A stretch of 64,000 nt of DNA from Anaerobacillus alkalidiazotrophicus (GTDB lineage Bacteria; Bacillota; Bacilli; Bacillales_H; Anaerobacillaceae). The position numbers and the translations under genes are program-made. The stretch is from contig NZ_MLQS01000030.1 in the NCBI RefSeq assembly GCF_001866055.1, positions 1,500-65,499 on the forward strand, written 5' to 3'. Numbering within the stretch: the first letter of the stretch is position 1; the number at the start of each line of letters is the position of its first letter. This document shows positions 1 to 64,000 of the stretch, piece by piece. The notes beneath the pieces are model-generated. The model was not told where the DNA came from, ran no database searches, and saw nothing but the letters and a program-made list of their open reading frames with translations.

Positions 1-244
1 GAAGGGATAAATAATTCTACAAAAGTCTTAAAAAGAAATGCTTTTGGCTTTAGAAATTTTGATCGGTTCCGAGCGAAAATATTATTGTCACATCAGTATA
101 AAAGAATAGGGTCTCATGTCGGATAGTAGGCTTTAGTATAAAACCCTTATCATTTTTCGAGGGAATTCCCTCGAAAAATGATAAGGCCACCAAGCGTAGC
201 GCGGTAGCCTAAGATCTATCTACCCCAACATTTGACGTAGAACC
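1..244. other. intergenic, no gene seen
   Basis: No credible coding region was found here. Apart from the perfect palindrome at 145-186 I see nothing functional. The stretch is probably the downstream flank of a gene that lies outside the window. Confidence 0.5.
145..186. repeat. 42-bp perfect palindrome
   Basis: The left arm begins CCTTATCATTTTTCGAGGG and the right arm is its exact complement, with the centre at 165/166 (GAATTC). It is long enough to act as a bidirectional terminator or extruded hairpin, but there is no T-run directly after either arm. It lies within AT-rich non-coding DNA. Confidence 0.8.
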
Positions 245-245
245 A

Positions 246-417
246 AAATTTCTAACTTGGAAACTGTCTAGCTTCAGCGCCCTATCGACTAGAAAGCTTC
301 CTTCGTCTCGTCTACGATAAGTCGAGAACGAAAGTCTAACGACTTTCGACTCTCCTATATCTCACTCGACTCAGTCCAGCTTATTACGTCTAGAGCTGCG
401 GCGCTTGCGCTTTTCTT
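246..417. repeat. interspersed repeat, copy 1 (GTCTAGCTTCAGCGCC ... GGCGCTTGCGCTTTTCTT)
   Basis: The ends match the copy at 6659-6858: both begin with TTTCTAACTTGGAAACTG plus TCTAGCTTCAGCGCC and both finish with GGCGCTTGCGCTTTTCTT. The middle differs. The GGCGC ends are complementary to each other, so the element can fold on itself. A third, partial copy is at 42625-42750. Confidence 0.75.
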
Positions 418-502
418 ACGGTGTTATACACTTTTCATGATTTATGTGGAGTTTTCCGATACAGTAGAAAAAGCATCTACATAGTGCAATTGGGTCCGTA
501 TC

Positions 503-540
503 AAAAAAAGCCATACCACTTATCAATGCGTGGTACAGCT
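503..540 (-). terminator. Rho-independent terminator of secG
   Basis: Read on the minus strand, the stem GTACCAC / GTGGTAT-like is followed by GGC and seven T. It lies about 10 bases past the secG stop codon. Confidence 0.8.
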
Positions 541-551
541 TTAAAGGTTTA

Positions 552-782
552 TTATGAAAAATAAGCAACCAAAATTGTGAAAATAAAAAACAAAACGGCC
601 AAAATAACGGTAGACTTTTGAAGAACTGCATCAATTCCACGTGCTTTTTGCTTACCAATTAATTGCTCAGCTCCACCTGAAATAGCACCTGCTAAACCTG
701 CACTGCGACCAGATTGTAGTAAAACAACAATGATAAGTAAAAGAGAAACAATTACTAATAACACTGTAAAAAACGCTTGCAC
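552..782 (-). CDS. secG: protein translocase subunit SecG
   Basis: SecG is the small accessory subunit of the SecYEG protein-conducting channel and helps SecA-driven export across the cell membrane. The 76-residue protein has two hydrophobic segments (about residues 5-25 and 50-75) joined by a loop with the conserved [21 protein letters not shown] motif followed by GKQKARG, typical of Bacillus SecG. I chose the GTG at 782 because GGAGG lies 8 bases upstream and the length then equals that of B. subtilis SecG. A longer TTG-initiated reading from 797 would overlap that ribosome binding site. The neighbours downstream on the other strand (esterase, rnr, smpB, ssrA) are the usual Bacillus context. 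Confidence 0.93.
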
Positions 783-1058
783 GACATACACCTCCAACGT
801 AAGTTCACATTATTTTAAATTTACCACAATAATTACGAATGTACAAGTCTGTCCCAGTAATATTATATATTAATGAAACAAAAACGGTGACACATACGTA
901 GAACTAGAGTAAGATTGTTACAATTGCCAATATATTCTTAAACTATTTTTTGACCTACACAATCATCATTAAACTTCTTACATAGTAGACTCCGTAACGT
1001 ATCTATTAAAAAGGTGAATGATCAAAGTATGCTACACTTATAAATAGTGGGTGATAAA

Positions 1059-1748
1059 ATGATCGGTTGCTTATGTATTCATGGATTTACTGGAGAAGCT
1101 AAAGAAGTAGAACCCCTCACTAACTTTTTGAAAAAGAAAAGAAATTGGCTTGTTTACTCACCAACGTTACCGGGTCACGGTAGCAGGGATGGCTTAAAAA
1201 AAGCGACATTTAAGCAATGGCTCTATGCTGCAGAAGTTGCGGTTGAGGAGCTATTAAATCGTTGCCACAAAGTCTATGTACTTGGATTTTCTATGGGCAG
1301 TATGATTGCCACACATATAGCATCGAAATATCCGATTCATAAGCTAGTACTTTTAAGCGCCTCTGCCTATTACTTAAACCCGAAGCAAATAGTCGAAGAT
1401 ATGAAAGGCTGGATTATTGAAGGATGGCGAGGTGAGTTAAGAAGTGATGCCTTGTATAGGCTTTATCGGAAAAAAGTAAAAAACACACCATTGAAAGCTA
1501 CTATAGAATTTGCCAAAATCGTGTATAATACTAGACCGATTTTAAAAAAAGTAATAGTTCCAACACTAATTGTTCAAGGCGAATGTGATGGACTTGTCCC
1601 AGCTAAAAAAAGTGCTGAATATATTTATGAAACAATAAGTTCGACTAATAAACAGCTATATTACTTTAAAAATTCAAAGCACTATATTTGGCTAGGAGAA
1701 GAGCGTGAAAAGTTATTATCAATCATTAATAATTTTCTTGAACAGTAG
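1059..1748 (+). CDS. alpha/beta-hydrolase, carboxylesterase-like
   Basis: A 229-residue serine hydrolase of the carboxylesterase/monoglyceride-lipase type, probably cytoplasmic because no signal peptide is visible. The start HGFTG (residues 8-12) forms the oxyanion-hole region, GFSMGS holds the nucleophile Ser78, and near the C-terminus a GECDG segment and SKHYIWL supply likely Asp and His of the triad. It looks like a diverged paralogue of the next gene. The ATG at 1059 is preferred (GGTGAT 5 bases upstream); a GTG at 1047 would add four residues. The natural substrate cannot be told from the sequence. Confidence 0.8.
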   Translation: MIGCLCIHGFTGEAKEVEPLTNFLKKKRNWLVYSPTLPGHGSRDGLKKATFKQWLYAAEVAVEELLNRCHKVYVLGFSMGSMIATHIASKYPIHKLVLLSASAYYLNPKQIVEDMKGWIIEGWRGELRSDALYRLYRKKVKNTPLKATIEFAKIVYNTRPILKKVIVPTLIVQGECDGLVPAKKSAEYIYETISSTNKQLYYFKNSKHYIWLGEEREKLLSIINNFLEQ

Positions 1749-1823
1749 AACATACACGCGGACGGTAAGTCTGAAATAATCGAAGTTTCTACTAAAGCAA
1801 AGGTATGATGGAGGTTACATGAA

Positions 1824-2570
1824 ATGAAAGCAATTGCGCCAAAACCATTCACTTTCACAGGAGGGGATCGTGCCGTCTTATTACTTCATGGGTTTACTGG
1901 GAGTTCCGCTGACGTTCGAATGTTAGGGAGACATCTTCAAAAAAAGGGCTATACGTGTCACGCCCCTCAATATAAAGGTCATGGTGTACCGCCAGAAGAA
2001 CTTGTTCACACTGGGCCAGAGGATTGGTGGAATGATGTTGTTGACGGCTATCATTACCTAAAAGATAGAGGTCATGAGGAAATTGCTGTAGCAGGTCTAT
2101 CTCTAGGAGGGGTATTTTCCCTTAAATTGGGTTACACTTTACCTATAAAGGGAATTATCCCAATGTGTGCGCCGATGCATATTAAGAGTGAAGAAGTCAT
2201 GTATAGAGGTGTACTTGCTTATGCTGAGGAGTACAAAAGACGTGAACAAAAAAGCAATGAAGAAATTAGAGTTGAAATGGAACAGTTTCAAAAGACTCCG
2301 ATGACTACTCTTAAATCCTTACAAGGTTTGTTGCAAGAGGTTCGTGACAATGTAGATATGATTTATACCCCAACATTTGTCGTACAAGCCCGACATGATG
2401 AAATGATTAATACTGAAAGTGCTACTATTATATTTGAAGAGGTCGAAGCTGAGTTAAAAGAATTAAAATGGTATGAAGAATCTACCCACGTTATTACGTT
2501 AGGGAAAGAAAAGGAACAACTACACGAAGATGTGTATAATTTCTTAGAAAAATTAGATTGGGGGGTCTGA
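1824..2570 (+). CDS. est: carboxylesterase Est30-type
   Basis: Carboxylesterase of 248 residues, the same length as the Geobacillus Est30 family, which hydrolyses short- to medium-chain acyl esters in the cytoplasm. Visible motifs are [10 protein letters not shown] near residue 20 (oxyanion hole), GLSLGG with the nucleophilic Ser near residue 93, RHDEMI (Asp) and STHVITL (His) near the C-terminus. In Bacillus this gene sits just before rnr, as here. The start ATG follows a weak GGAGGTTACATGAA region. The coding end runs straight into the GGGGGTCTGACCCCC hairpin: the stop codon lies within its left arm. Confidence 0.9.
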
Positions 2571-2616
2571 CCCCCACTGGTTTAAAGCTTTAAAGCGATG
2601 GGGGTCAGACCCCCAA
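2558..2616 (+). repeat. GGGGTCTGACCCC hairpin element between est and rnr
   Basis: Two nearly identical arms (GGGGGGTCTGACCCCCA and GGGGGTCAGACCCCC) face each other around an AT-rich loop. Each arm is itself self-complementary. The left arm supplies the last codon and the TGA stop of the esterase. The right arm ends about 6 bases before the rnr ribosome binding site, so folding could influence rnr expression. A related shorter motif, GGGTGTCTGACACC, is at 24738-24751, and a TGTCTGACACCC fragment lies near 37140. Confidence 0.7.
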
Positions 2617-2632
2617 AAAGGAGGTTAGAAAC

Positions 2633-4987
2633 ATGGATTATAAAAAAAGAACAGAACAGTTGCTAGCATTTATGCGAGAAGAGGCTTACAAGCCACTATC
2701 TGTCACAGAGCTAGAAGAAGCGTTCGGGATTGAAGATTCTAGTGAATTTAAAAATTTCGTTAAAGCATTAAACGAAATGGAACAAAAAGGTATGATTGTA
2801 AGAACGCGAAGTAACCGATACGGTTTACCAGAGAAAATGAATCTCGTTCGTGGTAAAGTACAAGCAAATGCAAAAGGCTTTGCTTTTGTTATCCCGGAAG
2901 ATAATATGACAGAAAAAGATATTTATGTGACAAGTGCAGATATGAATAGCGCGATGAATGGTGATGTCGTTTTAGTACGACTTCATCCAAAATCTACAGG
3001 GGCTCGTCCGGAAGGGCAAGTTATTCGTATTTTAGAACGAGGGCTTACTCAAGTAGTAGGTACATATTCTGAAAACAAGCACTTTGGTTTTGTCATTGCT
3101 GATGACAAGCGGATCCCTAACGATATTTTTATCTCTAGGGAAGCTAACGGTGGAGCCGTTGACGGTCATAAAGTGGTTGTGAAAATCGTAAAGTACCCAG
3201 AAGGAAGAATGAGTGCAGAAGGGGAAGTTGTCACGATATTAGGTCACAAAAATGACCCTGGTGTTGATATTCTTTCAATCATTCACAAACATGGGTTACC
3301 GCAAGAGTTTCCAGAAGAAGTTATAGAACAAGCGAATGCCGTGCCTGATGAAATTGACCCTGAAGAAATTAAAGGTCGCCGTGATCTTCGGGAACAAACG
3401 ATTGTTACGATTGACGGTGCAGACGCAAAAGATTTAGATGACGCTGTTAACGTAGAACGTCTTGATAACGGTAATTATAAGCTTGGTGTTCATATAGCCG
3501 ATGTTAGTTATTATGTAAAAGAAGATTCACCAATTGATAAAGAAGCATTTGAGAGAGCTACTAGTTGTTATTTAGTAGACCGAGTAATTCCGATGATCCC
3601 ACATCGTTTATCAAACGGTATTTGTAGTTTAAATCCAAAGGTGGATCGTTTAACCCTATCATGCGAAATGGAGATTGCACCTGATGGACAAGTGGTCGCA
3701 CATGAAATTTTTCAAAGTGTAATCAGGACAACAGAGCGAATGACGTATACGGATGTACGAAAAATTTTACAAGATGAGGACGACGAAGTAACAAAACGTT
3801 ATGAGCCACTAATTCCATTTTTTAAACAAATGGGTGAATTAGCTGATATTTTACGTAAAAAGCGTATGGAAAGAGGCGCAATTGATTTTGACTTTAAAGA
3901 ATCAAAAGTGCTTGTCGACGAAGAAGGAAAACCAACAGACGTTGTTATTCGTGAGCGTTCAATTGCAGAACGCTTAATTGAGGAATTTATGTTAGCGGCC
4001 AATGAAACGATTGCTGAGCATTTTCATTGGATGAAAGTACCGTTCATGTACCGAATCCATGAAGACCCTGATGCTGAGAAGCTAACGAGGTTTTTAGAGT
4101 TTATTACGAATTTTGGCTATGTTGTTCGTGGAACTGCAAACACACTCCATCCAAGAGCGTTGCAAATGTTACTCGAAGAAGTACGAGGTGAGCCAGAAGA
4201 AACGGTCATTAATACTGTCATGCTACGTTCAATGAAGCAGGCAAAATATGATCCAGAGAGCTTAGGTCACTTCGGTCTTTCGACGGAATTTTATACACAT
4301 TTCACATCGCCAATTCGTCGTTATCCTGACTTAATCGTTCATCGTTTAATTCGTAAATATTTAATCGAAGGAAGAACAGATGAATTTACAACAAGCCACT
4401 GGGCTGAAAAGCTGCCAGTAATTGCGAGTCATTCTTCTGAAATGGAAAGACGTGCGGTGGAAGCAGAACGTGACACAGACACATTAAAGAAAGTTCAATT
4501 TATGGAAGATAAAATTGGTGAACAATTTGAGGGAATGATCTCAGGTGTTACTAACTTTGGTATCTTTGTTGAATTACCAAATACGATCGAAGGGCTTGTT
4601 CATGTTAGCTACTTAACAGATGATTATTATCATTATGATGAAAAACAATATGCTATGATTGGTGAACGTACTGGAAACGTGTTCCGTATCGGTGATGAAA
4701 TCGAAATTAAAGTTATTGGGGTCAATACTGAAGAAGCATCTATTGATTTCGAAGTTGTCGGTATGAAAGCAAGAAAAGAACGTGCACCAAAGTCAAAACC
4801 AAAAGTTATCGTAGGTGCTGGCAAACGTAAAGAGCGTGGCAAAGGTAATAGATCTGAAACAAAAAAACCAGATACAAATAAGTCTGCCGAAGACAAATCA
4901 AAACGCGGTAAAAACAAAAAGAAGAAAAAGTTTTATGAAAATGCTCCAAAAAACAAACGTAACAAAGGTAAGAAACGCAGTAGGTAA
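2633..4987 (+). CDS. rnr: ribonuclease R
   Basis: A 784-residue processive 3'-to-5' exoribonuclease that degrades structured RNA and, with tmRNA/SmpB, the mRNAs of stalled ribosomes. The order of domains is an N-terminal winged-helix/cold-shock region (about 1-230), the RNB catalytic domain with [13 protein letters not shown] (about 260-280, acidic metal ligands) and the [12 protein letters not shown] motif, an S1 domain (about 635-710, [15 protein letters not shown]), and a long Lys/Arg-rich tail likely to bind RNA. GGAGG lies 9 bases before ATG. It has its own strong terminator, so smpB is probably transcribed separately. Confidence 0.96.
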
Positions 4988-4989
4988 AA

Positions 4990-5033
4990 AACAAAGCCCC
5001 TTGTGGAATTCCAATTCCACAAAGGGCTTTGTT
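4990..5033 (+). terminator. Rho-independent terminator of rnr
   Basis: Long stem AACAAAGCCC...TTGTGGAATT with its complement AATTCCACAA..GGGCTTTGTT, almost perfect, directly after the rnr stop codon. Confidence 0.9.
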
Positions 5034-5281
5034 TAGTAAGGTTAACTCCTGTGAGAAACATAATAGAATGGATGGACTTGAGGTGGGTTTATTTTAATGA
5101 TATTTTAAATCCAAATTGTATTACATAGTAGTCAATGTTCTACTCTTTTTTAATTTGATCCCTTATTAACCCCATCGATCCCTTGATATGTCAAAAGAAA
5201 AATGGTATTATTTCATTCTAGGACAACAAAGCTTAAAGCTTGTGTTTTCCTAGTCAAAGGTGTTGTAGAGGAGGTTCTAGT

Positions 5282-5749
5282 ATGGCTAAGCTTGAGGGCA
5301 AAGTTGTTGCACAAAATAAAAAAGCTAACCACGATTACTTTATTGAAGAAACGTACGAAACGGGCATAGTGCTTACAGGTACGGAAATAAAGTCAATTCG
5401 AGCTGGGAAAGCTAATATTAAAGATTCTTTTGCTCGTATTAAAAATGGTGAAGTATTTTTATGGAATGCTCATATTAGTCCATACGAACAAGGAAATCGT
5501 TACAATCACGATCCTTTGCGAACACGCAAACTTTTAATGAAGAAAAAAGAAATTAGTAAACTGATCGGTACGACAAAAGAACAAGGATACACACTTGTCC
5601 CGTTAAAAATTTACTTAAAAAATGGTTTTGCGAAAGTATTAATTGGCTTAGGTAAAGGTAAGAAAAACTATGATAAGCGTGAATCTCTTAAAGAAAAAGA
5701 TGCTAAGCGCCAAATCGAAAAAGCATTTCGCGAAAGGCAAAAACAATAA
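5282..5749 (+). CDS. smpB: SsrA-binding protein SmpB
   Basis: SmpB (155 residues) binds tmRNA and brings it into the A site of stalled ribosomes for trans-translation. The beta-barrel signatures [26 protein letters not shown] and [12 protein letters not shown] are present, and the basic C-terminal tail ends KAFRERQKQ. The ATG at 5282 follows GAGGAGG by 7 bases. An upstream in-frame reading from 5240 would run through that ribosome binding site and is not supported. Its RNA partner ssrA follows 157 bases downstream. Confidence 0.96.
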
Positions 5750-5755
5750 TTACCA

Positions 5756-5784
5756 TTTATGTCGAATGATCTTTGTGCTATAAT
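5756..5784 (+). promoter_or_regulatory. possible promoter of ssrA
   Basis: A perfect -10 hexamer TATAAT (5779-5784) lies 17 bases after TTTATG (weak -35). It is about 120 bases upstream of the mature tmRNA 5' end, compatible with a precursor that is trimmed. Small hairpins (CAGTTGT/ACAACTG) lie between. Confidence 0.4.
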
Positions 5785-5906
5785 TGTTTTTGTAAGAGAG
5801 AAACACCAACAATTAAATAAAGTTAGTTAAGCATACTTTGCACAAACTTTCTTATAAACAGTTGTCCAACAACTGTCTTACTCAGAGAATTATCTCTGAA
5901 TCAAAA

Positions 5907-6259
5907 GGGGACGTTTTGGATTCGACAGGGATAGTTTGAGCTTAAGTTGCGAGTCGAGGGGGTCGGCCTCGTTAAAACGCCAACGCCTATAACTGGCAAA
6001 GATAATTACGCTTTAGCTGCTTAATATAAAGTAGCTGCTCCTCCCTCCATCGCCCATGTGGTAGGGGTCGGGGCTCAACTTAGTGGGATACGCCGGCTGT
6101 CCACCGTCTGAGGACGAAGGAAGAGATGAACCAGACTAGCATCAAGAACGCCTGTCACTAGGCAGATTTGATTGCGAAACTCGAATATAGTGACTACACT
6201 CGTAGAAGCTTAAGTGCCAATATTTCTGGACGTGGGTTCGATTCCCACCGTCTCCACCA
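5907..6259 (+). ncRNA. ssrA: transfer-messenger RNA (tmRNA)
   Basis: Begins GGGGACGTTTTGGATTCGACAGG and ends with a tRNA-like arm GTGGGTTCGATTCCCACCGTCTCCACCA, so the 5' and 3' ends pair as an Ala-tRNA-like acceptor. The tag-coding stretch is at 5995-6024 (GGC AAA GAT AAT TAC GCT TTA GCT GCT TAA). With the tmRNA-borne Ala it gives AGKDNYALAA, ending in the ClpXP-recognised ALAA. About 353 nt, encoded 3' CCA, directly downstream of smpB as in Bacillus. Confidence 0.97.
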
Positions 6260-6273
6260 TACATACGAACATC

Positions 6274-6309
6274 AACCGAGTAGCCGTGTTAGGCTACTCG
6301 GTTGTTTTT
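6274..6309 (+). terminator. Rho-independent terminator of ssrA
   Basis: Perfect 12-bp stem AACCGAGTAGCC / GGCTACTCGGTT with a 6-base loop, followed by GTTTTTA, 15 bases after the tmRNA CCA. Confidence 0.9.
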
Positions 6310-6339
6310 ATATTTTAAAGAAGTTTTCTGGCTCTATTT

Positions 6340-6604
6340 TCTTTTCAGGATACAAACTGAATCCCCATCTCTCCAAAGTGTTGAATAATAGTTAGGATAT
6401 CTAATCTTTTACGTCCAAGATGAGAGATACTTTCAACAACAACCGTATCGCCTTTCTTACCACCTCAAACAACTGATATAAACCACTACGATCTTTAATG
6501 GTACCGGTGAACTTTTCCTTTATAATTTTTTCACAGCCGTATTCTGAAAGCATACTAATTTGTCGATCTAAAATTTGTTCGACAGTGTACACGAGTGTAA
6601 CCAA
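6340..6604 (-). pseudogene. remnant of a serine recombinase (resolvase/invertase family)
   Basis: On the minus strand the reading LDRQISMLSEYGCEKIIKEK, then FTGTIKDRSGLYQLFEVV, matches the N-terminal region of small serine resolvases (usual form LDRQ...L..YGCE.I..EK.SG...DR..L...L). After that the frame is lost near 6455, and in a shifted frame ESISHLGRKRLDIL continues the family (usual form ESISRLGRS..DL). The N-terminal strand with the catalytic Ser (YARVST) is absent. It is a decayed fragment placed about 80 bases from the tmRNA 3' end, a classic integration site. Confidence 0.75.
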
Positions 6605-6658
6605 TAATCATATGCCACCCTCCAGAAAGTATGTTTATTTTACATAATAAGAATTTAT

Positions 6659-6858
6659 AAATTTCTAACTTGGAAACTGTCTAGCTTCAGCGCCTACGAG
6701 CTCGGTCACTTCAGGCCCTTTCGGAAGCCAAAGAGCGACTTCTGTCAAAGGCCGCCCCAGTGAAGCTACTACTTGGATTACTTCGAAGCGGCTTTGCGAC
6801 GAGCAAACGGAGTGGCACAGGAGCAGCTGCTCGTGACCAAGGCGCTTGCGCTTTTCTT
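6659..6858. repeat. interspersed repeat, copy 2
   Basis: Same ends as copy 1 at 246-417 (TTTCTAACTTGGAAACTG + TCTAGCTTCAGCGCC; GGCGCTTGCGCTTTTCTT). Its interior from about 6752 (GTCAAAGGCCGCCCCAGTGAAGCT and following) is shared with copy 3 at 42625-42750. Non-coding. Confidence 0.8.
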
Positions 6859-6888
6859 GTTTTACTTCAGGTTTAATTGTTATAAAGG

Positions 6889-7000
6889 TATTTGGTAATA
6901 TTTTTGGTAATCACTTTTGGTAATGAAGAAACTTAATAAAATCAGAGACTAGTAGCATGATAAGAGATTGTTACAAAAAATATGGTTTTTGGTAATGATA
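6889..7000. repeat. four TTGGTAAT repeats
   Basis: TTGGTAAT occurs three times within about 35 bases (6889-6925) at spacings of roughly 12 bases, and a fourth time near 6990. The spacing is close to one helical turn, as in operators or iterons. No gene next to it explains the repeats. The rest of 6860-7240 shows nothing else. Confidence 0.5.
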
Positions 7001-7268
7001 TGTATTTAAATGACATAAATGTTATTCAGCAAACGGACCATATTCTTGAATAAGAGAAGGAATTATTCGTAAGTAAAATCGATCTATAAGTTATTCAATA
7101 ACAGGGAGTTTAGTAAATAAGCTAGTTAATGAGAAGGGATTTTAATGGACATCAATCCAAAAATTGGTTATCCTAACAGCGGATCTGTTATCAAACAGAG
7201 GAATTATAAATCCGGTGATTGTCTGAAAAATCTGTTTACAAAATACAGAAAAGGAAGGTTCATTCACA

Positions 7269-7600
7269 TGATGGGAATGGAGAGTAAAAAACAAGAAATT
7301 ATAAAAACTTACCAGTTCGGTCATGCTTGCAAGGCATTTGATATCAACAAAAAGATTTCGGATGGAGATTTTCACTTTATTTTGGAAACAGGAAGATTGT
7401 CTCCAAGTTCATTTGGCTTCGAGCCGTGGAAGTTGTCGTGATCCAGGATGCAGCGCTTCGCGAAAAATTAGAACCTGTATCCGGAGGTGCCTAGGGACAT
7501 CTACCCACTGCGAGCCATTTTGTAGTTATATTGGCAAGATGTAGTCTGGCTTAAAGAAGGTACTACTCCAGAAAAGGAATTAGAAAATGTTGATGACTAG
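7269..7600 (+). pseudogene. nitroreductase-family remnant
   Basis: A reading starting ATGGGAATGGAGAGT gives [17 protein letters not shown], then [19 protein letters not shown] and FGFEPWK, the N-terminus of NAD(P)H-dependent flavin nitroreductases. The frame is lost near 7436; in the next frame [18 protein letters not shown] continues the family, then in-frame stops follow. The C-terminal two thirds are missing. Not functional. Confidence 0.7.
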
Positions 7601-7694
7601 GTTATGCTCTATATGAATAAATATATTAGGTTGTGATTGAACAGAAAAACAAGCAGGATTAAAAAGGAATGGAATTTAAGAAGGAGTGAAAAGC

Positions 7695-8717
7695 TTGAAC
7701 AAAACATTTAATAAGTCACAAGAATTAGCAATTGAAGTAAAGAATCTTGTCAAAGAATTTGGTGAAAATCGTGCCGTAGATGGTGTAAACTTAACGATAC
7801 CTAAAGGGACTGTATATGGTTTCTTAGGGCCGAACGGTGCTGGTAAAACAACTACAGTCAGAATGCTTGCTACACTACTTCCGCCAGATGGCGGCAGTGC
7901 AAGTATACTTGGTTATGATCTTGTAAAAGAAGCAGATGAAATTCGCAGTCGGGTAAGCTTGACGGGACAATATGCTTCAGTAGATGAGGTTTTAACTGGG
8001 TTAGAAAACCTTATCTTAATTGGTCGGCTCTTAGGTTTTTCAAGAAAGCAAGCAAAGGAGAGAGCGATGGAATTGTTGAATGCCTTCGGGTTGGAGGAGG
8101 CTGCAAATCGCCAAGTGAAGAAATATTCTGGTGGTATGCGGCGCAGATTAGATATCGCGGCAAGTATTGTCGTTACACCGGAATTGTTATTCCTTGATGA
8201 GCCAACGACAGGGCTGGATCCACGCAGCCGAAATCAAGTGTGGGATATCGTTCGAGCATTAGTTAACTCAGGAACTACTGTATTATTGACTACGCAATAT
8301 TTAGAAGAAGCAGATCAACTTGCTGACAGGATTGCTGTCATTGATCAAGGTAAAATTATTGCGGAAGGAACGAGTGGGGAGCTTAAATCATCTGTCGGTT
8401 CAAGTACGCTACATGTTCGTTTACTAGACCCAAAAGAAAGACAAAAGGCAGAAAAAATACTTGCTCAAAAGCTAAATGTGCCTATTCTTTTTGCCTCTGA
8501 TCCGACTGCACTTTCAGCACAAGTTTCGGACACGGAGAAGGCAACAGACGCATTAGGAGAATTGATTCGTTCTAATATTACGGTTACTGATTTTTCACTT
8601 GGTCAACCTAGCCTTGATGAAGTATTTCTTACATTGACAGGACAACCTCCTTTAGAAGAAGTTGATAAGGAGAATAAAACGGATAAAAATAAAAAAGTCA
8701 AGGAGGCAGTACAGTGA
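7695..8717 (+). CDS. ABC transporter ATP-binding protein, DrrA-like
   Basis: ATPase (340 residues) of a drug-export type ABC-2 transporter. The Walker A motif [10 protein letters not shown] is near residue 40, the signature [12 protein letters not shown] near 140, and Walker [17 protein letters not shown] near 165. The last 100 residues form the C-terminal domain typical of daunorubicin-resistance DrrA proteins. TTG at 7695 has AAGGAG 8 bases upstream and is preferred; a GTG at 7686 overlaps that site. The stop overlaps the start of the permease gene, so the two are translationally coupled. The exported compound is unknown. Confidence 0.88.
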
Positions 8718-9556
8718 AAACATCCAATCAAACGACAGTAGACCAATCGATGACGGATAAAATCCAAAAAGTATTATCCGTACGTACACGTCCGCAAAGA
8801 CCTAATGGTTTAAGATCTTCTATGACAATAGGCTGGCGTGCTCTTCTTAAAATAAAATACGTCCCTGAACAGCTTTTAGATGTTACTGCATTTCCAATCA
8901 TGTTCCTGTTAATGTTCACCTACTTATTCGGCGGTGCTATAGCTGGCTCAACAAGTGAATATTTGCAGTTTCTTCTTCCGGGTATTCTAGTAATGACCGT
9001 TGTACAGATTACGATGTACACGGGGGTGGAATTAAACAATGATATTTCAAAAGGGATTTTCGATCGTTTCCGTTCCTTGCCTATTTGGCGTCCTTCTATT
9101 TTAGTCGGGATGCTCCTTGTGGATTCTGTCCGCTATACGTTAGCATCTGCGGTTATGATTTCCCTCGGTCTTATCATGGGCTTTCGGCCAGAAGGAGGAG
9201 CACTTGGTGTAGTTGCTACAGTGGCGCTTCTCATCTTATTTTCATTTAGCTTGTCTTGGATTTGGACGACACTTGGGTTAATTTTACGATCAGAGAAATC
9301 CCTCATGGGTGTAAGTATGTTAGTCATGTTCCCATTAACTTTCATCAGCAACGTTTTTGTCGATCCACGGACACTACCTTCCTGGTTACAGGCTTTCGTT
9401 GATGTGAACCCAATCTCACTGCTTGTAACAGCATCACGAGGTTTGATGCACGGTACGGCCACATTTGAACAAATTGGATGGGTAATTATAGCATCCGTAA
9501 TCATTATGGCGATATTTGCACCTATTACGATGTATTTATATAAAAATAAAAAATAA
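8714..9556 (+). CDS. ABC-2 type permease, DrrB-like
   Basis: Membrane partner (280 residues) of the preceding ATPase. After a cytoplasmic N-terminus of about 50 residues there are six hydrophobic segments, with the ABC-2 membrane motif around [18 protein letters not shown] and the later [21 protein letters not shown] region typical of DrrB/NodJ-type permeases. The GTG start overlaps the ATPase stop by four bases (GTGA), and GGAGG lies just upstream inside the ATPase gene. A terminator follows, so this is a two-gene operon. Confidence 0.88.
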
Positions 9557-9592
9557 TGTGTTCGAGTAATTGGTAAATATGACTGGTATTAC

Positions 9593-9632
9593 CGAAAAAA
9601 CCTAGTGAGTTAATTCTCGCTAGGTTTTTTCG
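9593..9632 (+). terminator. terminator of the DrrAB-like operon
   Basis: Stem CGAAAAAACCTAGTGAG / CTCGCTAGGTTTTTTCG around TTAATT. It could work in both directions. Confidence 0.9.
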
Positions 9633-9931
9633 ATTTAGTATTTAAAGTATTCTTATTATACAACTTCACTTAAAAAGGATCTTAATTCGTTCGGTCTTCC
9701 TCATTTATCTGAAAAGCATGCTCGATATAGGAGCGCTAGTTTGCACGAAGTTAGGAGCAATTTCTGCAATTCCGACTATAGATGAAGTTTCTGATTCAAA
9801 GGAACATAAACCGATGTCATCAAGTTAGGGTTACAAATAGTTACCGTAGTGTATATTATCGTTTTATAAGAATATATATTAATGTTGAAAAAGAAAAAGC
9901 GTGAAGGTTTAAAGGAGGTATTTGGAATAGG
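9633..9931. other. intergenic, possible small gene remnant
   Basis: No start-to-stop gene was found. Around 9731-9826 a plus-strand frame reads LGAISAIPTIDEVSDSKE and ends at a TAG, which looks protein-like, but I do not recognise it and it has no start or ribosome binding site. The last 30 bases carry AAAGGAGG for the next gene. Confidence 0.3.
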
Positions 9932-12178
9932 ATGAATAATGATGGTATGATCATGTATCAAGTTCAGCCAGGAGAAACGATTTATTCAATCGCATGGAAA
10001 TATAATGCCTCGGTTTTTGATATTATGACTTTGAACAGGTTATTATATCCTATTTTAGTTCCAGGTCAACTACTTCAAATACCTATTCGTTTTGTAAAAC
10101 ATGAAAGTCACCCATATCGTACAACAACGAGTTTTCCTGTTTCAAAGACAGAATCTTCATGTGAAGAAACTATATATGATCAATCTATCGATGGTACCTA
10201 TTGTATATCTTCACCAGATGGAAAAGTTCAAGTTACTTTTATGCTACAGCAAGGTATTCCTTATTATCATGTACGATATTTCGATAAAGATATTATTAAT
10301 CCTTCCGCACTTGGGCTTACTTTTAAAGATACTGAACCGCTCGATCATAACTTTCGCAGCGTAAATGTTACGTATGGCAGTTTTGATCAAAGTTGGACAC
10401 AGCCTTGGGGGGAAGTGAAGGAAATTCGTAATCAATATAACGAACTTCGAGTCGCTCTTGAAAAGACCACTGAAACTCGCCTTAGAATGACCATAGCTTT
10501 TCGGGTGTATAATTGTGGGCTTGGTTTTCGCTATGAACTGCCTAAGCAAGAGGAACTTATTAATTTTAAACTAATAAACGAGGAAACTGAATTTGCACTT
10601 ACTGATGATCATCAGGCATGGTGGATTCCAGCATACCAACCAGAACGTTATGAATACCTATATAGAAATACTCCCATTAGCTCTATCTCCAAGTCTTTCC
10701 GTGCTGTTCACACACCGTTCACCATGAAAACAGCAGACGGATTATATCTCAGTATTCACGAGGCTGATCTAAATGATTATGCCTCTATGACATTAATGCC
10801 TTATCAGAATCATACCCTAAAAGCTGATCTTGTTCCTTGGTCAGACAGTGTAAAAGTAAGAGGATCTTCTCCTTTAACAACCCCTTGGCGTACGATCCAG
10901 ATTGCAGAAAAACCAGGTGATTTACTGACATGTTATTTGAATTTAAATCTTAACAAACCTAATAAGTTAGGAAATGTTTCGTGGGTAAAACCAGGTAAAT
11001 ATATTGGGATATGGTGGGGTATGCATCTTGGGAAATATACTTGGAGCTCGGGTCCTAAACATGGTGCAACCACTGAAAATGCAAAGAGATATATCGATTT
11101 TGCAGCTAAATATGGCATTCCAATGGTGCTCATTGAGGGGTGGAATATAGGTTGGGATGGTGATTGGCTAAAGCATGGAGAACAATTTGATTTTACAACC
11201 CCACATGAGGACTTTGATTTAGAAGAAGTAGCATCATATGCAGCGAAAAAAGGCGTAAAAATTATGGGGCATCACGAAACTTCTTCAGTTATTCAAAATT
11301 ATGAACAGCAAATGGAAGATGCTTTTGCGCTTTATAAAGAATTAGGAATTGATTCTGTAAAAACAGGTTATGTAGGTCAGGATCCCGCGATTGAACGCCG
11401 AGATAATCAAGGAAACTTAATAGGGATGGAGTGGCATCATGGACAATATATGGTAAATCATTACAAAAAAGTAATAGAGACTGCAGCCAAATATCAAATC
11501 ATGTTGAATGTCCATGAACCAATTAAGGATACCGGAGAAAGACGTACTTATCCAAATATGATGACACGTGAGGGGGCACGAGGGCAGGAATATAATGCCG
11601 GGAGTCCTGATGGAGGGAATCCACCAGACCACACGACGATCCTTCCATTTACGAGAATGCTTGCGGGTCCTTTTGACTACACACCTGGAATTTTTGATTT
11701 ATTTTTTGACGAATATAGACCATATAATAGAGTGAAACATACTTTAGCAAAAGAACTAGCTTTATATGTTGTACTCTATAGCCCGTTGCAGATGTTAGCG
11801 GATCTCCCTGAAAATTATGAGAAAAACCTTCCAGCATTCAAATTTCTTTTAGATGTACCTGTAGATTGGCAAGATACGAAAGTATTAAATGGAGAAATAG
11901 GTGAATATATTACGGTTGCTCGTAAGGATAGAAATAGTGAGGATTGGTATTTAGGCAGCATCACGAATGAAATAGGGCGTATACTTGAGGTACCTCTCAC
12001 CTTTCTTACCCCATCTAAAAAGTATATGGCTGAAATTTATGCTGATGGTGCTAATGCGGATTGGATCACAAATCCATATTCCCTTCATATTCATCAGTTA
12101 CTAGTAGATAGCAATACCGTACTAAACATAAGGCTAGCTAACGGTGGTGGTCAAGCGATACGTTTTCAAGGTGTCTGA
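9932..12178 (+). CDS. LysM domain fused to a GH97-family glycoside hydrolase
   Basis: A 748-residue protein. Residues about 10-55 are a LysM module (YQVQPGETIYSIAWKYNAS ... LVPGQLLQIPI) that would bind peptidoglycan or a related glycan. The rest matches family GH97: an N-terminal beta-sandwich (SPDGKVQVTF), the barrel region with GIWWGMHLGKYTW, LIEGWNIGWDGDW and NVHEPIKDTGERRTYPN, and the TREGARGQEYN segment with a likely catalytic Glu, then a C-terminal beta domain. GH97 members are alpha-glucosidases or alpha-galactosidases. There is no signal peptide, which is odd for a LysM enzyme and may point to a spore or cell-lysis location. AAAGGAGG precedes the ATG by about 14 bases. The fusion is unusual; the family call is firm, the substrate is not. 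Confidence 0.82.
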   Translation: MNNDGMIMYQVQPGETIYSIAWKYNASVFDIMTLNRLLYPILVPGQLLQIPIRFVKHESHPYRTTTSFPVSKTESSCEETIYDQSIDGTYCISSPDGKVQVTFMLQQGIPYYHVRYFDKDIINPSALGLTFKDTEPLDHNFRSVNVTYGSFDQSWTQPWGEVKEIRNQYNELRVALEKTTETRLRMTIAFRVYNCGLGFRYELPKQEELINFKLINEETEFALTDDHQAWWIPAYQPERYEYLYRNTPISSISKSFRAVHTPFTMKTADGLYLSIHEADLNDYASMTLMPYQNHTLKADLVPWSDSVKVRGSSPLTTPWRTIQIAEKPGDLLTCYLNLNLNKPNKLGNVSWVKPGKYIGIWWGMHLGKYTWSSGPKHGATTENAKRYIDFAAKYGIPMVLIEGWNIGWDGDWLKHGEQFDFTTPHEDFDLEEVASYAAKKGVKIMGHHETSSVIQNYEQQMEDAFALYKELGIDSVKTGYVGQDPAIERRDNQGNLIGMEWHHGQYMVNHYKKVIETAAKYQIMLNVHEPIKDTGERRTYPNMMTREGARGQEYNAGSPDGGNPPDHTTILPFTRMLAGPFDYTPGIFDLFFDEYRPYNRVKHTLAKELALYVVLYSPLQMLADLPENYEKNLPAFKFLLDVPVDWQDTKVLNGEIGEYITVARKDRNSEDWYLGSITNEIGRILEVPLTFLTPSKKYMAEIYADGANADWITNPYSLHIHQLLVDSNTVLNIRLANGGGQAIRFQGV

Positions 12179-12209
12179 GACCCACCGAGTGAGAAATGAA
12201 AAGCTAAGT

Positions 12210-12240
12210 TTTAAGAACACCAATTCGGTGTTCTTTTCTT
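12210..12240 (+). terminator. terminator of the LysM-GH97 gene
   Basis: Stem AAGAACACC / GGTGTTCTT with loop AATTC, then TTCTTTT. Confidence 0.8.
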
Positions 12241-12829
12241 TTGAATCGCATATTGAAACTAGTAACTCAACAGAAGCAACTATTTCAAATGGAAAAAAAG
12301 AAGCATTAAAATTGCTCAACTTAAAAGATCCTCCAACGGCTATCTTTGCTTGTAATGTTTTATTGGCAATTGGAGTTATAGAAGCAGCAAGTGAAATGGG
12401 ACTTCATATTCCAGCGGATTTATCCCACTCTTAAGGGGCAAGTAAGACCCCCACCTCAAAACTTAAGAAAATCGAGAAGTTTAGGTGGGGGATAAACTGC
12501 CCCTAAAGGTCCGATATAGAATAACTTTCATCAGCAAATGCTGATGATTAGTTATTCTTATGCCCGTGGTATAAGTTGAACTAACAATCAGTGGGGGATG
12601 AAGGAAAACCCCCACTGATTGAAGTTCAGCTTTAACTGTTGTTGGTTTTGATGATACTATACTTTCTAGAATTATTACTCCACGTATGACGACTATTTCA
12701 CAACCGATTCAAGAAATGGGTAAGAAGGTTTTTGACATGTTACTAGATAAAGATTTTCAAAATCAGAAGGTACTTTTTTTACCAGAATTAGTTGTTAGGA
12801 ATTCTACAGGAGAAATACGAAATAGATAA
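12241..12829 (+). pseudogene. LacI-family regulator remnant, split by a mobile repeat
   Basis: Only the C-terminal effector-binding part remains. Part one (to 12422) reads NGKKEALKLLNLKDPPTAIF ... EAASEMGLHIPADL, and part two (12635-12829) reads TVVGFDDTILSRIITPRMTT ... ELVVRNSTGEIRNR and ends at TAA. Joining GAT TTA directly to ACT GTT GTT restores the LacI signature IPADLTVVGFDD in frame. The repeat at 12423-12634 is therefore an insertion. The N-terminal HTH half is missing, so the gene was already truncated or was damaged separately. It may once have controlled the glycosidase upstream. Confidence 0.85.
12423..12634 (+). mobile_element. three-hairpin mobile repeat, copy A (212 bp), inserted in a lacI-type gene
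   Basis: Begins TCCCACTCTTAAGGGGCA and ends GAAGTTCAGCTTTA. It holds three hairpins: CCCCCACCT/AGGTGGGGG, a GAATAACT..AGTTATTC stem, and AATCAGTGGGGG/CCCCCACTGATT. TTTA flanks the left end and is also the last four bases, so insertion either duplicated TTTA or used it as an uncopied target, as IS200/IS605-type elements do. It carries no ORF. Other copies are at 42378-42589, 53432-53630 (minus), 55547-55702 and a fragment at 45571. Confidence 0.8.
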
Positions 12830-12911
12830 TTACCCAGATTACCAAACGACCAAGATCTGTAAAGAGGAAAAGGTGCGTTGTGTATAACAGCGCCTCTTTG
12901 TCTTTTGTGAA

Positions 12912-12944
12912 AAAAGAGAGTTACGAAAAAGTAACTCTCAAAAT
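12912..12944 (-). terminator. terminator of modA-like gene
   Basis: Stem GAGAGTTAC/GTAACTCTC around GAAAAA, 16 bases past the modA stop on the minus strand and followed by TTTTTTC. A second stem-loop for the plus strand (GAGG...GCGCCTC) lies at 12863-12900. Confidence 0.8.
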
Positions 12945-12956
12945 GCATACTGTTGC

Positions 12957-13757
12957 TTATTTGTCGCCTGGAACAATAAAACCATAGTCTTCCATAATAG
13001 GTTTACCAATTGGTCCTTTAATAAAATTAATAAATTCTATTGCTAAATCTACTTCATTTGTGCGATTAATAACGGCGATGGATTGTTCAAGAGGAGCATG
13101 AAGAGCATCATCAATTAGATGAAAATTGACTTCACCTTCTTTATAGAGCGATAAAGCGATAATCCCTGCTTCAGCATTTTTTGTTTCAATAAAAGTAAGC
13201 GTTTCGGATATATTTCTACCAAAAACAAGTTTATGTTCTACTTGATCCCAGAGACCTGCAGTTTCTAGTGCTTGTTTGGCAGCTAGCCCATAAGGAGCAT
13301 GTTCAGGATTAGCAATTGCAATCTTTACAACCTCTGGCTTTAACAAATCTTCTAATGTTTCGATTTCGATCGTCGTACTATCTGGTACAGTTGTAACACC
13401 AATTCTGCCGAATGCATATGTTGTTTGAGTGTCAGGAATAATTAAGTTTTTTTCGCGTAGGTTGTCCACAAAATCAATGTTTGCTGCCGCAAATATGTCA
13501 AATGGTGCACCGTGTTCAATTTGATCGGCTAATTGACCTGTTGATCCAAACGAAAAGGTAATTTTCGAATTTGTTTCTTCCTCAAATAATTTCCCTACTT
13601 CCGTGAAGGCTAATGTTAAGTCTGAAGCTGCAGCAACTGTTAACTCACGGACTTCATCATTTATTTCTTCTGATAATTGTTTTTCATTACAACCACTACT
13701 AAATAAAACAAGTAGGATGGTAAATGATATAATAAAATAAAAATTTATATTTTTCAT
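12957..13757 (-). CDS. modA: molybdate-type ABC transporter substrate-binding lipoprotein
   Basis: A 266-residue secreted lipoprotein with a signal peptide ending in the lipobox FSSGC (Cys about 23). The mature part starts LTVAAASDLTLAFTEVG, the signature of ModA-type oxyanion-binding proteins, followed by FSFGSTGQLADQIEHGAPFDIF and NPEHAPYGLAAKQALE. It would capture molybdate or tungstate outside the membrane. No modB or modC is next to it, so it must use a permease encoded elsewhere or serve as a sensor partner. It is divergent from a regulator with a periplasmic-binding-like domain, which may control it. Confidence 0.88.
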   Translation of the reverse strand: MKNINFYFIISFTILLVLFSSGCNEKQLSEEINDEVRELTVAAASDLTLAFTEVGKLFEEETNSKITFSFGSTGQLADQIEHGAPFDIFAAANIDFVDNLREKNLIIPDTQTTYAFGRIGVTTVPDSTTIEIETLEDLLKPEVVKIAIANPEHAPYGLAAKQALETAGLWDQVEHKLVFGRNISETLTFIETKNAEAGIIALSLYKEGEVNFHLIDDALHAPLEQSIAVINRTNEVDLAIEFINFIKGPIGKPIMEDYGFIVPGDK

Positions 13758-13778
13758 TAATAGATTCCCTTCATTTAT

Positions 13779-13838
13779 AATTAGTTATATCTAGTTATAA
13801 TTATATATATCTAGTTATAATTATATATATCTAGTTAA
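13779..13838. promoter_or_regulatory. tandem ATATCTAGTTATAATT repeats between modA and its regulator
   Basis: ATATCTAGTTA occurs three times, the intervals being 22 bases (two helical turns). The repeats lie in the divergent promoter region between modA and the HTH regulator and contain TATAT half-sites reminiscent of ModE operators. They are a likely operator array for the neighbouring regulator. Confidence 0.55.
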
Positions 13839-13918
13839 TGCTAGGCAATGGAAGGTGTCATAATATATTACCTTAAATATATCTATTAATCGTTCACGAC
13901 TAAAAGGAGGTTTTTTAG

Positions 13919-14881
13919 TTGGAGAAAAAGTCATATACTACTGAAGAGGTTGCCCAAATATTAAAAGTTTCGAAACTAACGATTTATGATTTGGTTAAAA
14001 AAGGATTATTGCCGACTTATCGTGTTGGAAGACAGATGAGAATTGATCCTGAAGATTTAGAAGCTTATATTAATCGTTCTAAAAAAGGTGCCTCTACTAT
14101 TTCTATTAAAGAAAACGAATTTCCAGAAAGCCCAGTTAGTAACGGTAAGGGGCAACGACAAGGATTTAATAATACTAGGCAAATCGTGATTAGTGGTCAA
14201 GATTTTAGTTTAGATATTTTAGCGAATCATATTGAAAACTCTTTAAATGGCATTCGACCACTTCGTTCTTATGTAGGAAGTCTCGAAGGATTAATCTCCA
14301 TGTATCAAGGCTACTCTGATATCGTGAGTACACATCTGATTGAGGCTGAAAGTAGAGAATATAATTTACCGTACATAAATAAAATTTTAGTTAACTTTGA
14401 ATATGTAGTTATTAACCTTTTATCAAGAAAGGCTGGCTTTTTTGTTCAAAAAGGAAACCCTAAAAAAATAAAAAACTGGCTTGATTTGAAATCCCCAAAT
14501 ATAAAAATAATCAATCGGGAAAAAGGGTCTGGCGCACGGGTTTTAATAGATGAAAGCCTAAAAAAACATCAAATTTCAATTCATGAAGTTAATGGTTATG
14601 GATATGAGGAAACAAACCATTTAAGTGTAGCGAGTGCGGTCGCAAAAGGGGTCGCAGATGTTGGTGTCGGAATAGAAAAAACGAGCAACCTTGTTCATGG
14701 TGTAGAGTTTATTCCTCTAATTAATGAAAGATACGACTTAGTGATTTTAAAGACTCCTGAAAATAAAGCACTAATTCCACAAATTCAATCAATATTAAAT
14801 TCAAATAGTTTTAAAAGTGATCTAGACGCATTAGGCGGTTATGATCTGTCAAAAACAGGACAAATCATCTATGAAACGTAG
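13919..14881 (+). CDS. HTH (excisionase-type) regulator with periplasmic-binding-like domain
   Basis: A 320-residue one-component regulator. Residues 1-55 form a MerR/excisionase-like winged HTH (YTTEEVAQILKVSKLTIYDL ... GRQMRIDPEDLEAYI). After a linker, residues about 95-310 are a binding-protein-like domain (NGIRPLRSYVGSLEGLISMY, REKGSGARVLIDESL, VAKGVADVGVGIEKT) of the kind found in molybdate-responsive regulators. TTG is the start with AAAGGAGG 8 bases upstream. It is divergent from modA, so molybdate/tungstate or another oxyanion is the likely ligand. This is inference from context. Confidence 0.82.
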   Translation: MEKKSYTTEEVAQILKVSKLTIYDLVKKGLLPTYRVGRQMRIDPEDLEAYINRSKKGASTISIKENEFPESPVSNGKGQRQGFNNTRQIVISGQDFSLDILANHIENSLNGIRPLRSYVGSLEGLISMYQGYSDIVSTHLIEAESREYNLPYINKILVNFEYVVINLLSRKAGFFVQKGNPKKIKNWLDLKSPNIKIINREKGSGARVLIDESLKKHQISIHEVNGYGYEETNHLSVASAVAKGVADVGVGIEKTSNLVHGVEFIPLINERYDLVILKTPENKALIPQIQSILNSNSFKSDLDALGGYDLSKTGQIIYET

Positions 14882-14910
14882 GAATCCCCCTCAAGTTGAG
14901 GGGGATTATT
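14882..14910 (+). terminator. terminator of the HTH/binding-domain regulator
   Basis: Stem AATCCCCCTC/GAGGGGGATT around AAGTT, right after the stop codon. Confidence 0.88.
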
Positions 14911-15145
14911 ACATGATGAATGGTTTTGGCAATTATGATTTGACTCAATTAATAAATTCAACACTTATCACCACTGAAAGAAAAACTTCATCGACATCGT
15001 AAGCGTCGTATAAGCTACTACTTTGACAATCTTCGACTTTTGTAATGTAATTTTAATAATACCTACATAATCTCTTCAAATGTTGTTGATAGATTCATCA
15101 TGTAAAAAATTTATTTAAATAACAGCATTTAAGGAGTGAGTTGTT

Positions 15146-16111
15146 TTGAAGAAAGTAAGAGCAATAAAAGGGTTTATTTTGACTTCGGTCATTACGGGTG
15201 CATTAATGACAAATGCATCGTATAGTGAAGCTGCATTAGGAGACCAAATACTTCGAAAAGGAATGGTTCATTCAGATGTGATTGAATTACAGGAGAAGTT
15301 AAATATTAAATCCTACTATAACTATAGTATTGATGGAATTTATGGTCCAATCACAGCTCAGGCAGTTAGGGATTTTCAACGGAATAATAGTCTGATCGTT
15401 GATGGGATTGTTGGGCCACAAACAGTTTCCGCACTAAAGGAAAAAAGGATAGATGCTCCCGTAACAATGATAAAGTCAGCAGTTGCTTCAGCAGATTCAT
15501 CCGTTATACTAAGACAAGGTGACAGAGGGAAGCACGTGTCTGAGTTACAAAAAATGCTACAGGCTCATGGTTACTACAATTATTCAATAGATGGGATTTT
15601 TGGGCCGATTACAGAGCAAGCGGTAAGAAACTTTCAACAACAAAAAAATATACAAGTCGATGGAATCGTAGGCGCACAAACGTTTCGTGTTTTAAAAGCT
15701 GCTGCATCAAATAATACATCAACTTCTAATAATAGTGAAAAAGGTTCATCGTTTAATATAAATAACTTAATAAATGATGCGAAAAGTTTACTAGGTTCAC
15801 CTTATGTTTGGGGAGGAACAACTCCTAGTGGATTTGATAGTAGTGGTTTTATTACCTATGTATTTAATAAAAATGGGGTATCATTACCACGTACTCACAG
15901 CGAGTATTGGAAGTTAGGTATCGCCGTAAGTCAACCTAAAAAAGGAGACATTGTTTTCTTTGAAACATATAAAACTGGTCCTTCACATGCAGGTATATAC
16001 CTAGGGGGTGGCGAGTTTATTCATAATAGTTCATCACAAGGGGTTATTATTTCAAGAATGGACAACCCATATTGGAATCCACGTTTTATTGGTGCTAAAA
16101 GATATTCATAA
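15146..16111 (+). CDS. secreted NlpC/P60-like protein with two peptidoglycan-binding domains; catalytic Cys replaced by Ser
   Basis: A 321-residue exported cell-wall protein. A signal peptide (about 1-30) is followed by two PG_binding_1 repeats (about 35-97 and 121-185; IDGIYGPITAQAVRDFQ and IDGIFGPITEQAVRNFQ) and an NlpC/P60 domain (about 205-321). That family cleaves cell-wall stem peptides with a Cys in the motif DCSG. Here the motif is GFDSSGF, Ser232 (codon AGT at 15839-15841) in the Cys position, while the His in SHAGIY and the later FIHNSS are kept. It may be an inactive binding protein or an altered enzyme. TTG start, AAGGAG 9 bases upstream. Confidence 0.88.
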   Translation: MKKVRAIKGFILTSVITGALMTNASYSEAALGDQILRKGMVHSDVIELQEKLNIKSYYNYSIDGIYGPITAQAVRDFQRNNSLIVDGIVGPQTVSALKEKRIDAPVTMIKSAVASADSSVILRQGDRGKHVSELQKMLQAHGYYNYSIDGIFGPITEQAVRNFQQQKNIQVDGIVGAQTFRVLKAAASNNTSTSNNSEKGSSFNINNLINDAKSLLGSPYVWGGTTPSGFDSSGFITYVFNKNGVSLPRTHSEYWKLGIAVSQPKKGDIVFFETYKTGPSHAGIYLGGGEFIHNSSSQGVIISRMDNPYWNPRFIGAKRYS

Positions 16112-16126
16112 TATTGTTGTTGAAAA

Positions 16127-16158
16127 ACAGATTCTATACAAAAGGATCTGTTTTTTCA
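16127..16158 (+). terminator. terminator of the NlpC/P60-like gene
   Basis: AACAGAT..C / GATCTGTT stem followed by TTTTTC. Confidence 0.8.
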
Positions 16159-16305
16159 TTTGAGCGGGAGAAATTTCTAAGAGTTAAGCAATCAACATAT
16201 TTTCTTTATATCACCACCATACTTTTCACATAAATTACAGGTATGCTAAAAAATGAGAATTATTTCACTTACAAAATTCTGGGTATAAATTAAGGAGGAT
16301 GTTTG

Positions 16306-17256
16306 ATGACTGATGTATTAAAACGACCTAAAATTGCTAGAAATATTACGGAGTTAATTGGAAGAACTCCATTGGTACGACTTAACACCATAAGTGATGC
16401 TACTGGTGCCGAAGTTCTTGCAAAACTAGAGTATTTCAATCCGTTATCAAGCGTTAAAGACAGAATTGGGGATGCTATGATTCAATCTGCCGAGGTGCAA
16501 GGATTGATTACAAAGGAAACTGTAATTATTGAACCAACAAGTGGTAATACAGGGATTGCCTTAGCCTTCGTTTGCGCTGCGAAAGGTTATCGGTGCATTC
16601 TTGTTATGCCTGAAACAATGAGTATCGAACGACGAAATCTTCTAAAAGCACTAGGGGCAGAGCTAGTATTAACAGAAGGAGCAAAAGGGATGAAGGGAGC
16701 GATTGAAACAGCAGAAAAACTACTTGAAGAAACACCTAATGGTTTTATGCTACAACAATTTAGTAATCCTGCAAATCCACAAATACATCGCGAAACAACA
16801 GCAGAAGAAATTTGGTATGACACTGATGGACAGGTAGATATATTTATTAGTGGAATTGGTACTGGTGGAACGATCACAGGTGTGTCAGAAGTGTTAAAAG
16901 AAAGAAAACCTTCTATTCGTTCAGTTGCTGTTGAACCATATGATTCTCCTGTTTTATCAGGTGGAACTCCAGGTCCACATAAAATTCAAGGTATCGGAGC
17001 GGGGTTTGTTCCTGAAGTGTTAAATGTTTTAATCTTTGATGAAATCATTCAAGTGAAAAACAAAGAAGCATTTCAAGCAGCCCGTAGCCTTGGAAAGGAA
17101 GAAGGAATTTTAGTGGGTATTTCTTCTGGAGCAGCGGTTCATGCTGCAACGGTTGTTGCAAAGCGACCTGAAAGCAAAGGGAAGACAATTGTTGTTACTT
17201 TACCTGATACTGGTGAAAGATATTTGTCGACCGCATTATTTCAAGAGGAAGAATAA
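16306..17256 (+). CDS. cysK: cysteine synthase (O-acetylserine sulfhydrylase)
   Basis: A 316-residue PLP enzyme that makes L-cysteine from O-acetylserine and sulfide in the cytoplasm. It shows [10 protein letters not shown], the PLP-lysine motif [15 protein letters not shown] (near residue 45), the substrate loop [12 protein letters not shown], the glycine loop [11 protein letters not shown] and the C-terminal SSGAAVHA motif. ATG at 16306 is preferred (AAGGAGG about 9 bases upstream); a TTG three bases earlier is also possible. It is monocistronic with its own terminator. Confidence 0.94.
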
Positions 17257-17275
17257 AACTAATTTTTTTTTCAAG

Positions 17276-17307
17276 AAAAGACCAATTTACTAAGTTGGTC
17301 TTTTTTA
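17276..17307 (+). terminator. terminator of cysK
   Basis: Stem AAGACCAA/TTGGTCTT with T-run, 20 bases after the stop. Confidence 0.85.
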
Positions 17308-17310
17308 CTT

Positions 17311-17493
17311 GCGTTCCTAGCAAGCCGTATTGGAGGAATAAGAGATGGAGAAGCAATTCGTAGGGAAGTTGGTGCAGAAATCTTATGGTTACATAATCTA
17401 GAAGCTGCAACAAAAGAGGATATCGACAATGGCGAAGACTATTTTAGTTTAATGAGAAAAAATATTGAAACATTAAAAATCGCCTTAAATTAA
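17311..17493 (+). pseudogene. unrecognised C-terminal gene remnant
   Basis: A plus-strand frame reads SRIGGIRDGEAIRREVGAEI then LWLHNLEAATKEDIDNGEDY and ends at a TAA at 17491. It looks like real protein, but there is no start codon or ribosome binding site, and it begins directly after the cysK terminator. A good terminator follows at 17495-17537. I do not recognise the family. It is probably the tail of a deleted gene. Confidence 0.45.
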
Positions 17494-17494
17494 A

Positions 17495-17537
17495 AACGAA
17501 AAGCAACTTGGGATTCCCAGGTTGCTTTTCGTTTTAT
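17495..17537 (+). terminator. terminator after the gene remnant
   Basis: AAACGAAAAGCAACTTGGGA pairs with TCCCAGGTTGCTTTTCGTTT. The remaining 250 bases up to the next gene (17538-17790) show no gene. Confidence 0.88.
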
Positions 17538-17791
17538 GGATTATATCAAAATCTCAGAAGATTTGTAAAAGCTTTATATAGCTTTAGTTAAAGTAAAGAA
17601 ATAAGCCTAAATTCCGATTAATTTTCTCAATTTTCTTAGGGGAAATTCAGTAATGGTAACCGACAATAAATATTAAAAGTACTGTATTTACTGTTACCAA
17701 TATATTTATGTTACTTTTGTCGAACTTTCAACAAACTTTCTTCGAATTTTAATGTTAATTTATATTTAATGAATCAAAAGGAGGAATTAGT

Positions 17792-19288
17792 GTGAAAAAA
17801 TTAAAAATCGTGTTAATAATTTTGTTTTTAGGAGTACTATTTTCAGCATGTAGTAACCAATCTTCAAATGAGGAAGAAAGTATTGGGGAAACGACAGACA
17901 TAGAAGAAACAGTTACACCAATAGAAACAGCATCAGATGATATAAAAATATTTACGATTGAAGCAGTAGAAGAGAATTGGCAATATACAACCGATAAAGT
18001 GACTAAAGCTTGGATGTATAATGGAATGCTTCCAGGTGAAGAAATTAGAGTAAATGAAGGTGACGAAGTGGAACTCCGCTTTTTAAATTCATTACCAGTA
18101 TCGACGGCATTACACTTGCACGGATTACCCATTGTAAATGAAATGGATGGAGTTCCAGGAGTTACACAAAACGTTATACAACCAGGAGAAGAGTTTATTT
18201 ATTCCTTCAAGGCAACTTTACCAGGGACGTATTGGTATCACTCACATGAAAATAGTGCAGAACAATTGTTTAGAGGTATGTACGGGGCAATTGTAGTTGA
18301 AGAAAGTACAAATAAAAATCATAAGATTGATCAGGTTGTATTTATTAGTGAATGGTCAGCGATGGTAGAAGAAATGTATGACGAGAGTGAAAAAGATGGT
18401 GGGGAGCATGGAAGTACTGGTGGTGCTCATGGTGCTCATGGAAACGGAAATGGCGTTGAATTACCTCACAATGAGATGATGAATGATGTATACAATACGG
18501 TTGTTATAAATGGAAAAGCAGGAGCAGATATTAGTGGATTTGTAGTGAAGGAAGGGGAATCTAATCGCTTAAGATTTATTAATTCAGGCTTATATACACA
18601 GACAATCGTTATTCCAAATCACGAATTTAAGGTAACACATTATGACGGTCAGCCTGTGAACGAACCAACAGTAATTAAAAATGAAAAACTTTTAATTGCA
18701 CCTGGAGAAAGATATGATATTGAGATTATTTTAAACAATGCTGGAGCATGGGGCATAGAAATATTTGCTGAAGCAAATAAAGAAAAATTAAATAGTATCC
18801 TGCCTCTTGTTTATGAAGGCTATGAAAATGAACGTCTTCAGATTAACAATGAAAAATTGTCTACCTTTGATATGACTAAATATGGACAGAGTCAACAAAT
18901 TGAAAGAATTAATAGTGTAACAAAGGAATTTGAGATGGTCTTAGCTTCAAATGATGGAGATGAGACATTCACTATTAATGGTAAGAAAGCCCCTGATTTA
19001 GAGGTATATGAAGTTAACGAAGGGGATGTAATCAAGATGACTATTACGAATATTAGTGGTGTTGATCACCCGATGCATAGTCATGGACACTTCTTTTATG
19101 TGATTTCAAAAAATGGAGTATCCGTTCAAGGTTCACCAATCTTAAAAGATACGTTAAATGTTAGGCCTGGTGAAACGTATGAAATAGTATTGATTGCAGA
19201 TAATGCTGGAAAATGGTTTTTTCATTGTCATGAGCTTCATCATGCGGAAAGTGGAATGATCTCATTAATTGATTATGCAGGTAACTAA
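17792..19288 (+). CDS. multicopper oxidase lipoprotein
   Basis: A 498-residue exported lipoprotein (signal peptide, lipobox LFSAC, Cys20) with three cupredoxin domains. Copper ligands are visible as ALHLHGLP, YWYHSHE, then near the C-terminus HPMHSHGHFF and FFHCHELHHAESGM, which together give the type 1, 2 and 3 copper sites. It would oxidise Cu(I), Fe(II), Mn(II) or phenolic substrates with O2 at the outer face of the membrane. A His/Gly-rich insert (GGEHGSTGGAHGAHGNGNG, about residues 207-226) could bind extra copper. GTG start with AAAGGAGG 8 bases upstream. Monocistronic. Confidence 0.9.
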   Translation: MKKLKIVLIILFLGVLFSACSNQSSNEEESIGETTDIEETVTPIETASDDIKIFTIEAVEENWQYTTDKVTKAWMYNGMLPGEEIRVNEGDEVELRFLNSLPVSTALHLHGLPIVNEMDGVPGVTQNVIQPGEEFIYSFKATLPGTYWYHSHENSAEQLFRGMYGAIVVEESTNKNHKIDQVVFISEWSAMVEEMYDESEKDGGEHGSTGGAHGAHGNGNGVELPHNEMMNDVYNTVVINGKAGADISGFVVKEGESNRLRFINSGLYTQTIVIPNHEFKVTHYDGQPVNEPTVIKNEKLLIAPGERYDIEIILNNAGAWGIEIFAEANKEKLNSILPLVYEGYENERLQINNEKLSTFDMTKYGQSQQIERINSVTKEFEMVLASNDGDETFTINGKKAPDLEVYEVNEGDVIKMTITNISGVDHPMHSHGHFFYVISKNGVSVQGSPILKDTLNVRPGETYEIVLIADNAGKWFFHCHELHHAESGMISLIDYAGN

Positions 19289-19302
19289 TCAATATTGGAA
19301 TA

Positions 19303-19346
19303 ATAAAAACTTCTACATGACATGTTTCTGTAGGAGTTTTTGTTTT
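19303..19346. terminator. terminator after the multicopper oxidase gene
   Basis: Stem AAAAACTTCTACA / TGTAGGAGTTTTT. The AT-rich stretch from 19347 to 19686 has no gene and presumably holds the promoter of mdh; no clear operator was recognised. Confidence 0.85.
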
Positions 19347-19686
19347 TACTAGTTAAATTTTTGAAATACGTAATTTTTTTAGGAGTTTGAAATTATACAA
19401 ACTTTCTTTGTTGTTTTTTCAATAATTTATTTTTTAAGCAATAAAAATTTAAATATTTCGTGAATACATAATTTCTTTATAAAATAACCATATTTCTCAC
19501 AAAACTTGTAGTTATTTTAAAAATTAAGTTTTATTTTTTTATCTAAAACCTACGTTTAAGAAAGAGGAAAGTCATCTTGGTAGAGATTAGAGTATATGGG
19601 CATCTGTTTCAGGACTAATAGATATTAGCTAAGAAACATGCAGTGGTAGAAAAAAGATTCGAAGAAAAATGGAGGTAACAAAAGAT

Positions 19687-20625
19687 ATGTCAATTAAGCG
19701 AAGAAAAATTTCCGTTATTGGTAGTGGATTTACTGGTGCAACAACTGCACTCATGGTAGCTCAAAAAGAACTTGGGGATGTAGTTTTACTAGATATTCCT
19801 CAATTGGATGGTCCTACGAAGGGTAAGGCGTTAGATATGTTAGAAGCAAGTCCAGTTTTAGGATTTGATGCAAATATTGTTGGTACTTCAAACTATGAGG
19901 ACACCACTAGTTCTGACGTAGTTGTGATTACAGCAGGGATTGCTAGAAAACCAGGTATGAGTAGAGATGATCTCGTTAATATCAATTCTGAAATTATGAA
20001 AGCTGTTACGAAAGAAGTTGTAAAGTATTCGCCTAACTGCTTAATTTTAGTGTTAACAAATCCAGTAGACGCTATGACTTATATTGTTTCCAAAGAATCA
20101 GGGTTTCCAAAGAACCGTGTTATTGGTCAATCAGGAATATTGGACACTGCTCGGTTTCGTACATTTGTTGCTCAGGAATTGAATGTATCGGTTGAAGATG
20201 TTATAGGACTTGTTCTAGGTGGCCATGGGGATGATATGGTGCCATTAGTTAGATATTCCTATGCTGGTGGGATACCGATTGAGAACCTATTACCGAAAGA
20301 TCGCCTAGATGATATTGTTGAACGTACACGTAAAGGTGGTGAAGAGATCGTTAATTTGCTAGGGAACGGAAGTGCCTACTTTGCACCATCTGCTTCAATT
20401 ACACAAATAGTTGAAGCAATCATAAAGGATAAAAAGCGAATTATTCCTACAATTGCGTACCTTCAGGGTGAATATGGCTATCAGGACCTTTACTTAGGTG
20501 TTCCAACAATTATAGGTGGGGACGGTATAGAAAAAATTATTGAGTTAGAATTAACTAATGATGAAAAAGCAGCATTAAAAAAGTCGGTTCAATCTGTATA
20601 TAGTGATAAAGAGTTTTTAAAATAG
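19687..20625 (+). CDS. mdh: malate dehydrogenase
   Basis: A 312-residue NAD-dependent enzyme that interconverts malate and oxaloacetate in the TCA cycle. The length equals that of B. subtilis Mdh. It shows the dinucleotide motif [11 protein letters not shown], the substrate arginines in [10 protein letters not shown] and DTARFRTF, the catalytic His in [10 protein letters not shown], and the family end [12 protein letters not shown] start at ATG 19687, with GGAGG 11 bases upstream; an in-frame ATG at 19669 would place the start inside the ribosome binding region. It precedes the succinate dehydrogenase/fumarate reductase genes by about 75 bases, so a TCA operon is likely. Confidence 0.94.
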
Positions 20626-20701
20626 AGAAGATATAGGCGATGAGCAAAAGGAGACGTACAATACAAACCAAGAGATAAAGATGAGTTTAGGAGGAGAACC
20701 G

Positions 20702-22411
20702 ATGCTAGCTTATGATGTAGTAGTAGTTGGAGCAGGTGGAGCTGGAATGATGGCAGCACTTTCTGCGAGTGAAGATAAAAGTTTAAAAGTTGCATGTATA
20801 TCTAAAGTATTTCCGACAAGGTCACATACCGGTGCAGCTCAGGGTGGAATTAATGCAGCGATGGGGTACCGTGATTCAACGGACTCTCCTGAAAAGCATT
20901 TTATGGATACAGTAAAAGGGAGCGACTTTTTAGCTGACCAAGATGCAGTTGAATTTTTCACTTCAAAAATGCCAGAAATTATTTCTGAATTAGATTATTA
21001 TGGTGTACCTTTCTCACGAGATGGAAATGGTAACATCGCACAACGTCCATTCGGTGGTGCATCAAGCCCTAGAACTTGTTATTCGGCAGATAAAACAGGG
21101 CATGTCATTCTTCATTCGATTTATGAACAGTGTTTAAAAAATGAAGTAGAGTTTTTTGATGAGTGGTTAATTCTTTCTTTAACTGTGGAAGAAGGAAACT
21201 GTACTGGATTAGTAGTGATGGACCTAAAAACGGGTGATATTGTTCCGATGAAAGCAAAAACAGTCGTCATTGCTACTGGTGGTTTTGGAAGAGTTTACTG
21301 GAATAGAACGACAAATGCGATCAATATGACAGGTGATGGTACAGCGGCTTGTTTTAACGCGGGAATTCCATTAAAAGATCCTGAGTTTGTACAGTTCCAC
21401 CCAACAGGATTAGCTTCTACAGGAATCTTATTATCTGAAGCCTGTCGCGGTGAAGGTGGATATCTATTAAATAAAGATGGCGAACGCTTTATGGCTAGAT
21501 ACGCACCAGAAAAAATGGAATTAGGACCACGTGACTTAGTTTCTAGAACAATCGAAACAGAGATCAAAGAAGGCCGTGGTTTCGGTGAAGGAATGAATGC
21601 CTATGTGTTAATGGATTTAAGACACCTAGGTAAAAAGAAAATTATGGAGCGTCTACCACAGGTACGTGAGCTGGCGATGGAGTTTGAAGGAATCGATATG
21701 CTAGAAGCACCTGTACCAATTCGACCAAGCTGTCACTATATGATGGGTGGTATTCATGTAGTAGATCCACAAACTCTAAGCACAACGATTGATGGCGTAC
21801 ATGCTGCTGGTGAATGTGCTTGTGTATCGCTTCATGGTGCCAATCGTTTAGGTGGAAATTCAGTAGCAGATGTTGTGTTATTTGGAAAATATGTAGGGAT
21901 TGGTGCGAAAGAATCAGCTCACCGTCGCTCATTTGGTTCAGAAGTTAAACTAGAACAAGAAACAGAAACATGGAAAGAGAAATTTAAAATGATTCGTAAT
22001 AAAAAGAGCGGATCAAATATTGTTGAGATTCGAAATAAAATGGCTCAAACGATGTGGGATAATGTTGGAATCTTCCGTGAAGAAAGCGAAATGAAACAAG
22101 CTTTAGCGGATATTGAACACTTGCTCGTTGATTATCAAGATACGTATATCGGTGACCCGGCAGTTCGTTATAATATGGCATTTGTAAACTATGTTGAGAT
22201 TGGCAACTGTTTAACGTTAGCAAAAGCCATCGTAATGGCTGCGCTCAATCGAAAAGAGAGTAGAGGCTCGCACACGAGAAAAGATTTCCCGACGCGTGAT
22301 GATGCGAACTTCTTAGCACACACACTTGTTCATAAAAAGGGAGATCAGTATGAACTAGAATATATCCCTGTTAAGATTACAAAGTATAAACCAGAGGAGC
22401 GAAAATACTAA
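20702..22411 (+). CDS. sdhA: succinate dehydrogenase/fumarate reductase flavoprotein subunit
   Basis: A 569-residue FAD subunit. It shows the FAD-binding start VVVGAGGAGMMAAL, the covalent FAD His in TRSHTGAAQGGINAA, RPFGGASSPRTCY, and the substrate-binding HPTGL, RGEGG and SCHYMMGGIHV segments. It interconverts succinate and fumarate. ATG at 20702 follows AGGAGGAG by 6 bases. Together with the next two genes it forms a non-classical ('type E') complex rather than the SdhC-membrane-anchored form. The stop overlaps the start of sdhB (TAATG). Confidence 0.93.
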   Translation: MLAYDVVVVGAGGAGMMAALSASEDKSLKVACISKVFPTRSHTGAAQGGINAAMGYRDSTDSPEKHFMDTVKGSDFLADQDAVEFFTSKMPEIISELDYYGVPFSRDGNGNIAQRPFGGASSPRTCYSADKTGHVILHSIYEQCLKNEVEFFDEWLILSLTVEEGNCTGLVVMDLKTGDIVPMKAKTVVIATGGFGRVYWNRTTNAINMTGDGTAACFNAGIPLKDPEFVQFHPTGLASTGILLSEACRGEGGYLLNKDGERFMARYAPEKMELGPRDLVSRTIETEIKEGRGFGEGMNAYVLMDLRHLGKKKIMERLPQVRELAMEFEGIDMLEAPVPIRPSCHYMMGGIHVVDPQTLSTTIDGVHAAGECACVSLHGANRLGGNSVADVVLFGKYVGIGAKESAHRRSFGSEVKLEQETETWKEKFKMIRNKKSGSNIVEIRNKMAQTMWDNVGIFREESEMKQALADIEHLLVDYQDTYIGDPAVRYNMAFVNYVEIGNCLTLAKAIVMAALNRKESRGSHTRKDFPTRDDANFLAHTLVHKKGDQYELEYIPVKITKYKPEERKY

Positions 22412-23364
22412 TGGAAAAATTTATTTTTAGAATTCATCGCTATGACGGGACAACCAAGTGGGTTCAAGAATATCAATTCCCTTATGAAAAAAATAAAACT
22501 GTCCTTTGGGCATTAACAAAAATTAAAGATGAAATGGATCCGACATTAAACTTTACTTCTGCCTGTCGTCACGCTATTTGTGGGAGCTGTGGAGTAAGAA
22601 TTAACGGAACATCTTATCTAGGCTGTAAAACGCCACTAGATGAAATCATCGAAACGTTCGAAACAAATGTTTTAACATTTGAACCGTTACAAAATTATGA
22701 AGTAATTAGAGATTTAGTTATTGATTGGAAGCCAAAAGTGGAGAAGCTTAAGCTTGTTAAGCCATGGTTAATCCCTTCTGAGGACGGAAGTGTAGAGAAA
22801 GGCTTTAAGCAAAGTGAAGCAGAATTTGCGAAAATTGCTTCACCAACTGCCTGTATTCTTTGTGGGGTATGTACATCAGAGTGTGGACAGCTAAATGTAA
22901 ATGATGGTGGGTATCTTGATCCGTTCGTTTTAAATAAAGCTTACCGTTTTGCTGTTGATTCAAGAGATGCTGATCCACTACAACGTATTCAGCCAGTACT
23001 AGAAAATGAATTATGGAAATGTATTCACTGTATGCAGTGTGTAACGAACTGTCCAAAAGGTATTCCGTTAACAGACCAAATTGCCTACTTACGAAAAGTT
23101 TCGATGAAAATGGGTGCTAAAGATAACCAAGGTGCTCGCCATGCTTATGCATTCTATGATGATGTTCACAAGACTGGTAGATTAAATGAAATGATGTTAC
23201 CAATTAAGACCGATGGAATGGCAAAGACAATTGGAAAACGAGTTCCGATGGCTACACGAATGATTTTAAAAGGGAAAATTAATCCACTACACATGCCAAA
23301 GAAAGTAAAAGGTATAGAGGGAATAAGAAAAATTTATCAATATGCCCAGGAGGTGAGCAAATAA
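22411..23364 (+). CDS. sdhB: succinate dehydrogenase/fumarate reductase iron-sulfur subunit, type E
   Basis: A 317-residue electron-transfer subunit, longer than classical SdhB (about 250). The [2Fe-2S] motif is [15 protein letters not shown]...GC, and the first ferredoxin-type site is [12 protein letters not shown]. The last site reads [14 protein letters not shown] with four Cys, where classical SdhB has three and a [3Fe-4S] centre. A second [4Fe-4S] centre is therefore expected, a known trait of type E complexes. It sits between SdhA and the CCG-domain subunit with one-base overlaps on both sides, so expression is tightly coupled. Confidence 0.92.
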
Positions 23365-24242
23365 TGAGATACGGATTTTTTCCAGGTTGTACATTAGAAT
23401 CTGCTGCTGGAGAATTAATGATTTCTACAAAAAAGGTAGCAAGTGCTTTAGGTATCGAACTCATTGAGCTTGAGGGGTGGACTTGTTGCGGTGCGAGTCA
23501 CATTCAAGATGTTGATGACTTTTTAGCAACGAGCGTTAATGCTAGAAACTTAGCGTTAGCCGAAGAATTAAATGCTCCATTAATGACTGTTTGTAACACC
23601 TGTACGTTAATGCTTCGAACAGCAAAAAAAGATTTAGATGAAGACCAAGAATTAAAGGAAAAAGTAAACACGGGTTTACAACAATCTGGTTTAGAGTATA
23701 AAGGTACGAGCGAAGTAACTCATTTACTTTGGGCAATTATTCAAGACTATGGAATTGAAAATTTAAAGAAGCTAGTAAAAAGGCCACTAAAAGGTTTAAA
23801 AGTAGCTAACTTTTATGGGTGTCATATTGTAAGACCACCTCAAATCATGGGGTTTGAAAATCATAGAAATCCACGTTCAATGGAAATCGTTGCAGAAGCA
23901 TTAGGTGCTGAATGTGTTGATTTTGATCAAAGATTAGCTTGTTGCGGATTCCATGCTGTTTTTCCAGCAGAGAAAGAAGTGTTAAAACTAACGGCGATCA
24001 ATTGTATATCCCCTAAGATGGCAGGCGCTCATTGTATCGTTACACCATGTCCATTATGTCAAATGCAATTAGATATGTATCAACCAGATGCACAAAAAGG
24101 GTACAGTGAAGATATTGAAATGCCAATTTTACACTTACCACAGTTAATTGGTTTAGCATTAGGATTTAGTCCAGAAGAGCTTGCAATTAACCGTCATATT
24201 GTTGATGCAGTACCGTTTTTAAAAGAGAGTTTAGGAGTTTAA
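23364..24242 (+). CDS. sdhE: CCG-domain subunit, SdhE / heterodisulfide-reductase B type
   Basis: A 292-residue protein with two cysteine-rich CCG domains (CTLESAAGE ... WTCCGASH ... CNTC, and YGCHIV ... LACCGFH ... CPLC), as in heterodisulfide reductase HdrB and the SdhE subunit of type E succinate:quinone reductases. There are no membrane spans, so it probably attaches peripherally and passes electrons to quinone. GGAGG lies 11 bases upstream of the ATG, inside the end of sdhB. The name sdhE here follows the type E literature and is unrelated to the flavinylation factor of the same name. Confidence 0.85.
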
Positions 24243-24265
24243 TATTTTTAAGGGAGTAGCTTTAT

Positions 24266-24607
24266 ATGAAATACGTGCTTAAAAGACATGAGAAAAAAGC
24301 GAAACTTGTAGGAATGGCCAATTCAAACCAACTTTGGCTGCAAAATATGAGAGAAGAGTGGATCCATGATATCTATGAAGAAAGTGATATTCACTACGGT
24401 ATGATTTATTCTATTCATAAATCTTTCCACCGTCTATCAACGTCGATTACTGGTTTCTTTCAAGATGAAGACACGCAAAAATGGATTTATGTTGAAAATG
24501 GTGTAGCTTATAAAGAGGCACCAGAAAACAGTGACAAACCATATGGTTGGGAAGACGATTTGCAAAAGTTAATGGTTAAGGAAATTGAGTATAATAAACA
24601 AATGTAG
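24266..24607 (+). CDS. small protein of the type E Sdh operon, possible SdhF
   Basis: A 113-residue soluble protein with several Trp and Tyr residues and no obvious domain or membrane span. It follows sdhE by 23 bases (AGGGAG ribosome binding site 9 bases before ATG) and precedes the operon terminator, so it is co-transcribed. Type E complexes have a small fourth subunit, SdhF, of similar size, and by position this is the candidate. Sequence similarity was not tested. Confidence 0.55.
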   Translation: MKYVLKRHEKKAKLVGMANSNQLWLQNMREEWIHDIYEESDIHYGMIYSIHKSFHRLSTSITGFFQDEDTQKWIYVENGVAYKEAPENSDKPYGWEDDLQKLMVKEIEYNKQM

Positions 24608-24621
24608 TAGATTAAATATTT

Positions 24622-24668
24622 AAATTAAAAAACACCTAATAAACTTTTTGTTTATTAGGTGTTTTTTA
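24622..24668. terminator. terminator of the mdh-sdh operon
   Basis: AAAAACACCTAATAAA / TTTATTAGGTGTTTTTT, a long perfect stem usable in both directions. Confidence 0.92.
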
Positions 24669-24803
24669 TAAATAAAATATTAACTTTCACTGTTGTTTAC
24701 CCTGTAAATAAGATTGATGTAGGTTAATTCACTTTCGTGGGTGTCTGACACCGAAAATGGACAAATCGTTAAAATGTCCGTGTGGGGTGGACGTAACTAG
24801 TTA

Positions 24804-25802
24804 TTATGATGATTTAATCTCTAGTAAGTCAGCATCAAACGTAATACCAGCATCTTTTCTAGCGGCTTCCAGAACTTGAATAACTGAATGACTGTAATCA
24901 AGTAATTCGTAACACTTCTTTAAATCTTTTGATTGATAAATCTTGTTAAAAGCAAGCATTTCATAATACAATGCGTTCATTTCTGTTTGTGCATTTAATT
25001 CTACTTCTTTATCTTCTAAATGAAGGATGACTTTTCTACAACCGTTTGCCCCATGTTCAACATGAAGGTATCCTTTTTCTCCTTGGATAAGAACAAAGTT
25101 CAGACTATTCGTATCTTTGCACCCAACACATTCGCCAATAAAATTCGGATATTCTAATAATAAAATTCCGGAAGTATCAATTCCGTTTGGATGTTTGTTT
25201 GCTTTATATTGGACTGTTTGAGGTGTCCCAAACAAATTCATGACAAAGTGTAGGTTATAAATATTAATATCTGTTAGAGCGCCACCTGAAAATTTAGGAT
25301 TGAAAACATTTGGAGTTTCTCCACGCAGAAGGGCGTTGTATTTACTCGAATACTGACTATAATTACATTGGATAAATTTAATTTGTCCAAGTTTATTGAT
25401 GTTTTCTTTTATTAATTGATAGTTTGGCAGGTGGATCGTTGTGATAGCTTCAAATAACAGTAAATTTTTTTGTTTAGCAAGAGATATTAAACTCTCAAGT
25501 TCCTGTACAGTTGAAGTAAATGGCTTTTCACATATTACATTTTTCCCGTTTTGAAGTGCTTGATATGCTTGATCATAATGTAAGCTATTTGGCGATGCGA
25601 TATAAACAAAGTTAACATTCGGATCAGCATACAGCTTATCTAAATCAGTATAAATCGTTTGTACATTGAATTTTTCAGCAAGTGGCTTAGCTGTTTCTTC
25701 TTTTCTAGAATATATCGCTTCACACGTAGCTTCCTCGATTTCGTTTAAGGCTGATAAAAACTTATCTACGATAGGTCCTGTTCCAATTGTTGCAATCTTC
25801 AT
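24804..25802 (-). CDS. Gfo/Idh/MocA-family oxidoreductase
   Basis: A 332-residue NAD(P)-dependent dehydrogenase of sugars or cyclitols. The N-terminus MKIATIGTGPIVDKFLSAL is the Rossmann fold, with the family motifs YIASPNSLHYDQAYQAL and NVICEKPFTS (Lys of the EKP motif). The C-terminal domain holds GGALTDINIYNLHF. I start at ATG 25802, with GGAG 8 bases upstream; an upstream in-frame ATG at 25823 overlaps that site. No neighbouring sugar genes show its substrate. Confidence 0.87.
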   Translation of the reverse strand: MKIATIGTGPIVDKFLSALNEIEEATCEAIYSRKEETAKPLAEKFNVQTIYTDLDKLYADPNVNFVYIASPNSLHYDQAYQALQNGKNVICEKPFTSTVQELESLISLAKQKNLLLFEAITTIHLPNYQLIKENINKLGQIKFIQCNYSQYSSKYNALLRGETPNVFNPKFSGGALTDINIYNLHFVMNLFGTPQTVQYKANKHPNGIDTSGILLLEYPNFIGECVGCKDTNSLNFVLIQGEKGYLHVEHGANGCRKVILHLEDKEVELNAQTEMNALYYEMLAFNKIYQSKDLKKCYELLDYSHSVIQVLEAARKDAGITFDADLLEIKSS

Positions 25803-26019
25803 TTCAAACACTCCAATCGACATATTATTTTAACTTCTATTTTATAAAGTGTATGTAGTCTTGGTTCTTCTGATTATTATACAATTTTTTCCGAATATAT
25901 CCCAACCATAGCATCTAATTTTATGTAATTGTATGAATAAGTGGTTAATATGAGTATGTAAAATTATGAATGTTTATGTAGAAAATACCTATTTTCTATT
26001 GTAAAATGAATAGTAAAAA

Positions 26020-26031
26020 TGACCCGGGTCA
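26020..26031. promoter_or_regulatory. TGACCCGGGTCA palindrome just before comQ
   Basis: A perfect 12-bp palindrome that ends two bases before the AAGGAG ribosome binding site of comQ. It could be an operator or a small translational hairpin. GC-rich in otherwise AT-rich DNA. Confidence 0.45.
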
Positions 26032-26043
26032 AAAGGAGATTGG

Positions 26044-26937
26044 ATGAAAGCGTACATTAAAGAAAAAATGGACCGTTTAATAATTGATACTTTTATAAAT
26101 GATGATATTCAAACGATCGTACTTGAATTTGTTCATGACCAAACAATTAGTAGAGATCTATTTTTTGGTGAACTTACAATCCTCCACTATGAAATGTTCA
26201 ATGGAAAAAATATTGATATTTATTCAGCAGCAGCGGCAGTAGAAATACTAATTTTAGCTGCTGATATTTTGGATGATTTACAAGATATTGATAATCATTC
26301 TGCACCTTGGCAGAAATATGAAAGTTCAATCGTTCTTAATATAACAACAGGACTACTTTTATTAAGTAAAAAAATACTTGATGATTTGAATTGTTCAAAC
26401 AGAAATTTGCTTGATAATATTTATTATTCAACTATCTTTCAAGCGATTACTGGACAACATATGGATTTACATAACTCTATTAATAGCGAAAAACAATATC
26501 TAGCTTTAATTGAAAAAAAATCAGGATCTTTAACAGCCCTTGCTTGTCTAGTTGGTGCAGTATTAGCTAATAGTAGTGCACTTGAGGAAGTAAGAAGCTA
26601 TAGCAAAAAGATAGGGATGATTGCTCAAATTAATAACGATATAAAATCAATTTATAACTTCGATAAAAAAAGCGATATCTTTTTAAAAAAGAAAACATTA
26701 CCAATTCTTTATATGCTTTCTTTAAGAGATAACATAGTATCAGAGTATTATACAAGTAAAAAGACCTATCAAGAGCTATTAATGATTAAAGAAGAAGTAA
26801 TAAAGCAAATGTGCGATAGAGGTGCATTTCATTATGCTAGTGTCTTTATAGAGTTAAATAAGCAAGAGGCACTCGCGATTATCCGTAGTCTGAACATCTC
26901 TAATTTTTATGAAAAGAAATTAGAACTTTATACATGA
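26044..26937 (+). CDS. comQ: ComQ, isoprenyl transferase for the ComX pheromone
   Basis: A 297-residue polyprenyl-synthetase-fold protein. ComQ cuts and isoprenylates a Trp of pre-ComX inside the cell. The first Asp-rich motif is DDLQD (residues 77-81). A GQHMDLH segment follows the middle, and NNDIKSIYNF with KKKTLPILYML mark the second, divergent motif typical of ComQ. AAGGAG lies 7 bases before the ATG. Downstream are comX, comP and comA in the classical order, which makes the call firm. Confidence 0.9.
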   Translation: MKAYIKEKMDRLIIDTFINDDIQTIVLEFVHDQTISRDLFFGELTILHYEMFNGKNIDIYSAAAAVEILILAADILDDLQDIDNHSAPWQKYESSIVLNITTGLLLLSKKILDDLNCSNRNLLDNIYYSTIFQAITGQHMDLHNSINSEKQYLALIEKKSGSLTALACLVGAVLANSSALEEVRSYSKKIGMIAQINNDIKSIYNFDKKSDIFLKKKTLPILYMLSLRDNIVSEYYTSKKTYQELLMIKEEVIKQMCDRGAFHYASVFIELNKQEALAIIRSLNISNFYEKKLELYT

Positions 26938-26967
26938 ATAAACAAATGAATATTGGGAGGGTTTATT

Positions 26968-27126
26968 ATGCAAGAAATCATTCAGTTTTTAATTAAAAAT
27001 CCAGATGTGTTAGAGAGAGTGAAAAATGGTTTAGCGAGTTTGGTTGGAGTAAGTTATGAAGAAGTGGCAGCGATATTGAATGTTTTTACTAATAGTGGAA
27101 TTACCAGGGTGGAGCTTTGGAGGTGA
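26968..27126 (+). CDS. comX: ComX pre-pheromone (52 aa)
   Basis: A 52-residue peptide, MQEIIQFLIKNPDVLERVKN and onward, ending TNSGITRVELWR. ComX precursors are about 55-60 residues and give a 5-10 residue C-terminal pheromone whose Trp is isoprenylated by ComQ. Here the only Trp is the penultimate residue (51). GGGAGG lies 8 bases before ATG. It lies 30 bases after comQ and 9 bases before comP. The gene is short enough to be missed by automatic calling; the context makes it secure. Confidence 0.9.
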   Translation: MQEIIQFLIKNPDVLERVKNGLASLVGVSYEEVAAILNVFTNSGITRVELWR

Positions 27127-27135
27127 TTTTAACAG

Positions 27136-29454
27136 GTGTTAAATATAAGTAGTAATTATAAAAAGGTAATATTTATTATGATAGTGGCGTCTATTGTTGC
27201 TGTATATTTATTTTTTACTAACTTTACTCCTTATATTGGAATTAAGCTAAAAATAGAGGAGAATAATTTCTATGTGCAATCAGTAAATGAAATGGGGTGG
27301 GGGGCACAAACTGATATTCAGGTTGGAGACCAAGTTATTTTAATTAATGATTTACCACTAGAAAATCATTATACAGTAAGAAACTTTTTAAGAATTGAAC
27401 AAGCAGAAACAATTACTGTATTAAAAGATAGTAGTCATAAAACCTATTTAATTAGTAATTCTTTAGAACTAACAAGGCAATATTTGTATTACCTAGTATT
27501 TCCTTTTCTTTACTTTCTTTGTAACACCCTAGTAAGTATTTTTATATTAAAAAGTCAAATACAAAAAAAGAGCTCTATATTATTAATTTGTTTCTTAAAG
27601 AATTTAGGTCTTTGCTTCATAAGTGCTAGTTCATCAGGAAAGCTAGATATAGTAGGAGGAGTTATTTTAAATTTTAGCTTTTTAGTTGCGCCGGTATTAT
27701 TTTTACATTTTATTTATCATTATCTAATAGAAAAAGGGAGATCATGGATTGATAAGAAGATAATTCTTTGGATATATTTTATAAGTTTATCAGCTTTTTT
27801 TGTAGACACACTTAATTATTTAGAGATAATAGATTATTTTTTTAGTGAGAAATATATCTTATTAATTTCGTTTCTAATTTTAAATTATGTAGTTACGATA
27901 ACTCTAGTAAAATGCTATCGATTATCCAAAAAGGATGAAATAAGAGAGCCGATTAGGTGGATGCTAATGGCATTTGTGCTTGCACTTGCTCCATTTATCT
28001 TTTTGTATACAATTCCATTTATTCTTATAGGAGATACGATTATATCGGGTGTAGTCGCCTCATTATTTATCTTTTTTATACCTACAATTATTTTTTATTT
28101 ATTGTTGTCAAATAAGCTTTTTCCTATCAAAGTATATGTAGATCAATTTAAATATTATTCTTCTATTTTATTGTTTCCGACAATTGCTTTTACATACATC
28201 ATTAAAGCTTATTATTCCAATGGTTATACACTTATTACAATTACCCGTACATTTTTACTAATATACGTTTTGTTGTTTTTATTTTTGGTGTTAAAGAATT
28301 ACATAGATAGAAAATTACGGGCAGTATTATTTGTAGAAAGAGAACAATATCAAAAAAGCATTTACCGTTATAGTGAGTCAATTAAACGAGAAAATAAGGT
28401 GAGTGGTGTATTAAACAGTATTGAAAGAGAAGTGAAAGAAGTATTAAAAGTAAAGTTTATCAGTTACATTCAAGTTTCTAAAAAAGGAAATTTTATTTGT
28501 GCTGACACTGAAAATCAATTTATAGAAGGTGCTTTTGCTAAAAAAATCAATTCTCAAGTTTTAAATGTTGGGAAAATCATTGAACATAAAGAGTATTTCT
28601 TTCTTGTTATTGGTGAGCGCCAAAATTATTATTACTGTTTAATAGTAAAAAAATTAATCAACATACCTTTAAGTAAAGAGCAACAAGATTGGTTAGAGGT
28701 ACTAGCCTATTACACGAGTATTTCAATAGAAAACATGATTAAAATTGAAGAACTACTAAAAAAATTAGAAAGTGTAGAAGCTGATCAAATGGTCGCAAAT
28801 AAATCAAACTGGCTAAATCGATTAATGGTTAACTGGTCAGAAAAAGAAAGAAAGCAATTAGCTATGGATATCCATGATACGATCCTTCAAGATCTGATTG
28901 TTCATAAGAGGAAAGTTGAAGAGATAAAACGATTAGCTAAGGATAAGCCACTTATTCTAGAAAGTAGAATAGAAGAATTGGAAGAAGATGTTTTAGATAT
29001 GATGTACACTATTCGCGAGACATGCCACGAGTTATCACCGCCACTTTTGGCAAAGTTAGGTCTCAAACACGCCTTGCAGGATTTAGAAGTGAAATTTAAT
29101 TTGCTTTCTACTAGTAAATTAGTTTTCAAGATTGAAGGAGATAACCAAAGTCTTCAGTTAAAAAATGATTACGAGTTAGCTGTTTTTCGTAGCGTTCAAG
29201 AATTATTAAATAACGCTATTAAGCATGCTAAAGCAACTGAAGTAACTATTTTGGTTAAAATAAGTGATCAAACTTTGGAAATATACTATCAAGATAATGG
29301 AATAGGTACAGATCTTTCTACCCAAAATAAAAATCAAAAAAATATGGGGCTAATAGGTATGAAAGGTCGTGTTCATAGTTTTGGCGGAGAAATAAAGCTT
29401 ACATCGAATCCAGGTAAGGGGATGAAAGTTCAAATCGTTATACCATTAAAATAA
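27136..29454 (+). CDS. comP: ComP, membrane histidine kinase of the ComX system
   Basis: A 772-residue sensor kinase. After a first membrane segment there is a PDZ-like extracytoplasmic stretch (about 40-115, GWGAQTDIQVGDQVILIND), then about eight further hydrophobic spans to about residue 390, a cytoplasmic linker, the HisKA_3 dimerisation motif RKQLAMDIHDTILQDL (phospho-His near 580) and a HATPase region with ELLNNAIKHAKA and DNGIGTD. This is the ComP layout. It senses extracellular ComX and phosphorylates ComA. GTG start 9 bases after the comX stop, with GGAGG inside the comX end. Confidence 0.92.
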   Translation: MLNISSNYKKVIFIMIVASIVAVYLFFTNFTPYIGIKLKIEENNFYVQSVNEMGWGAQTDIQVGDQVILINDLPLENHYTVRNFLRIEQAETITVLKDSSHKTYLISNSLELTRQYLYYLVFPFLYFLCNTLVSIFILKSQIQKKSSILLICFLKNLGLCFISASSSGKLDIVGGVILNFSFLVAPVLFLHFIYHYLIEKGRSWIDKKIILWIYFISLSAFFVDTLNYLEIIDYFFSEKYILLISFLILNYVVTITLVKCYRLSKKDEIREPIRWMLMAFVLALAPFIFLYTIPFILIGDTIISGVVASLFIFFIPTIIFYLLLSNKLFPIKVYVDQFKYYSSILLFPTIAFTYIIKAYYSNGYTLITITRTFLLIYVLLFLFLVLKNYIDRKLRAVLFVEREQYQKSIYRYSESIKRENKVSGVLNSIEREVKEVLKVKFISYIQVSKKGNFICADTENQFIEGAFAKKINSQVLNVGKIIEHKEYFFLVIGERQNYYYCLIVKKLINIPLSKEQQDWLEVLAYYTSISIENMIKIEELLKKLESVEADQMVANKSNWLNRLMVNWSEKERKQLAMDIHDTILQDLIVHKRKVEEIKRLAKDKPLILESRIEELEEDVLDMMYTIRETCHELSPPLLAKLGLKHALQDLEVKFNLLSTSKLVFKIEGDNQSLQLKNDYELAVFRSVQELLNNAIKHAKATEVTILVKISDQTLEIYYQDNGIGTDLSTQNKNQKNMGLIGMKGRVHSFGGEIKLTSNPGKGMKVQIVIPLK

Positions 29455-29476
29455 GTAGCTAAAAGCAGGTGATAGT

Positions 29477-30121
29477 TTGATTAATATTCTTATTGTAGAT
29501 GATCATTCCATAGTGGGAGAAGGTACAAAAACTATATTATCAAGTGAAACCGACTTTAATGTCGAGTTCCATGGTTCAAGTTTAGAAATAATGAGTTTAT
29601 TGAAAGTAAAAAAACATGATGTTTATTTAATAGATTTTGAAATGCCTGAATTAAATGGTTTAGAATTAACAAAGGAAATTTTGAACGTTCATCAAGATGC
29701 GAAGATTATTATTTTTACAGGTTATGAAATTACTTGTTATTTTAACCATCTAGTTGAAGTCGGCGTTTCTGCCTTTATAAGCAAGTCATCCTCTAAAGAA
29801 CAGCTTATTCGTACAATCAGAGATGTGATCAATCATCAATCCGTTATTCCTACTGAGATATTACATCAACTTCGAAGGACCGAATCTAAACTTTGCTTCG
29901 AAAACGGTACCAAAATTTCATTTTCTCTAAAAGAAGAAGAAATTGTGATAAAGATCTCCAAAGGACTAACAAACGAACAAATAGCGAAGGAATTATTTAC
30001 GAGTAGTAGGACTGTAGAAAGACATTTAAGAGAGATTTTCAAGAAATTAAATGTTAGTTCCAGAGTTGATGTTGTTGAAAAAGGACGTAAGCTAGGGTTA
30101 ATACCAGAGGTTTTGATTTGA
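29477..30121 (+). CDS. comA: ComA, LuxR-type response regulator
   Basis: A 214-residue regulator with an N-terminal receiver domain (acidic pair D8-D9, phospho-acceptor D53 in YLIDFEMPELNG, Lys in FISKSSS) and a C-terminal LuxR/NarL helix-turn-helix (GLTNEQIAKELFTSSRTVER). In B. subtilis ComA~P activates competence and surfactin genes. TTG start with AGGTGAT 4 bases before it. It is followed by a terminator. The peptide-modification operon 530 bases downstream is a plausible target, though no clear ComA box was found. Confidence 0.9.
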   Translation: MINILIVDDHSIVGEGTKTILSSETDFNVEFHGSSLEIMSLLKVKKHDVYLIDFEMPELNGLELTKEILNVHQDAKIIIFTGYEITCYFNHLVEVGVSAFISKSSSKEQLIRTIRDVINHQSVIPTEILHQLRRTESKLCFENGTKISFSLKEEEIVIKISKGLTNEQIAKELFTSSRTVERHLREIFKKLNVSSRVDVVEKGRKLGLIPEVLI

Positions 30122-30125
30122 TCAT

Positions 30126-30156
30126 AGGATGCTCTCGATTTGAGGGCATCTTTTTG
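30126..30156 (+). terminator. terminator of comQXPA
   Basis: GGATGCTCTC / GAGGGCATC stem with GATTT loop, then TTTTTG. Confidence 0.85.
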
Positions 30157-30653
30157 ACGTCCATCAAAAATTTCATTTTCTATACAATTAACTTAGCATT
30201 CCAATTAGTCTAGTAAAAATAAAGTTAGTGACCGACAAAACTTGGTGAAACTCCGCCAAAAATGGCGGAACCGCGCCACATTTTGTCGGTTACTTTTTTA
30301 CCAAGATATAGTAGGATAATTGGTAAGAGTTAGGAATTGATAATCTGTTAAATTAGACAAAGTTGGAACGAAATTCAAATGCTATTTTATAAAAAGTACC
30401 CTTATGTAAAACAACACGATGCTTCTGACTATGACGCTTAGTTACAGTAAAAACAGTAATTGTGTGAACAAGAAAAAATCGGTACCGTTACGTTTGGTGT
30501 ATAGTTAAGTGGATATTCGAAGAATTCAAAAAAAACGCTCCTGTTAATAAATAATTTCAATATAATGTAAAATGAAATCAAAGAATTTATGATAAAGACT
30601 AATAAATTGATTTAGTGACTATTTAACTACTACAAAAATGGGGGTAGGTTTAA
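30157..30653. promoter_or_regulatory. intergenic region upstream of the peptide-modification operon
   Basis: About 500 non-coding bases. 30231-30300 is a terminator-like repeat described separately. 30563-30568 is TATAAT, a possible -10 without a clear -35. GGGGGTAGG before 30654 is the ribosome binding site. I looked for the ComA box TTGCGG-N4-CCGCAA and saw none; TGGCGG-AA-CCGCGCCA at 30263 is part of the repeat. Confidence 0.4.
30231..30300. repeat. double-stem terminator-like repeat, copy 1
   Basis: The outer stem is ACCGACAAAA / TTTTGTCGGT, the inner one CCGCCA / TGGCGG, followed by TTACTTTTTT. Related copies are at 39971-40010, 43576-43625 and 44675-44723. Similarity to copy 3 continues after the hairpin (GATATAGTAG.AT...TAGTAAGAGTTGG-like) to about 30340. 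Confidence 0.75.
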
Positions 30654-31463
30654 ATGAATATGAAAACTAAAGAAATACTTGAATACAAGAAAAACATTGA
30701 ATCTAAAATAGAAAAAAAATATAAGAGTTTAAGCAAGATGCTGAATATAGAAATTAAACAAAGAATTGATGGTAGGTATTTATTATTGCCTTACGCAATT
30801 AATGAAATATTCGAAGTTACAGATGAGCAATTAACTATATTAGAAGAAATAGCAGGTTTGTTTTTAGATCATATTAGTTCAATTGATATGGTAATAGATA
30901 GAGAAAGTAATGATATGACTTTCCTATCTGTAAAATACTTTTTAATATATGAAATAATAAATTCGTTCAGAAAGTTAAATCTGTCACAATCATTTTTTGA
31001 GGAATTAGTACAAGACGCTGCAGAATACATTTTTTCAATTAACAGAGTAAATTTTCCTATCGGAAGTGATAGTCTATATGAAAGAGTGGCAAGAGGAAAA
31101 CTGAAAATGGTGAATTGTATTATACGTGCTATGAATGAATTAACCAGCAATATAACATCATATTCATTATTCGAAATAAGCCAATATTTCTCAAATATTT
31201 GTTTACTGGAGCAATTATTTGATGACTTACGTGACATTGATGAAGATTTAAAAAGTAAACAATATAATTATTTTAATTCTCAAACAGATGACAGAGATAA
31301 TATTGCGTATAAATTGTGCGAAAAAATAATTAGTTTGTCGGAAGTTATTAATAAAAATAGCTCTAGTGAGTTTGAATTACTAAATAAAATTTTCTTAGAT
31401 GATAATTTAATTAAGGTTAAAACCATTAGAGATAAGATAGAAGAAAAGAAAGTAATGATATAA
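30654..31463 (+). CDS. class-I isoprenoid-synthase-like protein, first gene of the RiPP operon
   Basis: A 269-residue, largely helical protein. Two acidic motifs sit where class-I isoprenoid enzymes bind Mg-diphosphate: LDHISSID (residues 71-78) and FDDLRDIDED (189-198), the latter like the second motif of phytoene/squalene-synthase-fold proteins. It is not a close copy of the ComQ upstream. It opens an operon with a radical SAM enzyme, protease, exporter and Trp/Cys-containing precursor peptides, so peptide prenylation or supply of a prenyl donor is a reasonable guess. That role is inference; the fold assignment rests on motif spacing only. Confidence 0.6.
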   Translation: MNMKTKEILEYKKNIESKIEKKYKSLSKMLNIEIKQRIDGRYLLLPYAINEIFEVTDEQLTILEEIAGLFLDHISSIDMVIDRESNDMTFLSVKYFLIYEIINSFRKLNLSQSFFEELVQDAAEYIFSINRVNFPIGSDSLYERVARGKLKMVNCIIRAMNELTSNITSYSLFEISQYFSNICLLEQLFDDLRDIDEDLKSKQYNYFNSQTDDRDNIAYKLCEKIISLSEVINKNSSSEFELLNKIFLDDNLIKVKTIRDKIEEKKVMI

Positions 31464-31520
31464 AAAATCTAATTTTAATTACTATATAAATACTTTTTTG
31501 TATGTTAGGGAGATAAAATT

Positions 31521-32864
31521 ATGTTAATTGTTTCAAATTATACTATATTTTCAACAATGAATTGTAAAAATAAATATATTGTGCATGGATATACGGGAAG
31601 TGTTGATTTATTAGAGGAAAATGTCTATAGCAAACTATTACAAATTTCAAAAATGAAGAAAGAAAAACAAGAAACGCTTCTGAGTTCGCTAAAGGATATT
31701 GATACCTTAATTGAAAGGGGCTATGTTGTTTCAAGTTATAAAGATGAAGAAAAATATTATAGGATAGCAAACCATTTATATGAAAGTAGATCAATGATTA
31801 CATCAATTGTGATTGTACCGTCAATGGGGTGTAATTTTAGGTGCTCTTACTGTTTTGAACTAACAGACTTAGATATGGCCCCGATGAAAAAAATGGAATT
31901 AAGTGTAATTGATTCTACTTTTAAATATATTGACAAACTAGAAACAATTAAACAAATAACACTATTCGGTGGAGAGCCACTAGAAAAAGATAACTATAGT
32001 ATTGTTGATTATATAGTGAATGAAGGCAAAAAAAGAAATATACAAGTTAATGCGGTAACTAATGGATATGATTTAGATAGCTACATAGAAATATTTAAAA
32101 ATAATGTGAATTTTGATTCCATCCAAGTTACTTTAGATGGAACTAGAGAAAGACATGATTTATTAAGGTATTTGAAAAATGGGTCAGGAACGTTTAACAA
32201 GATAATTAAAAATATTCAAATGCTAATTAAAGAAATACCTAAACTAAATATTACAATTAGAGTAAATCTATCAATAGAAAACGAAAGCGATTATATAGCT
32301 TTAAAAGAATATTTAAAAGCCAAAGAAATTCTATCTGATTGTACCAATGTAAGTATTTACAATAAATGTCTACATACAGCTTACATTAATACTAAAAAAA
32401 AGTATATGGATAAAGATATTACAAAGAATGATGATATAAAACACGATAATCTAACATATAAGTTGCATAGATCACAAATAAAAGATTTACTAGGTAGAAA
32501 TAGCATTCCATTTCGAACATCAGTCTGTGGTGCAACTGGAAATATGTTAGTCGTCACACCTAATAAGAATTTGTTTGCATGTTGGGAACAAATCCAAAAT
32601 AATAACAAATCAATAGGTAAGATAAGTTTAGAAAAAGATAATAGGATACAGTTTAATGAAAAATATTTAAACTGGAAAAAAAGACATGTTCATATGTTGA
32701 AAAATTGTAGCAAGTGTAAATATAGTTTGTTCTGTGGTGGAGGTTGTCCGAATCATTCTGAAATAGTAAATAATGATATGTTTCAAAGTTACTGTCAAGA
32801 TTCAAAGATTATGATTCATAAAAGTTTTGACGAAGCTATTGGAGAAAAAATTAATGAATGTTAA
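31521..32864 (+). CDS. radical SAM/SPASM peptide-modifying enzyme
   Basis: A 447-residue enzyme. The N-terminal 90 residues (NKYIVHGYTGSVDLLEENVY) resemble the leader-binding front part of RiPP maturases. The radical SAM cluster motif is CNFRCSYC (C104, C108, C111), and FGGEP is the SAM-binding motif. The C-terminal SPASM region (about 335-445) has SVCGATGNM, FACWE, CSKCKYSLFCGGGCPNH and a late Cys, which would hold two auxiliary Fe-S clusters. Such enzymes make thioether, carbon-carbon or epimer modifications on precursor peptides. The Cys-x-x-Asn-x-Cys peptides encoded downstream are the likely substrates. AGGGAG lies before the ATG. Confidence 0.9.
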   Translation: MLIVSNYTIFSTMNCKNKYIVHGYTGSVDLLEENVYSKLLQISKMKKEKQETLLSSLKDIDTLIERGYVVSSYKDEEKYYRIANHLYESRSMITSIVIVPSMGCNFRCSYCFELTDLDMAPMKKMELSVIDSTFKYIDKLETIKQITLFGGEPLEKDNYSIVDYIVNEGKKRNIQVNAVTNGYDLDSYIEIFKNNVNFDSIQVTLDGTRERHDLLRYLKNGSGTFNKIIKNIQMLIKEIPKLNITIRVNLSIENESDYIALKEYLKAKEILSDCTNVSIYNKCLHTAYINTKKKYMDKDITKNDDIKHDNLTYKLHRSQIKDLLGRNSIPFRTSVCGATGNMLVVTPNKNLFACWEQIQNNNKSIGKISLEKDNRIQFNEKYLNWKKRHVHMLKNCSKCKYSLFCGGGCPNHSEIVNNDMFQSYCQDSKIMIHKSFDEAIGEKINEC

Positions 32865-33897
32865 TACGTTAGTAACTGATAAAAATCCCTCAATAAAAAT
32901 AGCAGAATTTGATTATAACGGAAAGCAAAAAAAAATTGTTGCATACTCTAAGAAGTACAACAATGCAATATTATTAAATAAAGAGATTCCTATAGAAGTA
33001 CTATTACAAAAAGAGGATAAATACTTTAATTTTAAAAAAGAAAAAACAATCTTTTTTAAAAAAATAATAGGGAGCAGTTGGGATTTTAGTTTTTTAAAAT
33101 ACTTTGAGTTTCTTTTAACTAAAACAGGAAAAATATTTTGTTTTTTTCTCTTATTTCCTTGTATTTTGACGTTTTCACTTATTAAATTTATTTCTCAACA
33201 AAGTAAATTATATAGTAATTTTTTTGATACAAATAGCCTTTTAGTGATTATTCTATTTTGCATATGTTTACTAATACAAACTATTTTTCATGAATTTGGA
33301 CATTTAACTGCAATGAAAAAAAACAAACTTAGTTTGAGTGGGGTAGGTGTAGGAATATATTTAACATCGGTAGTATTATTTGTTCCAATGTATGAAAGTT
33401 GGTTATTAAAAAGAAAACAAAGACTGGAAATAGATATAGCGGGAATTATTTTTCAACTTTATTTTATCTTTATAGTATTAATGGTTAATTTATTTATTAA
33501 AAGTGAACTGGTTAACATATATATATTATTTTCTACTATGATACTATTAAATAACTTTAATCCATTCTTAAAATATGATGGTTATTGGATATTATCTGAC
33601 CACCTTGGTGTTTACAATTTACACAAATGGATAAGAATATCTATCAAAAATATGTTCACTAATAGTGAAGAATTAACAGCAGTATTTTATAAGCATACAA
33701 TCATAAAAATTAAATGTTACTCTTTAATTACAAGTATTTTTTTAGTGTTTTTCCTATTTATGCTATTTAGGATTAATGTTACAAATATAACAGAATTAAT
33801 AGTTGAAGCAAATATTTTCAGGCTTTTTTACACTGTTTTTATCGCCTATTTTACATTGCTTGCATTTAAGTCAATTATTCGTGTTTTATGGAGGTAG
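32854..33897 (+). CDS. M50-family membrane zinc metalloprotease
   Basis: A 347-residue multi-pass membrane protein with HEFGH (residues 146-150) as zinc site and NPFLKYDGYW as the downstream metal-ligand motif, as in site-2-protease-like peptidases of RiPP systems such as YydH. It probably removes the leader or processes the modified peptide at the membrane. ATG at 32854 overlaps the radical SAM stop by 11 bases, with GGAG 10 bases upstream; an earlier in-frame TTG at 32827 lies inside the upstream gene. Confidence 0.88.
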   Translation: MNVNTLVTDKNPSIKIAEFDYNGKQKKIVAYSKKYNNAILLNKEIPIEVLLQKEDKYFNFKKEKTIFFKKIIGSSWDFSFLKYFEFLLTKTGKIFCFFLLFPCILTFSLIKFISQQSKLYSNFFDTNSLLVIILFCICLLIQTIFHEFGHLTAMKKNKLSLSGVGVGIYLTSVVLFVPMYESWLLKRKQRLEIDIAGIIFQLYFIFIVLMVNLFIKSELVNIYILFSTMILLNNFNPFLKYDGYWILSDHLGVYNLHKWIRISIKNMFTNSEELTAVFYKHTIIKIKCYSLITSIFLVFFLFMLFRINVTNITELIVEANIFRLFYTVFIAYFTLLAFKSIIRVLWR

Positions 33898-33900
33898 ATT

Positions 33901-35808
33901 ATGAGGATAAAGGTACATAATTTAAAAGAAATAAAAGATAAAAGAGAAGTTTTTTCTAATGTGGATTTTGAAATAAAAGAAAACTCCCTATTTTGTATTA
34001 CTGGACGATCGGGAGTAGGTAAAACTACATTATTTTTTTCAATGATGGGTTTAAGTAAAACTACAAGTGGTGAAATATATTATGGTAATTATTCGTTCCA
34101 CGAGTTATCTGATAAAGAAAAGGAGGCATTTAGACAAAAGTTTTTCGGTTTTGTACCACAGCAGCACTTATTAATAGAAGAATTTAGTGTTTATCAAAAT
34201 GTCACTATACCATTAAGGTTTTCTGATATGTCAAAGAAAGAAAAACAAAATAAAGTTAAAGAAGTATTAATTCAAGTAGGTTTAGAAGGATATGAAACAA
34301 AAAAAGTATCAAAATTATCAATTGGAGAAAAGCAGAGGGTTGCTATAGCAAGAGCAATTATCCATAGTCCTAAGATAATATTTGCTGACGAACCAACTGC
34401 ATCTGTAGATAGACATAATCGTGAAAAAATATTAAATATTTTTAAAGAACTAGTGAATAAAGGTACAACAGTAATTATTATTACCCATGACCGTTATGTT
34501 GAAGAACAATGCAATATAATCTATAACTTAGAAACAAGAGAAATAACTCAAAATGATAATAATGGATTCACATCACTTATAAAGGAGATTAGTCGTCCAA
34601 ATAAGAAAAAAAATAACTATTTTTCAGGTTTGATTTACTCGTTTCACCATTTTCAAAATAGTAAAGCACGAAACATACTTTTGATCTTTACCATTTTAAT
34701 TTCATTAGTATTAACATTCTTCATTCAAGCGGTGAATAGAGGTTTGTTAAATAATTATTCAGAGTTTATCAATGAAACAAGTAATAGAACCTTAGTTATA
34801 ATTGATCAACAAAATAGAGATATAGATGATATAAAGAATATTACTAATGAAACATTACATAAAGCGGGAAATAAGATAGAAAAAATTGAGGAAATTGGTG
34901 TATCCCAACAGTTTATTAAAATAGAGTTTAATGGCAAAACACATAACCCTCTTAATTTTTATAATAATTATTTACAAGAATACCCAGAAACTGTAACTTC
35001 ATTACCTTATAATAACCCTAACAACGTAATTTTAGGTACTGAGAAAATAAATAGAAACGGAGTTATTATTCCAGAAACACTTGCAAAACAACTAACTGAA
35101 CAAGGGGATTTAACAAATATAATTGGTGAAAGTATTACCCTTAAAATTCCTACTAATGTTGAGTTAAAATCAATAACTTTTGAGATTCAGGGTATTTTAG
35201 AATCGGATGGAAATTCAACTAATTATCCAATTTTCATTTCAAAACAGCGATATAACTCACTCAGTGATGAACTTAAAAGGGATAAGATTTACTTGGTGGA
35301 CATGTTTGAAGAGGTAACTCAAGAAGATGTATTTAGTCTTGCAGTTGAAGCAAATATAACTGCCAATAATCCAGCTATTTCCCTTTCGAACTTTCTAAAT
35401 ACTGTAAATGCTGTAAAAATGTTAATGGTGTTTTTAACTTCCGCATTTATATTGGTTACTCTTACATTTACTTCTCTCTTATCTTATATAAATGTAGTTC
35501 AAAGGAAATCAGAATTTGCTATTTTTTCAATTTTTGGATTCAGTAAATTTAAAAATGCACAAATCTTTTTATTTGAATACTTTTTAGTTTTTTTAGTTGC
35601 AGGCCTAACTTCAGTTTTATTATTTAACTTCCTAATAGATCCAATAAATATATTATTTGAACAACAAAGCAATTTAAAAGAAGTTTTAAAAATGAATAGT
35701 TTAGATTACTTAATAGGTTTATCAACGTTTTTATTGTTCTTTGCTATAGTTTTAATAATACCTCTATACAAAATAGTAACAAATAGTGTATATAAAAATT
35801 TGCAATAA
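33901..35808 (+). CDS. fused ABC transporter ATPase-permease, MacB/FtsX type
   Basis: A 635-residue exporter. Residues 1-220 form the ATPase (Walker A GRSGVGKTTL near 35-44, signature LSIGEKQRVAIARA near 140, Walker B IIFADEPTASVD). Then comes a membrane part with one span near 255-275, a large extracytoplasmic domain (about 280-500), and three spans at the C-terminus with the FtsX-like fold. It starts three bases after the protease stop (GGAGG upstream) and lies directly before the precursor genes, so it likely exports the mature peptide or gives self-protection. Confidence 0.88.
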   Translation: MRIKVHNLKEIKDKREVFSNVDFEIKENSLFCITGRSGVGKTTLFFSMMGLSKTTSGEIYYGNYSFHELSDKEKEAFRQKFFGFVPQQHLLIEEFSVYQNVTIPLRFSDMSKKEKQNKVKEVLIQVGLEGYETKKVSKLSIGEKQRVAIARAIIHSPKIIFADEPTASVDRHNREKILNIFKELVNKGTTVIIITHDRYVEEQCNIIYNLETREITQNDNNGFTSLIKEISRPNKKKNNYFSGLIYSFHHFQNSKARNILLIFTILISLVLTFFIQAVNRGLLNNYSEFINETSNRTLVIIDQQNRDIDDIKNITNETLHKAGNKIEKIEEIGVSQQFIKIEFNGKTHNPLNFYNNYLQEYPETVTSLPYNNPNNVILGTEKINRNGVIIPETLAKQLTEQGDLTNIIGESITLKIPTNVELKSITFEIQGILESDGNSTNYPIFISKQRYNSLSDELKRDKIYLVDMFEEVTQEDVFSLAVEANITANNPAISLSNFLNTVNAVKMLMVFLTSAFILVTLTFTSLLSYINVVQRKSEFAIFSIFGFSKFKNAQIFLFEYFLVFLVAGLTSVLLFNFLIDPINILFEQQSNLKEVLKMNSLDYLIGLSTFLLFFAIVLIIPLYKIVTNSVYKNLQ

Positions 35809-35864
35809 AATAGAACCCTCAAAAGGAAAGGTTATTTCAAAAACTGCTGAAAGGAGAATCTACA

Positions 35865-35999
35865 ATGTTACCATTGAATGAACTCAGTGAAGTATTAGAT
35901 GAATTAGAGAATAAAGAACTTTTATCGTGTAGTTGGAATGCTTGTCCAATAAATCATGGGAACTGCTTTGTTGTAACATGTAGTTTTGACATATCATGA
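35865..35999 (+). CDS. RiPP precursor peptide 1 (44 aa)
   Basis: Reads MLPLNELSEVLDELENKELL, then core-like SCSWNACPINHGNCFVVTCS and FDIS. AAGGAG is 8 bases before ATG. The leader motif ELE-N-K-x-x-L-S leads into C-S-W-N-A-C, matching the Cys-x-x-Asn-x-Cys motif of the other peptides. Two further Cys lie in a longer tail. It follows the exporter gene by 56 bases, and its stop overlaps the start of peptide 2 (ATGA). Probable substrate of the radical SAM enzyme. Confidence 0.8.
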   Translation: MLPLNELSEVLDELENKELLSCSWNACPINHGNCFVVTCSFDIS

Positions 36000-36127
36000 G
36001 ATCGTTAAATTCCGTCATTGATATAGAAGAACTAGAAGACAGAGAAGAGTTGGGCTGTTGGGTTAATATTTGCGGTATTAATCGTAGTGTATTACCTATC
36101 ATGATTTGCAAAATCAATTTTATTTAA
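35996..36127 (+). CDS. RiPP precursor peptide 2 (43 aa)
   Basis: Reads MRSLNSVIDIEELEDREELG, then core-like CWVNICGINRSVLPIMICKI and NFI. The ATG overlaps the stop of peptide 1 by four bases, so translation is coupled. The leader motif ELE-D-R-x-x-L-G is followed by C-W-V-N-I-C, again Cys-x-x-Asn-x-Cys with Trp one position earlier than in the others. It contains W-V-N, a tripeptide of the type cyclised by cyclophane-forming radical SAM enzymes. Confidence 0.75.
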   Translation: MRSLNSVIDIEELEDREELGCWVNICGINRSVLPIMICKINFI

Positions 36128-36266
36128 TTGATAGGATAACTATGTTTTTTTAGGAAGATTAATTTCTTCTAAATTTCCCCATGTAGGTCAACTCAAATTT
36201 AATATGTTTTAAACTATATTAGCGCCTTTTGAGGAAGAGAAATAACCTGCTAAGAAAGAAAGGGGG

Positions 36267-36368
36267 AAATCTGAGGCCGATCAGCTAATTGTAAGTGTAG
36301 TGGAATTAGAAGAAAAATTAGAATTTGGTTGTGGTTAGAATAATTGCAGAGTTAATCTAATAGCATAA
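36267..36368 (+). pseudogene. RiPP precursor copy 3, broken
   Basis: A frame reading VVELEEKLEFGCG, then a TAG (36336-36338) and NNCRVNLIA. Compared with copies 4 and 5, the TAG replaces the Trp codon TGG. The first codons have also changed, leaving AAATCTGAGGCC where ATGAAAAATTTA would be expected, so no start codon remains. GAAAGGGGG upstream is the old ribosome binding site. Confidence 0.75.
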
Positions 36369-36402
36369 TAAGCTTTAAAGATGGAGAGGAGAGCAAAAAA
36401 AT

Positions 36403-36513
36403 ATGAAAAATTTAAATCAGACTGATGAACTAATTAAGTGTGTAGAAGAACTTGAAGAAAAATTAGAATTTGGTTGCGGTTGGAATACTTGCGGAGCTAA
36501 TTTAACATTATAA
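36403..36513 (+). CDS. RiPP precursor peptide 4 (36 aa)
   Basis: Reads MKNLNQTDELIKCVEELEEK, then LEFGCGWNTCGANLTL. GAGAGGAGAG lies about 10 bases before ATG. Leader motif ELE-E-K-x-x-F-G precedes C-G-W-N-T-C. The core is only 12 residues after Gly24. A Cys at position 13 lies in the leader. It is nearly identical at DNA level to copy 5, a recent tandem duplicate. Intact and the best candidate for product isolation. Confidence 0.8.
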   Translation: MKNLNQTDELIKCVEELEEKLEFGCGWNTCGANLTL

Positions 36514-36548
36514 TAAGCTTTAAAAAGTGAGAGGGGAGGAAATAAATA

Positions 36549-36658
36549 TGAAAAACTTAAATCAGACTGATGAACTAATTAAGTGTGTAGAAGAACTTGA
36601 AGAAAAATTAGAATTTGGTTGCGGTTGGAATACTTGTGGACTTAATGGCTCCGCCTAG
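36549..36658 (+). pseudogene. RiPP precursor copy 5, single-base frameshift
   Basis: Identical to copy 4 for the first 17 codons, but one A is missing in the GAAGAAAAA stretch at about 36600 (CTTGAGAAAAATTAG against CTTGAAGAAAAATTAG). Translation would stop at 36609-36611 after about 20 residues. Without the deletion the core would be CGWNTCGLNGSA and end at the TAG at 36656-36658. A sequencing error in the A-run cannot be excluded. Confidence 0.7.
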
Positions 36659-36749
36659 TTAATGTAAACAAGATTCTATTAAGACGCTTTTAAGATTTTT
36701 CATACATATATTACTTCTATAATAAAGCGTAATAAGAGATAAGGTTTAC

Positions 36750-37037
36750 TTGGATGAGGGATCATGGAGTCGAAGTAATTTCAATCAAAGCATGAGCAAT
36801 TTTACTAGAAGATATGGTAGTCGTGCTTTTGCATTTTCTGGTGGTGCATTATTAGCGCAAGTAGGTTGAGGGTATTGGACAACACTTATTAAAGTTGGTG
36901 GAAAAGTAGCAGCAGTAGTAGCTAAGATTGGAGCTGCATTTGGTGGAGCAAAAGGTGGGGCACTTGGAGCCTTGTTAGCTTTAGGAACTGATGCTCTTAT
37001 AGTTATTTATTTGGGAAGAGCGGTAAGAACTTTTTAG
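36750..37037 (+). pseudogene. bacteriocin-like small hydrophobic protein, interrupted by TGA
   Basis: A frame from TTG 36750 (AAGG 5 bases upstream) reads LDEGSWSRSNFNQSMSNFTR ... GGALLAQVG, TGA at 36867-36869, then GYWTTLIKVGGKVAAVVAKI GAAFGGAKGGALGALLALGT and on to a TAG at 37035. The Gly/Ala-rich amphipathic second half looks like a class II or circular bacteriocin. The TGA sits before GYW and may be a mutated Trp codon. If so, it is a pseudogene; the family is not identified. Confidence 0.5.
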
Positions 37038-37060
37038 TTAAGATTTAATCATTAAGGTCT

Positions 37061-37103
37061 AAGTGCAAGAATCGATAGACTAATCGATTTTTGCACTTAT
37101 TCT
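37061..37103 (+). terminator. terminator of the peptide-modification operon
   Basis: AAGTGCAAGAATCGAT / ATCGATTTTTGCACTT with a 6-base loop, then ATTCTAT. It marks the downstream border of the RiPP region. Confidence 0.9.
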
Positions 37104-37244
37104 ATATTGGAGGAGTTATGTTTCGTAAAAAAATTCATGATGTCTGACACCCTAAATTCAAAAAGTTCAACTCGTTTAAACCAGTAGAGTTTAACTGTTT
37201 TTGTTTACCATGCAATTCATTTTTCAAAGCGAGGTGAGGACCAA

Positions 37245-38130
37245 ATGATAAAAAGTTTATACTTTAAATATATTAAATCGGAATTTAACATTTTATTATT
37301 GAATAATTTGTTCAATAGTTATAGCGGACAGCTATTATTCAACAAATAAAGACTTCCAAATGTGGTTTGCTATGGTTGAATTAACAATGCAAGAAATGAA
37401 AGGTACTCATAAAGATCATTTCCTGGAATTTTTAAATAATTATAATGGGTTAACGTATTTTGATAACCTGTTATATTCTGCTAATCAATATCTTATGCTT
37501 TTGTTTGTTTTGTTGATTGGGTTTGGTATGCATTTGGTAGGAAATACTGTTACTTTTCAACAGAGGGATTTTCATAAAGGGCTTGTTGAAAATATCGTTT
37601 CAAAAACCCACATAAAAAATGTAATTGTCGCACAGGCACTTTATATTATGACATTTGTTGCATCTATTCTATTAATAGCAATAGGGGCTGCCATGTTATT
37701 GTGGGGCGGAAATATATTTCAACCATTCATTAATTCCTTTGTAGGTGAATTCTATGGCTGGAGTTATATATTAGTTATGATCGGTCATGTGTTATTACTA
37801 ATTACATTCTTAGTTTTAGTAATAACAATTTCTTCACTTATTGTCCCGAATGTTAAAAATAAATTTGTCGTTAAAATGGTTCCGTTTATTCTTTGCTTGT
37901 TGACATTTTTAGTTGTTTTAACAATAGGGAATCTTCACTGGATATTAGATAAGATAACCTATTATCTCAGAGTAGATACGTATTTATTTAGCTTATATAA
38001 TTTTATCAGTCAGGAATCATGGTCAACTAAGCACTTAGTATTAGAAATGTTGACGTTATTTATTAGTTTGCTAGTCTTGACCCTATACTTAATTAGAGTA
38101 AATAAGAGAAAATTCGAAACGATTGCTTAG
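37245..38130 (+). pseudogene. ABC-2 type permease, frameshifted
   Basis: The start MIKSLYFKYIKSEFNILLLN (ATG 37245, GAGGTGAGG upstream) is in one frame and stops at 37347. The rest of a typical ABC-2 permease, DSYYSTNKDFQMWFAMVELT onward with five to six hydrophobic spans to the stop at 38128, is in another. The break lies near 37300-37315. Restoring one base would give a protein of about 290 residues. There is no ATPase partner nearby. A shorter product from ATG 37360 (256 residues) cannot be ruled out but lacks a ribosome binding site. Confidence 0.7.
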
Positions 38131-38140
38131 CTAGCTCATA

Positions 38141-38455
38141 TTGGAGATTAAACAGTTTTATTTAGTCGGCATCTTGTATATTCTTGTGACTGTTCGAGCT
38201 TTTAGTGGATTACGTATTAATCCATTTTATTTTATTGACTTTTTCTATCGGAAATTTACGAAAAATAATATGTTAGAACTTTTGGCTGCTAGTCTAGCAA
38301 TTCTTTTTTACTATGTGATAAACGGGTATATTTATAGCTTTCCTGAGATTATTACGTTTCCGTTTATGACAATCTTTTTTTATAGTAGGTGCTTTATTGA
38401 TGTGGAGGAAGTGTTAATGAAAAAAGGGAAGTCGGATATGGAGTCAAAAGTATAA
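38141..38455 (+). CDS. small membrane protein, unknown
   Basis: A 104-residue reading from TTG 38141 with hydrophobic segments around residues 5-20, 48-64 and 68-85. It starts 10 bases after the permease stop, but no good ribosome binding site is visible, so the start is uncertain. I do not recognise the family. It may be a companion of the permease and equally decayed. Confidence 0.45.
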   Translation: MEIKQFYLVGILYILVTVRAFSGLRINPFYFIDFFYRKFTKNNMLELLAASLAILFYYVINGYIYSFPEIITFPFMTIFFYSRCFIDVEEVLMKKGKSDMESKV

Positions 38456-38684
38456 GTTAAAAAAGCAGTTTCAGTGGAGAGCGCGATTCTTATCAACTGG
38501 TGCCAGATAGTGCATCTTGGTGCCAAACACTTAACTTATTGATAATGCCATGTATATGAAGACAAAAAGCCACCCTGGGTTAGTGTTTTAGATAGTGAAG
38601 TTAAAGACTGGTTTAAAGTTCAGCAAGATAAATATAAATGTTTAAAAAAAATGCCTTAGAGGAATAAAACGAGGGAGGGTTTTA
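38456..38684. other. intergenic, possible gene debris
   Basis: A short plus-strand frame around 38569-38659 reads KKPPWVSVLDSEVKDWFKVQ then QDKYKCLKKMP and stops. It lacks a start and is probably the tail of a lost gene. GGGAGGG before 38685 is the ribosome binding site of the next gene. Confidence 0.3.
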
Positions 38685-38993
38685 ATGAATGAGATTAAAT
38701 TAACAAAAAAGGAAAATCAGTTTTTAGAAGTTGTATTAGATAAACTTATTATGAATGGAGTAAAAGAAAAGATAATAAACGATGCTCGGAACAATATATA
38801 TGAACAAGTTAGAGAATCTAGAGTTAAAAATGAGGATCCCCTAATCGAATTAGGTGATCCAGAAGAAATGGCAAATGAATACTTGAAGATTACAAGTACG
38901 AATAAATCGAATAACAGGTGGTTACCTACATTAATATTTATAGCAATAATGCTCGTATTTTCTTTTTTAATTAGATGGTTTTTTATAATATGA
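38685..38993 (+). CDS. small membrane protein with HAAS-like (DUF1700-type) N-terminus
   Basis: A 102-residue protein. The N-terminal 70 residues are helical and include LIELGDPEEMANEYL, which resembles the HAAS helical domain found in small membrane proteins that accompany PadR-type regulators. A single membrane span (about 80-101) ends the protein. GGGAGGG lies 8 bases before the ATG. No PadR gene is next to it. The family call rests on the GDPEE-A-EY pattern only. Confidence 0.55.
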   Translation: MNEIKLTKKENQFLEVVLDKLIMNGVKEKIINDARNNIYEQVRESRVKNEDPLIELGDPEEMANEYLKITSTNKSNNRWLPTLIFIAIMLVFSFLIRWFFII

Positions 38994-39167
38994 AGGCAAT
39001 AAGCTGGTTACGCAACCAACTTTCTCAATTTTCTAGTTTATAAATTAAGGCTTATTGTTACCATAAGATTATTAATTATAGAGAGAAGGCAATTATAATA
39101 GAGTTTATTCTTTATCATAAAATTGGTTATATAAAATTAAGAACCCGTTATTATCATTATTTCAGCC

Positions 39168-39522
39168 TTGGAATTTATACCAGAAGATTTTTTGGGCGGC
39201 TTTGGAGTTTTCCTGATTAGTATCCTTATTATTGTTATGCTTCTTATTGGTACGACATTATTCCTTGAAAAAATACTAAAGGCGTATAAGACGCCAGATT
39301 CTGAAATAAGAGAGCAGCTTTTGCATTTTTGTAAACAAGCAGAATTAGAACGTAAAGCTTTATATATGGTCAATGAAAAAAACAAAGTGACGAATGCTTT
39401 AGTAACTGGGATTACTCGAAAAAAACATATCTATATCACAGATTATTGAATTGAAAATATGACGTTAAAATAAAGTGAAGCGATCCTTGCTCATGAAATT
39501 GGACATATTAAAAAACTATTAT
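39168..39522 (+). pseudogene. M48-type membrane metalloprotease remnant
   Basis: Reads one membrane span, then NALVTGITRKKHIYITDY, a TGA, IENMTLK, a TAA, SEAILAHEIGHIKKLL and a stop. AHEIGH is the zinc-binding HEXXH of M48 (HtpX/Ste24) peptidases, and the preceding text is the usual lead-in. Two in-frame stops before the active site and the missing C-terminal half show that it is dead. Confidence 0.8.
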
Positions 39523-39638
39523 AATGTGTGCAAGGTCTGTTACTTTTATACTCTAAGTCTAGTAGCTGTTTTTGTAAATCTGTTATTTTTGTAATATATA
39601 ATTAAGAATATGATGTTGTAAAGCGAGGTGATTTCATA

Positions 39639-39884
39639 ATGAAATATATGCCATATTATATGTCTTTACTTGGTTTCTTTCTAACTCTTATATTTTTAGC
39701 TATTATTGGCAAAGTCTTAAATATTGATTGGTTGATACTGCTCTATGATTTCAGAGAAATATCAAATGGTGGAATAGTCGAAGCGAGAATTTCTTGGATA
39801 ACGATAATTTTAGCAACAATTGTTAGTTATTTGAGTTGGAAATTAGGTAAGAAAAAATTTCAGGACGATAAGCTGAGTTCATAA
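39639..39884 (+). CDS. small two-span membrane protein, unknown
   Basis: An 81-residue protein with hydrophobic segments at about 5-27 and 50-67 and a basic, charged C-terminus (KLGKKKFQDDK). GCGAGGTGATTTC provides a ribosome binding site 7-8 bases before the ATG, and a terminator follows at 39899-39952. I do not recognise it. Confidence 0.6.
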   Translation: MKYMPYYMSLLGFFLTLIFLAIIGKVLNIDWLILLYDFREISNGGIVEARISWITIILATIVSYLSWKLGKKKFQDDKLSS

Positions 39885-39898
39885 ATAGCAAGTTTAAA

Positions 39899-39952
39899 AT
39901 ACTTTAGTAAAGCCGTTTATAAAATAGACGATGTCTTTACTAAAGTTTTTTT
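39899..39952 (+). terminator. terminator after the small membrane protein
   Basis: AACTTTAGTAAAG... pairs with CTTTACTAAAGTT across about 24 bases, followed by a T-run. Confidence 0.85.
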
Positions 39953-39970
39953 ATTTAAAAGATTAGAACA

Positions 39971-40010
39971 CCACGCCAAAATTGGCGGTATACCGCCAAA
40001 ACTTGTCGGT
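39971..40010. repeat. double-stem terminator-like repeat, copy 2 (degenerate)
   Basis: CACGCCAAAATTGGCGGTATACCGCCAAAACTTGTCGGT: the inner GGCGGTATACCGCC stem is intact but the left outer arm is lost. Compare 30231-30300. Confidence 0.6.
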
Positions 40011-40095
40011 TCGAAATCGAAGCTTTTATTGTATGATTAATTGTAGCTTTATGAACTTATATTATTTTAATCATATGTTTGAGAGGGTGGAGTAA

Positions 40096-40764
40096 ATGTC
40101 AGAATTACATGAGAAAAGTAAAGAAATTATTGTGAAACTAGGGAAGCCGTCGGTATTTGGAATGTTTTTAAATCCAAGTGAGCAGTTTCAAAAGCTGAAA
40201 GCTAATCCGCTAGTGTTTGTACCGTTATTGTTAGTAACACTTTTATACACGATTGCAATGGCAATTATCGCTTTTGGAACGGATAGCTCGTGGTTGCTTG
40301 CAGAAATCGGTCCAGAGGATATAGAGATTTTTGCTGAAATGGAAATGTTCATGCGGATTATGATGTTAGTAACTGGGGTGTTTATTCCAGTTATGGGTGC
40401 ACTAATTTTTGCTGTTGTTATCATAATCGTTGCAAAAATTAGTAAGAGTGAGGTTACTTTTAGGCAGCTATTTTCTTTAGCGGTATTTGTATCCGTCATT
40501 GGTGGAGTAGGAGTTTTATTTAATGCGATCATGACGACATTACTCGGAACAAATCCAGATATACCATTTACTAGTTTAGCTAGTTTATTTGGAGAAGAAA
40601 ATGTGAGTCCATTATTCATAAGTATAGAGGTATTCTCGATTTGGCAACTTATTGTTGCTGTAGTCGGTTTAAGAAAAGTAGCGAATTTTGGTGCAGCGTT
40701 AGCATGGATCGTAATGATTTTATTTACTATCTTTAGTATCTTTTTAGCATTATTAGTTAGCTAA
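40096..40764 (+). CDS. Yip1-family membrane protein (YknW-like)
   Basis: A 222-residue protein with a cytoplasmic N-terminus (FLNPSEQFQKLKANPLVFVPL) and five hydrophobic spans, typical of the Yip1 domain. In B. subtilis YknW of this family assists the YknXYZ exporter that protects against the SdpC toxin. The remnant of a YknX-like gene directly downstream supports the comparison. GAGAGGGTGG lies before the ATG. With YknX broken and YknYZ absent, its present role is unclear. Confidence 0.75.
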   Translation: MSELHEKSKEIIVKLGKPSVFGMFLNPSEQFQKLKANPLVFVPLLLVTLLYTIAMAIIAFGTDSSWLLAEIGPEDIEIFAEMEMFMRIMMLVTGVFIPVMGALIFAVVIIIVAKISKSEVTFRQLFSLAVFVSVIGGVGVLFNAIMTTLLGTNPDIPFTSLASLFGEENVSPLFISIEVFSIWQLIVAVVGLRKVANFGAALAWIVMILFTIFSIFLALLVS

Positions 40765-40887
40765 GAAAATATTCGTTAAATAAATAGGGCTTGCGCAAGT
40801 GAATCTGCGTTAACCCTTTTTATTACTATAAAATTATATGGATATAGCGACAAGCCTCATATCGAATGATAAAACAAAGGAGCTTTT

Positions 40888-41330
40888 ATGGAAAAAAGAA
40901 AAAATGGATCATCGTAGGTGTAATAGTATTAATTGGGGTTATGACAACGGTAGGGGTTGCCCGTTCCATTGAAGAAACGATTTATGAGGTTGAAACAGTT
41001 AGTCCTGAGCTGACACTCCTAGTTTTGGCGGTAATGCTGCCAGGAACTCTATATGTCAAAAATGAACAAATCGTATATTATTCCCCTGAAATAGGACAAC
41101 AATATGAGCTGTTAGTTGAAGAAGGAGATTTCGTAGAGAAGGGCACAGCGCTTATTAAATATAAGAGTCAACATTTGGAAATTGAAAAAGAGCAATATGC
41201 GTTATCGATACAGGCTATTGATTTACGTTTGTCAGAAATAAACAGACAGAAAGACGATGTAATAAAGCAAAAAGCTGAGCTTAACAAAAAGAAAGAAGAT
41301 TTAAAGAAAAGAGATTGCGCTTTTCTTGAA
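40888..41330 (+). pseudogene. YknX-like (HlyD/membrane-fusion) exporter subunit, truncated and frameshifted
   Basis: An N-terminal membrane segment (KWIIVGVIVLIGVMTTVGVA) is followed by a biotinyl-lipoyl-like region (VEEGDFVEKGTALIKYKSQH) and a coiled coil. The natural ATG (40888, GGAGC ribosome binding site) is out of frame by one base in an A-run with the rest. The protein breaks off at about residue 150, where GCGCTTTTCTT, the end of the interspersed repeat, begins. The homologous proteins have about 380 residues. The sequence can only be read from an upstream ATG at 40866 in the other frame. Confidence 0.7.
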
Positions 41331-41344
41331 AGGGAGAGGGTTTT

Positions 41345-41566
41345 TTGGAGCTTTATAAAATTTTATCAATATTAGCAGCAGTTTTTTCTATATTAGCAGC
41401 ATTCCAGTTTTATCAGTTAGGGAGACGATTTAAAAAACTTCAAATAGGAGATACGCTTTCAAATGAACTTGTAGCTGAAGCTAGGTGGAAAATAAAGGTT
41501 TCTATAGTGCTATTTGTAATAGGATCTCTTTTAGCTATCATCGTTATTTTTATAAGACCTTATTAG
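41345..41566 (+). CDS. small two-span membrane protein, unknown
   Basis: A 73-residue protein from TTG 41345 (GGGAGAGGG 6 bases upstream) with spans at about 5-22 and 52-70 separated by a charged loop. Not recognised. It lies in a row of similar small membrane protein genes. Confidence 0.5.
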   Translation: MELYKILSILAAVFSILAAFQFYQLGRRFKKLQIGDTLSNELVAEARWKIKVSIVLFVIGSLLAIIVIFIRPY

Positions 41567-41635
41567 TTAAAACGATTGATCTGAATTAATAGTATATTTT
41601 ACAGGAATGAATATTTTATATGAGGTGGTAGCAAA

Positions 41636-41845
41636 TTGTTAGCTCAATATTTATGGTCTAGGTCAGGTGAAATATTAATAAGATTGATTATTAATATATC
41701 CGTTGTGCTAGGATTTTTCTTTATAATTGGAAAGCTTTTTAATAAGGAGTTTTTCTATGGTAGTATCGCTATAGGGGTAGTTATTTCCTTCTCGATAATA
41801 GAAATATTCACATATAAAAAGTGGTTGCGCGAAAATACTGAATAA
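41636..41845 (+). CDS. small two-span membrane protein, unknown
   Basis: A 69-residue protein, TTG start with GAGGTGG 8 bases upstream, hydrophobic segments at about 13-32 and 40-55, and a basic end KKWLRENTE. Not recognised. Confidence 0.5.
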   Translation: MLAQYLWSRSGEILIRLIINISVVLGFFFIIGKLFNKEFFYGSIAIGVVISFSIIEIFTYKKWLRENTE

Positions 41846-41954
41846 TGTTGTATGCCATTAAAACAGTTCTATTTACTTAATGACTTGTGAGGATAACCAG
41901 AATTAATATAGAGGAAAATGTTTTAAACAGAAGGAACTTAATACGAGGTGAAAA

Positions 41955-42218
41955 ATGAAGAAGTATGAAATAAGGTATTTATTATATTTTGTAGCCGTAT
42001 TGTGGTTTATTTCTTTAATATTCATACCTTTAATGTCAGAAGTGACAATTAGCGTATCCCTTACGAAAGTATTAGTCAGTATACCTTTTTTGTTGGTGAT
42101 TATAGGAAAAATTTTGGCTATCATAGAAAAGAGAAACAAGAATAAAAGTCTTGCTGGAGATGTAGGTATCAATATTGGTTTAACAATAGCGTTGTTAATG
42201 TATTTACTTAGTGTTTAA
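41955..42218 (+). CDS. small three-span membrane protein, unknown
   Basis: An 87-residue protein, ATG with GAGGTG 5-6 bases upstream. Three hydrophobic segments (about 6-25, 32-52, 68-86) are separated by a Lys/Arg/Asn-rich loop (EKRNKNKS). Not recognised. Confidence 0.5.
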   Translation: MKKYEIRYLLYFVAVLWFISLIFIPLMSEVTISVSLTKVLVSIPFLLVIIGKILAIIEKRNKNKSLAGDVGINIGLTIALLMYLLSV

Positions 42219-42377
42219 GTTTCCCATAATGTGATTATACATTTAGGCATATAGAATTTTTTATACGAAACAAAATGACCATAAGAATATCACATGTACT
42301 TACTCTTTAGTTTATACTTATGGTCAACACGAATTACTAAAGTGAAAAATCATTGGAACAACTTTCGTCTAGTTTTA
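42219..42377. other. intergenic, nothing recognised
   Basis: AT-rich; no gene, terminator or operator was recognised before the mobile repeat starts. Confidence 0.4.
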
Positions 42378-42589
42378 TCCCACTCTTAAGGGGCAAGTAA
42401 GACCCCCACCTCAAAACTTAAGAAAATCGAGAAGTTTAGATGGGGGATAAACTGCCCCTAAAGGTCCGATATAGAATAACTTTCATCAGTGATAGCTGAT
42501 GATTAGTTATTCTTATGCCTGTGGTATAAGTTGAACTAACAATCAGTGGGGGATGAAGGAAAACCCCCACTGATTGAAGTTCAGCTTTA
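42378..42589 (+). mobile_element. three-hairpin mobile repeat, copy B
   Basis: Near-identical to copy A at 12423-12634 over its whole length, with the same TTTA before TCCCACTC and the same GTTCAGCTTTA end. Differences are confined to a few bases (e.g. AGATGGGGG, TCAGTGATAGCTGATGA). Confidence 0.85.
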
Positions 42590-42624
42590 TTTTCATTAGT
42601 GTGTAGATGGTTGTAAACGTCTAG

Positions 42625-42750
42625 AGAGCGGCTTCCGTCAAAGGTCGCCCCAGTGAAGCTGCTACTTGGATTACTTCGAAGCGGCTTTGCTCTTGAGCAA
42701 ACGGAGTGGCACAGGAGCAGCTGCTCGTGACCAAGGCGCTTGAGCTTTTC
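42625..42750. repeat. interspersed repeat, copy 3 (5' part missing)
   Basis: Matches the interior and 3' end of the copy at 6659-6858: AGCGGCTTCCGTCAAAGGTC, CCAGTGAAGCTGCTACTTGG, GGCGCTTGAGCTTTTCT. It lies just after mobile repeat copy B. Confidence 0.8.
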
Positions 42751-42770
42751 TGGTGTGCTTTAATTGGATG

Positions 42771-43397
42771 TTAATATAAAAAGAAACCTAATACAACAAT
42801 GATGCCAACACCCAGTCCGCAATTTGTCAATATTTGTTTCCAAAAGATTTTATCTCTGTTTTGTGCCTGATATGCTTCAATTAAACTTAGCTGTAGCTCT
42901 TCAATACGATAGGATCTCCCTTCACTTTTGAAGGAAATCCGATAGTCTTTCGTTTCATCACCTAAGATCCCGCCATCAATGCTAATTTTTGTTGCCTCTT
43001 CAGTTATAGAATAAATAGCTTCTTCATCATGAAAGCCGTCTTTTTCCTCAAATGAAAAGCCCATATCTCTAAGCTTTGTTTTTAAAATAGGAAAAATGAT
43101 TTCCGAACGTGCTTCATAAATGACAATCGTTTTATTCCCTTTAAAAACTCTAATAAGTATGATGATGATAAAAAAACTAAATAAGATCGTAAATGAAATC
43201 ATTGGATTTATATCAAAATTCGCAATTACGAATAATTGAAAAAACGAAACAAAAGTCATTGTATGATAGAATAGCTTAGTTTCAGTAATAACTCCGTTTT
43301 GCTTATAAATTCTGTAAGCTTCATAGAATAATAATAATGCACCGAATGTCCCAATCAACATCCAAGAGGTAGTTTCTTGGAAAAGTAGATTATTCAT
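42771..43397 (-). CDS. membrane protein, unknown
   Basis: A 208-residue protein with three hydrophobic segments in the first 85 residues, a soluble middle (about 90-180, mixed alpha/beta) and a hydrophobic C-terminal span. ATG at 43397 has GGAG 9 bases upstream; an in-frame reading from 43448 would lack a ribosome binding site. I do not recognise the family. The stop codon lies 20 bases from the repeat at 42625-42750. Confidence 0.6.
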   Translation of the reverse strand: MNNLLFQETTSWMLIGTFGALLLFYEAYRIYKQNGVITETKLFYHTMTFVSFFQLFVIANFDINPMISFTILFSFFIIIILIRVFKGNKTIVIYEARSEIIFPILKTKLRDMGFSFEEKDGFHDEEAIYSITEEATKISIDGGILGDETKDYRISFKSEGRSYRIEELQLSLIEAYQAQNRDKIFWKQILTNCGLGVGIIVVLGFFLY

Positions 43398-43575
43398 ATA
43401 ACATCTCCTAAATTTTATCATTTTTATTTCCTTTGAGAATTGTATCATATAAGACTTTTGAAGTATAAGAATATTATAAATATTTTGTTAGGTGTAAGGT
43501 ATTGTCTTTTAAATTTATTTTCCACTGTATAAGGAAAATATCGTAGCTTCACGATAAACATTCAAATCAACTTAC

Positions 43576-43625
43576 ACCGCCAAAAGTTGGCGGAACTCCG
43601 CCATATTATGGCGGTTATTTTTTTA
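43576..43625. repeat. double-stem terminator-like repeat, copy 3
   Basis: ACCGCCAAAAGTTGGCGGAACTCCGCCATATTATGGCGGTTATTTTTTT has two GC-rich stems and a T-run, and its right flank (GGATATAGTAGAAT) matches the flank of copy 1 near 30306. Confidence 0.75.
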
Positions 43626-43711
43626 TTAGGATATAGTAGAATGTTTAGTAAGAGTTGGAAAATTATGAGGAATTCTAGAACTTAAAAAAAAATGAAGAAT
43701 GGAGCGGTATA

Positions 43712-44635
43712 ATGAAACGAGTATTTTTAGGTATTTTTATGGTTTGGGCTTTATTTGTATTAGGAGCGTGTAATTCTGAAAGTGTAAATGAAGATGTTGA
43801 AAGTTCAGAAAGACCAGGTGGTTTTTTATGGAAAGTGGAAGATGGAGAGACAACTGTTTATCTACAAGGGACTGTTCATGCTGGTACCGAAGACTTTTAT
43901 CCTTTTCATGAAACGATTGAGCAAGCTTATGAGGAAGCTGATGTTGTAGTACCTGAAATTGATATAACAGATTTGGATTTAATGGCTGTACAAACATTAA
44001 TTGTCGAGTTAGGTCTTTTTCAAGATGGTAGTAAACTAGAAGATCACCTCCCTCAAGAAGTATATTCTAAAATATCGGATACACTAGATGATTTGGGTTT
44101 ACCATTAGAAATGTTTGAGAGCTATCAACCATGGTTATTAGCTATAACGATTCAACAATTAATTTTGGAAAAATTAGATTATATTCATGGTGTTGATGAA
44201 TATTTTCTAATCCGGGCAAATGATGATGGGAAAGAAATTATAGAGTTAGAATCAATGGAATCACAGTTTCAAATCTTCGCTGATATGTCACTAGATTTAC
44301 AAATTGAATTTTTAGAAGATTCATTGTCGAATATAGAAGAGTACGAAGAAGAGATGATTGAGCTGTTCACTTATTATAAGAACGGTGATATAGATGGACT
44401 TTTAGAATTGTTAATTGAAGTGGAAGGGTTAAATGAAAGCGAAGAAGCACAAAAGTTTACGGAAGCACTTAATGATAAAAGAAACTATGAAATGGCCGAA
44501 AAGATTATCGAGTTCCTCCAGGAAGACAGTGACAAAACCTATTTTGTCATAGTCGGAAGCCTACATTTAATCATGGAGCCACATATTGTCTCTATTTTAG
44601 AGGCAGAAGGGTATGAAGTAGAGCATATTCATTAA
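43712..44635 (+). CDS. TraB/GumN-family lipoprotein
   Basis: A 307-residue exported lipoprotein (lipobox VLGAC, Cys20). The conserved TraB/GumN (TIKI-like) features are LQGTVHAG near residue 52, ADVVVPEID, a central helical region, and VIVGSLHLI near the C-terminus. Members related to TIKI are metal-dependent proteases; the function in Bacillus is unknown. GGAGCGG precedes the ATG by about 5 bases. Confidence 0.8.
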   Translation: MKRVFLGIFMVWALFVLGACNSESVNEDVESSERPGGFLWKVEDGETTVYLQGTVHAGTEDFYPFHETIEQAYEEADVVVPEIDITDLDLMAVQTLIVELGLFQDGSKLEDHLPQEVYSKISDTLDDLGLPLEMFESYQPWLLAITIQQLILEKLDYIHGVDEYFLIRANDDGKEIIELESMESQFQIFADMSLDLQIEFLEDSLSNIEEYEEEMIELFTYYKNGDIDGLLELLIEVEGLNESEEAQKFTEALNDKRNYEMAEKIIEFLQEDSDKTYFVIVGSLHLIMEPHIVSILEAEGYEVEHIH

Positions 44636-44674
44636 ATAAATGGTAGAACTAGTTTAAACTCAAAAACAAGTCAT

Positions 44675-44723
44675 AACCGACAAAAATTGGCGAAACTCAA
44701 TCATATTTTGTCGGTTATTTTTT
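44675..44723. repeat. double-stem terminator-like repeat, copy 4
   Basis: AACCGACAAAAATTGGCGAA ... ATATTTTGTCGGTTATTTTTT. The outer ACCGACAAAA/TTTTGTCGGT stem is perfect and ends in T6. It lies after the TraB/GumN gene and may serve as its terminator. Confidence 0.8.
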
Positions 44724-44876
44724 ACCAAAGTATTTCTTACTTTTTACTGTTAACTTTGAAAAAAAGGATTTAGCATTATTCATATTCGGAGAAATCCTTT
44801 AATAATTAAGAGGAAATGGGGATATAATGATAGAATAAAAGACAAAAAGAGCGTTTGTAGAGGATGGGGGTTTATA

Positions 44877-45275
44877 ATGGATTCATTGAAGGATATCAGA
44901 TGGAAGCAAAGGTTTGAAAATTTTGAGAAATCCTATTTGCGACTTGAAAAATATTCTAATCAGCCAATAAGTACAGAATTAGAACGGGCGGGGATTATTC
45001 AATTTTTTGAAATGACATTTGAATTGGCATGGAAGGTTTTAAAGGATTACTTAGAAGCACAAGGTTATGTGGTCAAAAGTCCGAGGGAAACAATAAAACA
45101 AGCATATCAAATAGAGTTAATAAATGATGGGCACGTATGGTTAGATGCTTTAGCTAAGCGAAACTTAACGACACACACTTATGATGATGCATTAGCAGAA
45201 AAACTAGTTAATGAAATTAAAACAGAATTCTTACCAGAATTAAAAAAATTATATGAAAAACTACTAGAGGAATGA
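44877..45275 (+). CDS. HEPN-domain protein, HI0074 family (toxin partner of a MNT nucleotidyltransferase)
   Basis: A 132-residue helical protein of the 'nucleotidyltransferase substrate-binding' (HI0074) family. The HEPN motif R-x4-H is visible as KRNLTTHTYDD. In type VII-like HEPN/MNT systems the HEPN protein is an RNase toxin that the MNT partner inactivates by adenylylation. The partner gene follows 5 bases downstream. A GGGGGT ribosome binding site precedes ATG. Confidence 0.85.
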   Translation: MDSLKDIRWKQRFENFEKSYLRLEKYSNQPISTELERAGIIQFFEMTFELAWKVLKDYLEAQGYVVKSPRETIKQAYQIELINDGHVWLDALAKRNLTTHTYDDALAEKLVNEIKTEFLPELKKLYEKLLEE

Positions 45276-45279
45276 TTCG

Positions 45280-45594
45280 ATGTTTGGGTTATTAGATAAA
45301 GATTTGCATTATATAACTAAGGCGATAAAAAAGTATGCTGAAATAGAGAGAGTAAAGGTTTTTGGTAGTCGAGCACTGGGAAACTATAAAAAAGGTTCAG
45401 ATGTTGATATGGCAATTTTTGGTGAAAGTATTAACGGAAAAATAGTGGCAGGCTTGAGTGACATTTTAAATGAAGAGTATCCACTTCCTTATTTTTTTGA
45501 CGTTATCCATTACGAGAGTATTTCTAATCAAAAATTAGCAGAACACATAGATAATTCAGGGATTGAAATTTTTCCCACTCTTAAGGGGCGGTAA
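45280..45594 (+). CDS. MNT-type nucleotidyltransferase (antitoxin), C-terminus altered by a repeat
   Basis: A 104-residue minimal nucleotidyltransferase with the signature FGSRALGNYKKGSDVDMAIF (Gly-Ser plus Asp-x-Asp metal site) and a third Asp in FFDVIHY. AGAGGAATG gives a ribosome binding site. The last residues PTLKGR are encoded by the start of a mobile repeat (45571 onward), so the original C-terminus has been replaced. Probable adenylyltransferase antitoxin of the preceding HEPN protein; the catalytic core is intact. Confidence 0.82.
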   Translation: MFGLLDKDLHYITKAIKKYAEIERVKVFGSRALGNYKKGSDVDMAIFGESINGKIVAGLSDILNEEYPLPYFFDVIHYESISNQKLAEHIDNSGIEIFPTLKGR

Positions 45595-45640
45595 GACACC
45601 CACCTCAAAAGATAAGGAAATCGAAAAGTTTAGGTATCTA
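45567..45640 (+). mobile_element. three-hairpin mobile repeat, fragment (copy E)
   Basis: TTTTTCCCACTCTTAAGGGG, then GACACCCACCTCAAAAGATA and GTTTAGGT match the first 65 bases of copy A with several differences. The rest is missing. It overlaps the 3' end of the nucleotidyltransferase gene. Confidence 0.75.
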
Positions 45641-45689
45641 AATCACAACAGAATAGATGATTTATTATAAGAATTTGGAGGTTTTCAAA

Positions 45690-46094
45690 GTGTATAAAGA
45701 TAAACAGAAAATAATTATTGAACATTTAGTTGAAAACTTATCTCCATTTTTTATTATTTTGTTTGGATCAACAGTAAAAGGAACTGCAAATAAACATAGT
45801 GATTTTGATGTTGCATTCTTAAATAATCAAAAGATAGATAGTTATCACTTATTCATGATTTCCCAAGAACTTGCCTCTAAACTAAATCGTGATGTAGACT
45901 TAATCGATTTGAATCAGGCAAGCACAGTTTTTCAAGCACAAGTCATATATACTGGTAAAGTTATATATTGTTCGGATGAACAAAAGAAAGCTGAATTTGA
46001 ATTAAAGGCTCTAAAAATGTATACGAAATTAAATGAGGAGCGTTTACCTATATTGAAAAGGATAGATGAAAGTGGGTCTATTTATGAAAAATGA
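45690..46094 (+). CDS. mntA: MntA-like nucleotidyltransferase antitoxin
   Basis: A 134-residue minimal nucleotidyltransferase with FGSTVKGTANKHSDFDVAFL (Gly-Ser and Asp-x-Asp) and a third Asp in DVDLIDLNQAS. It is the antitoxin of a HepT/MntA pair and would add AMP to HepT. GTG start with GGAGG about 8 bases upstream; an in-frame reading from 45657 lacks a ribosome binding site. The gene overlaps the start of hepT by 11 bases. Confidence 0.83.
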   Translation: MYKDKQKIIIEHLVENLSPFFIILFGSTVKGTANKHSDFDVAFLNNQKIDSYHLFMISQELASKLNRDVDLIDLNQASTVFQAQVIYTGKVIYCSDEQKKAEFELKALKMYTKLNEERLPILKRIDESGSIYEK

Positions 46095-46488
46095 TGTTAT
46101 TTTAAATAAAATAAGTATGATTGAAAGATGTATTAGACGGATTCATGAGGAATATGCCGATACACCTTCTAATTTAAAAAACTATACAAAACAAGATTCT
46201 GTCGTTTTAAATTTACAACGTGCTTGCGAAGCTAGTATAGATCTTGCTATGCATATTGTTGCAGAGAAAAAATTAGGTTTGCCGCAGAACAGTAGAGACG
46301 CGTTTTCCTTTTTAGAAAACGAAGGGATTATTTCTTCTTCCCTTTCAAATAAAATGAAAGCAATGGTGGGGTTTAGAAATATTGCTGTCCATGATTATCA
46401 AGAACTTAATTTAGAGATCTTGCAAAAAATTCTCGACAATCATTTAGTTGATTTTGCAGAGTATACAAAAACGATACTTCGTTATTAA
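46084..46488 (+). CDS. hepT: HepT-like HEPN RNase toxin
   Basis: A 134-residue helical HEPN protein with the catalytic R-x4-H-x-Y motif as FRNIAVHDYQ near residue 105. HepT toxins cleave RNA and are silenced by MntA adenylylation of the Tyr in this motif. ATG at 46084 lies inside the end of mntA, so the two are co-translated. Two different HEPN/MNT pairs thus sit side by side in the window. Confidence 0.85.
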   Translation: MKNDVILNKISMIERCIRRIHEEYADTPSNLKNYTKQDSVVLNLQRACEASIDLAMHIVAEKKLGLPQNSRDAFSFLENEGIISSSLSNKMKAMVGFRNIAVHDYQELNLEILQKILDNHLVDFAEYTKTILRY

Positions 46489-46611
46489 TCTTATAGATGA
46501 TTGTAAGGAGCGTAAGTGCGTAATAGTTGAAGTATAGGTACAATTTGAAATGATCTGAAGTAAGAAGTCTTACAAGTAGCAAGAATATAATATGAAGAAA
46601 CGCTAACTATA

Positions 46612-46648
46612 AAAAAGCTGAACTTAAGTATTCTTCTTAAGCTCAGCT
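46612..46648 (-). terminator. terminator of the GH4 gene
   Basis: AGCTGAGCTTAAG / CTTAAGTTCAGCT followed, on the minus strand, by TTTTTTATAG. Confidence 0.88.
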
Positions 46649-46663
46649 ACTGTGATTACGATA

Positions 46664-48001
46664 TTATGCTTTTACAACTTCTTTTTTACCAAAAAACTGT
46701 GGTAAATGCTCTTTGTGAGCTTCCATCATTTCATCTACGATTTGTTTTGCGATCGTATCAGATGGGCTAAGTGGATTAATTGTCATTGCTAGAACAGCAG
46801 TATTGTAGTCTCCTGTTACGGCAGCTTCTGCACCAATACGCTCAAACGATTTAATTTGTTGAACAAGTCCGCGTACTGGAACTGGAAGGTCACCAATTGC
46901 AATTGGCTTTGGACCATCTTTTGTGATCACACAGCTAATTTCAACTGCAGAATCTGCTGGAATACTAGCAATAGCGCCATTGTTCATTGTATTTACTGGT
47001 TGAATATCGCGTTTGTCCGTGTAAATCGAAGTGATTAAACGGACTGCAGCATCTGAATAGTATGCTCCACCACGTTTTTCTAATTGAGGTGGTTTGATCG
47101 CTAAGTTTGGATCTTTGTATAGCTCGAATAATTCAGTTTCTAGCTTCTGTACCACTTCGGCACGTGTTCCTTCGCCATCAGCATTTTTCATGTCTTTTTC
47201 AAGCATTTGTCTCGTTTTATAGTAGTACATGTGGTAAGGACAAGTTAGAACACCTAATGATTTAATAAACTCTGGCTCCCAACCAATACCTTCAATATTT
47301 TTAACAAAACTGCTATTTGCAGGATCTGTTAACTTTTCAATTACTTCTTCTCTTACACTTACGCCATCAACATAAACATCTAACCCATAAACCATATGGT
47401 TTAATCCAGCAAAATCAATACGGATACGAGAATGGTCAACATCTAATAATTTTGCAATCCCCATCTCAATGCCGATTGGAACATTACATAACCCTACCAC
47501 TTTTTTAATGTTTGAGTAACGTAGGACTGCTTCCGTTACCATACCTGCTGGATTTGTGAAGTTAATTAACCATGCATTCGGACATAACTCTTCCATGTCT
47601 TTACAAATATCTAGAATTACTGGGATCGTACGTAATCCTTTAAATAAACCACCAGGGCCATTAGTCTCTTGACCAAGAACACCATACTTAAGAGGAATTC
47701 TTTCGTCTTTAGCACGAGCTTCTAATAACCCAACACGGAATTGTGTAGTAACGAAGTCTGCATCTTTTAAAGCTGCGCGACGATCTAGTGTTAAGTGTAC
47801 ATCAATTGGTAAACCAGCTTTTTCAATCATACGTTTTGCTAAGTTTCCAACGATCTCCATTTTTTCTTTCCCTGCTTCAATATCTACTAACCAAAGCTCA
47901 CGAATTGGTAGTTCATCATAACGTTTAATAAAACCTTCTACTAATTCTGGTGTGTAACTAGATCCCCCACCAATTGTTGCGATTTTTAATCCTTTTGTCA
48001 T
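46664..48001 (-). CDS. licH: GH4 6-phospho-glycosidase, LicH-like
   Basis: A 445-residue NAD- and metal-dependent enzyme of family GH4 that splits 6-phospho-beta-glucosides after PTS uptake. It has the NAD-binding start IATIGGGSSYTPELVEGFI, FRVGLLEARAKDE, ETNGPGGLFKGLRTIPV, the metal-binding CNVPIG and GLNHM motifs. It is very like B. subtilis LicH. ATG 48001 has GGAGG 8 bases upstream (a reading from 48010 would include that region). It is divergent from an RpiR regulator. No matching cellobiose PTS is adjacent. Confidence 0.88.
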   Translation of the reverse strand: MTKGLKIATIGGGSSYTPELVEGFIKRYDELPIRELWLVDIEAGKEKMEIVGNLAKRMIEKAGLPIDVHLTLDRRAALKDADFVTTQFRVGLLEARAKDERIPLKYGVLGQETNGPGGLFKGLRTIPVILDICKDMEELCPNAWLINFTNPAGMVTEAVLRYSNIKKVVGLCNVPIGIEMGIAKLLDVDHSRIRIDFAGLNHMVYGLDVYVDGVSVREEVIEKLTDPANSSFVKNIEGIGWEPEFIKSLGVLTCPYHMYYYKTRQMLEKDMKNADGEGTRAEVVQKLETELFELYKDPNLAIKPPQLEKRGGAYYSDAAVRLITSIYTDKRDIQPVNTMNNGAIASIPADSAVEISCVITKDGPKPIAIGDLPVPVRGLVQQIKSFERIGAEAAVTGDYNTAVLAMTINPLSPSDTIAKQIVDEMMEAHKEHLPQFFGKKEVVKA

Positions 48002-48212
48002 AACTTGCACCTCCGGATATTTTTAAACAAGAAATTGTTATTTACTAATCTACAAACTAATTGTATGGAAGAAAAGACGGAAAGTATATACGCTTTCATC
48101 ATCTTGTTCTTTATTACAGATACAGTTATTTGTTTCATAGATGTTACAGCATGTTTTCTCTTCGGTGTTATGGTAAAATAAAGAAGAACATTTTAGGGAA
48201 GGGGAAAGTGAT

Positions 48213-48935
48213 ATGTTTACCAATGAAGAAATTGCTTCATTTAATGAACTTGATATGACCTTGTACAACTATATCACTCAACATGCTGATAAAGTTGCTT
48301 ATATGCGAATAAGAGAATTAGCAGATGAAACCCATGTTTCAACAGCTACCATATTGCGTTTTTGCCGGAAAATTGGTTGTGAAGGTTTTTCAGAATTTAA
48401 AGTAAAGCTGAAACTGTATGTAGAAAATAATGAAAAATCAGTGATTAAGACCGGCGAACAATCGATTACAGAATTTTTTGAACGTACGTTATCAGGTAAT
48501 TTATCTGAAATTATTAAACAAGCGGCTGCTTTAGTAGCAAAAGCAGATACGGTCATTTTTATTGGAATAGGTAGTTCGGGAATTTTAGCTGAATATGGTG
48601 CGAGGTATTTTTCGAGTTTAGGGAAGTTTTCGATGTATATTAAAGATCCTCATTTTCCAATTCATTCAAATATATTACATAATAGTGTTACAATTGCTTT
48701 ATCTGTATCAGGGGAAAATCCTTATACGGTTAATCATATTCATCAATTAAACCAAGAAGGAAGTAAGGTTATTAGTATAACAAATAGTAAACATTCAACG
48801 ATTGCGAAAATTTCTCATTTAAATATCCCCTACTATGTTACAGAAGAACGATTTGAAGGTTCGAATATTACGACGCAGATCCCAGTCGTATATATTCTAG
48901 AAATATTAGCCCGTGAAACGTATAATCTTAGATAA
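48213..48935 (+). CDS. RpiR/MurR-family sugar-phosphate-responsive regulator
   Basis: A 240-residue regulator with an N-terminal RpiR HTH (YMRIRELADETHVSTATILR, FCRKIGCEGFSEFK) and a C-terminal SIS sugar-phosphate-binding domain (VIFIGIGSSGILAEYGARYF, ALSVSGENPYTVNHI). It is divergent from the GH4 gene and probably controls it in response to a phosphosugar. GGGGAAAGTGAT precedes ATG. Confidence 0.85.
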   Translation: MFTNEEIASFNELDMTLYNYITQHADKVAYMRIRELADETHVSTATILRFCRKIGCEGFSEFKVKLKLYVENNEKSVIKTGEQSITEFFERTLSGNLSEIIKQAAALVAKADTVIFIGIGSSGILAEYGARYFSSLGKFSMYIKDPHFPIHSNILHNSVTIALSVSGENPYTVNHIHQLNQEGSKVISITNSKHSTIAKISHLNIPYYVTEERFEGSNITTQIPVVYILEILARETYNLR

Positions 48936-49013
48936 GGAGTTAAGACCTCCTCAGGGTGACTAAAAATTTCTAAAACAAGATCTGAAAGAAAAGATGAATT
49001 CGGAGTTGAGAGC

Positions 49014-50009
49014 ATGAATACAATTGCAGATATCGCTAAAATAGCTGGAGTAGCTAAAAGTACGGTTTCCAGGTATTTAAACGGTGGTTCGATCAGTGAT
49101 AAAACGAAAAAAAAGATTGAAAAAGTAATGGAAGAAACGGGATATATGCCTAACACTTTCGCTCAAAGCCTTAAAGCGAAAAAAACTAATATCATTGGAA
49201 TTATTGTACCGCGCCTAGATTCTTATGCAACAGCTAGAACGTTAATTGGTATTGACGAGTATTTACGAGAATGTAACTATCAAATGTTTGTTTCGAATAC
49301 GAGTCTAGATTTAGAACGTGAAATCGAAAGTATTCTAACATTAACAAAGCAAAAGGTTGCAGGGATTATTTTACTTGCAACTGAGATTACTGAAAGACAC
49401 ATAGAAATAATTAAGACGATCCAGATACCAGTTATAGTTGTTGGTCAAGAACATCAACAGTTGTATAGTATCGTTCATAATGATTATGAAGCAGCTTATG
49501 AATTAGGGAAATATGTTCTTGAGCAAGGCCATCGAAAGATAGCATATTTAGGTGTAAGTGAAAAAGATATTGCTGTTGGAGTAAAACGAAAAGAAGGTTT
49601 TAAAAAGGCTATGCAAGAAATAAAAGGTTGTGAAGTGAAATATTTTGAAACAAGCTTTAAAATTGCTGAAGCTTTAATAAAGGTGCCTTCCATCATTAAA
49701 GAATACCAACCGTCAATGATTGTATGTGCAACGGATAATATTGCAATCGGAGCTCTTAAGGCGGCTTACATGAATGGGTTAACAATTCCAAAAGATCTGT
49801 CAATCACTGGTTTTGGAGGGTATGAAGTGACTGAAATGATGAATCCAGGCTTGACGACGGCTAAATTTTTTTATCAGGATGCAGGGAGAATGGCGGCAAA
49901 TAGTATCGTAAAGTTAGTGAATGGAGAAAAAATTTCAAAAAAAACTTTGTCTAAATTTGAAATTATTATTCGTGAAAGCGTTGACAAGTTAAATGTAAAT
50001 CAGCTATAA
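49014..50009 (+). CDS. LacI-family repressor of the sucrose genes (ScrR/SacR-like)
   Basis: A 331-residue regulator. The LacI HTH is at the very N-terminus (TIADIAKIAGVAKSTVSRYL), the hinge region follows (NTFAQSLKAKKTNIIGIIV), and the effector domain contains QGHRKIAYLG, VCATDNIAIGAL and SITGFGGYEVTEMMNP. It sits directly before the sucrose PTS and hydrolase genes and has three AACCGGTT palindromes immediately downstream, its likely operators. GAGTTGAGAGC gives a weak ribosome binding site. Confidence 0.87.
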   Translation: MNTIADIAKIAGVAKSTVSRYLNGGSISDKTKKKIEKVMEETGYMPNTFAQSLKAKKTNIIGIIVPRLDSYATARTLIGIDEYLRECNYQMFVSNTSLDLEREIESILTLTKQKVAGIILLATEITERHIEIIKTIQIPVIVVGQEHQQLYSIVHNDYEAAYELGKYVLEQGHRKIAYLGVSEKDIAVGVKRKEGFKKAMQEIKGCEVKYFETSFKIAEALIKVPSIIKEYQPSMIVCATDNIAIGALKAAYMNGLTIPKDLSITGFGGYEVTEMMNPGLTTAKFFYQDAGRMAANSIVKLVNGEKISKKTLSKFEIIIRESVDKLNVNQL

Positions 50010-50038
50010 TTAAATTAAGAAATCGGATCTACAAAAAA

Positions 50039-50143
50039 GGAACCGGTTCCAAATTCATTTTATGAACTTATTGTTTTTTATTTTTAAAAGAGAACCGGTT
50101 CTTGATTGTGTGCTTTTTTATGCTACAAAAAGGAACCGGTTCC
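50039..50143. promoter_or_regulatory. three AACCGGTT operators before the sucrose PTS gene
   Basis: GGAACCGGTTCC at 50039-50050, AGAACCGGTTCT at 50091-50102 and GGAACCGGTTCC at 50132-50143. All are perfect 12-bp palindromes with a central CG, the form of LacI-family operators. Two copies lie 41 bases apart, close to four helical turns, and the outer distance is 93 bases, which would allow DNA looping. Confidence 0.8.
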
Positions 50144-50180
50144 AAAGAAATCGAAAATTTTAAATCAGGAGGTATTTTTC

Positions 50181-51632
50181 ATGAATTACAAGGAAACCGC
50201 ACAAGAATTATTACAGGCACTTGGTGGTAAGGAAAATGTTTCAGCAGCTACTCATTGTGCTACAAGGTTGCGTTTAGTTTTACATGATGAGTCAAAAGTA
50301 GATCAAGAAAAGTTAGACAATATGGAGGCAGTGAAAGGGACATTTTCAACTGGAGGGCAATACCAAGTAATCTTGGGTGCAGGAATTGTGAATAACGTTC
50401 ATAAAGAATTCTCAAAAATGGTAGGGCTTTCGGAAATGTCTACGCAGGATGTGAAAAATGCTGGTGCGAAAAAACTCAATGCCTTGCAACGTTTTGTAAA
50501 GATGCTTTCTGATATATTTGTACCAATTATACCAGCGATCGTAGCCGGCGGTTTATTAATGGGTATCAATAACTTGTTGACGGCAGAAGACTTATTTATT
50601 AAAGGCGAATCACTAGTAAGTGCCAATCCTGGAATTGCGGATTTAGCAGCGTTAATTAATACGTTTTCGAACGCAGCGTTTGTATTTTTACCAATTTTAA
50701 TTGGATTTTCCGCAACTCAGCGGTTCGGTGGTAACGCTTACCTAGGTGCAGCGCTAGCGATGATCATGGTTCATCCAGACTTATTAAATGGCTGGGGATA
50801 TGGTGGTGCTGTAGTTAGTGGGGAAATTCCTGTTTGGAATATTTTTGGTTACGAAATTGAAAAAGTAGGATATCAAGGTTCGGTGTTACCAGTATTAGCA
50901 GCGTCATTTATTTTAGCAAAAGTAGAAACGTATTTAAGAAGAGTTATTCCTTCAGCATTAGATAATCTTTTAACACCATTATTTACAATTTTTATTACAG
51001 GAATCTTAACATTTACATTTGTAGGACCAATTACTCGTAACGCAGGTCACTTATTATCTGATGGATTAATTTGGTTATATGATACTACAGGATTTCTTGG
51101 AGCAGCTGTATTAGGGCTAGCTTATGCACCAATTGTTATTACAGGGATGCATCACAGTTTTATTGCGGTAGAAACACAATTATTAGCAGATATTGCAAGA
51201 ACAGGTGGAACATTTATCTTTGTAATCGCAGCAATGTCTAACGTAGCCCAAGGTGCAGCAACTTTAGCAGTATTATCTACTACTAAAGACAAAAAAATGA
51301 AAAGTATTGCCTCTGCATCAGGTATTTCAGCACTATTAGGAATAACAGAGCCAGCAATGTTTGGTGTTAACTTGAAACTTCGTTACCCGTTTATCGGTGC
51401 GATTATTGGAGCAGCAATTGCTTCTGCATTTGTAACGATCTTTAAAGTAAAAGCAGTCGCTTTAGGCGCAGCTGGTTTACCAGGTGTTATTGCTATTATT
51501 CCAGATGTATTAATTTACTTCATCATCGGTATGGCGATTTCATTTGCCATTGCATTTAGTATCACATGGGTTTTAGCGAAAAAAGAAATGAAAAAGACTG
51601 ATATCGTTGAAAATCAAAAAAATATTGCTTAA
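50181..51632 (+). CDS. sucrose-type PTS EIIBC component
   Basis: A 483-residue sugar permease/phosphotransferase. Residues 1-90 are the EIIB domain with the phospho-Cys in AATHCATRLRLVL. The rest is the EIIC membrane domain with ten or so spans, including ITGMHHSFIAVE and GITEPAMFGVNL. There is no EIIA domain, as in sucrose EIIs that borrow EIIA-Glc. It would bring in sucrose as sucrose-6-phosphate, which the GH32 enzyme downstream cuts. ATG 50181 with AGGAGG 9 bases upstream; the earlier in-frame start at 50106 lies across an operator. Confidence 0.9.
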   Translation: MNYKETAQELLQALGGKENVSAATHCATRLRLVLHDESKVDQEKLDNMEAVKGTFSTGGQYQVILGAGIVNNVHKEFSKMVGLSEMSTQDVKNAGAKKLNALQRFVKMLSDIFVPIIPAIVAGGLLMGINNLLTAEDLFIKGESLVSANPGIADLAALINTFSNAAFVFLPILIGFSATQRFGGNAYLGAALAMIMVHPDLLNGWGYGGAVVSGEIPVWNIFGYEIEKVGYQGSVLPVLAASFILAKVETYLRRVIPSALDNLLTPLFTIFITGILTFTFVGPITRNAGHLLSDGLIWLYDTTGFLGAAVLGLAYAPIVITGMHHSFIAVETQLLADIARTGGTFIFVIAAMSNVAQGAATLAVLSTTKDKKMKSIASASGISALLGITEPAMFGVNLKLRYPFIGAIIGAAIASAFVTIFKVKAVALGAAGLPGVIAIIPDVLIYFIIGMAISFAIAFSITWVLAKKEMKKTDIVENQKNIA

Positions 51633-51645
51633 GTTTAGCAAATAA

Positions 51646-51672
51646 GAGGAGAATCGTATGATTCTCCTTTAA
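51646..51672 (+). terminator. terminator or attenuator after the PTS gene
   Basis: AGGAGAATC / GATTCTCCT with GTAT loop, then TTAATT. It is weak in T, so partial read-through into the hydrolase gene is possible. Confidence 0.6.
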
Positions 51673-51714
51673 TTATTTAATTAGTGTGAATTTCATCATT
51701 CATCAAACTGATTT

Positions 51715-51842
51715 GAACTTAAGGGTCATAGCCCCCCCACCTCTAAGCGTAGCGTAGGTGGGAACTTCCATTCAGGTGAAGTTGAGACTCCATCTGAATT
51801 TCCGATGTTCGAGCGTTGCTAGAACGAGTTCTCTTTAGGGGA
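51715..51842. repeat. hairpin-rich intergenic element between PTS gene and sucrose hydrolase
   Basis: Opens AACTTAAGGGTC and closes TTCTCTTTAGGGGAA. It contains CCCCACCTCTAAGCGTAGCGTAGGTGGG (a strong hairpin), then TTCAGGTGAAGTTGAGACTCCATCTGAA (stem) and GTTCGAGCGTTGCTAGAACG. The composition and CCCACC/GGTGGG stem resemble the three-hairpin mobile repeats, but the sequence is different. It may be a distant relative or a structured leader of the hydrolase gene. Confidence 0.5.
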
Positions 51843-51884
51843 AAATGAAATTCACGATATTATGGAGAGGAGTTTTTGATAAAC

Positions 51885-53369
51885 ATGTGGACTGTAGAAA
51901 AAAGGTACCGTCGAATAGAGGAAGTAGAAATAGAGGAAATCAGTAACTTAATGGCAAAAGTTAAAAATTGTCCATGGAGACAAACGTTTCATATTCAACC
52001 GGAGATTGGACTTCTTAATGATCCAAATGGATTTTCTTTTTACAATGGTGAATACCATTTGTTCTATCAATGGTTTCCACTCGGGCCAGTACATGGTTTG
52101 AAATATTGGTACCATAAAAAATCTAAAGATCTTGTAAATTGGGAAAATGTTGGAATAGCCATAAGGCCGAATGATTATTTTGATAGTCATGGGGCTTATT
52201 CTGGAAGTGCAATTGAGCACAATGGAAATTTATACTTCTTCTATACGGGTAACACTCGAGATGAAAATTGGAAACGCCACCCATACCAATGCATAGCTGT
52301 CATGGATACAAATGGTCATATTACAAAAATGGAAAAACCAGTTATTTCTGAAATTCCAAAAGGGTATACTGATCATTTCCGTGATCCGAAAGTATGGAAA
52401 GAAAATGACACATTTTATGCTGTATTTGGGGCGCAGCGAACAGAGGAAACAGGTTGTATATTGCTCTATAGTTCTCTGGATCTTATAGAATGGACATTTG
52501 AAGGTGAAGTTGGTACGAATTTAGAAAAGTTTGGTTTCATGTGGGAGTGTCCAGATTACTTTGAACTTCAAAATCAAGGAGTACTCGTTTTTTCACCACA
52601 AGGAATTGAACCAGAGGGAGATAAGTTTCAAAACATTTACCAATCTGGTTATGTACTTGGTGAGAGGCTAGATTTAGAAAAAAAGGTATTAGAGCATGGT
52701 CAATTCATAGAATTGGATCGTGGATTTGATTTTTATGCACCACAAACGATGCTCGACCCAAAAGGTCGTCGAATATTAGTTGGATGGATGGGCTTACCTG
52801 AGATTGACTACCCAACGGATAAAAATGAATGGGCCCATTGCTTAACAATTCCTAGAGAATTATCAATTCACGAAGGGAAACTATTACAAAAACCTATTAA
52901 AGAACTTGAAAAACTTCGTAAAGAAAAAGTGGAAATAGATACTGAGATTGATAATGAAACAAGAAGATTTAAAGGTTTTTACGGGGAAAGTTATGAACTA
53001 AGCGCAGAGTTTACTAACTTTACTGCTGAAGAGTTTGGTATCGAACTTCGAGTCGGTGAAAATGAAAAAACAACGATAAAATATGATTCAAGGACAAAAC
53101 AGGTTATCTTTGATCGGTCCTTATCAGGAGAGCCGGTCGGTGAAGCATTTGGAACAGAGAGAAAATGCACAATCGGATCTAGTACATTGACATTTCGTAT
53201 TTTTGTAGATACTTCCTCGATCGAATTATTTATTAATGATGGAGAAGAAGTATTTACAGGAAGAATTTTTCCTTCCAAGGAAAGCCAAGGGATTCAATTT
53301 TATGCTAAAGGTGGTGCTGTCAATTTAGAAACATCTTTGTGGCAGTTAGATAATTCCCTAAATGAGTGA
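51885..53369 (+). CDS. sacA: sucrose-6-phosphate hydrolase (GH32)
   Basis: A 494-residue GH32 enzyme that splits sucrose-6-phosphate into glucose-6-phosphate and fructose in the cytoplasm. The nucleophile Asp is in GLLNDPNGFSF (about residue 45), the transition-state Asp in FRDPKVW, and the acid Glu in WECPDYFEL. A C-terminal beta-sandwich follows from about 340. ATG 51885 is preferred, with AGGAG 12 bases upstream; a TTG at 51876 is 3 bases from that site. It completes the LacI - PTS - hydrolase sucrose operon. Confidence 0.92.
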   Translation: MWTVEKRYRRIEEVEIEEISNLMAKVKNCPWRQTFHIQPEIGLLNDPNGFSFYNGEYHLFYQWFPLGPVHGLKYWYHKKSKDLVNWENVGIAIRPNDYFDSHGAYSGSAIEHNGNLYFFYTGNTRDENWKRHPYQCIAVMDTNGHITKMEKPVISEIPKGYTDHFRDPKVWKENDTFYAVFGAQRTEETGCILLYSSLDLIEWTFEGEVGTNLEKFGFMWECPDYFELQNQGVLVFSPQGIEPEGDKFQNIYQSGYVLGERLDLEKKVLEHGQFIELDRGFDFYAPQTMLDPKGRRILVGWMGLPEIDYPTDKNEWAHCLTIPRELSIHEGKLLQKPIKELEKLRKEKVEIDTEIDNETRRFKGFYGESYELSAEFTNFTAEEFGIELRVGENEKTTIKYDSRTKQVIFDRSLSGEPVGEAFGTERKCTIGSSTLTFRIFVDTSSIELFINDGEEVFTGRIFPSKESQGIQFYAKGGAVNLETSLWQLDNSLNE

Positions 53370-53431
53370 ATTTCATAATTACCGAAAACGAGCCACGTAA
53401 ACCTATATACAGTATCTAAGTAGTTAGGATA

Positions 53432-53630
53432 TTAAATCAGTGGGGTTTTCCTTCATCCCCCACTGATTGTTAGTTTAACTTATACCACAGGCATAATAAT
53501 AACTAATCATCAGCTTTCACTGATGAAAGTTATTCTATATCGGACCTTAAGGGGCAGTTAATCCCCCACCTAAACTTTTCGATTTTCTTAAGTTTTGAGG
53601 TGGGGGTCTTACTGCCCCTTAAGAGTGGGA
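53432..53630 (-). mobile_element. three-hairpin mobile repeat, copy C (minus strand)
   Basis: On the minus strand it begins TCCCACTCTTAAGGGGCAG, preceded by TTTTA, and ends CCCCACTGATTTA, lacking the GAAGTTCAGC seen in copies A, B and D. All three hairpins are kept. It lies between two genes and may act as a bidirectional terminator. Confidence 0.85.
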
Positions 53631-53700
53631 TAAAAGAAAAAGTATAACTCTCAATGAGTGGCGTATTTCTCTTTTCCACTAATTGAAAGTTAAATGTAGT

Positions 53701-55374
53701 CTAATAATAAAGGGGTGGCCAGATGTTGTGAATTTTCGTTCCTAATGCATCAGCAATCAAACGAGCAGTTTCAATGTTAGGTTTTTTGACTTTTCCGGTT
53801 CGTAAATTAGAGATTGTAGCAACGGTTAGACCAGTTAATTCGGCTAACTCTGAAGAATTAATATCCATTTGGGCCATAAGTACTCTTAGGTTTTTTCCAG
53901 GATCATCACTCACATATGCGGTTAGGTGATCGGTAGAAGTGTTTTCGAAAGAGTAATTGGCAATAGTTAAGAAAACCTTTTCGTTATTAAATGTCGAAAT
54001 ACACGTTCGTAATTCAACAGGAAGTTTCTTACCTTTTTTGTCTATATGCATGGATTTTAGTATAGTAACCCTTTCTTCTTGTAGATTATTAAGACTTTTC
54101 ATTCTTAGTGAAAGGTATTCTTTTGCGATAATGTCTTTAAAAGACTTCTTTATTAATTCGGACCTACAATACCCCAGTATCTCACATGCCTTATTGTTTA
54201 CCTCTAGAAATCTCCCTTTTTCCTGATTAGTTGTAATTTCTGAAATGAATATTGGAAAAGTAACCTCATTAAATAGCTTATGAAAAGTATCTTCCTCTGA
54301 GGTTAAGTTTTCAATAAGTGTATCTTCTTCGGTTGTATCTTTAAATACACCAAAAACACTTTCAACTTTACCATTCATAAAAATGGGTATTGTTGTTAAA
54401 TTACCATAGATATGTTTCCCGTTTTTATGAATTAAAGTTAATTTTTCTGTAGGTGGTTGATCTTTCATTTCAGAGATCTCTCGAAAGCGTTCAGACCCCC
54501 ACTTAATTTCTTTTGGATGTAACAAATTCATAAAGTTCATGTTAAGAATTTCCTCTTTTGAATATCCAACAATTTTATGTCCAGTAGGATTAATCTCAAT
54601 AAATTGTCCGAATGAATTTACTTGGAATATCCCATAAGGGTAATTATCTAACAAGTTATGATACTTAATATTTAACCATTGTAATTGAAGTTCTGTATTT
54701 TTGTATTGAGTTATATTCTTTGAAATACCATAGATCTTTTGAACTTGATTGTTAACGATAGCTGGAATTAAGGATACGTGTACATGGATAAGCTTTTTTG
54801 ACTTATGATAAAAAGTAGTGTCAAAGTTTTGAATATACCCTTGTTTAGCAAGATCTATTTTGTGTAACACTTTAGGTAACTCAATAATTGGTATAAAAGG
54901 TATGTAGCTCTTTCCAATTAATTCTTCTTTTGTATAACCAGATAAACGTTCTCCGGCAAGGTTTATATCTTTAATGATTCCGTTTGGAGAAATAGAAAAG
55001 ATAGTATCTTCAAGATGGTTATATAGTGTGTTATCTGAATTTAATGATTGATTAATAACTTTTTTATCAATGGGTGGTAATGCTTCAATTGTTATACTAA
55101 TGATTTTGTTTTCATGATTGATGTTAGGGATAAGTTTTGCTTTTACAAGTGTTGATTTATTTTCCTGATTAAGTAAACGTATTGAAATTGAAGATTTTGT
55201 CTTCTTTTGTGTAACTTGGTAAAGCATTTCTTGAGTATTTTTTCGATCATCCTCATGTATGTAATGGATGAACATTTTTTTACCGTGTGATATTTTGGAC
55301 TCCATTGTTGGAAACTGTTGTTGAGGTGACGTATATAGGACAGTTCCATCAAGATCAATAACAATAATGAACAA
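53701..55374 (-). CDS. multi-PAS sensor with C-terminal XRE-type HTH
   Basis: A 557-residue soluble protein. At least four PAS-like modules follow one another (NTLYNHLEDTIFSISPNGII, GYTKEELIGKSYIPFIP; NYPYGIFQVNSFGQFIEINP, GYSKEEILNMNF; LGYCRSELIKKSF). The last 65 residues are a Cro/C1-type HTH (MDINSSELAELTGLTVATIS, LRTGKVKKPNIETARLIADA). No kinase or output enzyme is present, so it would sense a signal by PAS and act on DNA or RNA directly. The start is uncertain: TTG 55374 with AGAAGGGA about 13 bases upstream. This domain order is unusual. Confidence 0.8.
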   Translation of the reverse strand: MFIIVIDLDGTVLYTSPQQQFPTMESKISHGKKMFIHYIHEDDRKNTQEMLYQVTQKKTKSSISIRLLNQENKSTLVKAKLIPNINHENKIISITIEALPPIDKKVINQSLNSDNTLYNHLEDTIFSISPNGIIKDINLAGERLSGYTKEELIGKSYIPFIPIIELPKVLHKIDLAKQGYIQNFDTTFYHKSKKLIHVHVSLIPAIVNNQVQKIYGISKNITQYKNTELQLQWLNIKYHNLLDNYPYGIFQVNSFGQFIEINPTGHKIVGYSKEEILNMNFMNLLHPKEIKWGSERFREISEMKDQPPTEKLTLIHKNGKHIYGNLTTIPIFMNGKVESVFGVFKDTTEEDTLIENLTSEEDTFHKLFNEVTFPIFISEITTNQEKGRFLEVNNKACEILGYCRSELIKKSFKDIIAKEYLSLRMKSLNNLQEERVTILKSMHIDKKGKKLPVELRTCISTFNNEKVFLTIANYSFENTSTDHLTAYVSDDPGKNLRVLMAQMDINSSELAELTGLTVATISNLRTGKVKKPNIETARLIADALGTKIHNIWPPLYY

Positions 55375-55546
55375 TTTGAATTCATTCCCTTCTTAGAAAA
55401 TGTCCAAATTTAACTTTGGCCACACGCTGATGTTGTTATGCCAGTTTAAACTATATAGCCTTTTATATTAGATCAATTGTAACATATTGTAAAAAGAATG
55501 TGTTTTTTTCAAATATATTTATATGTATTTTACAGAAAAAACTTTA

Positions 55547-55702
55547 TCCCACTCTTAAGGGGCAAGTAAGACCCCCACCTCAAAACTTAAGAAAATCGAG
55601 AAGTTTAGGTGGGGGATAAACTGCCCCTAAAGGTCCGATAAGTTGAACTAACAATCAGTGGGGGATGAAGGAAAACCCCCCACTGATTGAAGTTCAGCTT
55701 TA
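55547..55702 (+). mobile_element. three-hairpin mobile repeat, copy D (internal deletion)
   Basis: Identical in outline to copy A with TTTA before TCCCACTC and GTTCAGCTTTA at the end, but about 54 bases carrying the central hairpin are missing between CCGATA and AGTTGAAC. The rest of 55375-55816 shows no gene. Confidence 0.85.
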
Positions 55703-55816
55703 TATACGAAAAAGTTTTTATGTTTTTGGTAATTATGAAATTTACTCAGTTATATAGAAATAAGGAAATAATGGAGGTGTTCTTAGTATATTTACGGAGA
55801 CAAAGATGAGTTTGAA

Positions 55817-55866
55817 TTAACTTTCATAGTAAGGGATAAAGTGACCTATCCTACTATGAAAGTTAA
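55817..55866 (-). terminator. hairpin after pucR-like gene
   Basis: TTAACTTTCATAGTAAGGGATA pairs almost perfectly with TATCCTACTATGAAAGTTAA. It lies 6 bases past the stop codon. The T-run is poor, so termination is likely but not certain. Confidence 0.6.
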
Positions 55867-55872
55867 ATTTTA

Positions 55873-57528
55873 CTAAACTAAAATCGACTTTAATAAAAAT
55901 GAAATCCTTAACCTCAACGTTTCATCTGCACTTTTTAAATCTCTTCCTATTATGTCTTCACACTTCTTAATTCGGTAAATGACGGTATTTCGATGTATAT
56001 ACATACTTTTTGCTGTCTCAGAAATTTGGCAGTTATTATTAAGAAAACAAGAGAGGGTTTGTACAAGATCTTGTTTTTCTTTATCTTCTGGATAGGCTAA
56101 TTCCTTTAAAGTAGATTTGTAAAACTCCTTTAATTTTTGTGACGGTATTGTTTTCAATAACTCTGTTAGTTCTTTTGTTCGATATGTCTTAATAAAGCCT
56201 TCTTCATTTTCTCGATAGCCTATGCGCAGAGCTTCAACGGCTTCTTTATATGAAATAGAGATGTCTCTAACGTTTTCAGCATAGTTACTAATTCCAAACG
56301 ATAAAGAAATGTTTGATGTTTGCAGCATATCTTGTTGTGTTTGATTAATGATCTCAAAAACTTCTTTTTCAATCGTTTCATTATAAAATTCAAAGCCGAC
56401 TAAAATGGAAAATATGTCTCCTTTCGTAAATAAAATGCTATTTCCAAGCTGCTTAATTAACACGGTGTCAAGTAGATCATAGATAAGGTCTCTTTGGCTA
56501 TGAATCTTTTTCTCTGCTTTTAATGAGTGTTTTTCTAATTCAATTTGATTAAGTTGATCTAATTTACAGGTAATACAAATATATTGTAATGATTTATCGA
56601 TGGTATATATTTTCCCTCTATTGATTATTTCTTCTTCCGTTGCAATAACCCCATCCACTAAGTCAGAGAAAAATTCATTCTTCAACCTTCTTGATTGCTG
56701 CTCAATGGCGTGTAACCTCATGAATTCAAATGAAATCACATTAGCTGCTTGTTCCACAGCAAGTAAAGAAGAATACTGCTGCTTTAGAGAAGTTCCTAGT
56801 ATAACGACATACCCTTTTTGTTGGTTGGTTGTCTGAATTGGATATAGAGAAAATTGTTTATATTCACTAGTTGTATCGTCTAATGGAAGTGTCAGAACTT
56901 TAAATTGGTTGATTTGTTCTTGATTTGTAATATCATGAATGTATTTATATACGGAGAAAAAAGCCTCTCGATCAATGTCCTTTGAAGACGCCATAATCTC
57001 TAGTCGTGTATTTAATAAAATCACAGAGACATCAAGAATAGAAGATAGGCTATTAATCACATTCGTTAACCCGCCGCCGGAAATTACAATGTCTGTAAAT
57101 TCTCGATGAATACTGAGTGCGTAATTTAATTCCTCGGTTCTTTCTTTTAGGATCCCGCTTAAAGCCTCAGTTAACATTTCTCCAAGTGAATAATGTAACG
57201 GTAGCTCAATGATTGGGAAGTTTCGTTCATTTGCTTCCGTAATCACTTCTTCTGGAATTTCTTCAATATATCTTTTCGTTTTTAATCCAAGAGCTGCACA
57301 ACCTTGTTCAGACATTTGTTTCACTAATTCAATTAGTGCAACTGGGTTGTTTTTAATTGAATAGGCAGTAGTGAGTAGTAACTGCCCTTGATTTAAATAA
57401 TGAATAATATCAGGTGCATCCATAAGATTTACAGATTGGACAACGTTAGCTAAATTATGATGTCCGGCAACGACTTTAGCCTCTTTAAATGTTGGGAGAG
57501 CCAAAACCTCTACTAATTTCATCCTCAA
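55873..57528 (-). CDS. pucR: PucR-family transcriptional regulator
   Basis: A 551-residue regulator with the N-terminal PucR domain (about 1-125, LPTFKEAKVVAGHHNL, INLMDAPDIIHYLNQGQLLL-like), a GGDEF-like/CdaR middle region and the C-terminal PucR HTH_30 (SETAKSMYIHRNTVIYRIKK). B. subtilis PucR switches on purine and allantoin degradation. It is divergent from the allantoinase gene 176 bases away, so it probably controls it and the TRAP operon. TACTCC on the plus strand (GGAGTA) near 57533 supplies the ribosome binding site. Confidence 0.87.
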   Translation of the reverse strand: MRMKLVEVLALPTFKEAKVVAGHHNLANVVQSVNLMDAPDIIHYLNQGQLLLTTAYSIKNNPVALIELVKQMSEQGCAALGLKTKRYIEEIPEEVITEANERNFPIIELPLHYSLGEMLTEALSGILKERTEELNYALSIHREFTDIVISGGGLTNVINSLSSILDVSVILLNTRLEIMASSKDIDREAFFSVYKYIHDITNQEQINQFKVLTLPLDDTTSEYKQFSLYPIQTTNQQKGYVVILGTSLKQQYSSLLAVEQAANVISFEFMRLHAIEQQSRRLKNEFFSDLVDGVIATEEEIINRGKIYTIDKSLQYICITCKLDQLNQIELEKHSLKAEKKIHSQRDLIYDLLDTVLIKQLGNSILFTKGDIFSILVGFEFYNETIEKEVFEIINQTQQDMLQTSNISLSFGISNYAENVRDISISYKEAVEALRIGYRENEEGFIKTYRTKELTELLKTIPSQKLKEFYKSTLKELAYPEDKEKQDLVQTLSCFLNNNCQISETAKSMYIHRNTVIYRIKKCEDIIGRDLKSADETLRLRISFLLKSILV

Positions 57529-57704
57529 TCTACTCCTTTCTTACTGATAATATTTCGTTCGATAATTTATTGTTGTTTATACTGTACAAAAAAACGTAAT
57601 AATCAGAAAGTTTTGTGTGATAAAACCTTACATAATTTGTCATTTGTTTGGATGATTCATACAAAATGGGGATTAAGTAATTGATATGAGGAGGAATTAG
57701 GGAA

Positions 57705-59069
57705 ATGCAATTAGTCATTAAGAATGGAAAAGTATTTATTGATCAAACTTTTAAAAACGTCGATGTTTTTGTGAAAGATGGATTAATAGAAAAAATATTA
57801 CCGATCGAACAACAAGAATTAGAGAACGGTATAACGGTTGTTGATGCTAATGGCTGCTATGTGTTTCCGGGCTTTATAGATTCTCATGTTCATTTTAATG
57901 ATCCTGGAAGAGAAGAGTGGGAGGGCTTTGAGACTGGAAGCGAAGCAGCAGCAGTTGGTGGAATGACAACTATTTTTGATATGCCGTTAAATAGTAGTCC
58001 ATCCGTTGTTAACACGAAGATTTTAGATGAAAAGAAGAAGCATCTCCAGACAAGATCTACGATTGATTTTGGTTTATGGGCCGGTATTACTGCTGACAAT
58101 GTTAGAAATAAAGAAGAATTAAAGTTGATGAGAGATAACGGCATTGTAGGTTTTAAAGCATTTCTATCAGAAAGTGGGATTAGTGATTTTGCTTGTTTAT
58201 CGAAAGAGCAATTGAAAGAAGCTATGCTTATATCAAAGAAACTAGGAACGGTCTTAGCTCTTCATGCAGAGGAAAATGAACAAATTCAAATGTATACGAC
58301 GGCGCTAATAGAAAACAACAGAGTAGATCGGCAAGCTTTTTTAGAAAGTAGACCACTTAAAGCTGAATTTGCGGCGATTAAACATGCACTTAGTTTAATC
58401 GAACAAACGAAAGCTTCTGTACATTTCGTTCACGTAAGTTCTTCAGAAGCGATCGAATTGATATTTCAATATAAAGAGCAAGGTTATGATGTCACAGTTG
58501 AAGTTTGTCCGCATTATTTACTTTTTAGTGATCAAGACTTTTTGCAGAAAGGTCCGATTTTAAAATGTGCTCCGCCATTACGAGATTTAGAAACGATAGA
58601 AAAGTTGTGGGGATGTATTGAAAAAGGGTGGGTAGATACGATTGGTTCTGATCACTCTCCATGTCTTTATTCTATGAAGGAAGTAGGGGAAGAAAACATT
58701 TGGAAGGCTTGGGGGGGAATTCAAGGGGTTCAATTCGCTTTTCCTTTTTTCATAGGAGAGGCAACCAGACGAGGAATTCCTCTTGAAACGATTTTACCAA
58801 TGATGACTGAAAATGTAGGAAAGCGCTTCGGACTTCGTAATAAAGGAACGATAAAGGTTGGGTATGATGCTGACCTAACAATTTTTAAGCCAAATGAAAA
58901 ATATATAGTTACCAAATCTGACATTTTATTTCGTAATAAATATTCACCTTATGAAAACGTAGAAACAATAGGAAAAGTCGTTATTACGATTGTCCGAGGA
59001 AATATTGTACATGACGAAAAGAGGGAACTAAAGCCTCCGAACATTGGTTTAGAAATCAGTTACATTTAG
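57705..59069 (+). CDS. pucH: allantoinase
   Basis: A 454-residue cyclic amidohydrolase that opens allantoin to allantoate in ureide use. Metal ligands are visible: HVH in FIDSHVHFNDPGREEWEGFE (about 60), the carboxylated Lys in GFKAFLSESG (about 150), LHAEEN, VHVSSSEA and GSDHSP. The ENVGKRFGLRNKGTIKVGYD region is the C-terminal end of the barrel. EEWEGF after the HVH motif is typical of allantoinases. GAGGAGG 10 bases upstream of ATG. The last 250 coding bases and the downstream flank are duplicated at 62446-62788. Confidence 0.9.
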   Translation: MQLVIKNGKVFIDQTFKNVDVFVKDGLIEKILPIEQQELENGITVVDANGCYVFPGFIDSHVHFNDPGREEWEGFETGSEAAAVGGMTTIFDMPLNSSPSVVNTKILDEKKKHLQTRSTIDFGLWAGITADNVRNKEELKLMRDNGIVGFKAFLSESGISDFACLSKEQLKEAMLISKKLGTVLALHAEENEQIQMYTTALIENNRVDRQAFLESRPLKAEFAAIKHALSLIEQTKASVHFVHVSSSEAIELIFQYKEQGYDVTVEVCPHYLLFSDQDFLQKGPILKCAPPLRDLETIEKLWGCIEKGWVDTIGSDHSPCLYSMKEVGEENIWKAWGGIQGVQFAFPFFIGEATRRGIPLETILPMMTENVGKRFGLRNKGTIKVGYDADLTIFKPNEKYIVTKSDILFRNKYSPYENVETIGKVVITIVRGNIVHDEKRELKPPNIGLEISYI

Positions 59070-59316
59070 ATGAAACATCCAAAAAGATAATATGGTTTTG
59101 TGGATGGTGACTAATGACGATTAATCCTAGTCGCTTTAATATATGACTATAAGTTGCACATGGTTAGCAATAAATAAACGTAAAAAAGTTTGGACCTAAC
59201 TTGGTAGAGGGGAGTGTTGGTTGATTTTGTTTTCTTAAATTCATGAGAGTATTACTAGAGTAAAAAAAATAGTAAGCAAATCAATGAAGAAGGAATAGAA
59301 AAAGGGAGGAAGTAGT

Positions 59317-60378
59317 ATGAAGAAACAATTTCGCAGTTTGTTATATAGTTTTCTATTTGTTTTCGGTGCAATTCTAACAGCTTGTGGAACTAGTGTCGGT
59401 ACAGAAACAAATATTAGTTCCGAAGTACAAGAAAGTGATAATCCAAAATCAGAAGTCTATAAATGGAGTCTTGGAATTAATACAACAGAAGGGTCTGTTA
59501 GAGATATAACGGCAAAAAAGTTTAAAGAAGTTGTAGAAGAAAAAACGGATGGTCGTCTACAGATTGATATCCACCTTGGGGAGTCTCTTGGTACTGAACA
59601 AGAGATGGTAAATATGGTGCAAGTTGGTGCTCTTGAACTACAGTTAGCTGGTGGTTTGTTTGCGAATATAGTTCCAGAATATAATACATTATCATTACCG
59701 TTTATCGTAGATGATTATGATGAAGCATATGCAGTATTGGATGGTCCTGTAGGAGATAGATGGAAAGAATTAGCATCTGAGAGAGGGTTCAAAGTATTAG
59801 CGCACACTGAACTTGGCTTTGCGCAGATTACTACTAATAATAAGCCCATTTATCATCCAGATGATTTAAAAGGATTGAGAATGAGAAGTCCGAATGAGGC
59901 TATTTGGATTGAAAGTTTTAGAGAGTTAGGAAGTGCTGTTTCAACGATGCCATTCACTGAAGTATATATGGCGTTGTCTCAAGGTGTTGTTGATGGTCAG
60001 TTTAATCCACCATCAGCTATATATGAAACGAATTTCCATGAAGTTCAAGACTATTTGGCGTTAACCAATCATTTTTACTGGCACGTAAACTTTATTATGA
60101 ATGACGATTTATGGAATAGCTTAGATGAAGAATTACAAGAGATTATCCAAGAAGCCGCGTATGAAGCGAGAGATTTATCTAGGGCTCATATTCAAAAGAA
60201 GGATGCAGAAATGTTAGAAATTTTAAAAGATGAATTTATCGAAATTACTGAACCAGATATTCAAGCATTTCGTGATGTACTAGAACCTAAAATTGATAGT
60301 ATTTCAAAAACGATACCAGCTGAAGCGGTGGAAGAAACATATAAGTTTTTAGAAGAGTACCGTCAGGCGAAAAATTAA
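59317..60378 (+). CDS. dctP: TRAP transporter substrate-binding lipoprotein (DctP type)
   Basis: A 353-residue exported lipoprotein (lipobox ILTAC, Cys23). The DctP fold shows in VEEKTDGRLQIDIHLGESLG, HPDDLKGLRMRSPN with the carboxylate-binding Arg, and FTEVYMALSQGVVDGQFNPP. It delivers an organic acid to the DctQM membrane parts. Location between allantoinase and a duplicate of its end hints at a ureide-related substrate, which is inference. GGGAGGAAG precedes ATG. A hairpin separates it from dctQ. Confidence 0.88.
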   Translation: MKKQFRSLLYSFLFVFGAILTACGTSVGTETNISSEVQESDNPKSEVYKWSLGINTTEGSVRDITAKKFKEVVEEKTDGRLQIDIHLGESLGTEQEMVNMVQVGALELQLAGGLFANIVPEYNTLSLPFIVDDYDEAYAVLDGPVGDRWKELASERGFKVLAHTELGFAQITTNNKPIYHPDDLKGLRMRSPNEAIWIESFRELGSAVSTMPFTEVYMALSQGVVDGQFNPPSAIYETNFHEVQDYLALTNHFYWHVNFIMNDDLWNSLDEELQEIIQEAAYEARDLSRAHIQKKDAEMLEILKDEFIEITEPDIQAFRDVLEPKIDSISKTIPAEAVEETYKFLEEYRQAKN

Positions 60379-60383
60379 TTTAG

Positions 60384-60425
60384 AAGGTAGAGTGTGATGT
60401 AAGTAATTTAACACTCTACCTTTTA
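60384..60425 (+). terminator. hairpin between dctP and dctQ
   Basis: AAGGTAGAGTGT / ACACTCTACCTT with TTTT after. It probably stops part of the transcripts or protects the dctP mRNA, giving more binding protein than permease. Confidence 0.8.
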
Positions 60426-60445
60426 AACATAAGGAGGAAATAATA

Positions 60446-60958
60446 ATGGAATATCCACGGAAGAGTTTTATTAATGTTATTATAAATAACTTTATTCAAG
60501 TAGTTGATGTATTTACTATACTGCTCATGTCTCTCTTAACAATTATTGTTTTTTTAGAGGTCTTAAGTAGATATTTCTTTAACTTTCCCTTTGCTTTCTC
60601 AGGAGAGTTAACAGCAATACTTTTTCCGTGGGTAATATTTATGGGTGCAATTATTGTTACTAAAAATGAGGGTCATTTATCAATAACTCACTTCCGAGGT
60701 TTATTAAGGAGTGAATTTCAAAAAATATTAATCATTGTGGGTAAAATTGTCATGTTATTTTTCGCTTTTTATATGTTTTTATCTAGTATTGAGTTAGCGA
60801 ACTCGGTATCCGCTCAGAAGTTCCCAGTTCTTCAAATCTCAATGAATTGGCTGTATCTTTCAGGAGTTTTTGCTTTTGTTGGAATGTCAGTAGTTTTAAC
60901 TTATCAATTATTTGAATTAATAAAAAATAGTATAAAAGATACTAGAAAGGAGGTTTGA
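60446..60958 (+). CDS. dctQ: TRAP transporter small permease (DctQ type)
   Basis: A 170-residue membrane protein with four spans (about 18-40, 50-68, 88-108, 130-150) and the family pattern EVLSRYFFNFPFAFSGELTA. It pairs with DctM as the small TRAP membrane subunit. AAGGAGG lies 8 bases before ATG, and the stop is two bases from dctM, so the two are coupled. Confidence 0.9.
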   Translation: MEYPRKSFINVIINNFIQVVDVFTILLMSLLTIIVFLEVLSRYFFNFPFAFSGELTAILFPWVIFMGAIIVTKNEGHLSITHFRGLLRSEFQKILIIVGKIVMLFFAFYMFLSSIELANSVSAQKFPVLQISMNWLYLSGVFAFVGMSVVLTYQLFELIKNSIKDTRKEV

Positions 60959-60959
60959 A

Positions 60960-62231
60960 ATGGTTTGGATGATGATTGTTAGTTTCGTCTTGTTGGTACT
61001 ATTTGGTGTTCCAATTGCCTTTGCGATGGGAGCATCATCATTGTTATATATTCTTATAGAGGGTATTCCTTTGTCAATGCTTGCACAGCGTTTTTTTTCA
61101 AATACTCAATCATTTGCTTTTTTGGCAATTCCATTTTTTATTTTAGCAGGCCATTTAATGGTACAAGGAACGATTGCTCATCGTATCATTAATTTAGCTG
61201 ATGTAATGGTTAGGAGGCTGCCAGGTGGATTAGGATGTGTCTCGGTTGTTACAAGTATGGGGATGGCTGGGGTATCTGGTTCTTCAGTTGCTGATGCTGC
61301 TTCGACGGGAAGTGTGTTAATCCCTGAAATGAAGCGGAAAAAATATTCATCATCATTTGCAGCTGCAATTAATGCATCAAGTTCTGTTGTTGGTATTATT
61401 ATTCCACCAAGTACAACGATGATTATAATTGCTTGGTTAACGAATTTATCAGTAGGCCAAATGTTCTTAGCTGGTGTACTTCCAGGGATTTTAATTGGAA
61501 TTAGTTACTTGTTGTATACGATTATTATCTCGATAAAAAGAGGGTATCCTCGGGAGAGTAAATCTTCATTTAAAGAATTATTGGGAAGCTTAAAGCATGC
61601 ATCTTGGGCGATTGTCTTACCTATCTTTTTAATAGGGGCAATTGTATTTGGAATTGCGACAGCTACGGAAGCGGCAGCTTTAGCAGTTTTTTATGCATTG
61701 ATTGTCGGTAGTTTAATATATAAAAAGTTAAATATTCAAAATATAATTGGAGCAATTAGAGACACCGTGTATGGAACAACAATCGTTATGTTTATGATTT
61801 GTAGTTCAATGATTTTTACTTACGTATTAATAAGAGAGGGGATTCCTAAGCTAATTTCCGATCTGCTACTATCTTTAGGGTTAGCTGATTGGCTCTTGTT
61901 ATTTATCATGATTGTCATTTTATTTGCAGCTGGAATGGTGATGGAATTAGTGCCAAATTTATTCCTATTTATACCAATCTTTTTTCCTATCGCAACAGGA
62001 ATTGGAATTGATCCAATGCATTTTGCCATTGTTATGTTATGTGCGTTAGCTCTAGGTCTGTTTACACCACCGATCGGGTCAAATTTATTTATTTCATGTC
62101 ACCTAGCTGATATCAGTATTGAAAAAGCAACGAAAGATGTTGTACCTTTCTTTCTAGTAGGTGCAGTGGTTGTTTTTCTTGTTGCATATATCCCATTTTT
62201 GTCTTTGTGGTTACCTAGTTTATTTGGGTAA
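60960..62231 (+). CDS. dctM: TRAP transporter large permease (DctM type)
   Basis: A 423-residue protein with about 12 spans. It has the DctM pattern FFILAGHLMVQGTIAHRII, the MGMAGVSGSSVADAAS and INASSSVVGIIIPPST motifs, and TPPIGSNLF near the end. It is the Na+-coupled transport subunit. AAAGGAGG lies just upstream at the dctQ end. A terminator-like hairpin follows near 62355. Confidence 0.92.
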   Translation: MVWMMIVSFVLLVLFGVPIAFAMGASSLLYILIEGIPLSMLAQRFFSNTQSFAFLAIPFFILAGHLMVQGTIAHRIINLADVMVRRLPGGLGCVSVVTSMGMAGVSGSSVADAASTGSVLIPEMKRKKYSSSFAAAINASSSVVGIIIPPSTTMIIIAWLTNLSVGQMFLAGVLPGILIGISYLLYTIIISIKRGYPRESKSSFKELLGSLKHASWAIVLPIFLIGAIVFGIATATEAAALAVFYALIVGSLIYKKLNIQNIIGAIRDTVYGTTIVMFMICSSMIFTYVLIREGIPKLISDLLLSLGLADWLLLFIMIVILFAAGMVMELVPNLFLFIPIFFPIATGIGIDPMHFAIVMLCALALGLFTPPIGSNLFISCHLADISIEKATKDVVPFFLVGAVVVFLVAYIPFLSLWLPSLFG

Positions 62232-62354
62232 AAAGATTATCAATAGTCTCATAGAAAGATATTTAGAGTTTGATAGTTAAGCTTTATTGTATTTAAGTGC
62301 CTGTGAATTCATCATAAGTACTTAGTGTAGAGAAAATTGGAAAAATAACTTTTT

Positions 62355-62394
62355 TTGGAGTGCCAAATCAGTATTGGTGCTCCATTTTTTATTG
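62355..62394 (+). terminator. terminator of the TRAP operon
   Basis: TGGAGTGCC / GGTGCTCCA around AAATCAGTATT, followed by TTTTTTATT, about 120 bases after dctM. Confidence 0.8.
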
Positions 62395-62445
62395 ATAAAT
62401 TAACACTTTTATCAATTTAGGATACTGCTTTAACCTATCAATAAT

Positions 62446-62788
62446 TTAGGGGAACGCTTCGGACTTCGAAACAAAAGATCAATTGAAGGATGGAAATGAT
62501 GCAGATCTGACAATTTTTAAGCTAGATGAAAAATATATAGTTATCAAATCTGACATTTTATTTCGACATGTATTCTCCTTATGAAAAAGTAGAAACAACA
62601 GAAAAAATAGTTGCCACAATTGGCCGAAGAAAGGTTGTTTTTGACCAAAAAAGGGACCATAACACTACAAATATTAGTTTAGAAACTAATTACGTTAGAT
62701 GAAGTGATCAAATAGGAAACTTGTTTTTGTATATAGTGACCAATGACGATCTTCTCTAGTCGCTTTAAGATAGGACTATAAGTTGCAC
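62446..62788 (+). pseudogene. decayed duplicate of the allantoinase 3' end and its downstream flank
   Basis: From TTAGGGGAACGCTTCGGACT to AAGTTGCAC this stretch aligns with 58816-59159. The match includes the coding text for DADLTIFK (here DADLTIFKLDEKYIVI), SDILF and SPYE..ET, and the non-coding block with CTAGTCGCTTTAA and GACTATAAGTTGCAC. Several small deletions shift the frame. It shows that the segment holding the TRAP genes is bordered by a direct repeat. Confidence 0.88.
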
Positions 62789-62857
62789 CGAAACAGATGG
62801 ATTGAGGTCAGCAAAAAACTGAATACTTGAAATGAATTATTAAAGGGGGCAACTTGA

Positions 62858-63610
62858 ATGAGTTTACAAGTAAGTGGTGTTCGTAAGTTTTTTTATTCAA
62901 AAGAGGTTTTAAAGCAAATTGACTTTAACATCAAAGAAGAGGAATTTGTATGCATCCTTGGTCATAGTGGTTGTGGGAAATCTACTTTACTTAATATGAT
63001 TGCTGGATTTTTAACTCCAGACGAAGGTGAAATCTATGTAAACGAAAATCGTGTGAAAGGTCCAGCAAAAGAACGGGGAGTTGTATTCCAAGAACACGCC
63101 TTATTTCCTTGGTTTACAGTAAGAGAAAATATTGCTTTTGGGCCCACCATTCAAAAAGAAAACAAAACAAAAGTAAATGAAAAAGTAGACTACTACTTAA
63201 AGTTAGTTGGTTTAGCGGAGTTTGCTGATCACTATCCATCTCAATTGTCAGGTGGCATGAAACAGCGTGTAGGAATTGCTCGGGCTTTAGCAAATGAACC
63301 TGAGGTGTTATTAATGGATGAGCCATTTGGAGCATTAGATATTTTAACAAGAGAGACGATGAGACGAGAATTGACAAGAATTTGGTCAGAGTTAAAACCA
63401 ATTGTTATTTTTGTTACCCATAGTATCTCAGAAGCGATACATCTTGGGGATCGAATACTTGTGATGAAAGAAGGTCAGGTTGCAGCTGATTATAAAGTGA
63501 ATATGGATCGGCCACGTGATCAACGTGATCCTGAGTTTACGAGATTAACAGAAGAGTTAGAAACTATTTTAATGGAGGAGAAGCAAAATGAGTACAGTCA
63601 AATCAGTTAA
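62858..63610 (+). CDS. ABC transporter ATPase, SsuB/TauB/NrtD type
   Basis: A 250-residue importer ATPase. Walker A is [10 protein letters not shown] (about 36-45), the Q-loop [14 protein letters not shown], the signature [15 protein letters not shown], and Walker [13 protein letters not shown], the pattern of nitrate/sulfonate/pyrimidine-type importers. GGGGGC lies before the ATG. It overlaps the permease gene by 23 bases. The substrate is unknown; next to allantoinase and PucR a nitrogenous compound is plausible. Confidence 0.9.
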
Positions 63611-64000
63611 AGTAACGTCTGCTTATACAAAAGCAACTCCTACTAAGGAAAAAAAGAATTTATTTTTAGTATTAAAAAATGACTCGTTCCAAAGGGGAGT
63701 AACAATCGTTAGTTTCTTTGTCATCTGGCAAATTTTTGGGATGATGAATGCTCATTTTATCTGGTTTAATCCTGTCTATCTTCCAACTCCAACTGATATC
63801 TTGCAATCTGGTTTACGGATGATCGAGCAAGGAGTGCTTTGGAAACATATTTGGTCTAGTACTTCTCGTTTAGCAGTTGGTTTTTCTCTTGGAGTTATCT
63901 TAGCTGTTACTGCTGGATTTTTAATAGTACGCTACAAATGGATTGAAAATACTCTCGATCCGTTAGTGAATATGATTGGACCTATTCCGCCATTTGCGTT
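63588..64000 (+). CDS. ABC transporter permease, SsuC type (partial, runs off the window)
   Basis: The first 137 residues are visible. A basic cytoplasmic start ([11 protein letters not shown]) is followed by a membrane span ([15 protein letters not shown]), then [15 protein letters not shown] and [20 protein letters not shown], typical of SsuC/TauC-family permeases. GGAGGAGAAGC lies 6-7 bases before the ATG inside the ATPase gene. The rest lies beyond 64000. Confidence 0.88.

Follow-up and report, generated by a model that had tools for sequence, protein, structure and literature searches.

A candidate RiPP cluster that probably pairs radical SAM crosslinking with Trp prenylation in Anaerobacillus alkalidiazotrophicus

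A radical SAM enzyme, an M50 peptidase and an ABC transporter make up the layout of the YydFGHIJ epipeptide system, the precursors of which differ from those of the locus analysed here. To our knowledge, the definitions of the radical SAM families CefB (NF038107) and TIGR04463 include no prenyltransferase. The trans-IDS-like RiPP Trp prenyltransferase PalQ (PalQ/PalX, Paenibacillus alvei) and the P domain of ChrPC (Hubrich 2024) are both reported to prenylate Trp (PMC10853753, PMC13290415). ChrPC is described as a fused prenyltransferase-cyclase RiPP maturase whose trans-IDS-like P domain modifies a Trp inside the peptide (PMC13290415). According to this review, all characterised trans-IDS-like enzymes target Trp, and ComQ/ComX share this type of Trp prenylation (PMC13290415).

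The window, a stretch of 64,000 nucleotides of the A. alkalidiazotrophicus genome, holds four protein genes followed by tandem precursor genes (Table 1), all at the positions given by an earlier sequence-only reading. The radical SAM protein has the motif CNFRCSYC at residue 104, matches PF04055 with 71.8 bits and contains a SPASM domain (TIGR04085, 51.7 bits, cut-off 27). CNFRC.YC and seven further C-terminal Cys are invariant among its 13 aligned relatives. The M50 protein carries HEFGH at residue 145 and a DG motif; it scored 156.7 bits with the family profile and 26.5 bits with PF02163, slightly below the cut-off of 27.2. The ABC/FtsX fusion matches PF00005 (104.1 bits), PF02687 (36.6) and PF12704 (30.6). 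The radical SAM/SPASM, M50 and ABC set is thus borne out by domain and motif matches. The proposed closeness to YydFGHIJ was not supported: the M50 protein reached 55.1 bits with the YydH/LiaK protease family (cut-off 225). With the daptide_HExxH protease it reached 64.5 bits (cut-off 300). The YydG-type radical SAM epimerase family does not occur among the matches listed (25 of 54). TIGR04463 and CefB were the best NCBIfam matches of the radical SAM protein among those listed, at 153.1 of 525 and 132.9 of 600 bits, far below the cut-offs. A further likeness to these two families is a Cys at every fifth residue of the precursors.

Table 1. Features of the cluster and of the comQXPA locus next to it
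Feature	Position	Strand	Details
Complete comQXPA quorum-sensing locus	26044..30121	+	neighbour, outside cluster; Pfam matches
comQ	26044-26937	+	polyprenyl_synt 61.8 bits
comX	26968-27126	+	Pfam ComX 65.4 bits
comP	27136-29454	+	HisKA_3, HATPase_c
comA	29477-30121	+	Response_reg, GerE
Strong hairpin + T-run	30223..30298	+	probable terminator between comA and cluster
Trans-IDS-like protein, stand-alone	30654..31463	+	269 aa; proposed peptide Trp prenyltransferase
Radical SAM/SPASM peptide maturase	31521..32864	+	447 aa; PF04055, TIGR04085
M50-type membrane metalloprotease	32857..33897	+	346 aa from ATG; proposed leader peptidase
ABC ATPase-FtsX/MacB-type permease fusion	33901..35808	+	635 aa; proposed exporter
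Precursor 1	35865..35999	+	core CSWNACPINHGNC...; leader + Trp + repeated CxxN
Precursor 2	35996..36127	+	core CWVNICGINRS...; start overlaps precursor 1 stop
Dead precursor copy	about 36270..36368	+	no ATG; TAG at core Trp codon
Precursor 3	36403..36513	+	core CGWNTCGANLTL
Precursor 4	36548..36658	+	core CGWNTCGLNGSA; near-copy of precursor 3
Broken small ORF, two pieces	36750-37037		between precursors and terminator-like hairpin
Terminator-like hairpin	37060..37099	+	17 pairs; end of region

The pattern C..N.C was found in 5/432 window ORFs of 25-80 aa, and four of the five are the cluster precursors. Markov-simulated windows (n=40) gave a mean of 1.25 such ORFs and 3 at the most, and none combined leader and motif; the motif with its acidic leader is therefore not due to chance. 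The Cys-x-x-Asn-x-Cys motif named in the earlier reading is present in all four, but the real unit is a repeated Cys-x-x-Asn, with Asn at Cys+3 for 9 of the 11 core Cys. For the relatives, CxxN was counted on 32 hand-picked cores from 19 relatives, a choice that omitted roughly one in two L035 peptides and every one from L052 and L068 (29/103 Asn at +3), and a full count made later supersedes this selection. Ranthipeptides and sactipeptides are defined by a Cys thioether to another residue; what the sequence of the window cluster shows in this respect is the CxxN spacing. Each of the four intact precursors has a single core Trp, which lies inside the first CxxN unit (in the order W-V-N in precursor 2). 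The terminator that had been placed after the precursors exists as a hairpin, preceded not directly by the precursors but by the broken ORF, neither piece of which scored above any Pfam cut-off. This hairpin is weak on its own, as the stretch has two such sites against 1.4 expected. An Rfam search of 25500-45500 at E up to 0.1 gave no match.

Gene order, predicted fold, motifs, homology to RiPP-linked prenyltransferases and a correlation with Trp make it likely that the cluster produces a RiPP with two kinds of modification. The earlier reading's suggestion that one peptide may be both crosslinked and prenylated stands as the best inference. The radical SAM/SPASM enzyme would form Cys-to-Asn(i+3) thioether or similar crosslinks on the repeated units, and the product of the first gene (30654 protein) may use an allylic diphosphate as donor and attach a prenyl group (C10-C20 range) to the core Trp at its indole. 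Leader cleavage within the membrane would fall to the M50 protease, and export of the product is proposed for the ABC/FtsX protein. Two known chemistries, radical rings and a terpene-type tail on Trp, are thus probably paired in one cluster. The sequence-only reading knew of no such family. This stands for the joint system, since a RiPP with radical SAM enzyme and prenyltransferase was not found described in open-access literature, among the matches listed. It does not stand for the parts: trans-IDS-like RiPP Trp prenyltransferases (PalQ, ChrPC) are published, and related radical SAM + M50 clusters are present in other phyla. That reading had also overlooked the comQXPA locus upstream, the exact form of the CxxN repeat, the correlation with Trp and the dead precursor copy.

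Structure prediction, suggested beforehand as a check on the 30654 protein, gave a model with the expected class-I isoprenoid-synthase fold. The acidic motifs noted in the earlier reading correspond to ISSIDMVIDRES (DxxxD) and EQLFDDLRDIDED (QxxDDxxD). The FARM is IDMVID, in the D-x-x-x-D form of most RiPP-linked tree rows, and the SARM with its upstream Gln is EQLFDDLRD. As a point against, Foldseek by itself returned nothing at E <= 0.001. In the tree, the protein groups with the RiPP-linked set, apart from canonical synthases (branch 99/96; set without ChrPC and PalQ themselves), on the same side as PalQ-like rows (five genomes, one family), a label resting on adjoining NHLP peptides that end in or near Trp and not on the sequence of PalQ. 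It forms a long branch (2.58; identity at most 21%), which makes its place inside the RiPP-linked group unsure. It resembles PalQ in being a trans-IDS-like enzyme that stands alone and is encoded next to a precursor with Trp (PMC10853753); unlike the window, the PalQ system is described there with an NHLP leader, a C-terminal Trp and a cluster of three genes, none of them for a radical SAM enzyme or an M50 protease. It also lacks the cyclase domain of ChrPC as reviewed (PMC13290415): it stops after the P domain, without a squalene-cyclase-like C domain, and no other window ORF matched the two-domain prenyltransferase-cyclase profile at E <= 0.01. The prenyl chain should therefore stay acyclic. 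Among the proteins searched directly, by a method that requires shared five-residue words, the protein matched only itself; direct searches also gave no match in the genome contigs, matches in 0/150 relatives and none on a plasmid. It was reached solely through neighbourhoods of distant radical SAM relatives. The A2 profile matched 2/299 genomes of the order, one match being ispA by gene neighbourhood, and 6/398 of the phylum, 5/6 of them PalQ-like.

The 30654 protein could instead leave the peptide unmodified and support the cluster in another way, as a prenyl diphosphate synthase or as a scaffold that is catalytically dead. Its fold and QxxDDxxD are common to canonical synthases, the second FARM Asp is missing, and the Gln before the SARM is conserved in ispA also and so does not single out Trp-transferring enzymes. 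A point against prenyl transfer is that comQ was the sole prenyl diphosphate synthase gene found in the window, but with a profile that at default settings missed comQ too. This reading is nevertheless unlikely, as the protein lies outside the canonical branch, the canonical synthase profile scores it at -0.5 bits, and Trp is present in all intact precursors and in those of 8/8 relatives with the enzyme.

Trp correlates with the enzyme across clusters. The 8/8 count was obtained with a joint leader filter, which covers all 21 loci, was set up after the data had been seen and misses one L035 Trp peptide; the any-Trp test was fixed after the L033, L035 and L036 precursors and three from L044 had come into view. 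Where radical SAM + M50 loci have no such enzyme, 9/13 are without Trp by filter, but by eye 5/13 have Trp in some precursor, which counts against Trp prenylation. Trp lies within two residues of the first Cys in 4/6 loci with the enzyme and 0/10 without by the first leader filter, and in 4/7 and 0/12 by the second, a count devised after the cores were seen. Precursors escaped the first filter in L037 and L041 (with enzyme) and in L031, L040 and L068 (without), and the second in L086 and L058. The two-domain plan (P + cyclase) of ChrPC, known from the review description (PMC13290415), is common to the L037, L041, L044, L048, L051, L086, L089 and L098 proteins. Further observations weigh on the other side: one precursor of L044 contains Trp although the P domain there is degenerate, and the guess, set down with the any-Trp test, that L044 would lack Trp failed; L051 has its Trp close to the C-terminus and not beside Cys. 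The same-genus radical SAM matches L002-L005 had no other recognised cluster gene in stretches of 3.1-4.2 kb.

It is quite improbable that the 30654 protein modifies another residue, for example Cys or the N-terminus, and that Trp is retained because the radical SAM enzyme needs it, as in Trp-linked cyclophanes. The Trp does lie inside the first CxxN unit, also the predicted radical SAM crosslink site (W-V-N in precursor 2). However, it persists next to the leader in two Hymenobacter systems with no radical SAM gene within 16.8 and 14.8 kb, and both the loci lacking enzyme and Trp and the Trp targets of the characterised enzymes, as reviewed (PMC13290415), argue against this reading.

On the reading of a crosslinked and prenylated peptide, a wider one has about an even chance. 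In at least five phyla, one leader type may be the common docking site of modules that can replace each other: a radical SAM enzyme that makes Cys-x-x-Asn crosslinks, a Trp prenyltransferase with or without a fused terpene cyclase, or an acyltransferase. The window peptide would then carry its prenylated Trp within the ring closed by the radical SAM enzyme and belong to a class of product that is so far undescribed. If so, radical crosslinking and Trp lipidation, separately valued chemistries, would be united in one small operon, giving a compact tool for making lipopeptides with crosslinks, together with a prenyltransferase that stands alone and acts on an internal Trp, and Hymenobacter would offer natural minimal systems that separate the two steps.

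The cluster is set apart from ComQ/ComX: the window has a separate comQXPA locus of its own, and the 30654 protein lies outside the ComQ branch (tree with two ComQ rows; BLASTP against the window's ComQ, E 1.9). A tie to comQXPA, with the cluster as a further pheromone module that makes a prenylated, crosslinked signal or a ComA-controlled product, is very unlikely: the complete locus lies directly upstream on the same strand and ComX chemistry is reported as Trp prenylation (PMC13290415, PMC10373908), but a strong terminator-like hairpin stands between the two, the apparent ComA-box palindromes are hairpin parts, the 30654 protein is not ComQ-like, and the nearest genome, in which the cluster was not found, has kept comP and comA. 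The palindromes TGGCGG-N4-CCGCCA gave 5 matches against 0.16 expected, two of them upstream of the cluster. They were rejected as ComA boxes, since those two form parts of the terminator-like hairpin, and hairpins also contain the perfect palindromes (39983 and 43588). The segment 30215-30305 folds at -41.1 kcal/mol (z -8.46).

The biosynthetic cluster is encoded on the + strand in the order 269-aa trans-IDS-like protein (the proposed peptide Trp prenyltransferase), radical SAM/SPASM protein, M50 protease and ABC-FtsX protein, followed by four short precursor ORFs. A Shine-Dalgarno-like stretch was read directly from the sequence 5' of each of the four large genes. The radical SAM protein carries CNFRCSYC and the C-terminal Cys set, the M50 protease has an HEFGH motif and the ABC protein a Walker A GRSGVGKT. 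The four precursors share an acidic leader (..ELEDREELGC.., ..ELEEKLEFGC..) and end in the cores CSWNACPIN, CWVNICGIN, CGWNTCGAN and CGWNTCGLN, a set that is beyond chance expectation. The fifth copy is dead: it lacks an ATG and carries a TAG stop exactly at the Trp codon position. A stop-interrupted small ORF with a hydrophobic, Gly/Ala-rich second part, resembling a decayed bacteriocin-type peptide gene, is also present.

Coordinates of the features (window positions unless another locus is named)
Feature	Coordinates	Strand
trans-IDS-like protein gene	30654..31463	+
Precursor ORFs	35865..36658	+
Dead fifth precursor copy	36270-36368	
Stop-interrupted small ORF	36750-37037	
comQXPA locus	26044-30121	
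Flank matched in nearest genome, first	30253-30393	
Flank matched in nearest genome, second	38122-39158	
Palindromes within hairpins	30243-30278; 39983-39998; 43588-43603	
MITE-like repeat, first	~42373-42590	
MITE-like repeat, second	42625-42751	
Polyprenyl diphosphate synthase gene, locus L037	9806-10813	

The sequence-only reading had proposed Cys-x-x-Asn-x-Cys as the precursor motif. The Cys/Asn pattern is real, but the better unit is shorter. Asn occupies Cys+3 at 9/11 core Cys of the window precursors and 0-1 at other offsets. Among 39 recognised cores from 21 related loci, Asn is at Cys+3 in 33/133 cases and in 2-8 at other offsets; when Cys was fixed and the other residues shuffled 1000 times, the +3 mean was 8.9 and the highest value 17. 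The core unit is thus C-x-x-N, spaced in the window at one repeat per five residues. In the NCBIfam ranking TIGR04463 and the 'Cys-every-fifth' CefB maturase came on top for the cluster radical SAM protein, far below cut-off, as did CefB for a 50% identical relative (P0003).

To collect relatives, 13 radical SAM sequences were scanned against genome contigs; at least 401 candidates had a relative, of which the top 80 loci were retained as the source of gene profiles. Among these 80, a related M50 protease is found in 20, and a large protein of 662-741 aa is present in 8 of the 20 (L037, L041, L044, L048, L051, L086, L089, L098) and in none of the 60 without M50 (p = 4e-6). Its C-terminal part matches the Pfam squalene-hopene cyclase (above cut-off in 5/8, below in L037, L044 and L086), and a polyprenyl synthetase match, each time below cut-off, lies in the N-terminal part in 3/8. 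This is the two-domain plan of ChrPC, as that enzyme is described in a review. The eight loci span Bacillota, Bacteroidota, Ignavibacteriota and Balneolota, with Gemmatimonadota added by a Gemmatirosa plasmid. When the large-protein label is mapped on a tree of 40 radical SAM rows, three changes are required, two or more of them by the starred branches, and the loci therefore do not form one clade. The L037 cluster (Clostridium sp. DSM 8431) includes a true polyprenyl diphosphate synthase gene, likely a dedicated donor supply. Three other M50 loci (L033, L035, L036) are sister clusters in which a BtrH-type acyltransferase takes the place of the prenyltransferase; L033 and L035 have an acyl-CoA synthetase-like neighbour, and L035 has some twelve precursors in tandem, almost all of them lacking Trp. 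Fatty-acylated crosslinked peptides are possible products.

Trp in the precursor core follows the two-domain enzyme. With the first leader filter it was seen at 6/6 loci with the enzyme versus 3/10 without; with the relaxed filter at 7/7 versus 3/12; and with both joined, which take in 21 loci (the 20 with M50 plus plasmid L031), at 8/8 versus 4/13. Counting by eye one L035 peptide, one among many, raises the latter to 5/13. The loci are mutually related, so p-values for all these counts overstate their independence. Contrary cases are L044, where the P (prenyltransferase) domain motifs are lost yet one of four precursors has Trp, and L051, with Trp close to the C-terminus.

The modules are also separated in nature. 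Two Hymenobacter plasmids encode the P protein by itself, scoring 126.6 and 109.5 bits, then M50, then a short peptide with Trp right behind the leader: ..LDQRLETAWSMG.., which is Cys-free, and ..LAPRTEIWSKD.., with two Cys far downstream. Neither an annotated radical SAM gene nor a CxxxCxxC frame was found in the 16.8 and 14.8 kb covered, and both plasmids are missing from a set of 21 records in which a radical SAM relative reached E <= 1e-10. On the Gemmatirosa plasmid a fused enzyme gene overlaps the M50 gene. The sole long CxxxCxxC frame in the 19.7 kb covered (243 codons) does not resemble radical SAM proteins, and the same stretch yielded no recognisable precursor. These systems support an assignment of Trp to the prenyltransferase and Cys to the radical SAM enzyme.

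RiPP Trp prenylation by this enzyme group is already known. According to a 2026 review, the trans-IDS-like enzymes include ComQ, PalQ and the ChrPC P domain, Trp is the target of all those characterised, and the ChrPC C domain helps the prenyl chain to cyclise (PMC13290415). PalQ is described as adding C5-C15 units to the C-terminal Trp of an NHLP precursor (PMC10853753). NHLP-type peptides adjoin all five PalQ-like genes found (L200-L204, in five genomes of one family, presumably Paenibacillaceae), the L202 peptide being judged so by eye; three end in Trp and two are ComX-like, with GPWRS (L202) and GPWRD (L203).

In the mechanism proposed here, the precursor would be crosslinked and prenylated under guidance of the leader, in either order; M50 would then cleave in the membrane, and the ABC protein would export the product. 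Sequence, predicted fold, homology and association are the observed part of this scheme, and the reactions themselves are proposed. An acyclic prenyl chain is predicted, since the 269-aa protein has no cyclase domain. Listings of open-access literature showed neither a trans-IDS-like prenyltransferase that shares CxxN peptides with a maturase of the radical SAM/SPASM kind nor a stand-alone internal-Trp form with M50; the pairing with radical SAM may already stand in the ChrPC paper.

A complete comQXPA quorum-sensing locus lies directly upstream of the cluster, separated from it by a strong hairpin and T-run; its comX product ends in RVELWR, with Trp penultimate. The nearest genome (G001, 90% complete) is collinear with the window until just beyond comA and keeps comP and comA, comQ-comX being cut down to a comQ fragment with no matching comX. 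On another of its contigs, the two matched flanks enclose about 1.9 kb of different genes. One of these is an ABC ATPase-like frame, and nothing in the interval matches the cluster. The cluster thus looks like an accessory module at a variable place. Dispersed TGGCGG-N4-CCGCCA palindromes occur five times in the window versus 0.16 expected; their reading as ComA boxes was rejected, as palindromes at three places sit within hairpins. Two MITE-like short interspersed repeats each have about 20 G001 matches among the matches listed.
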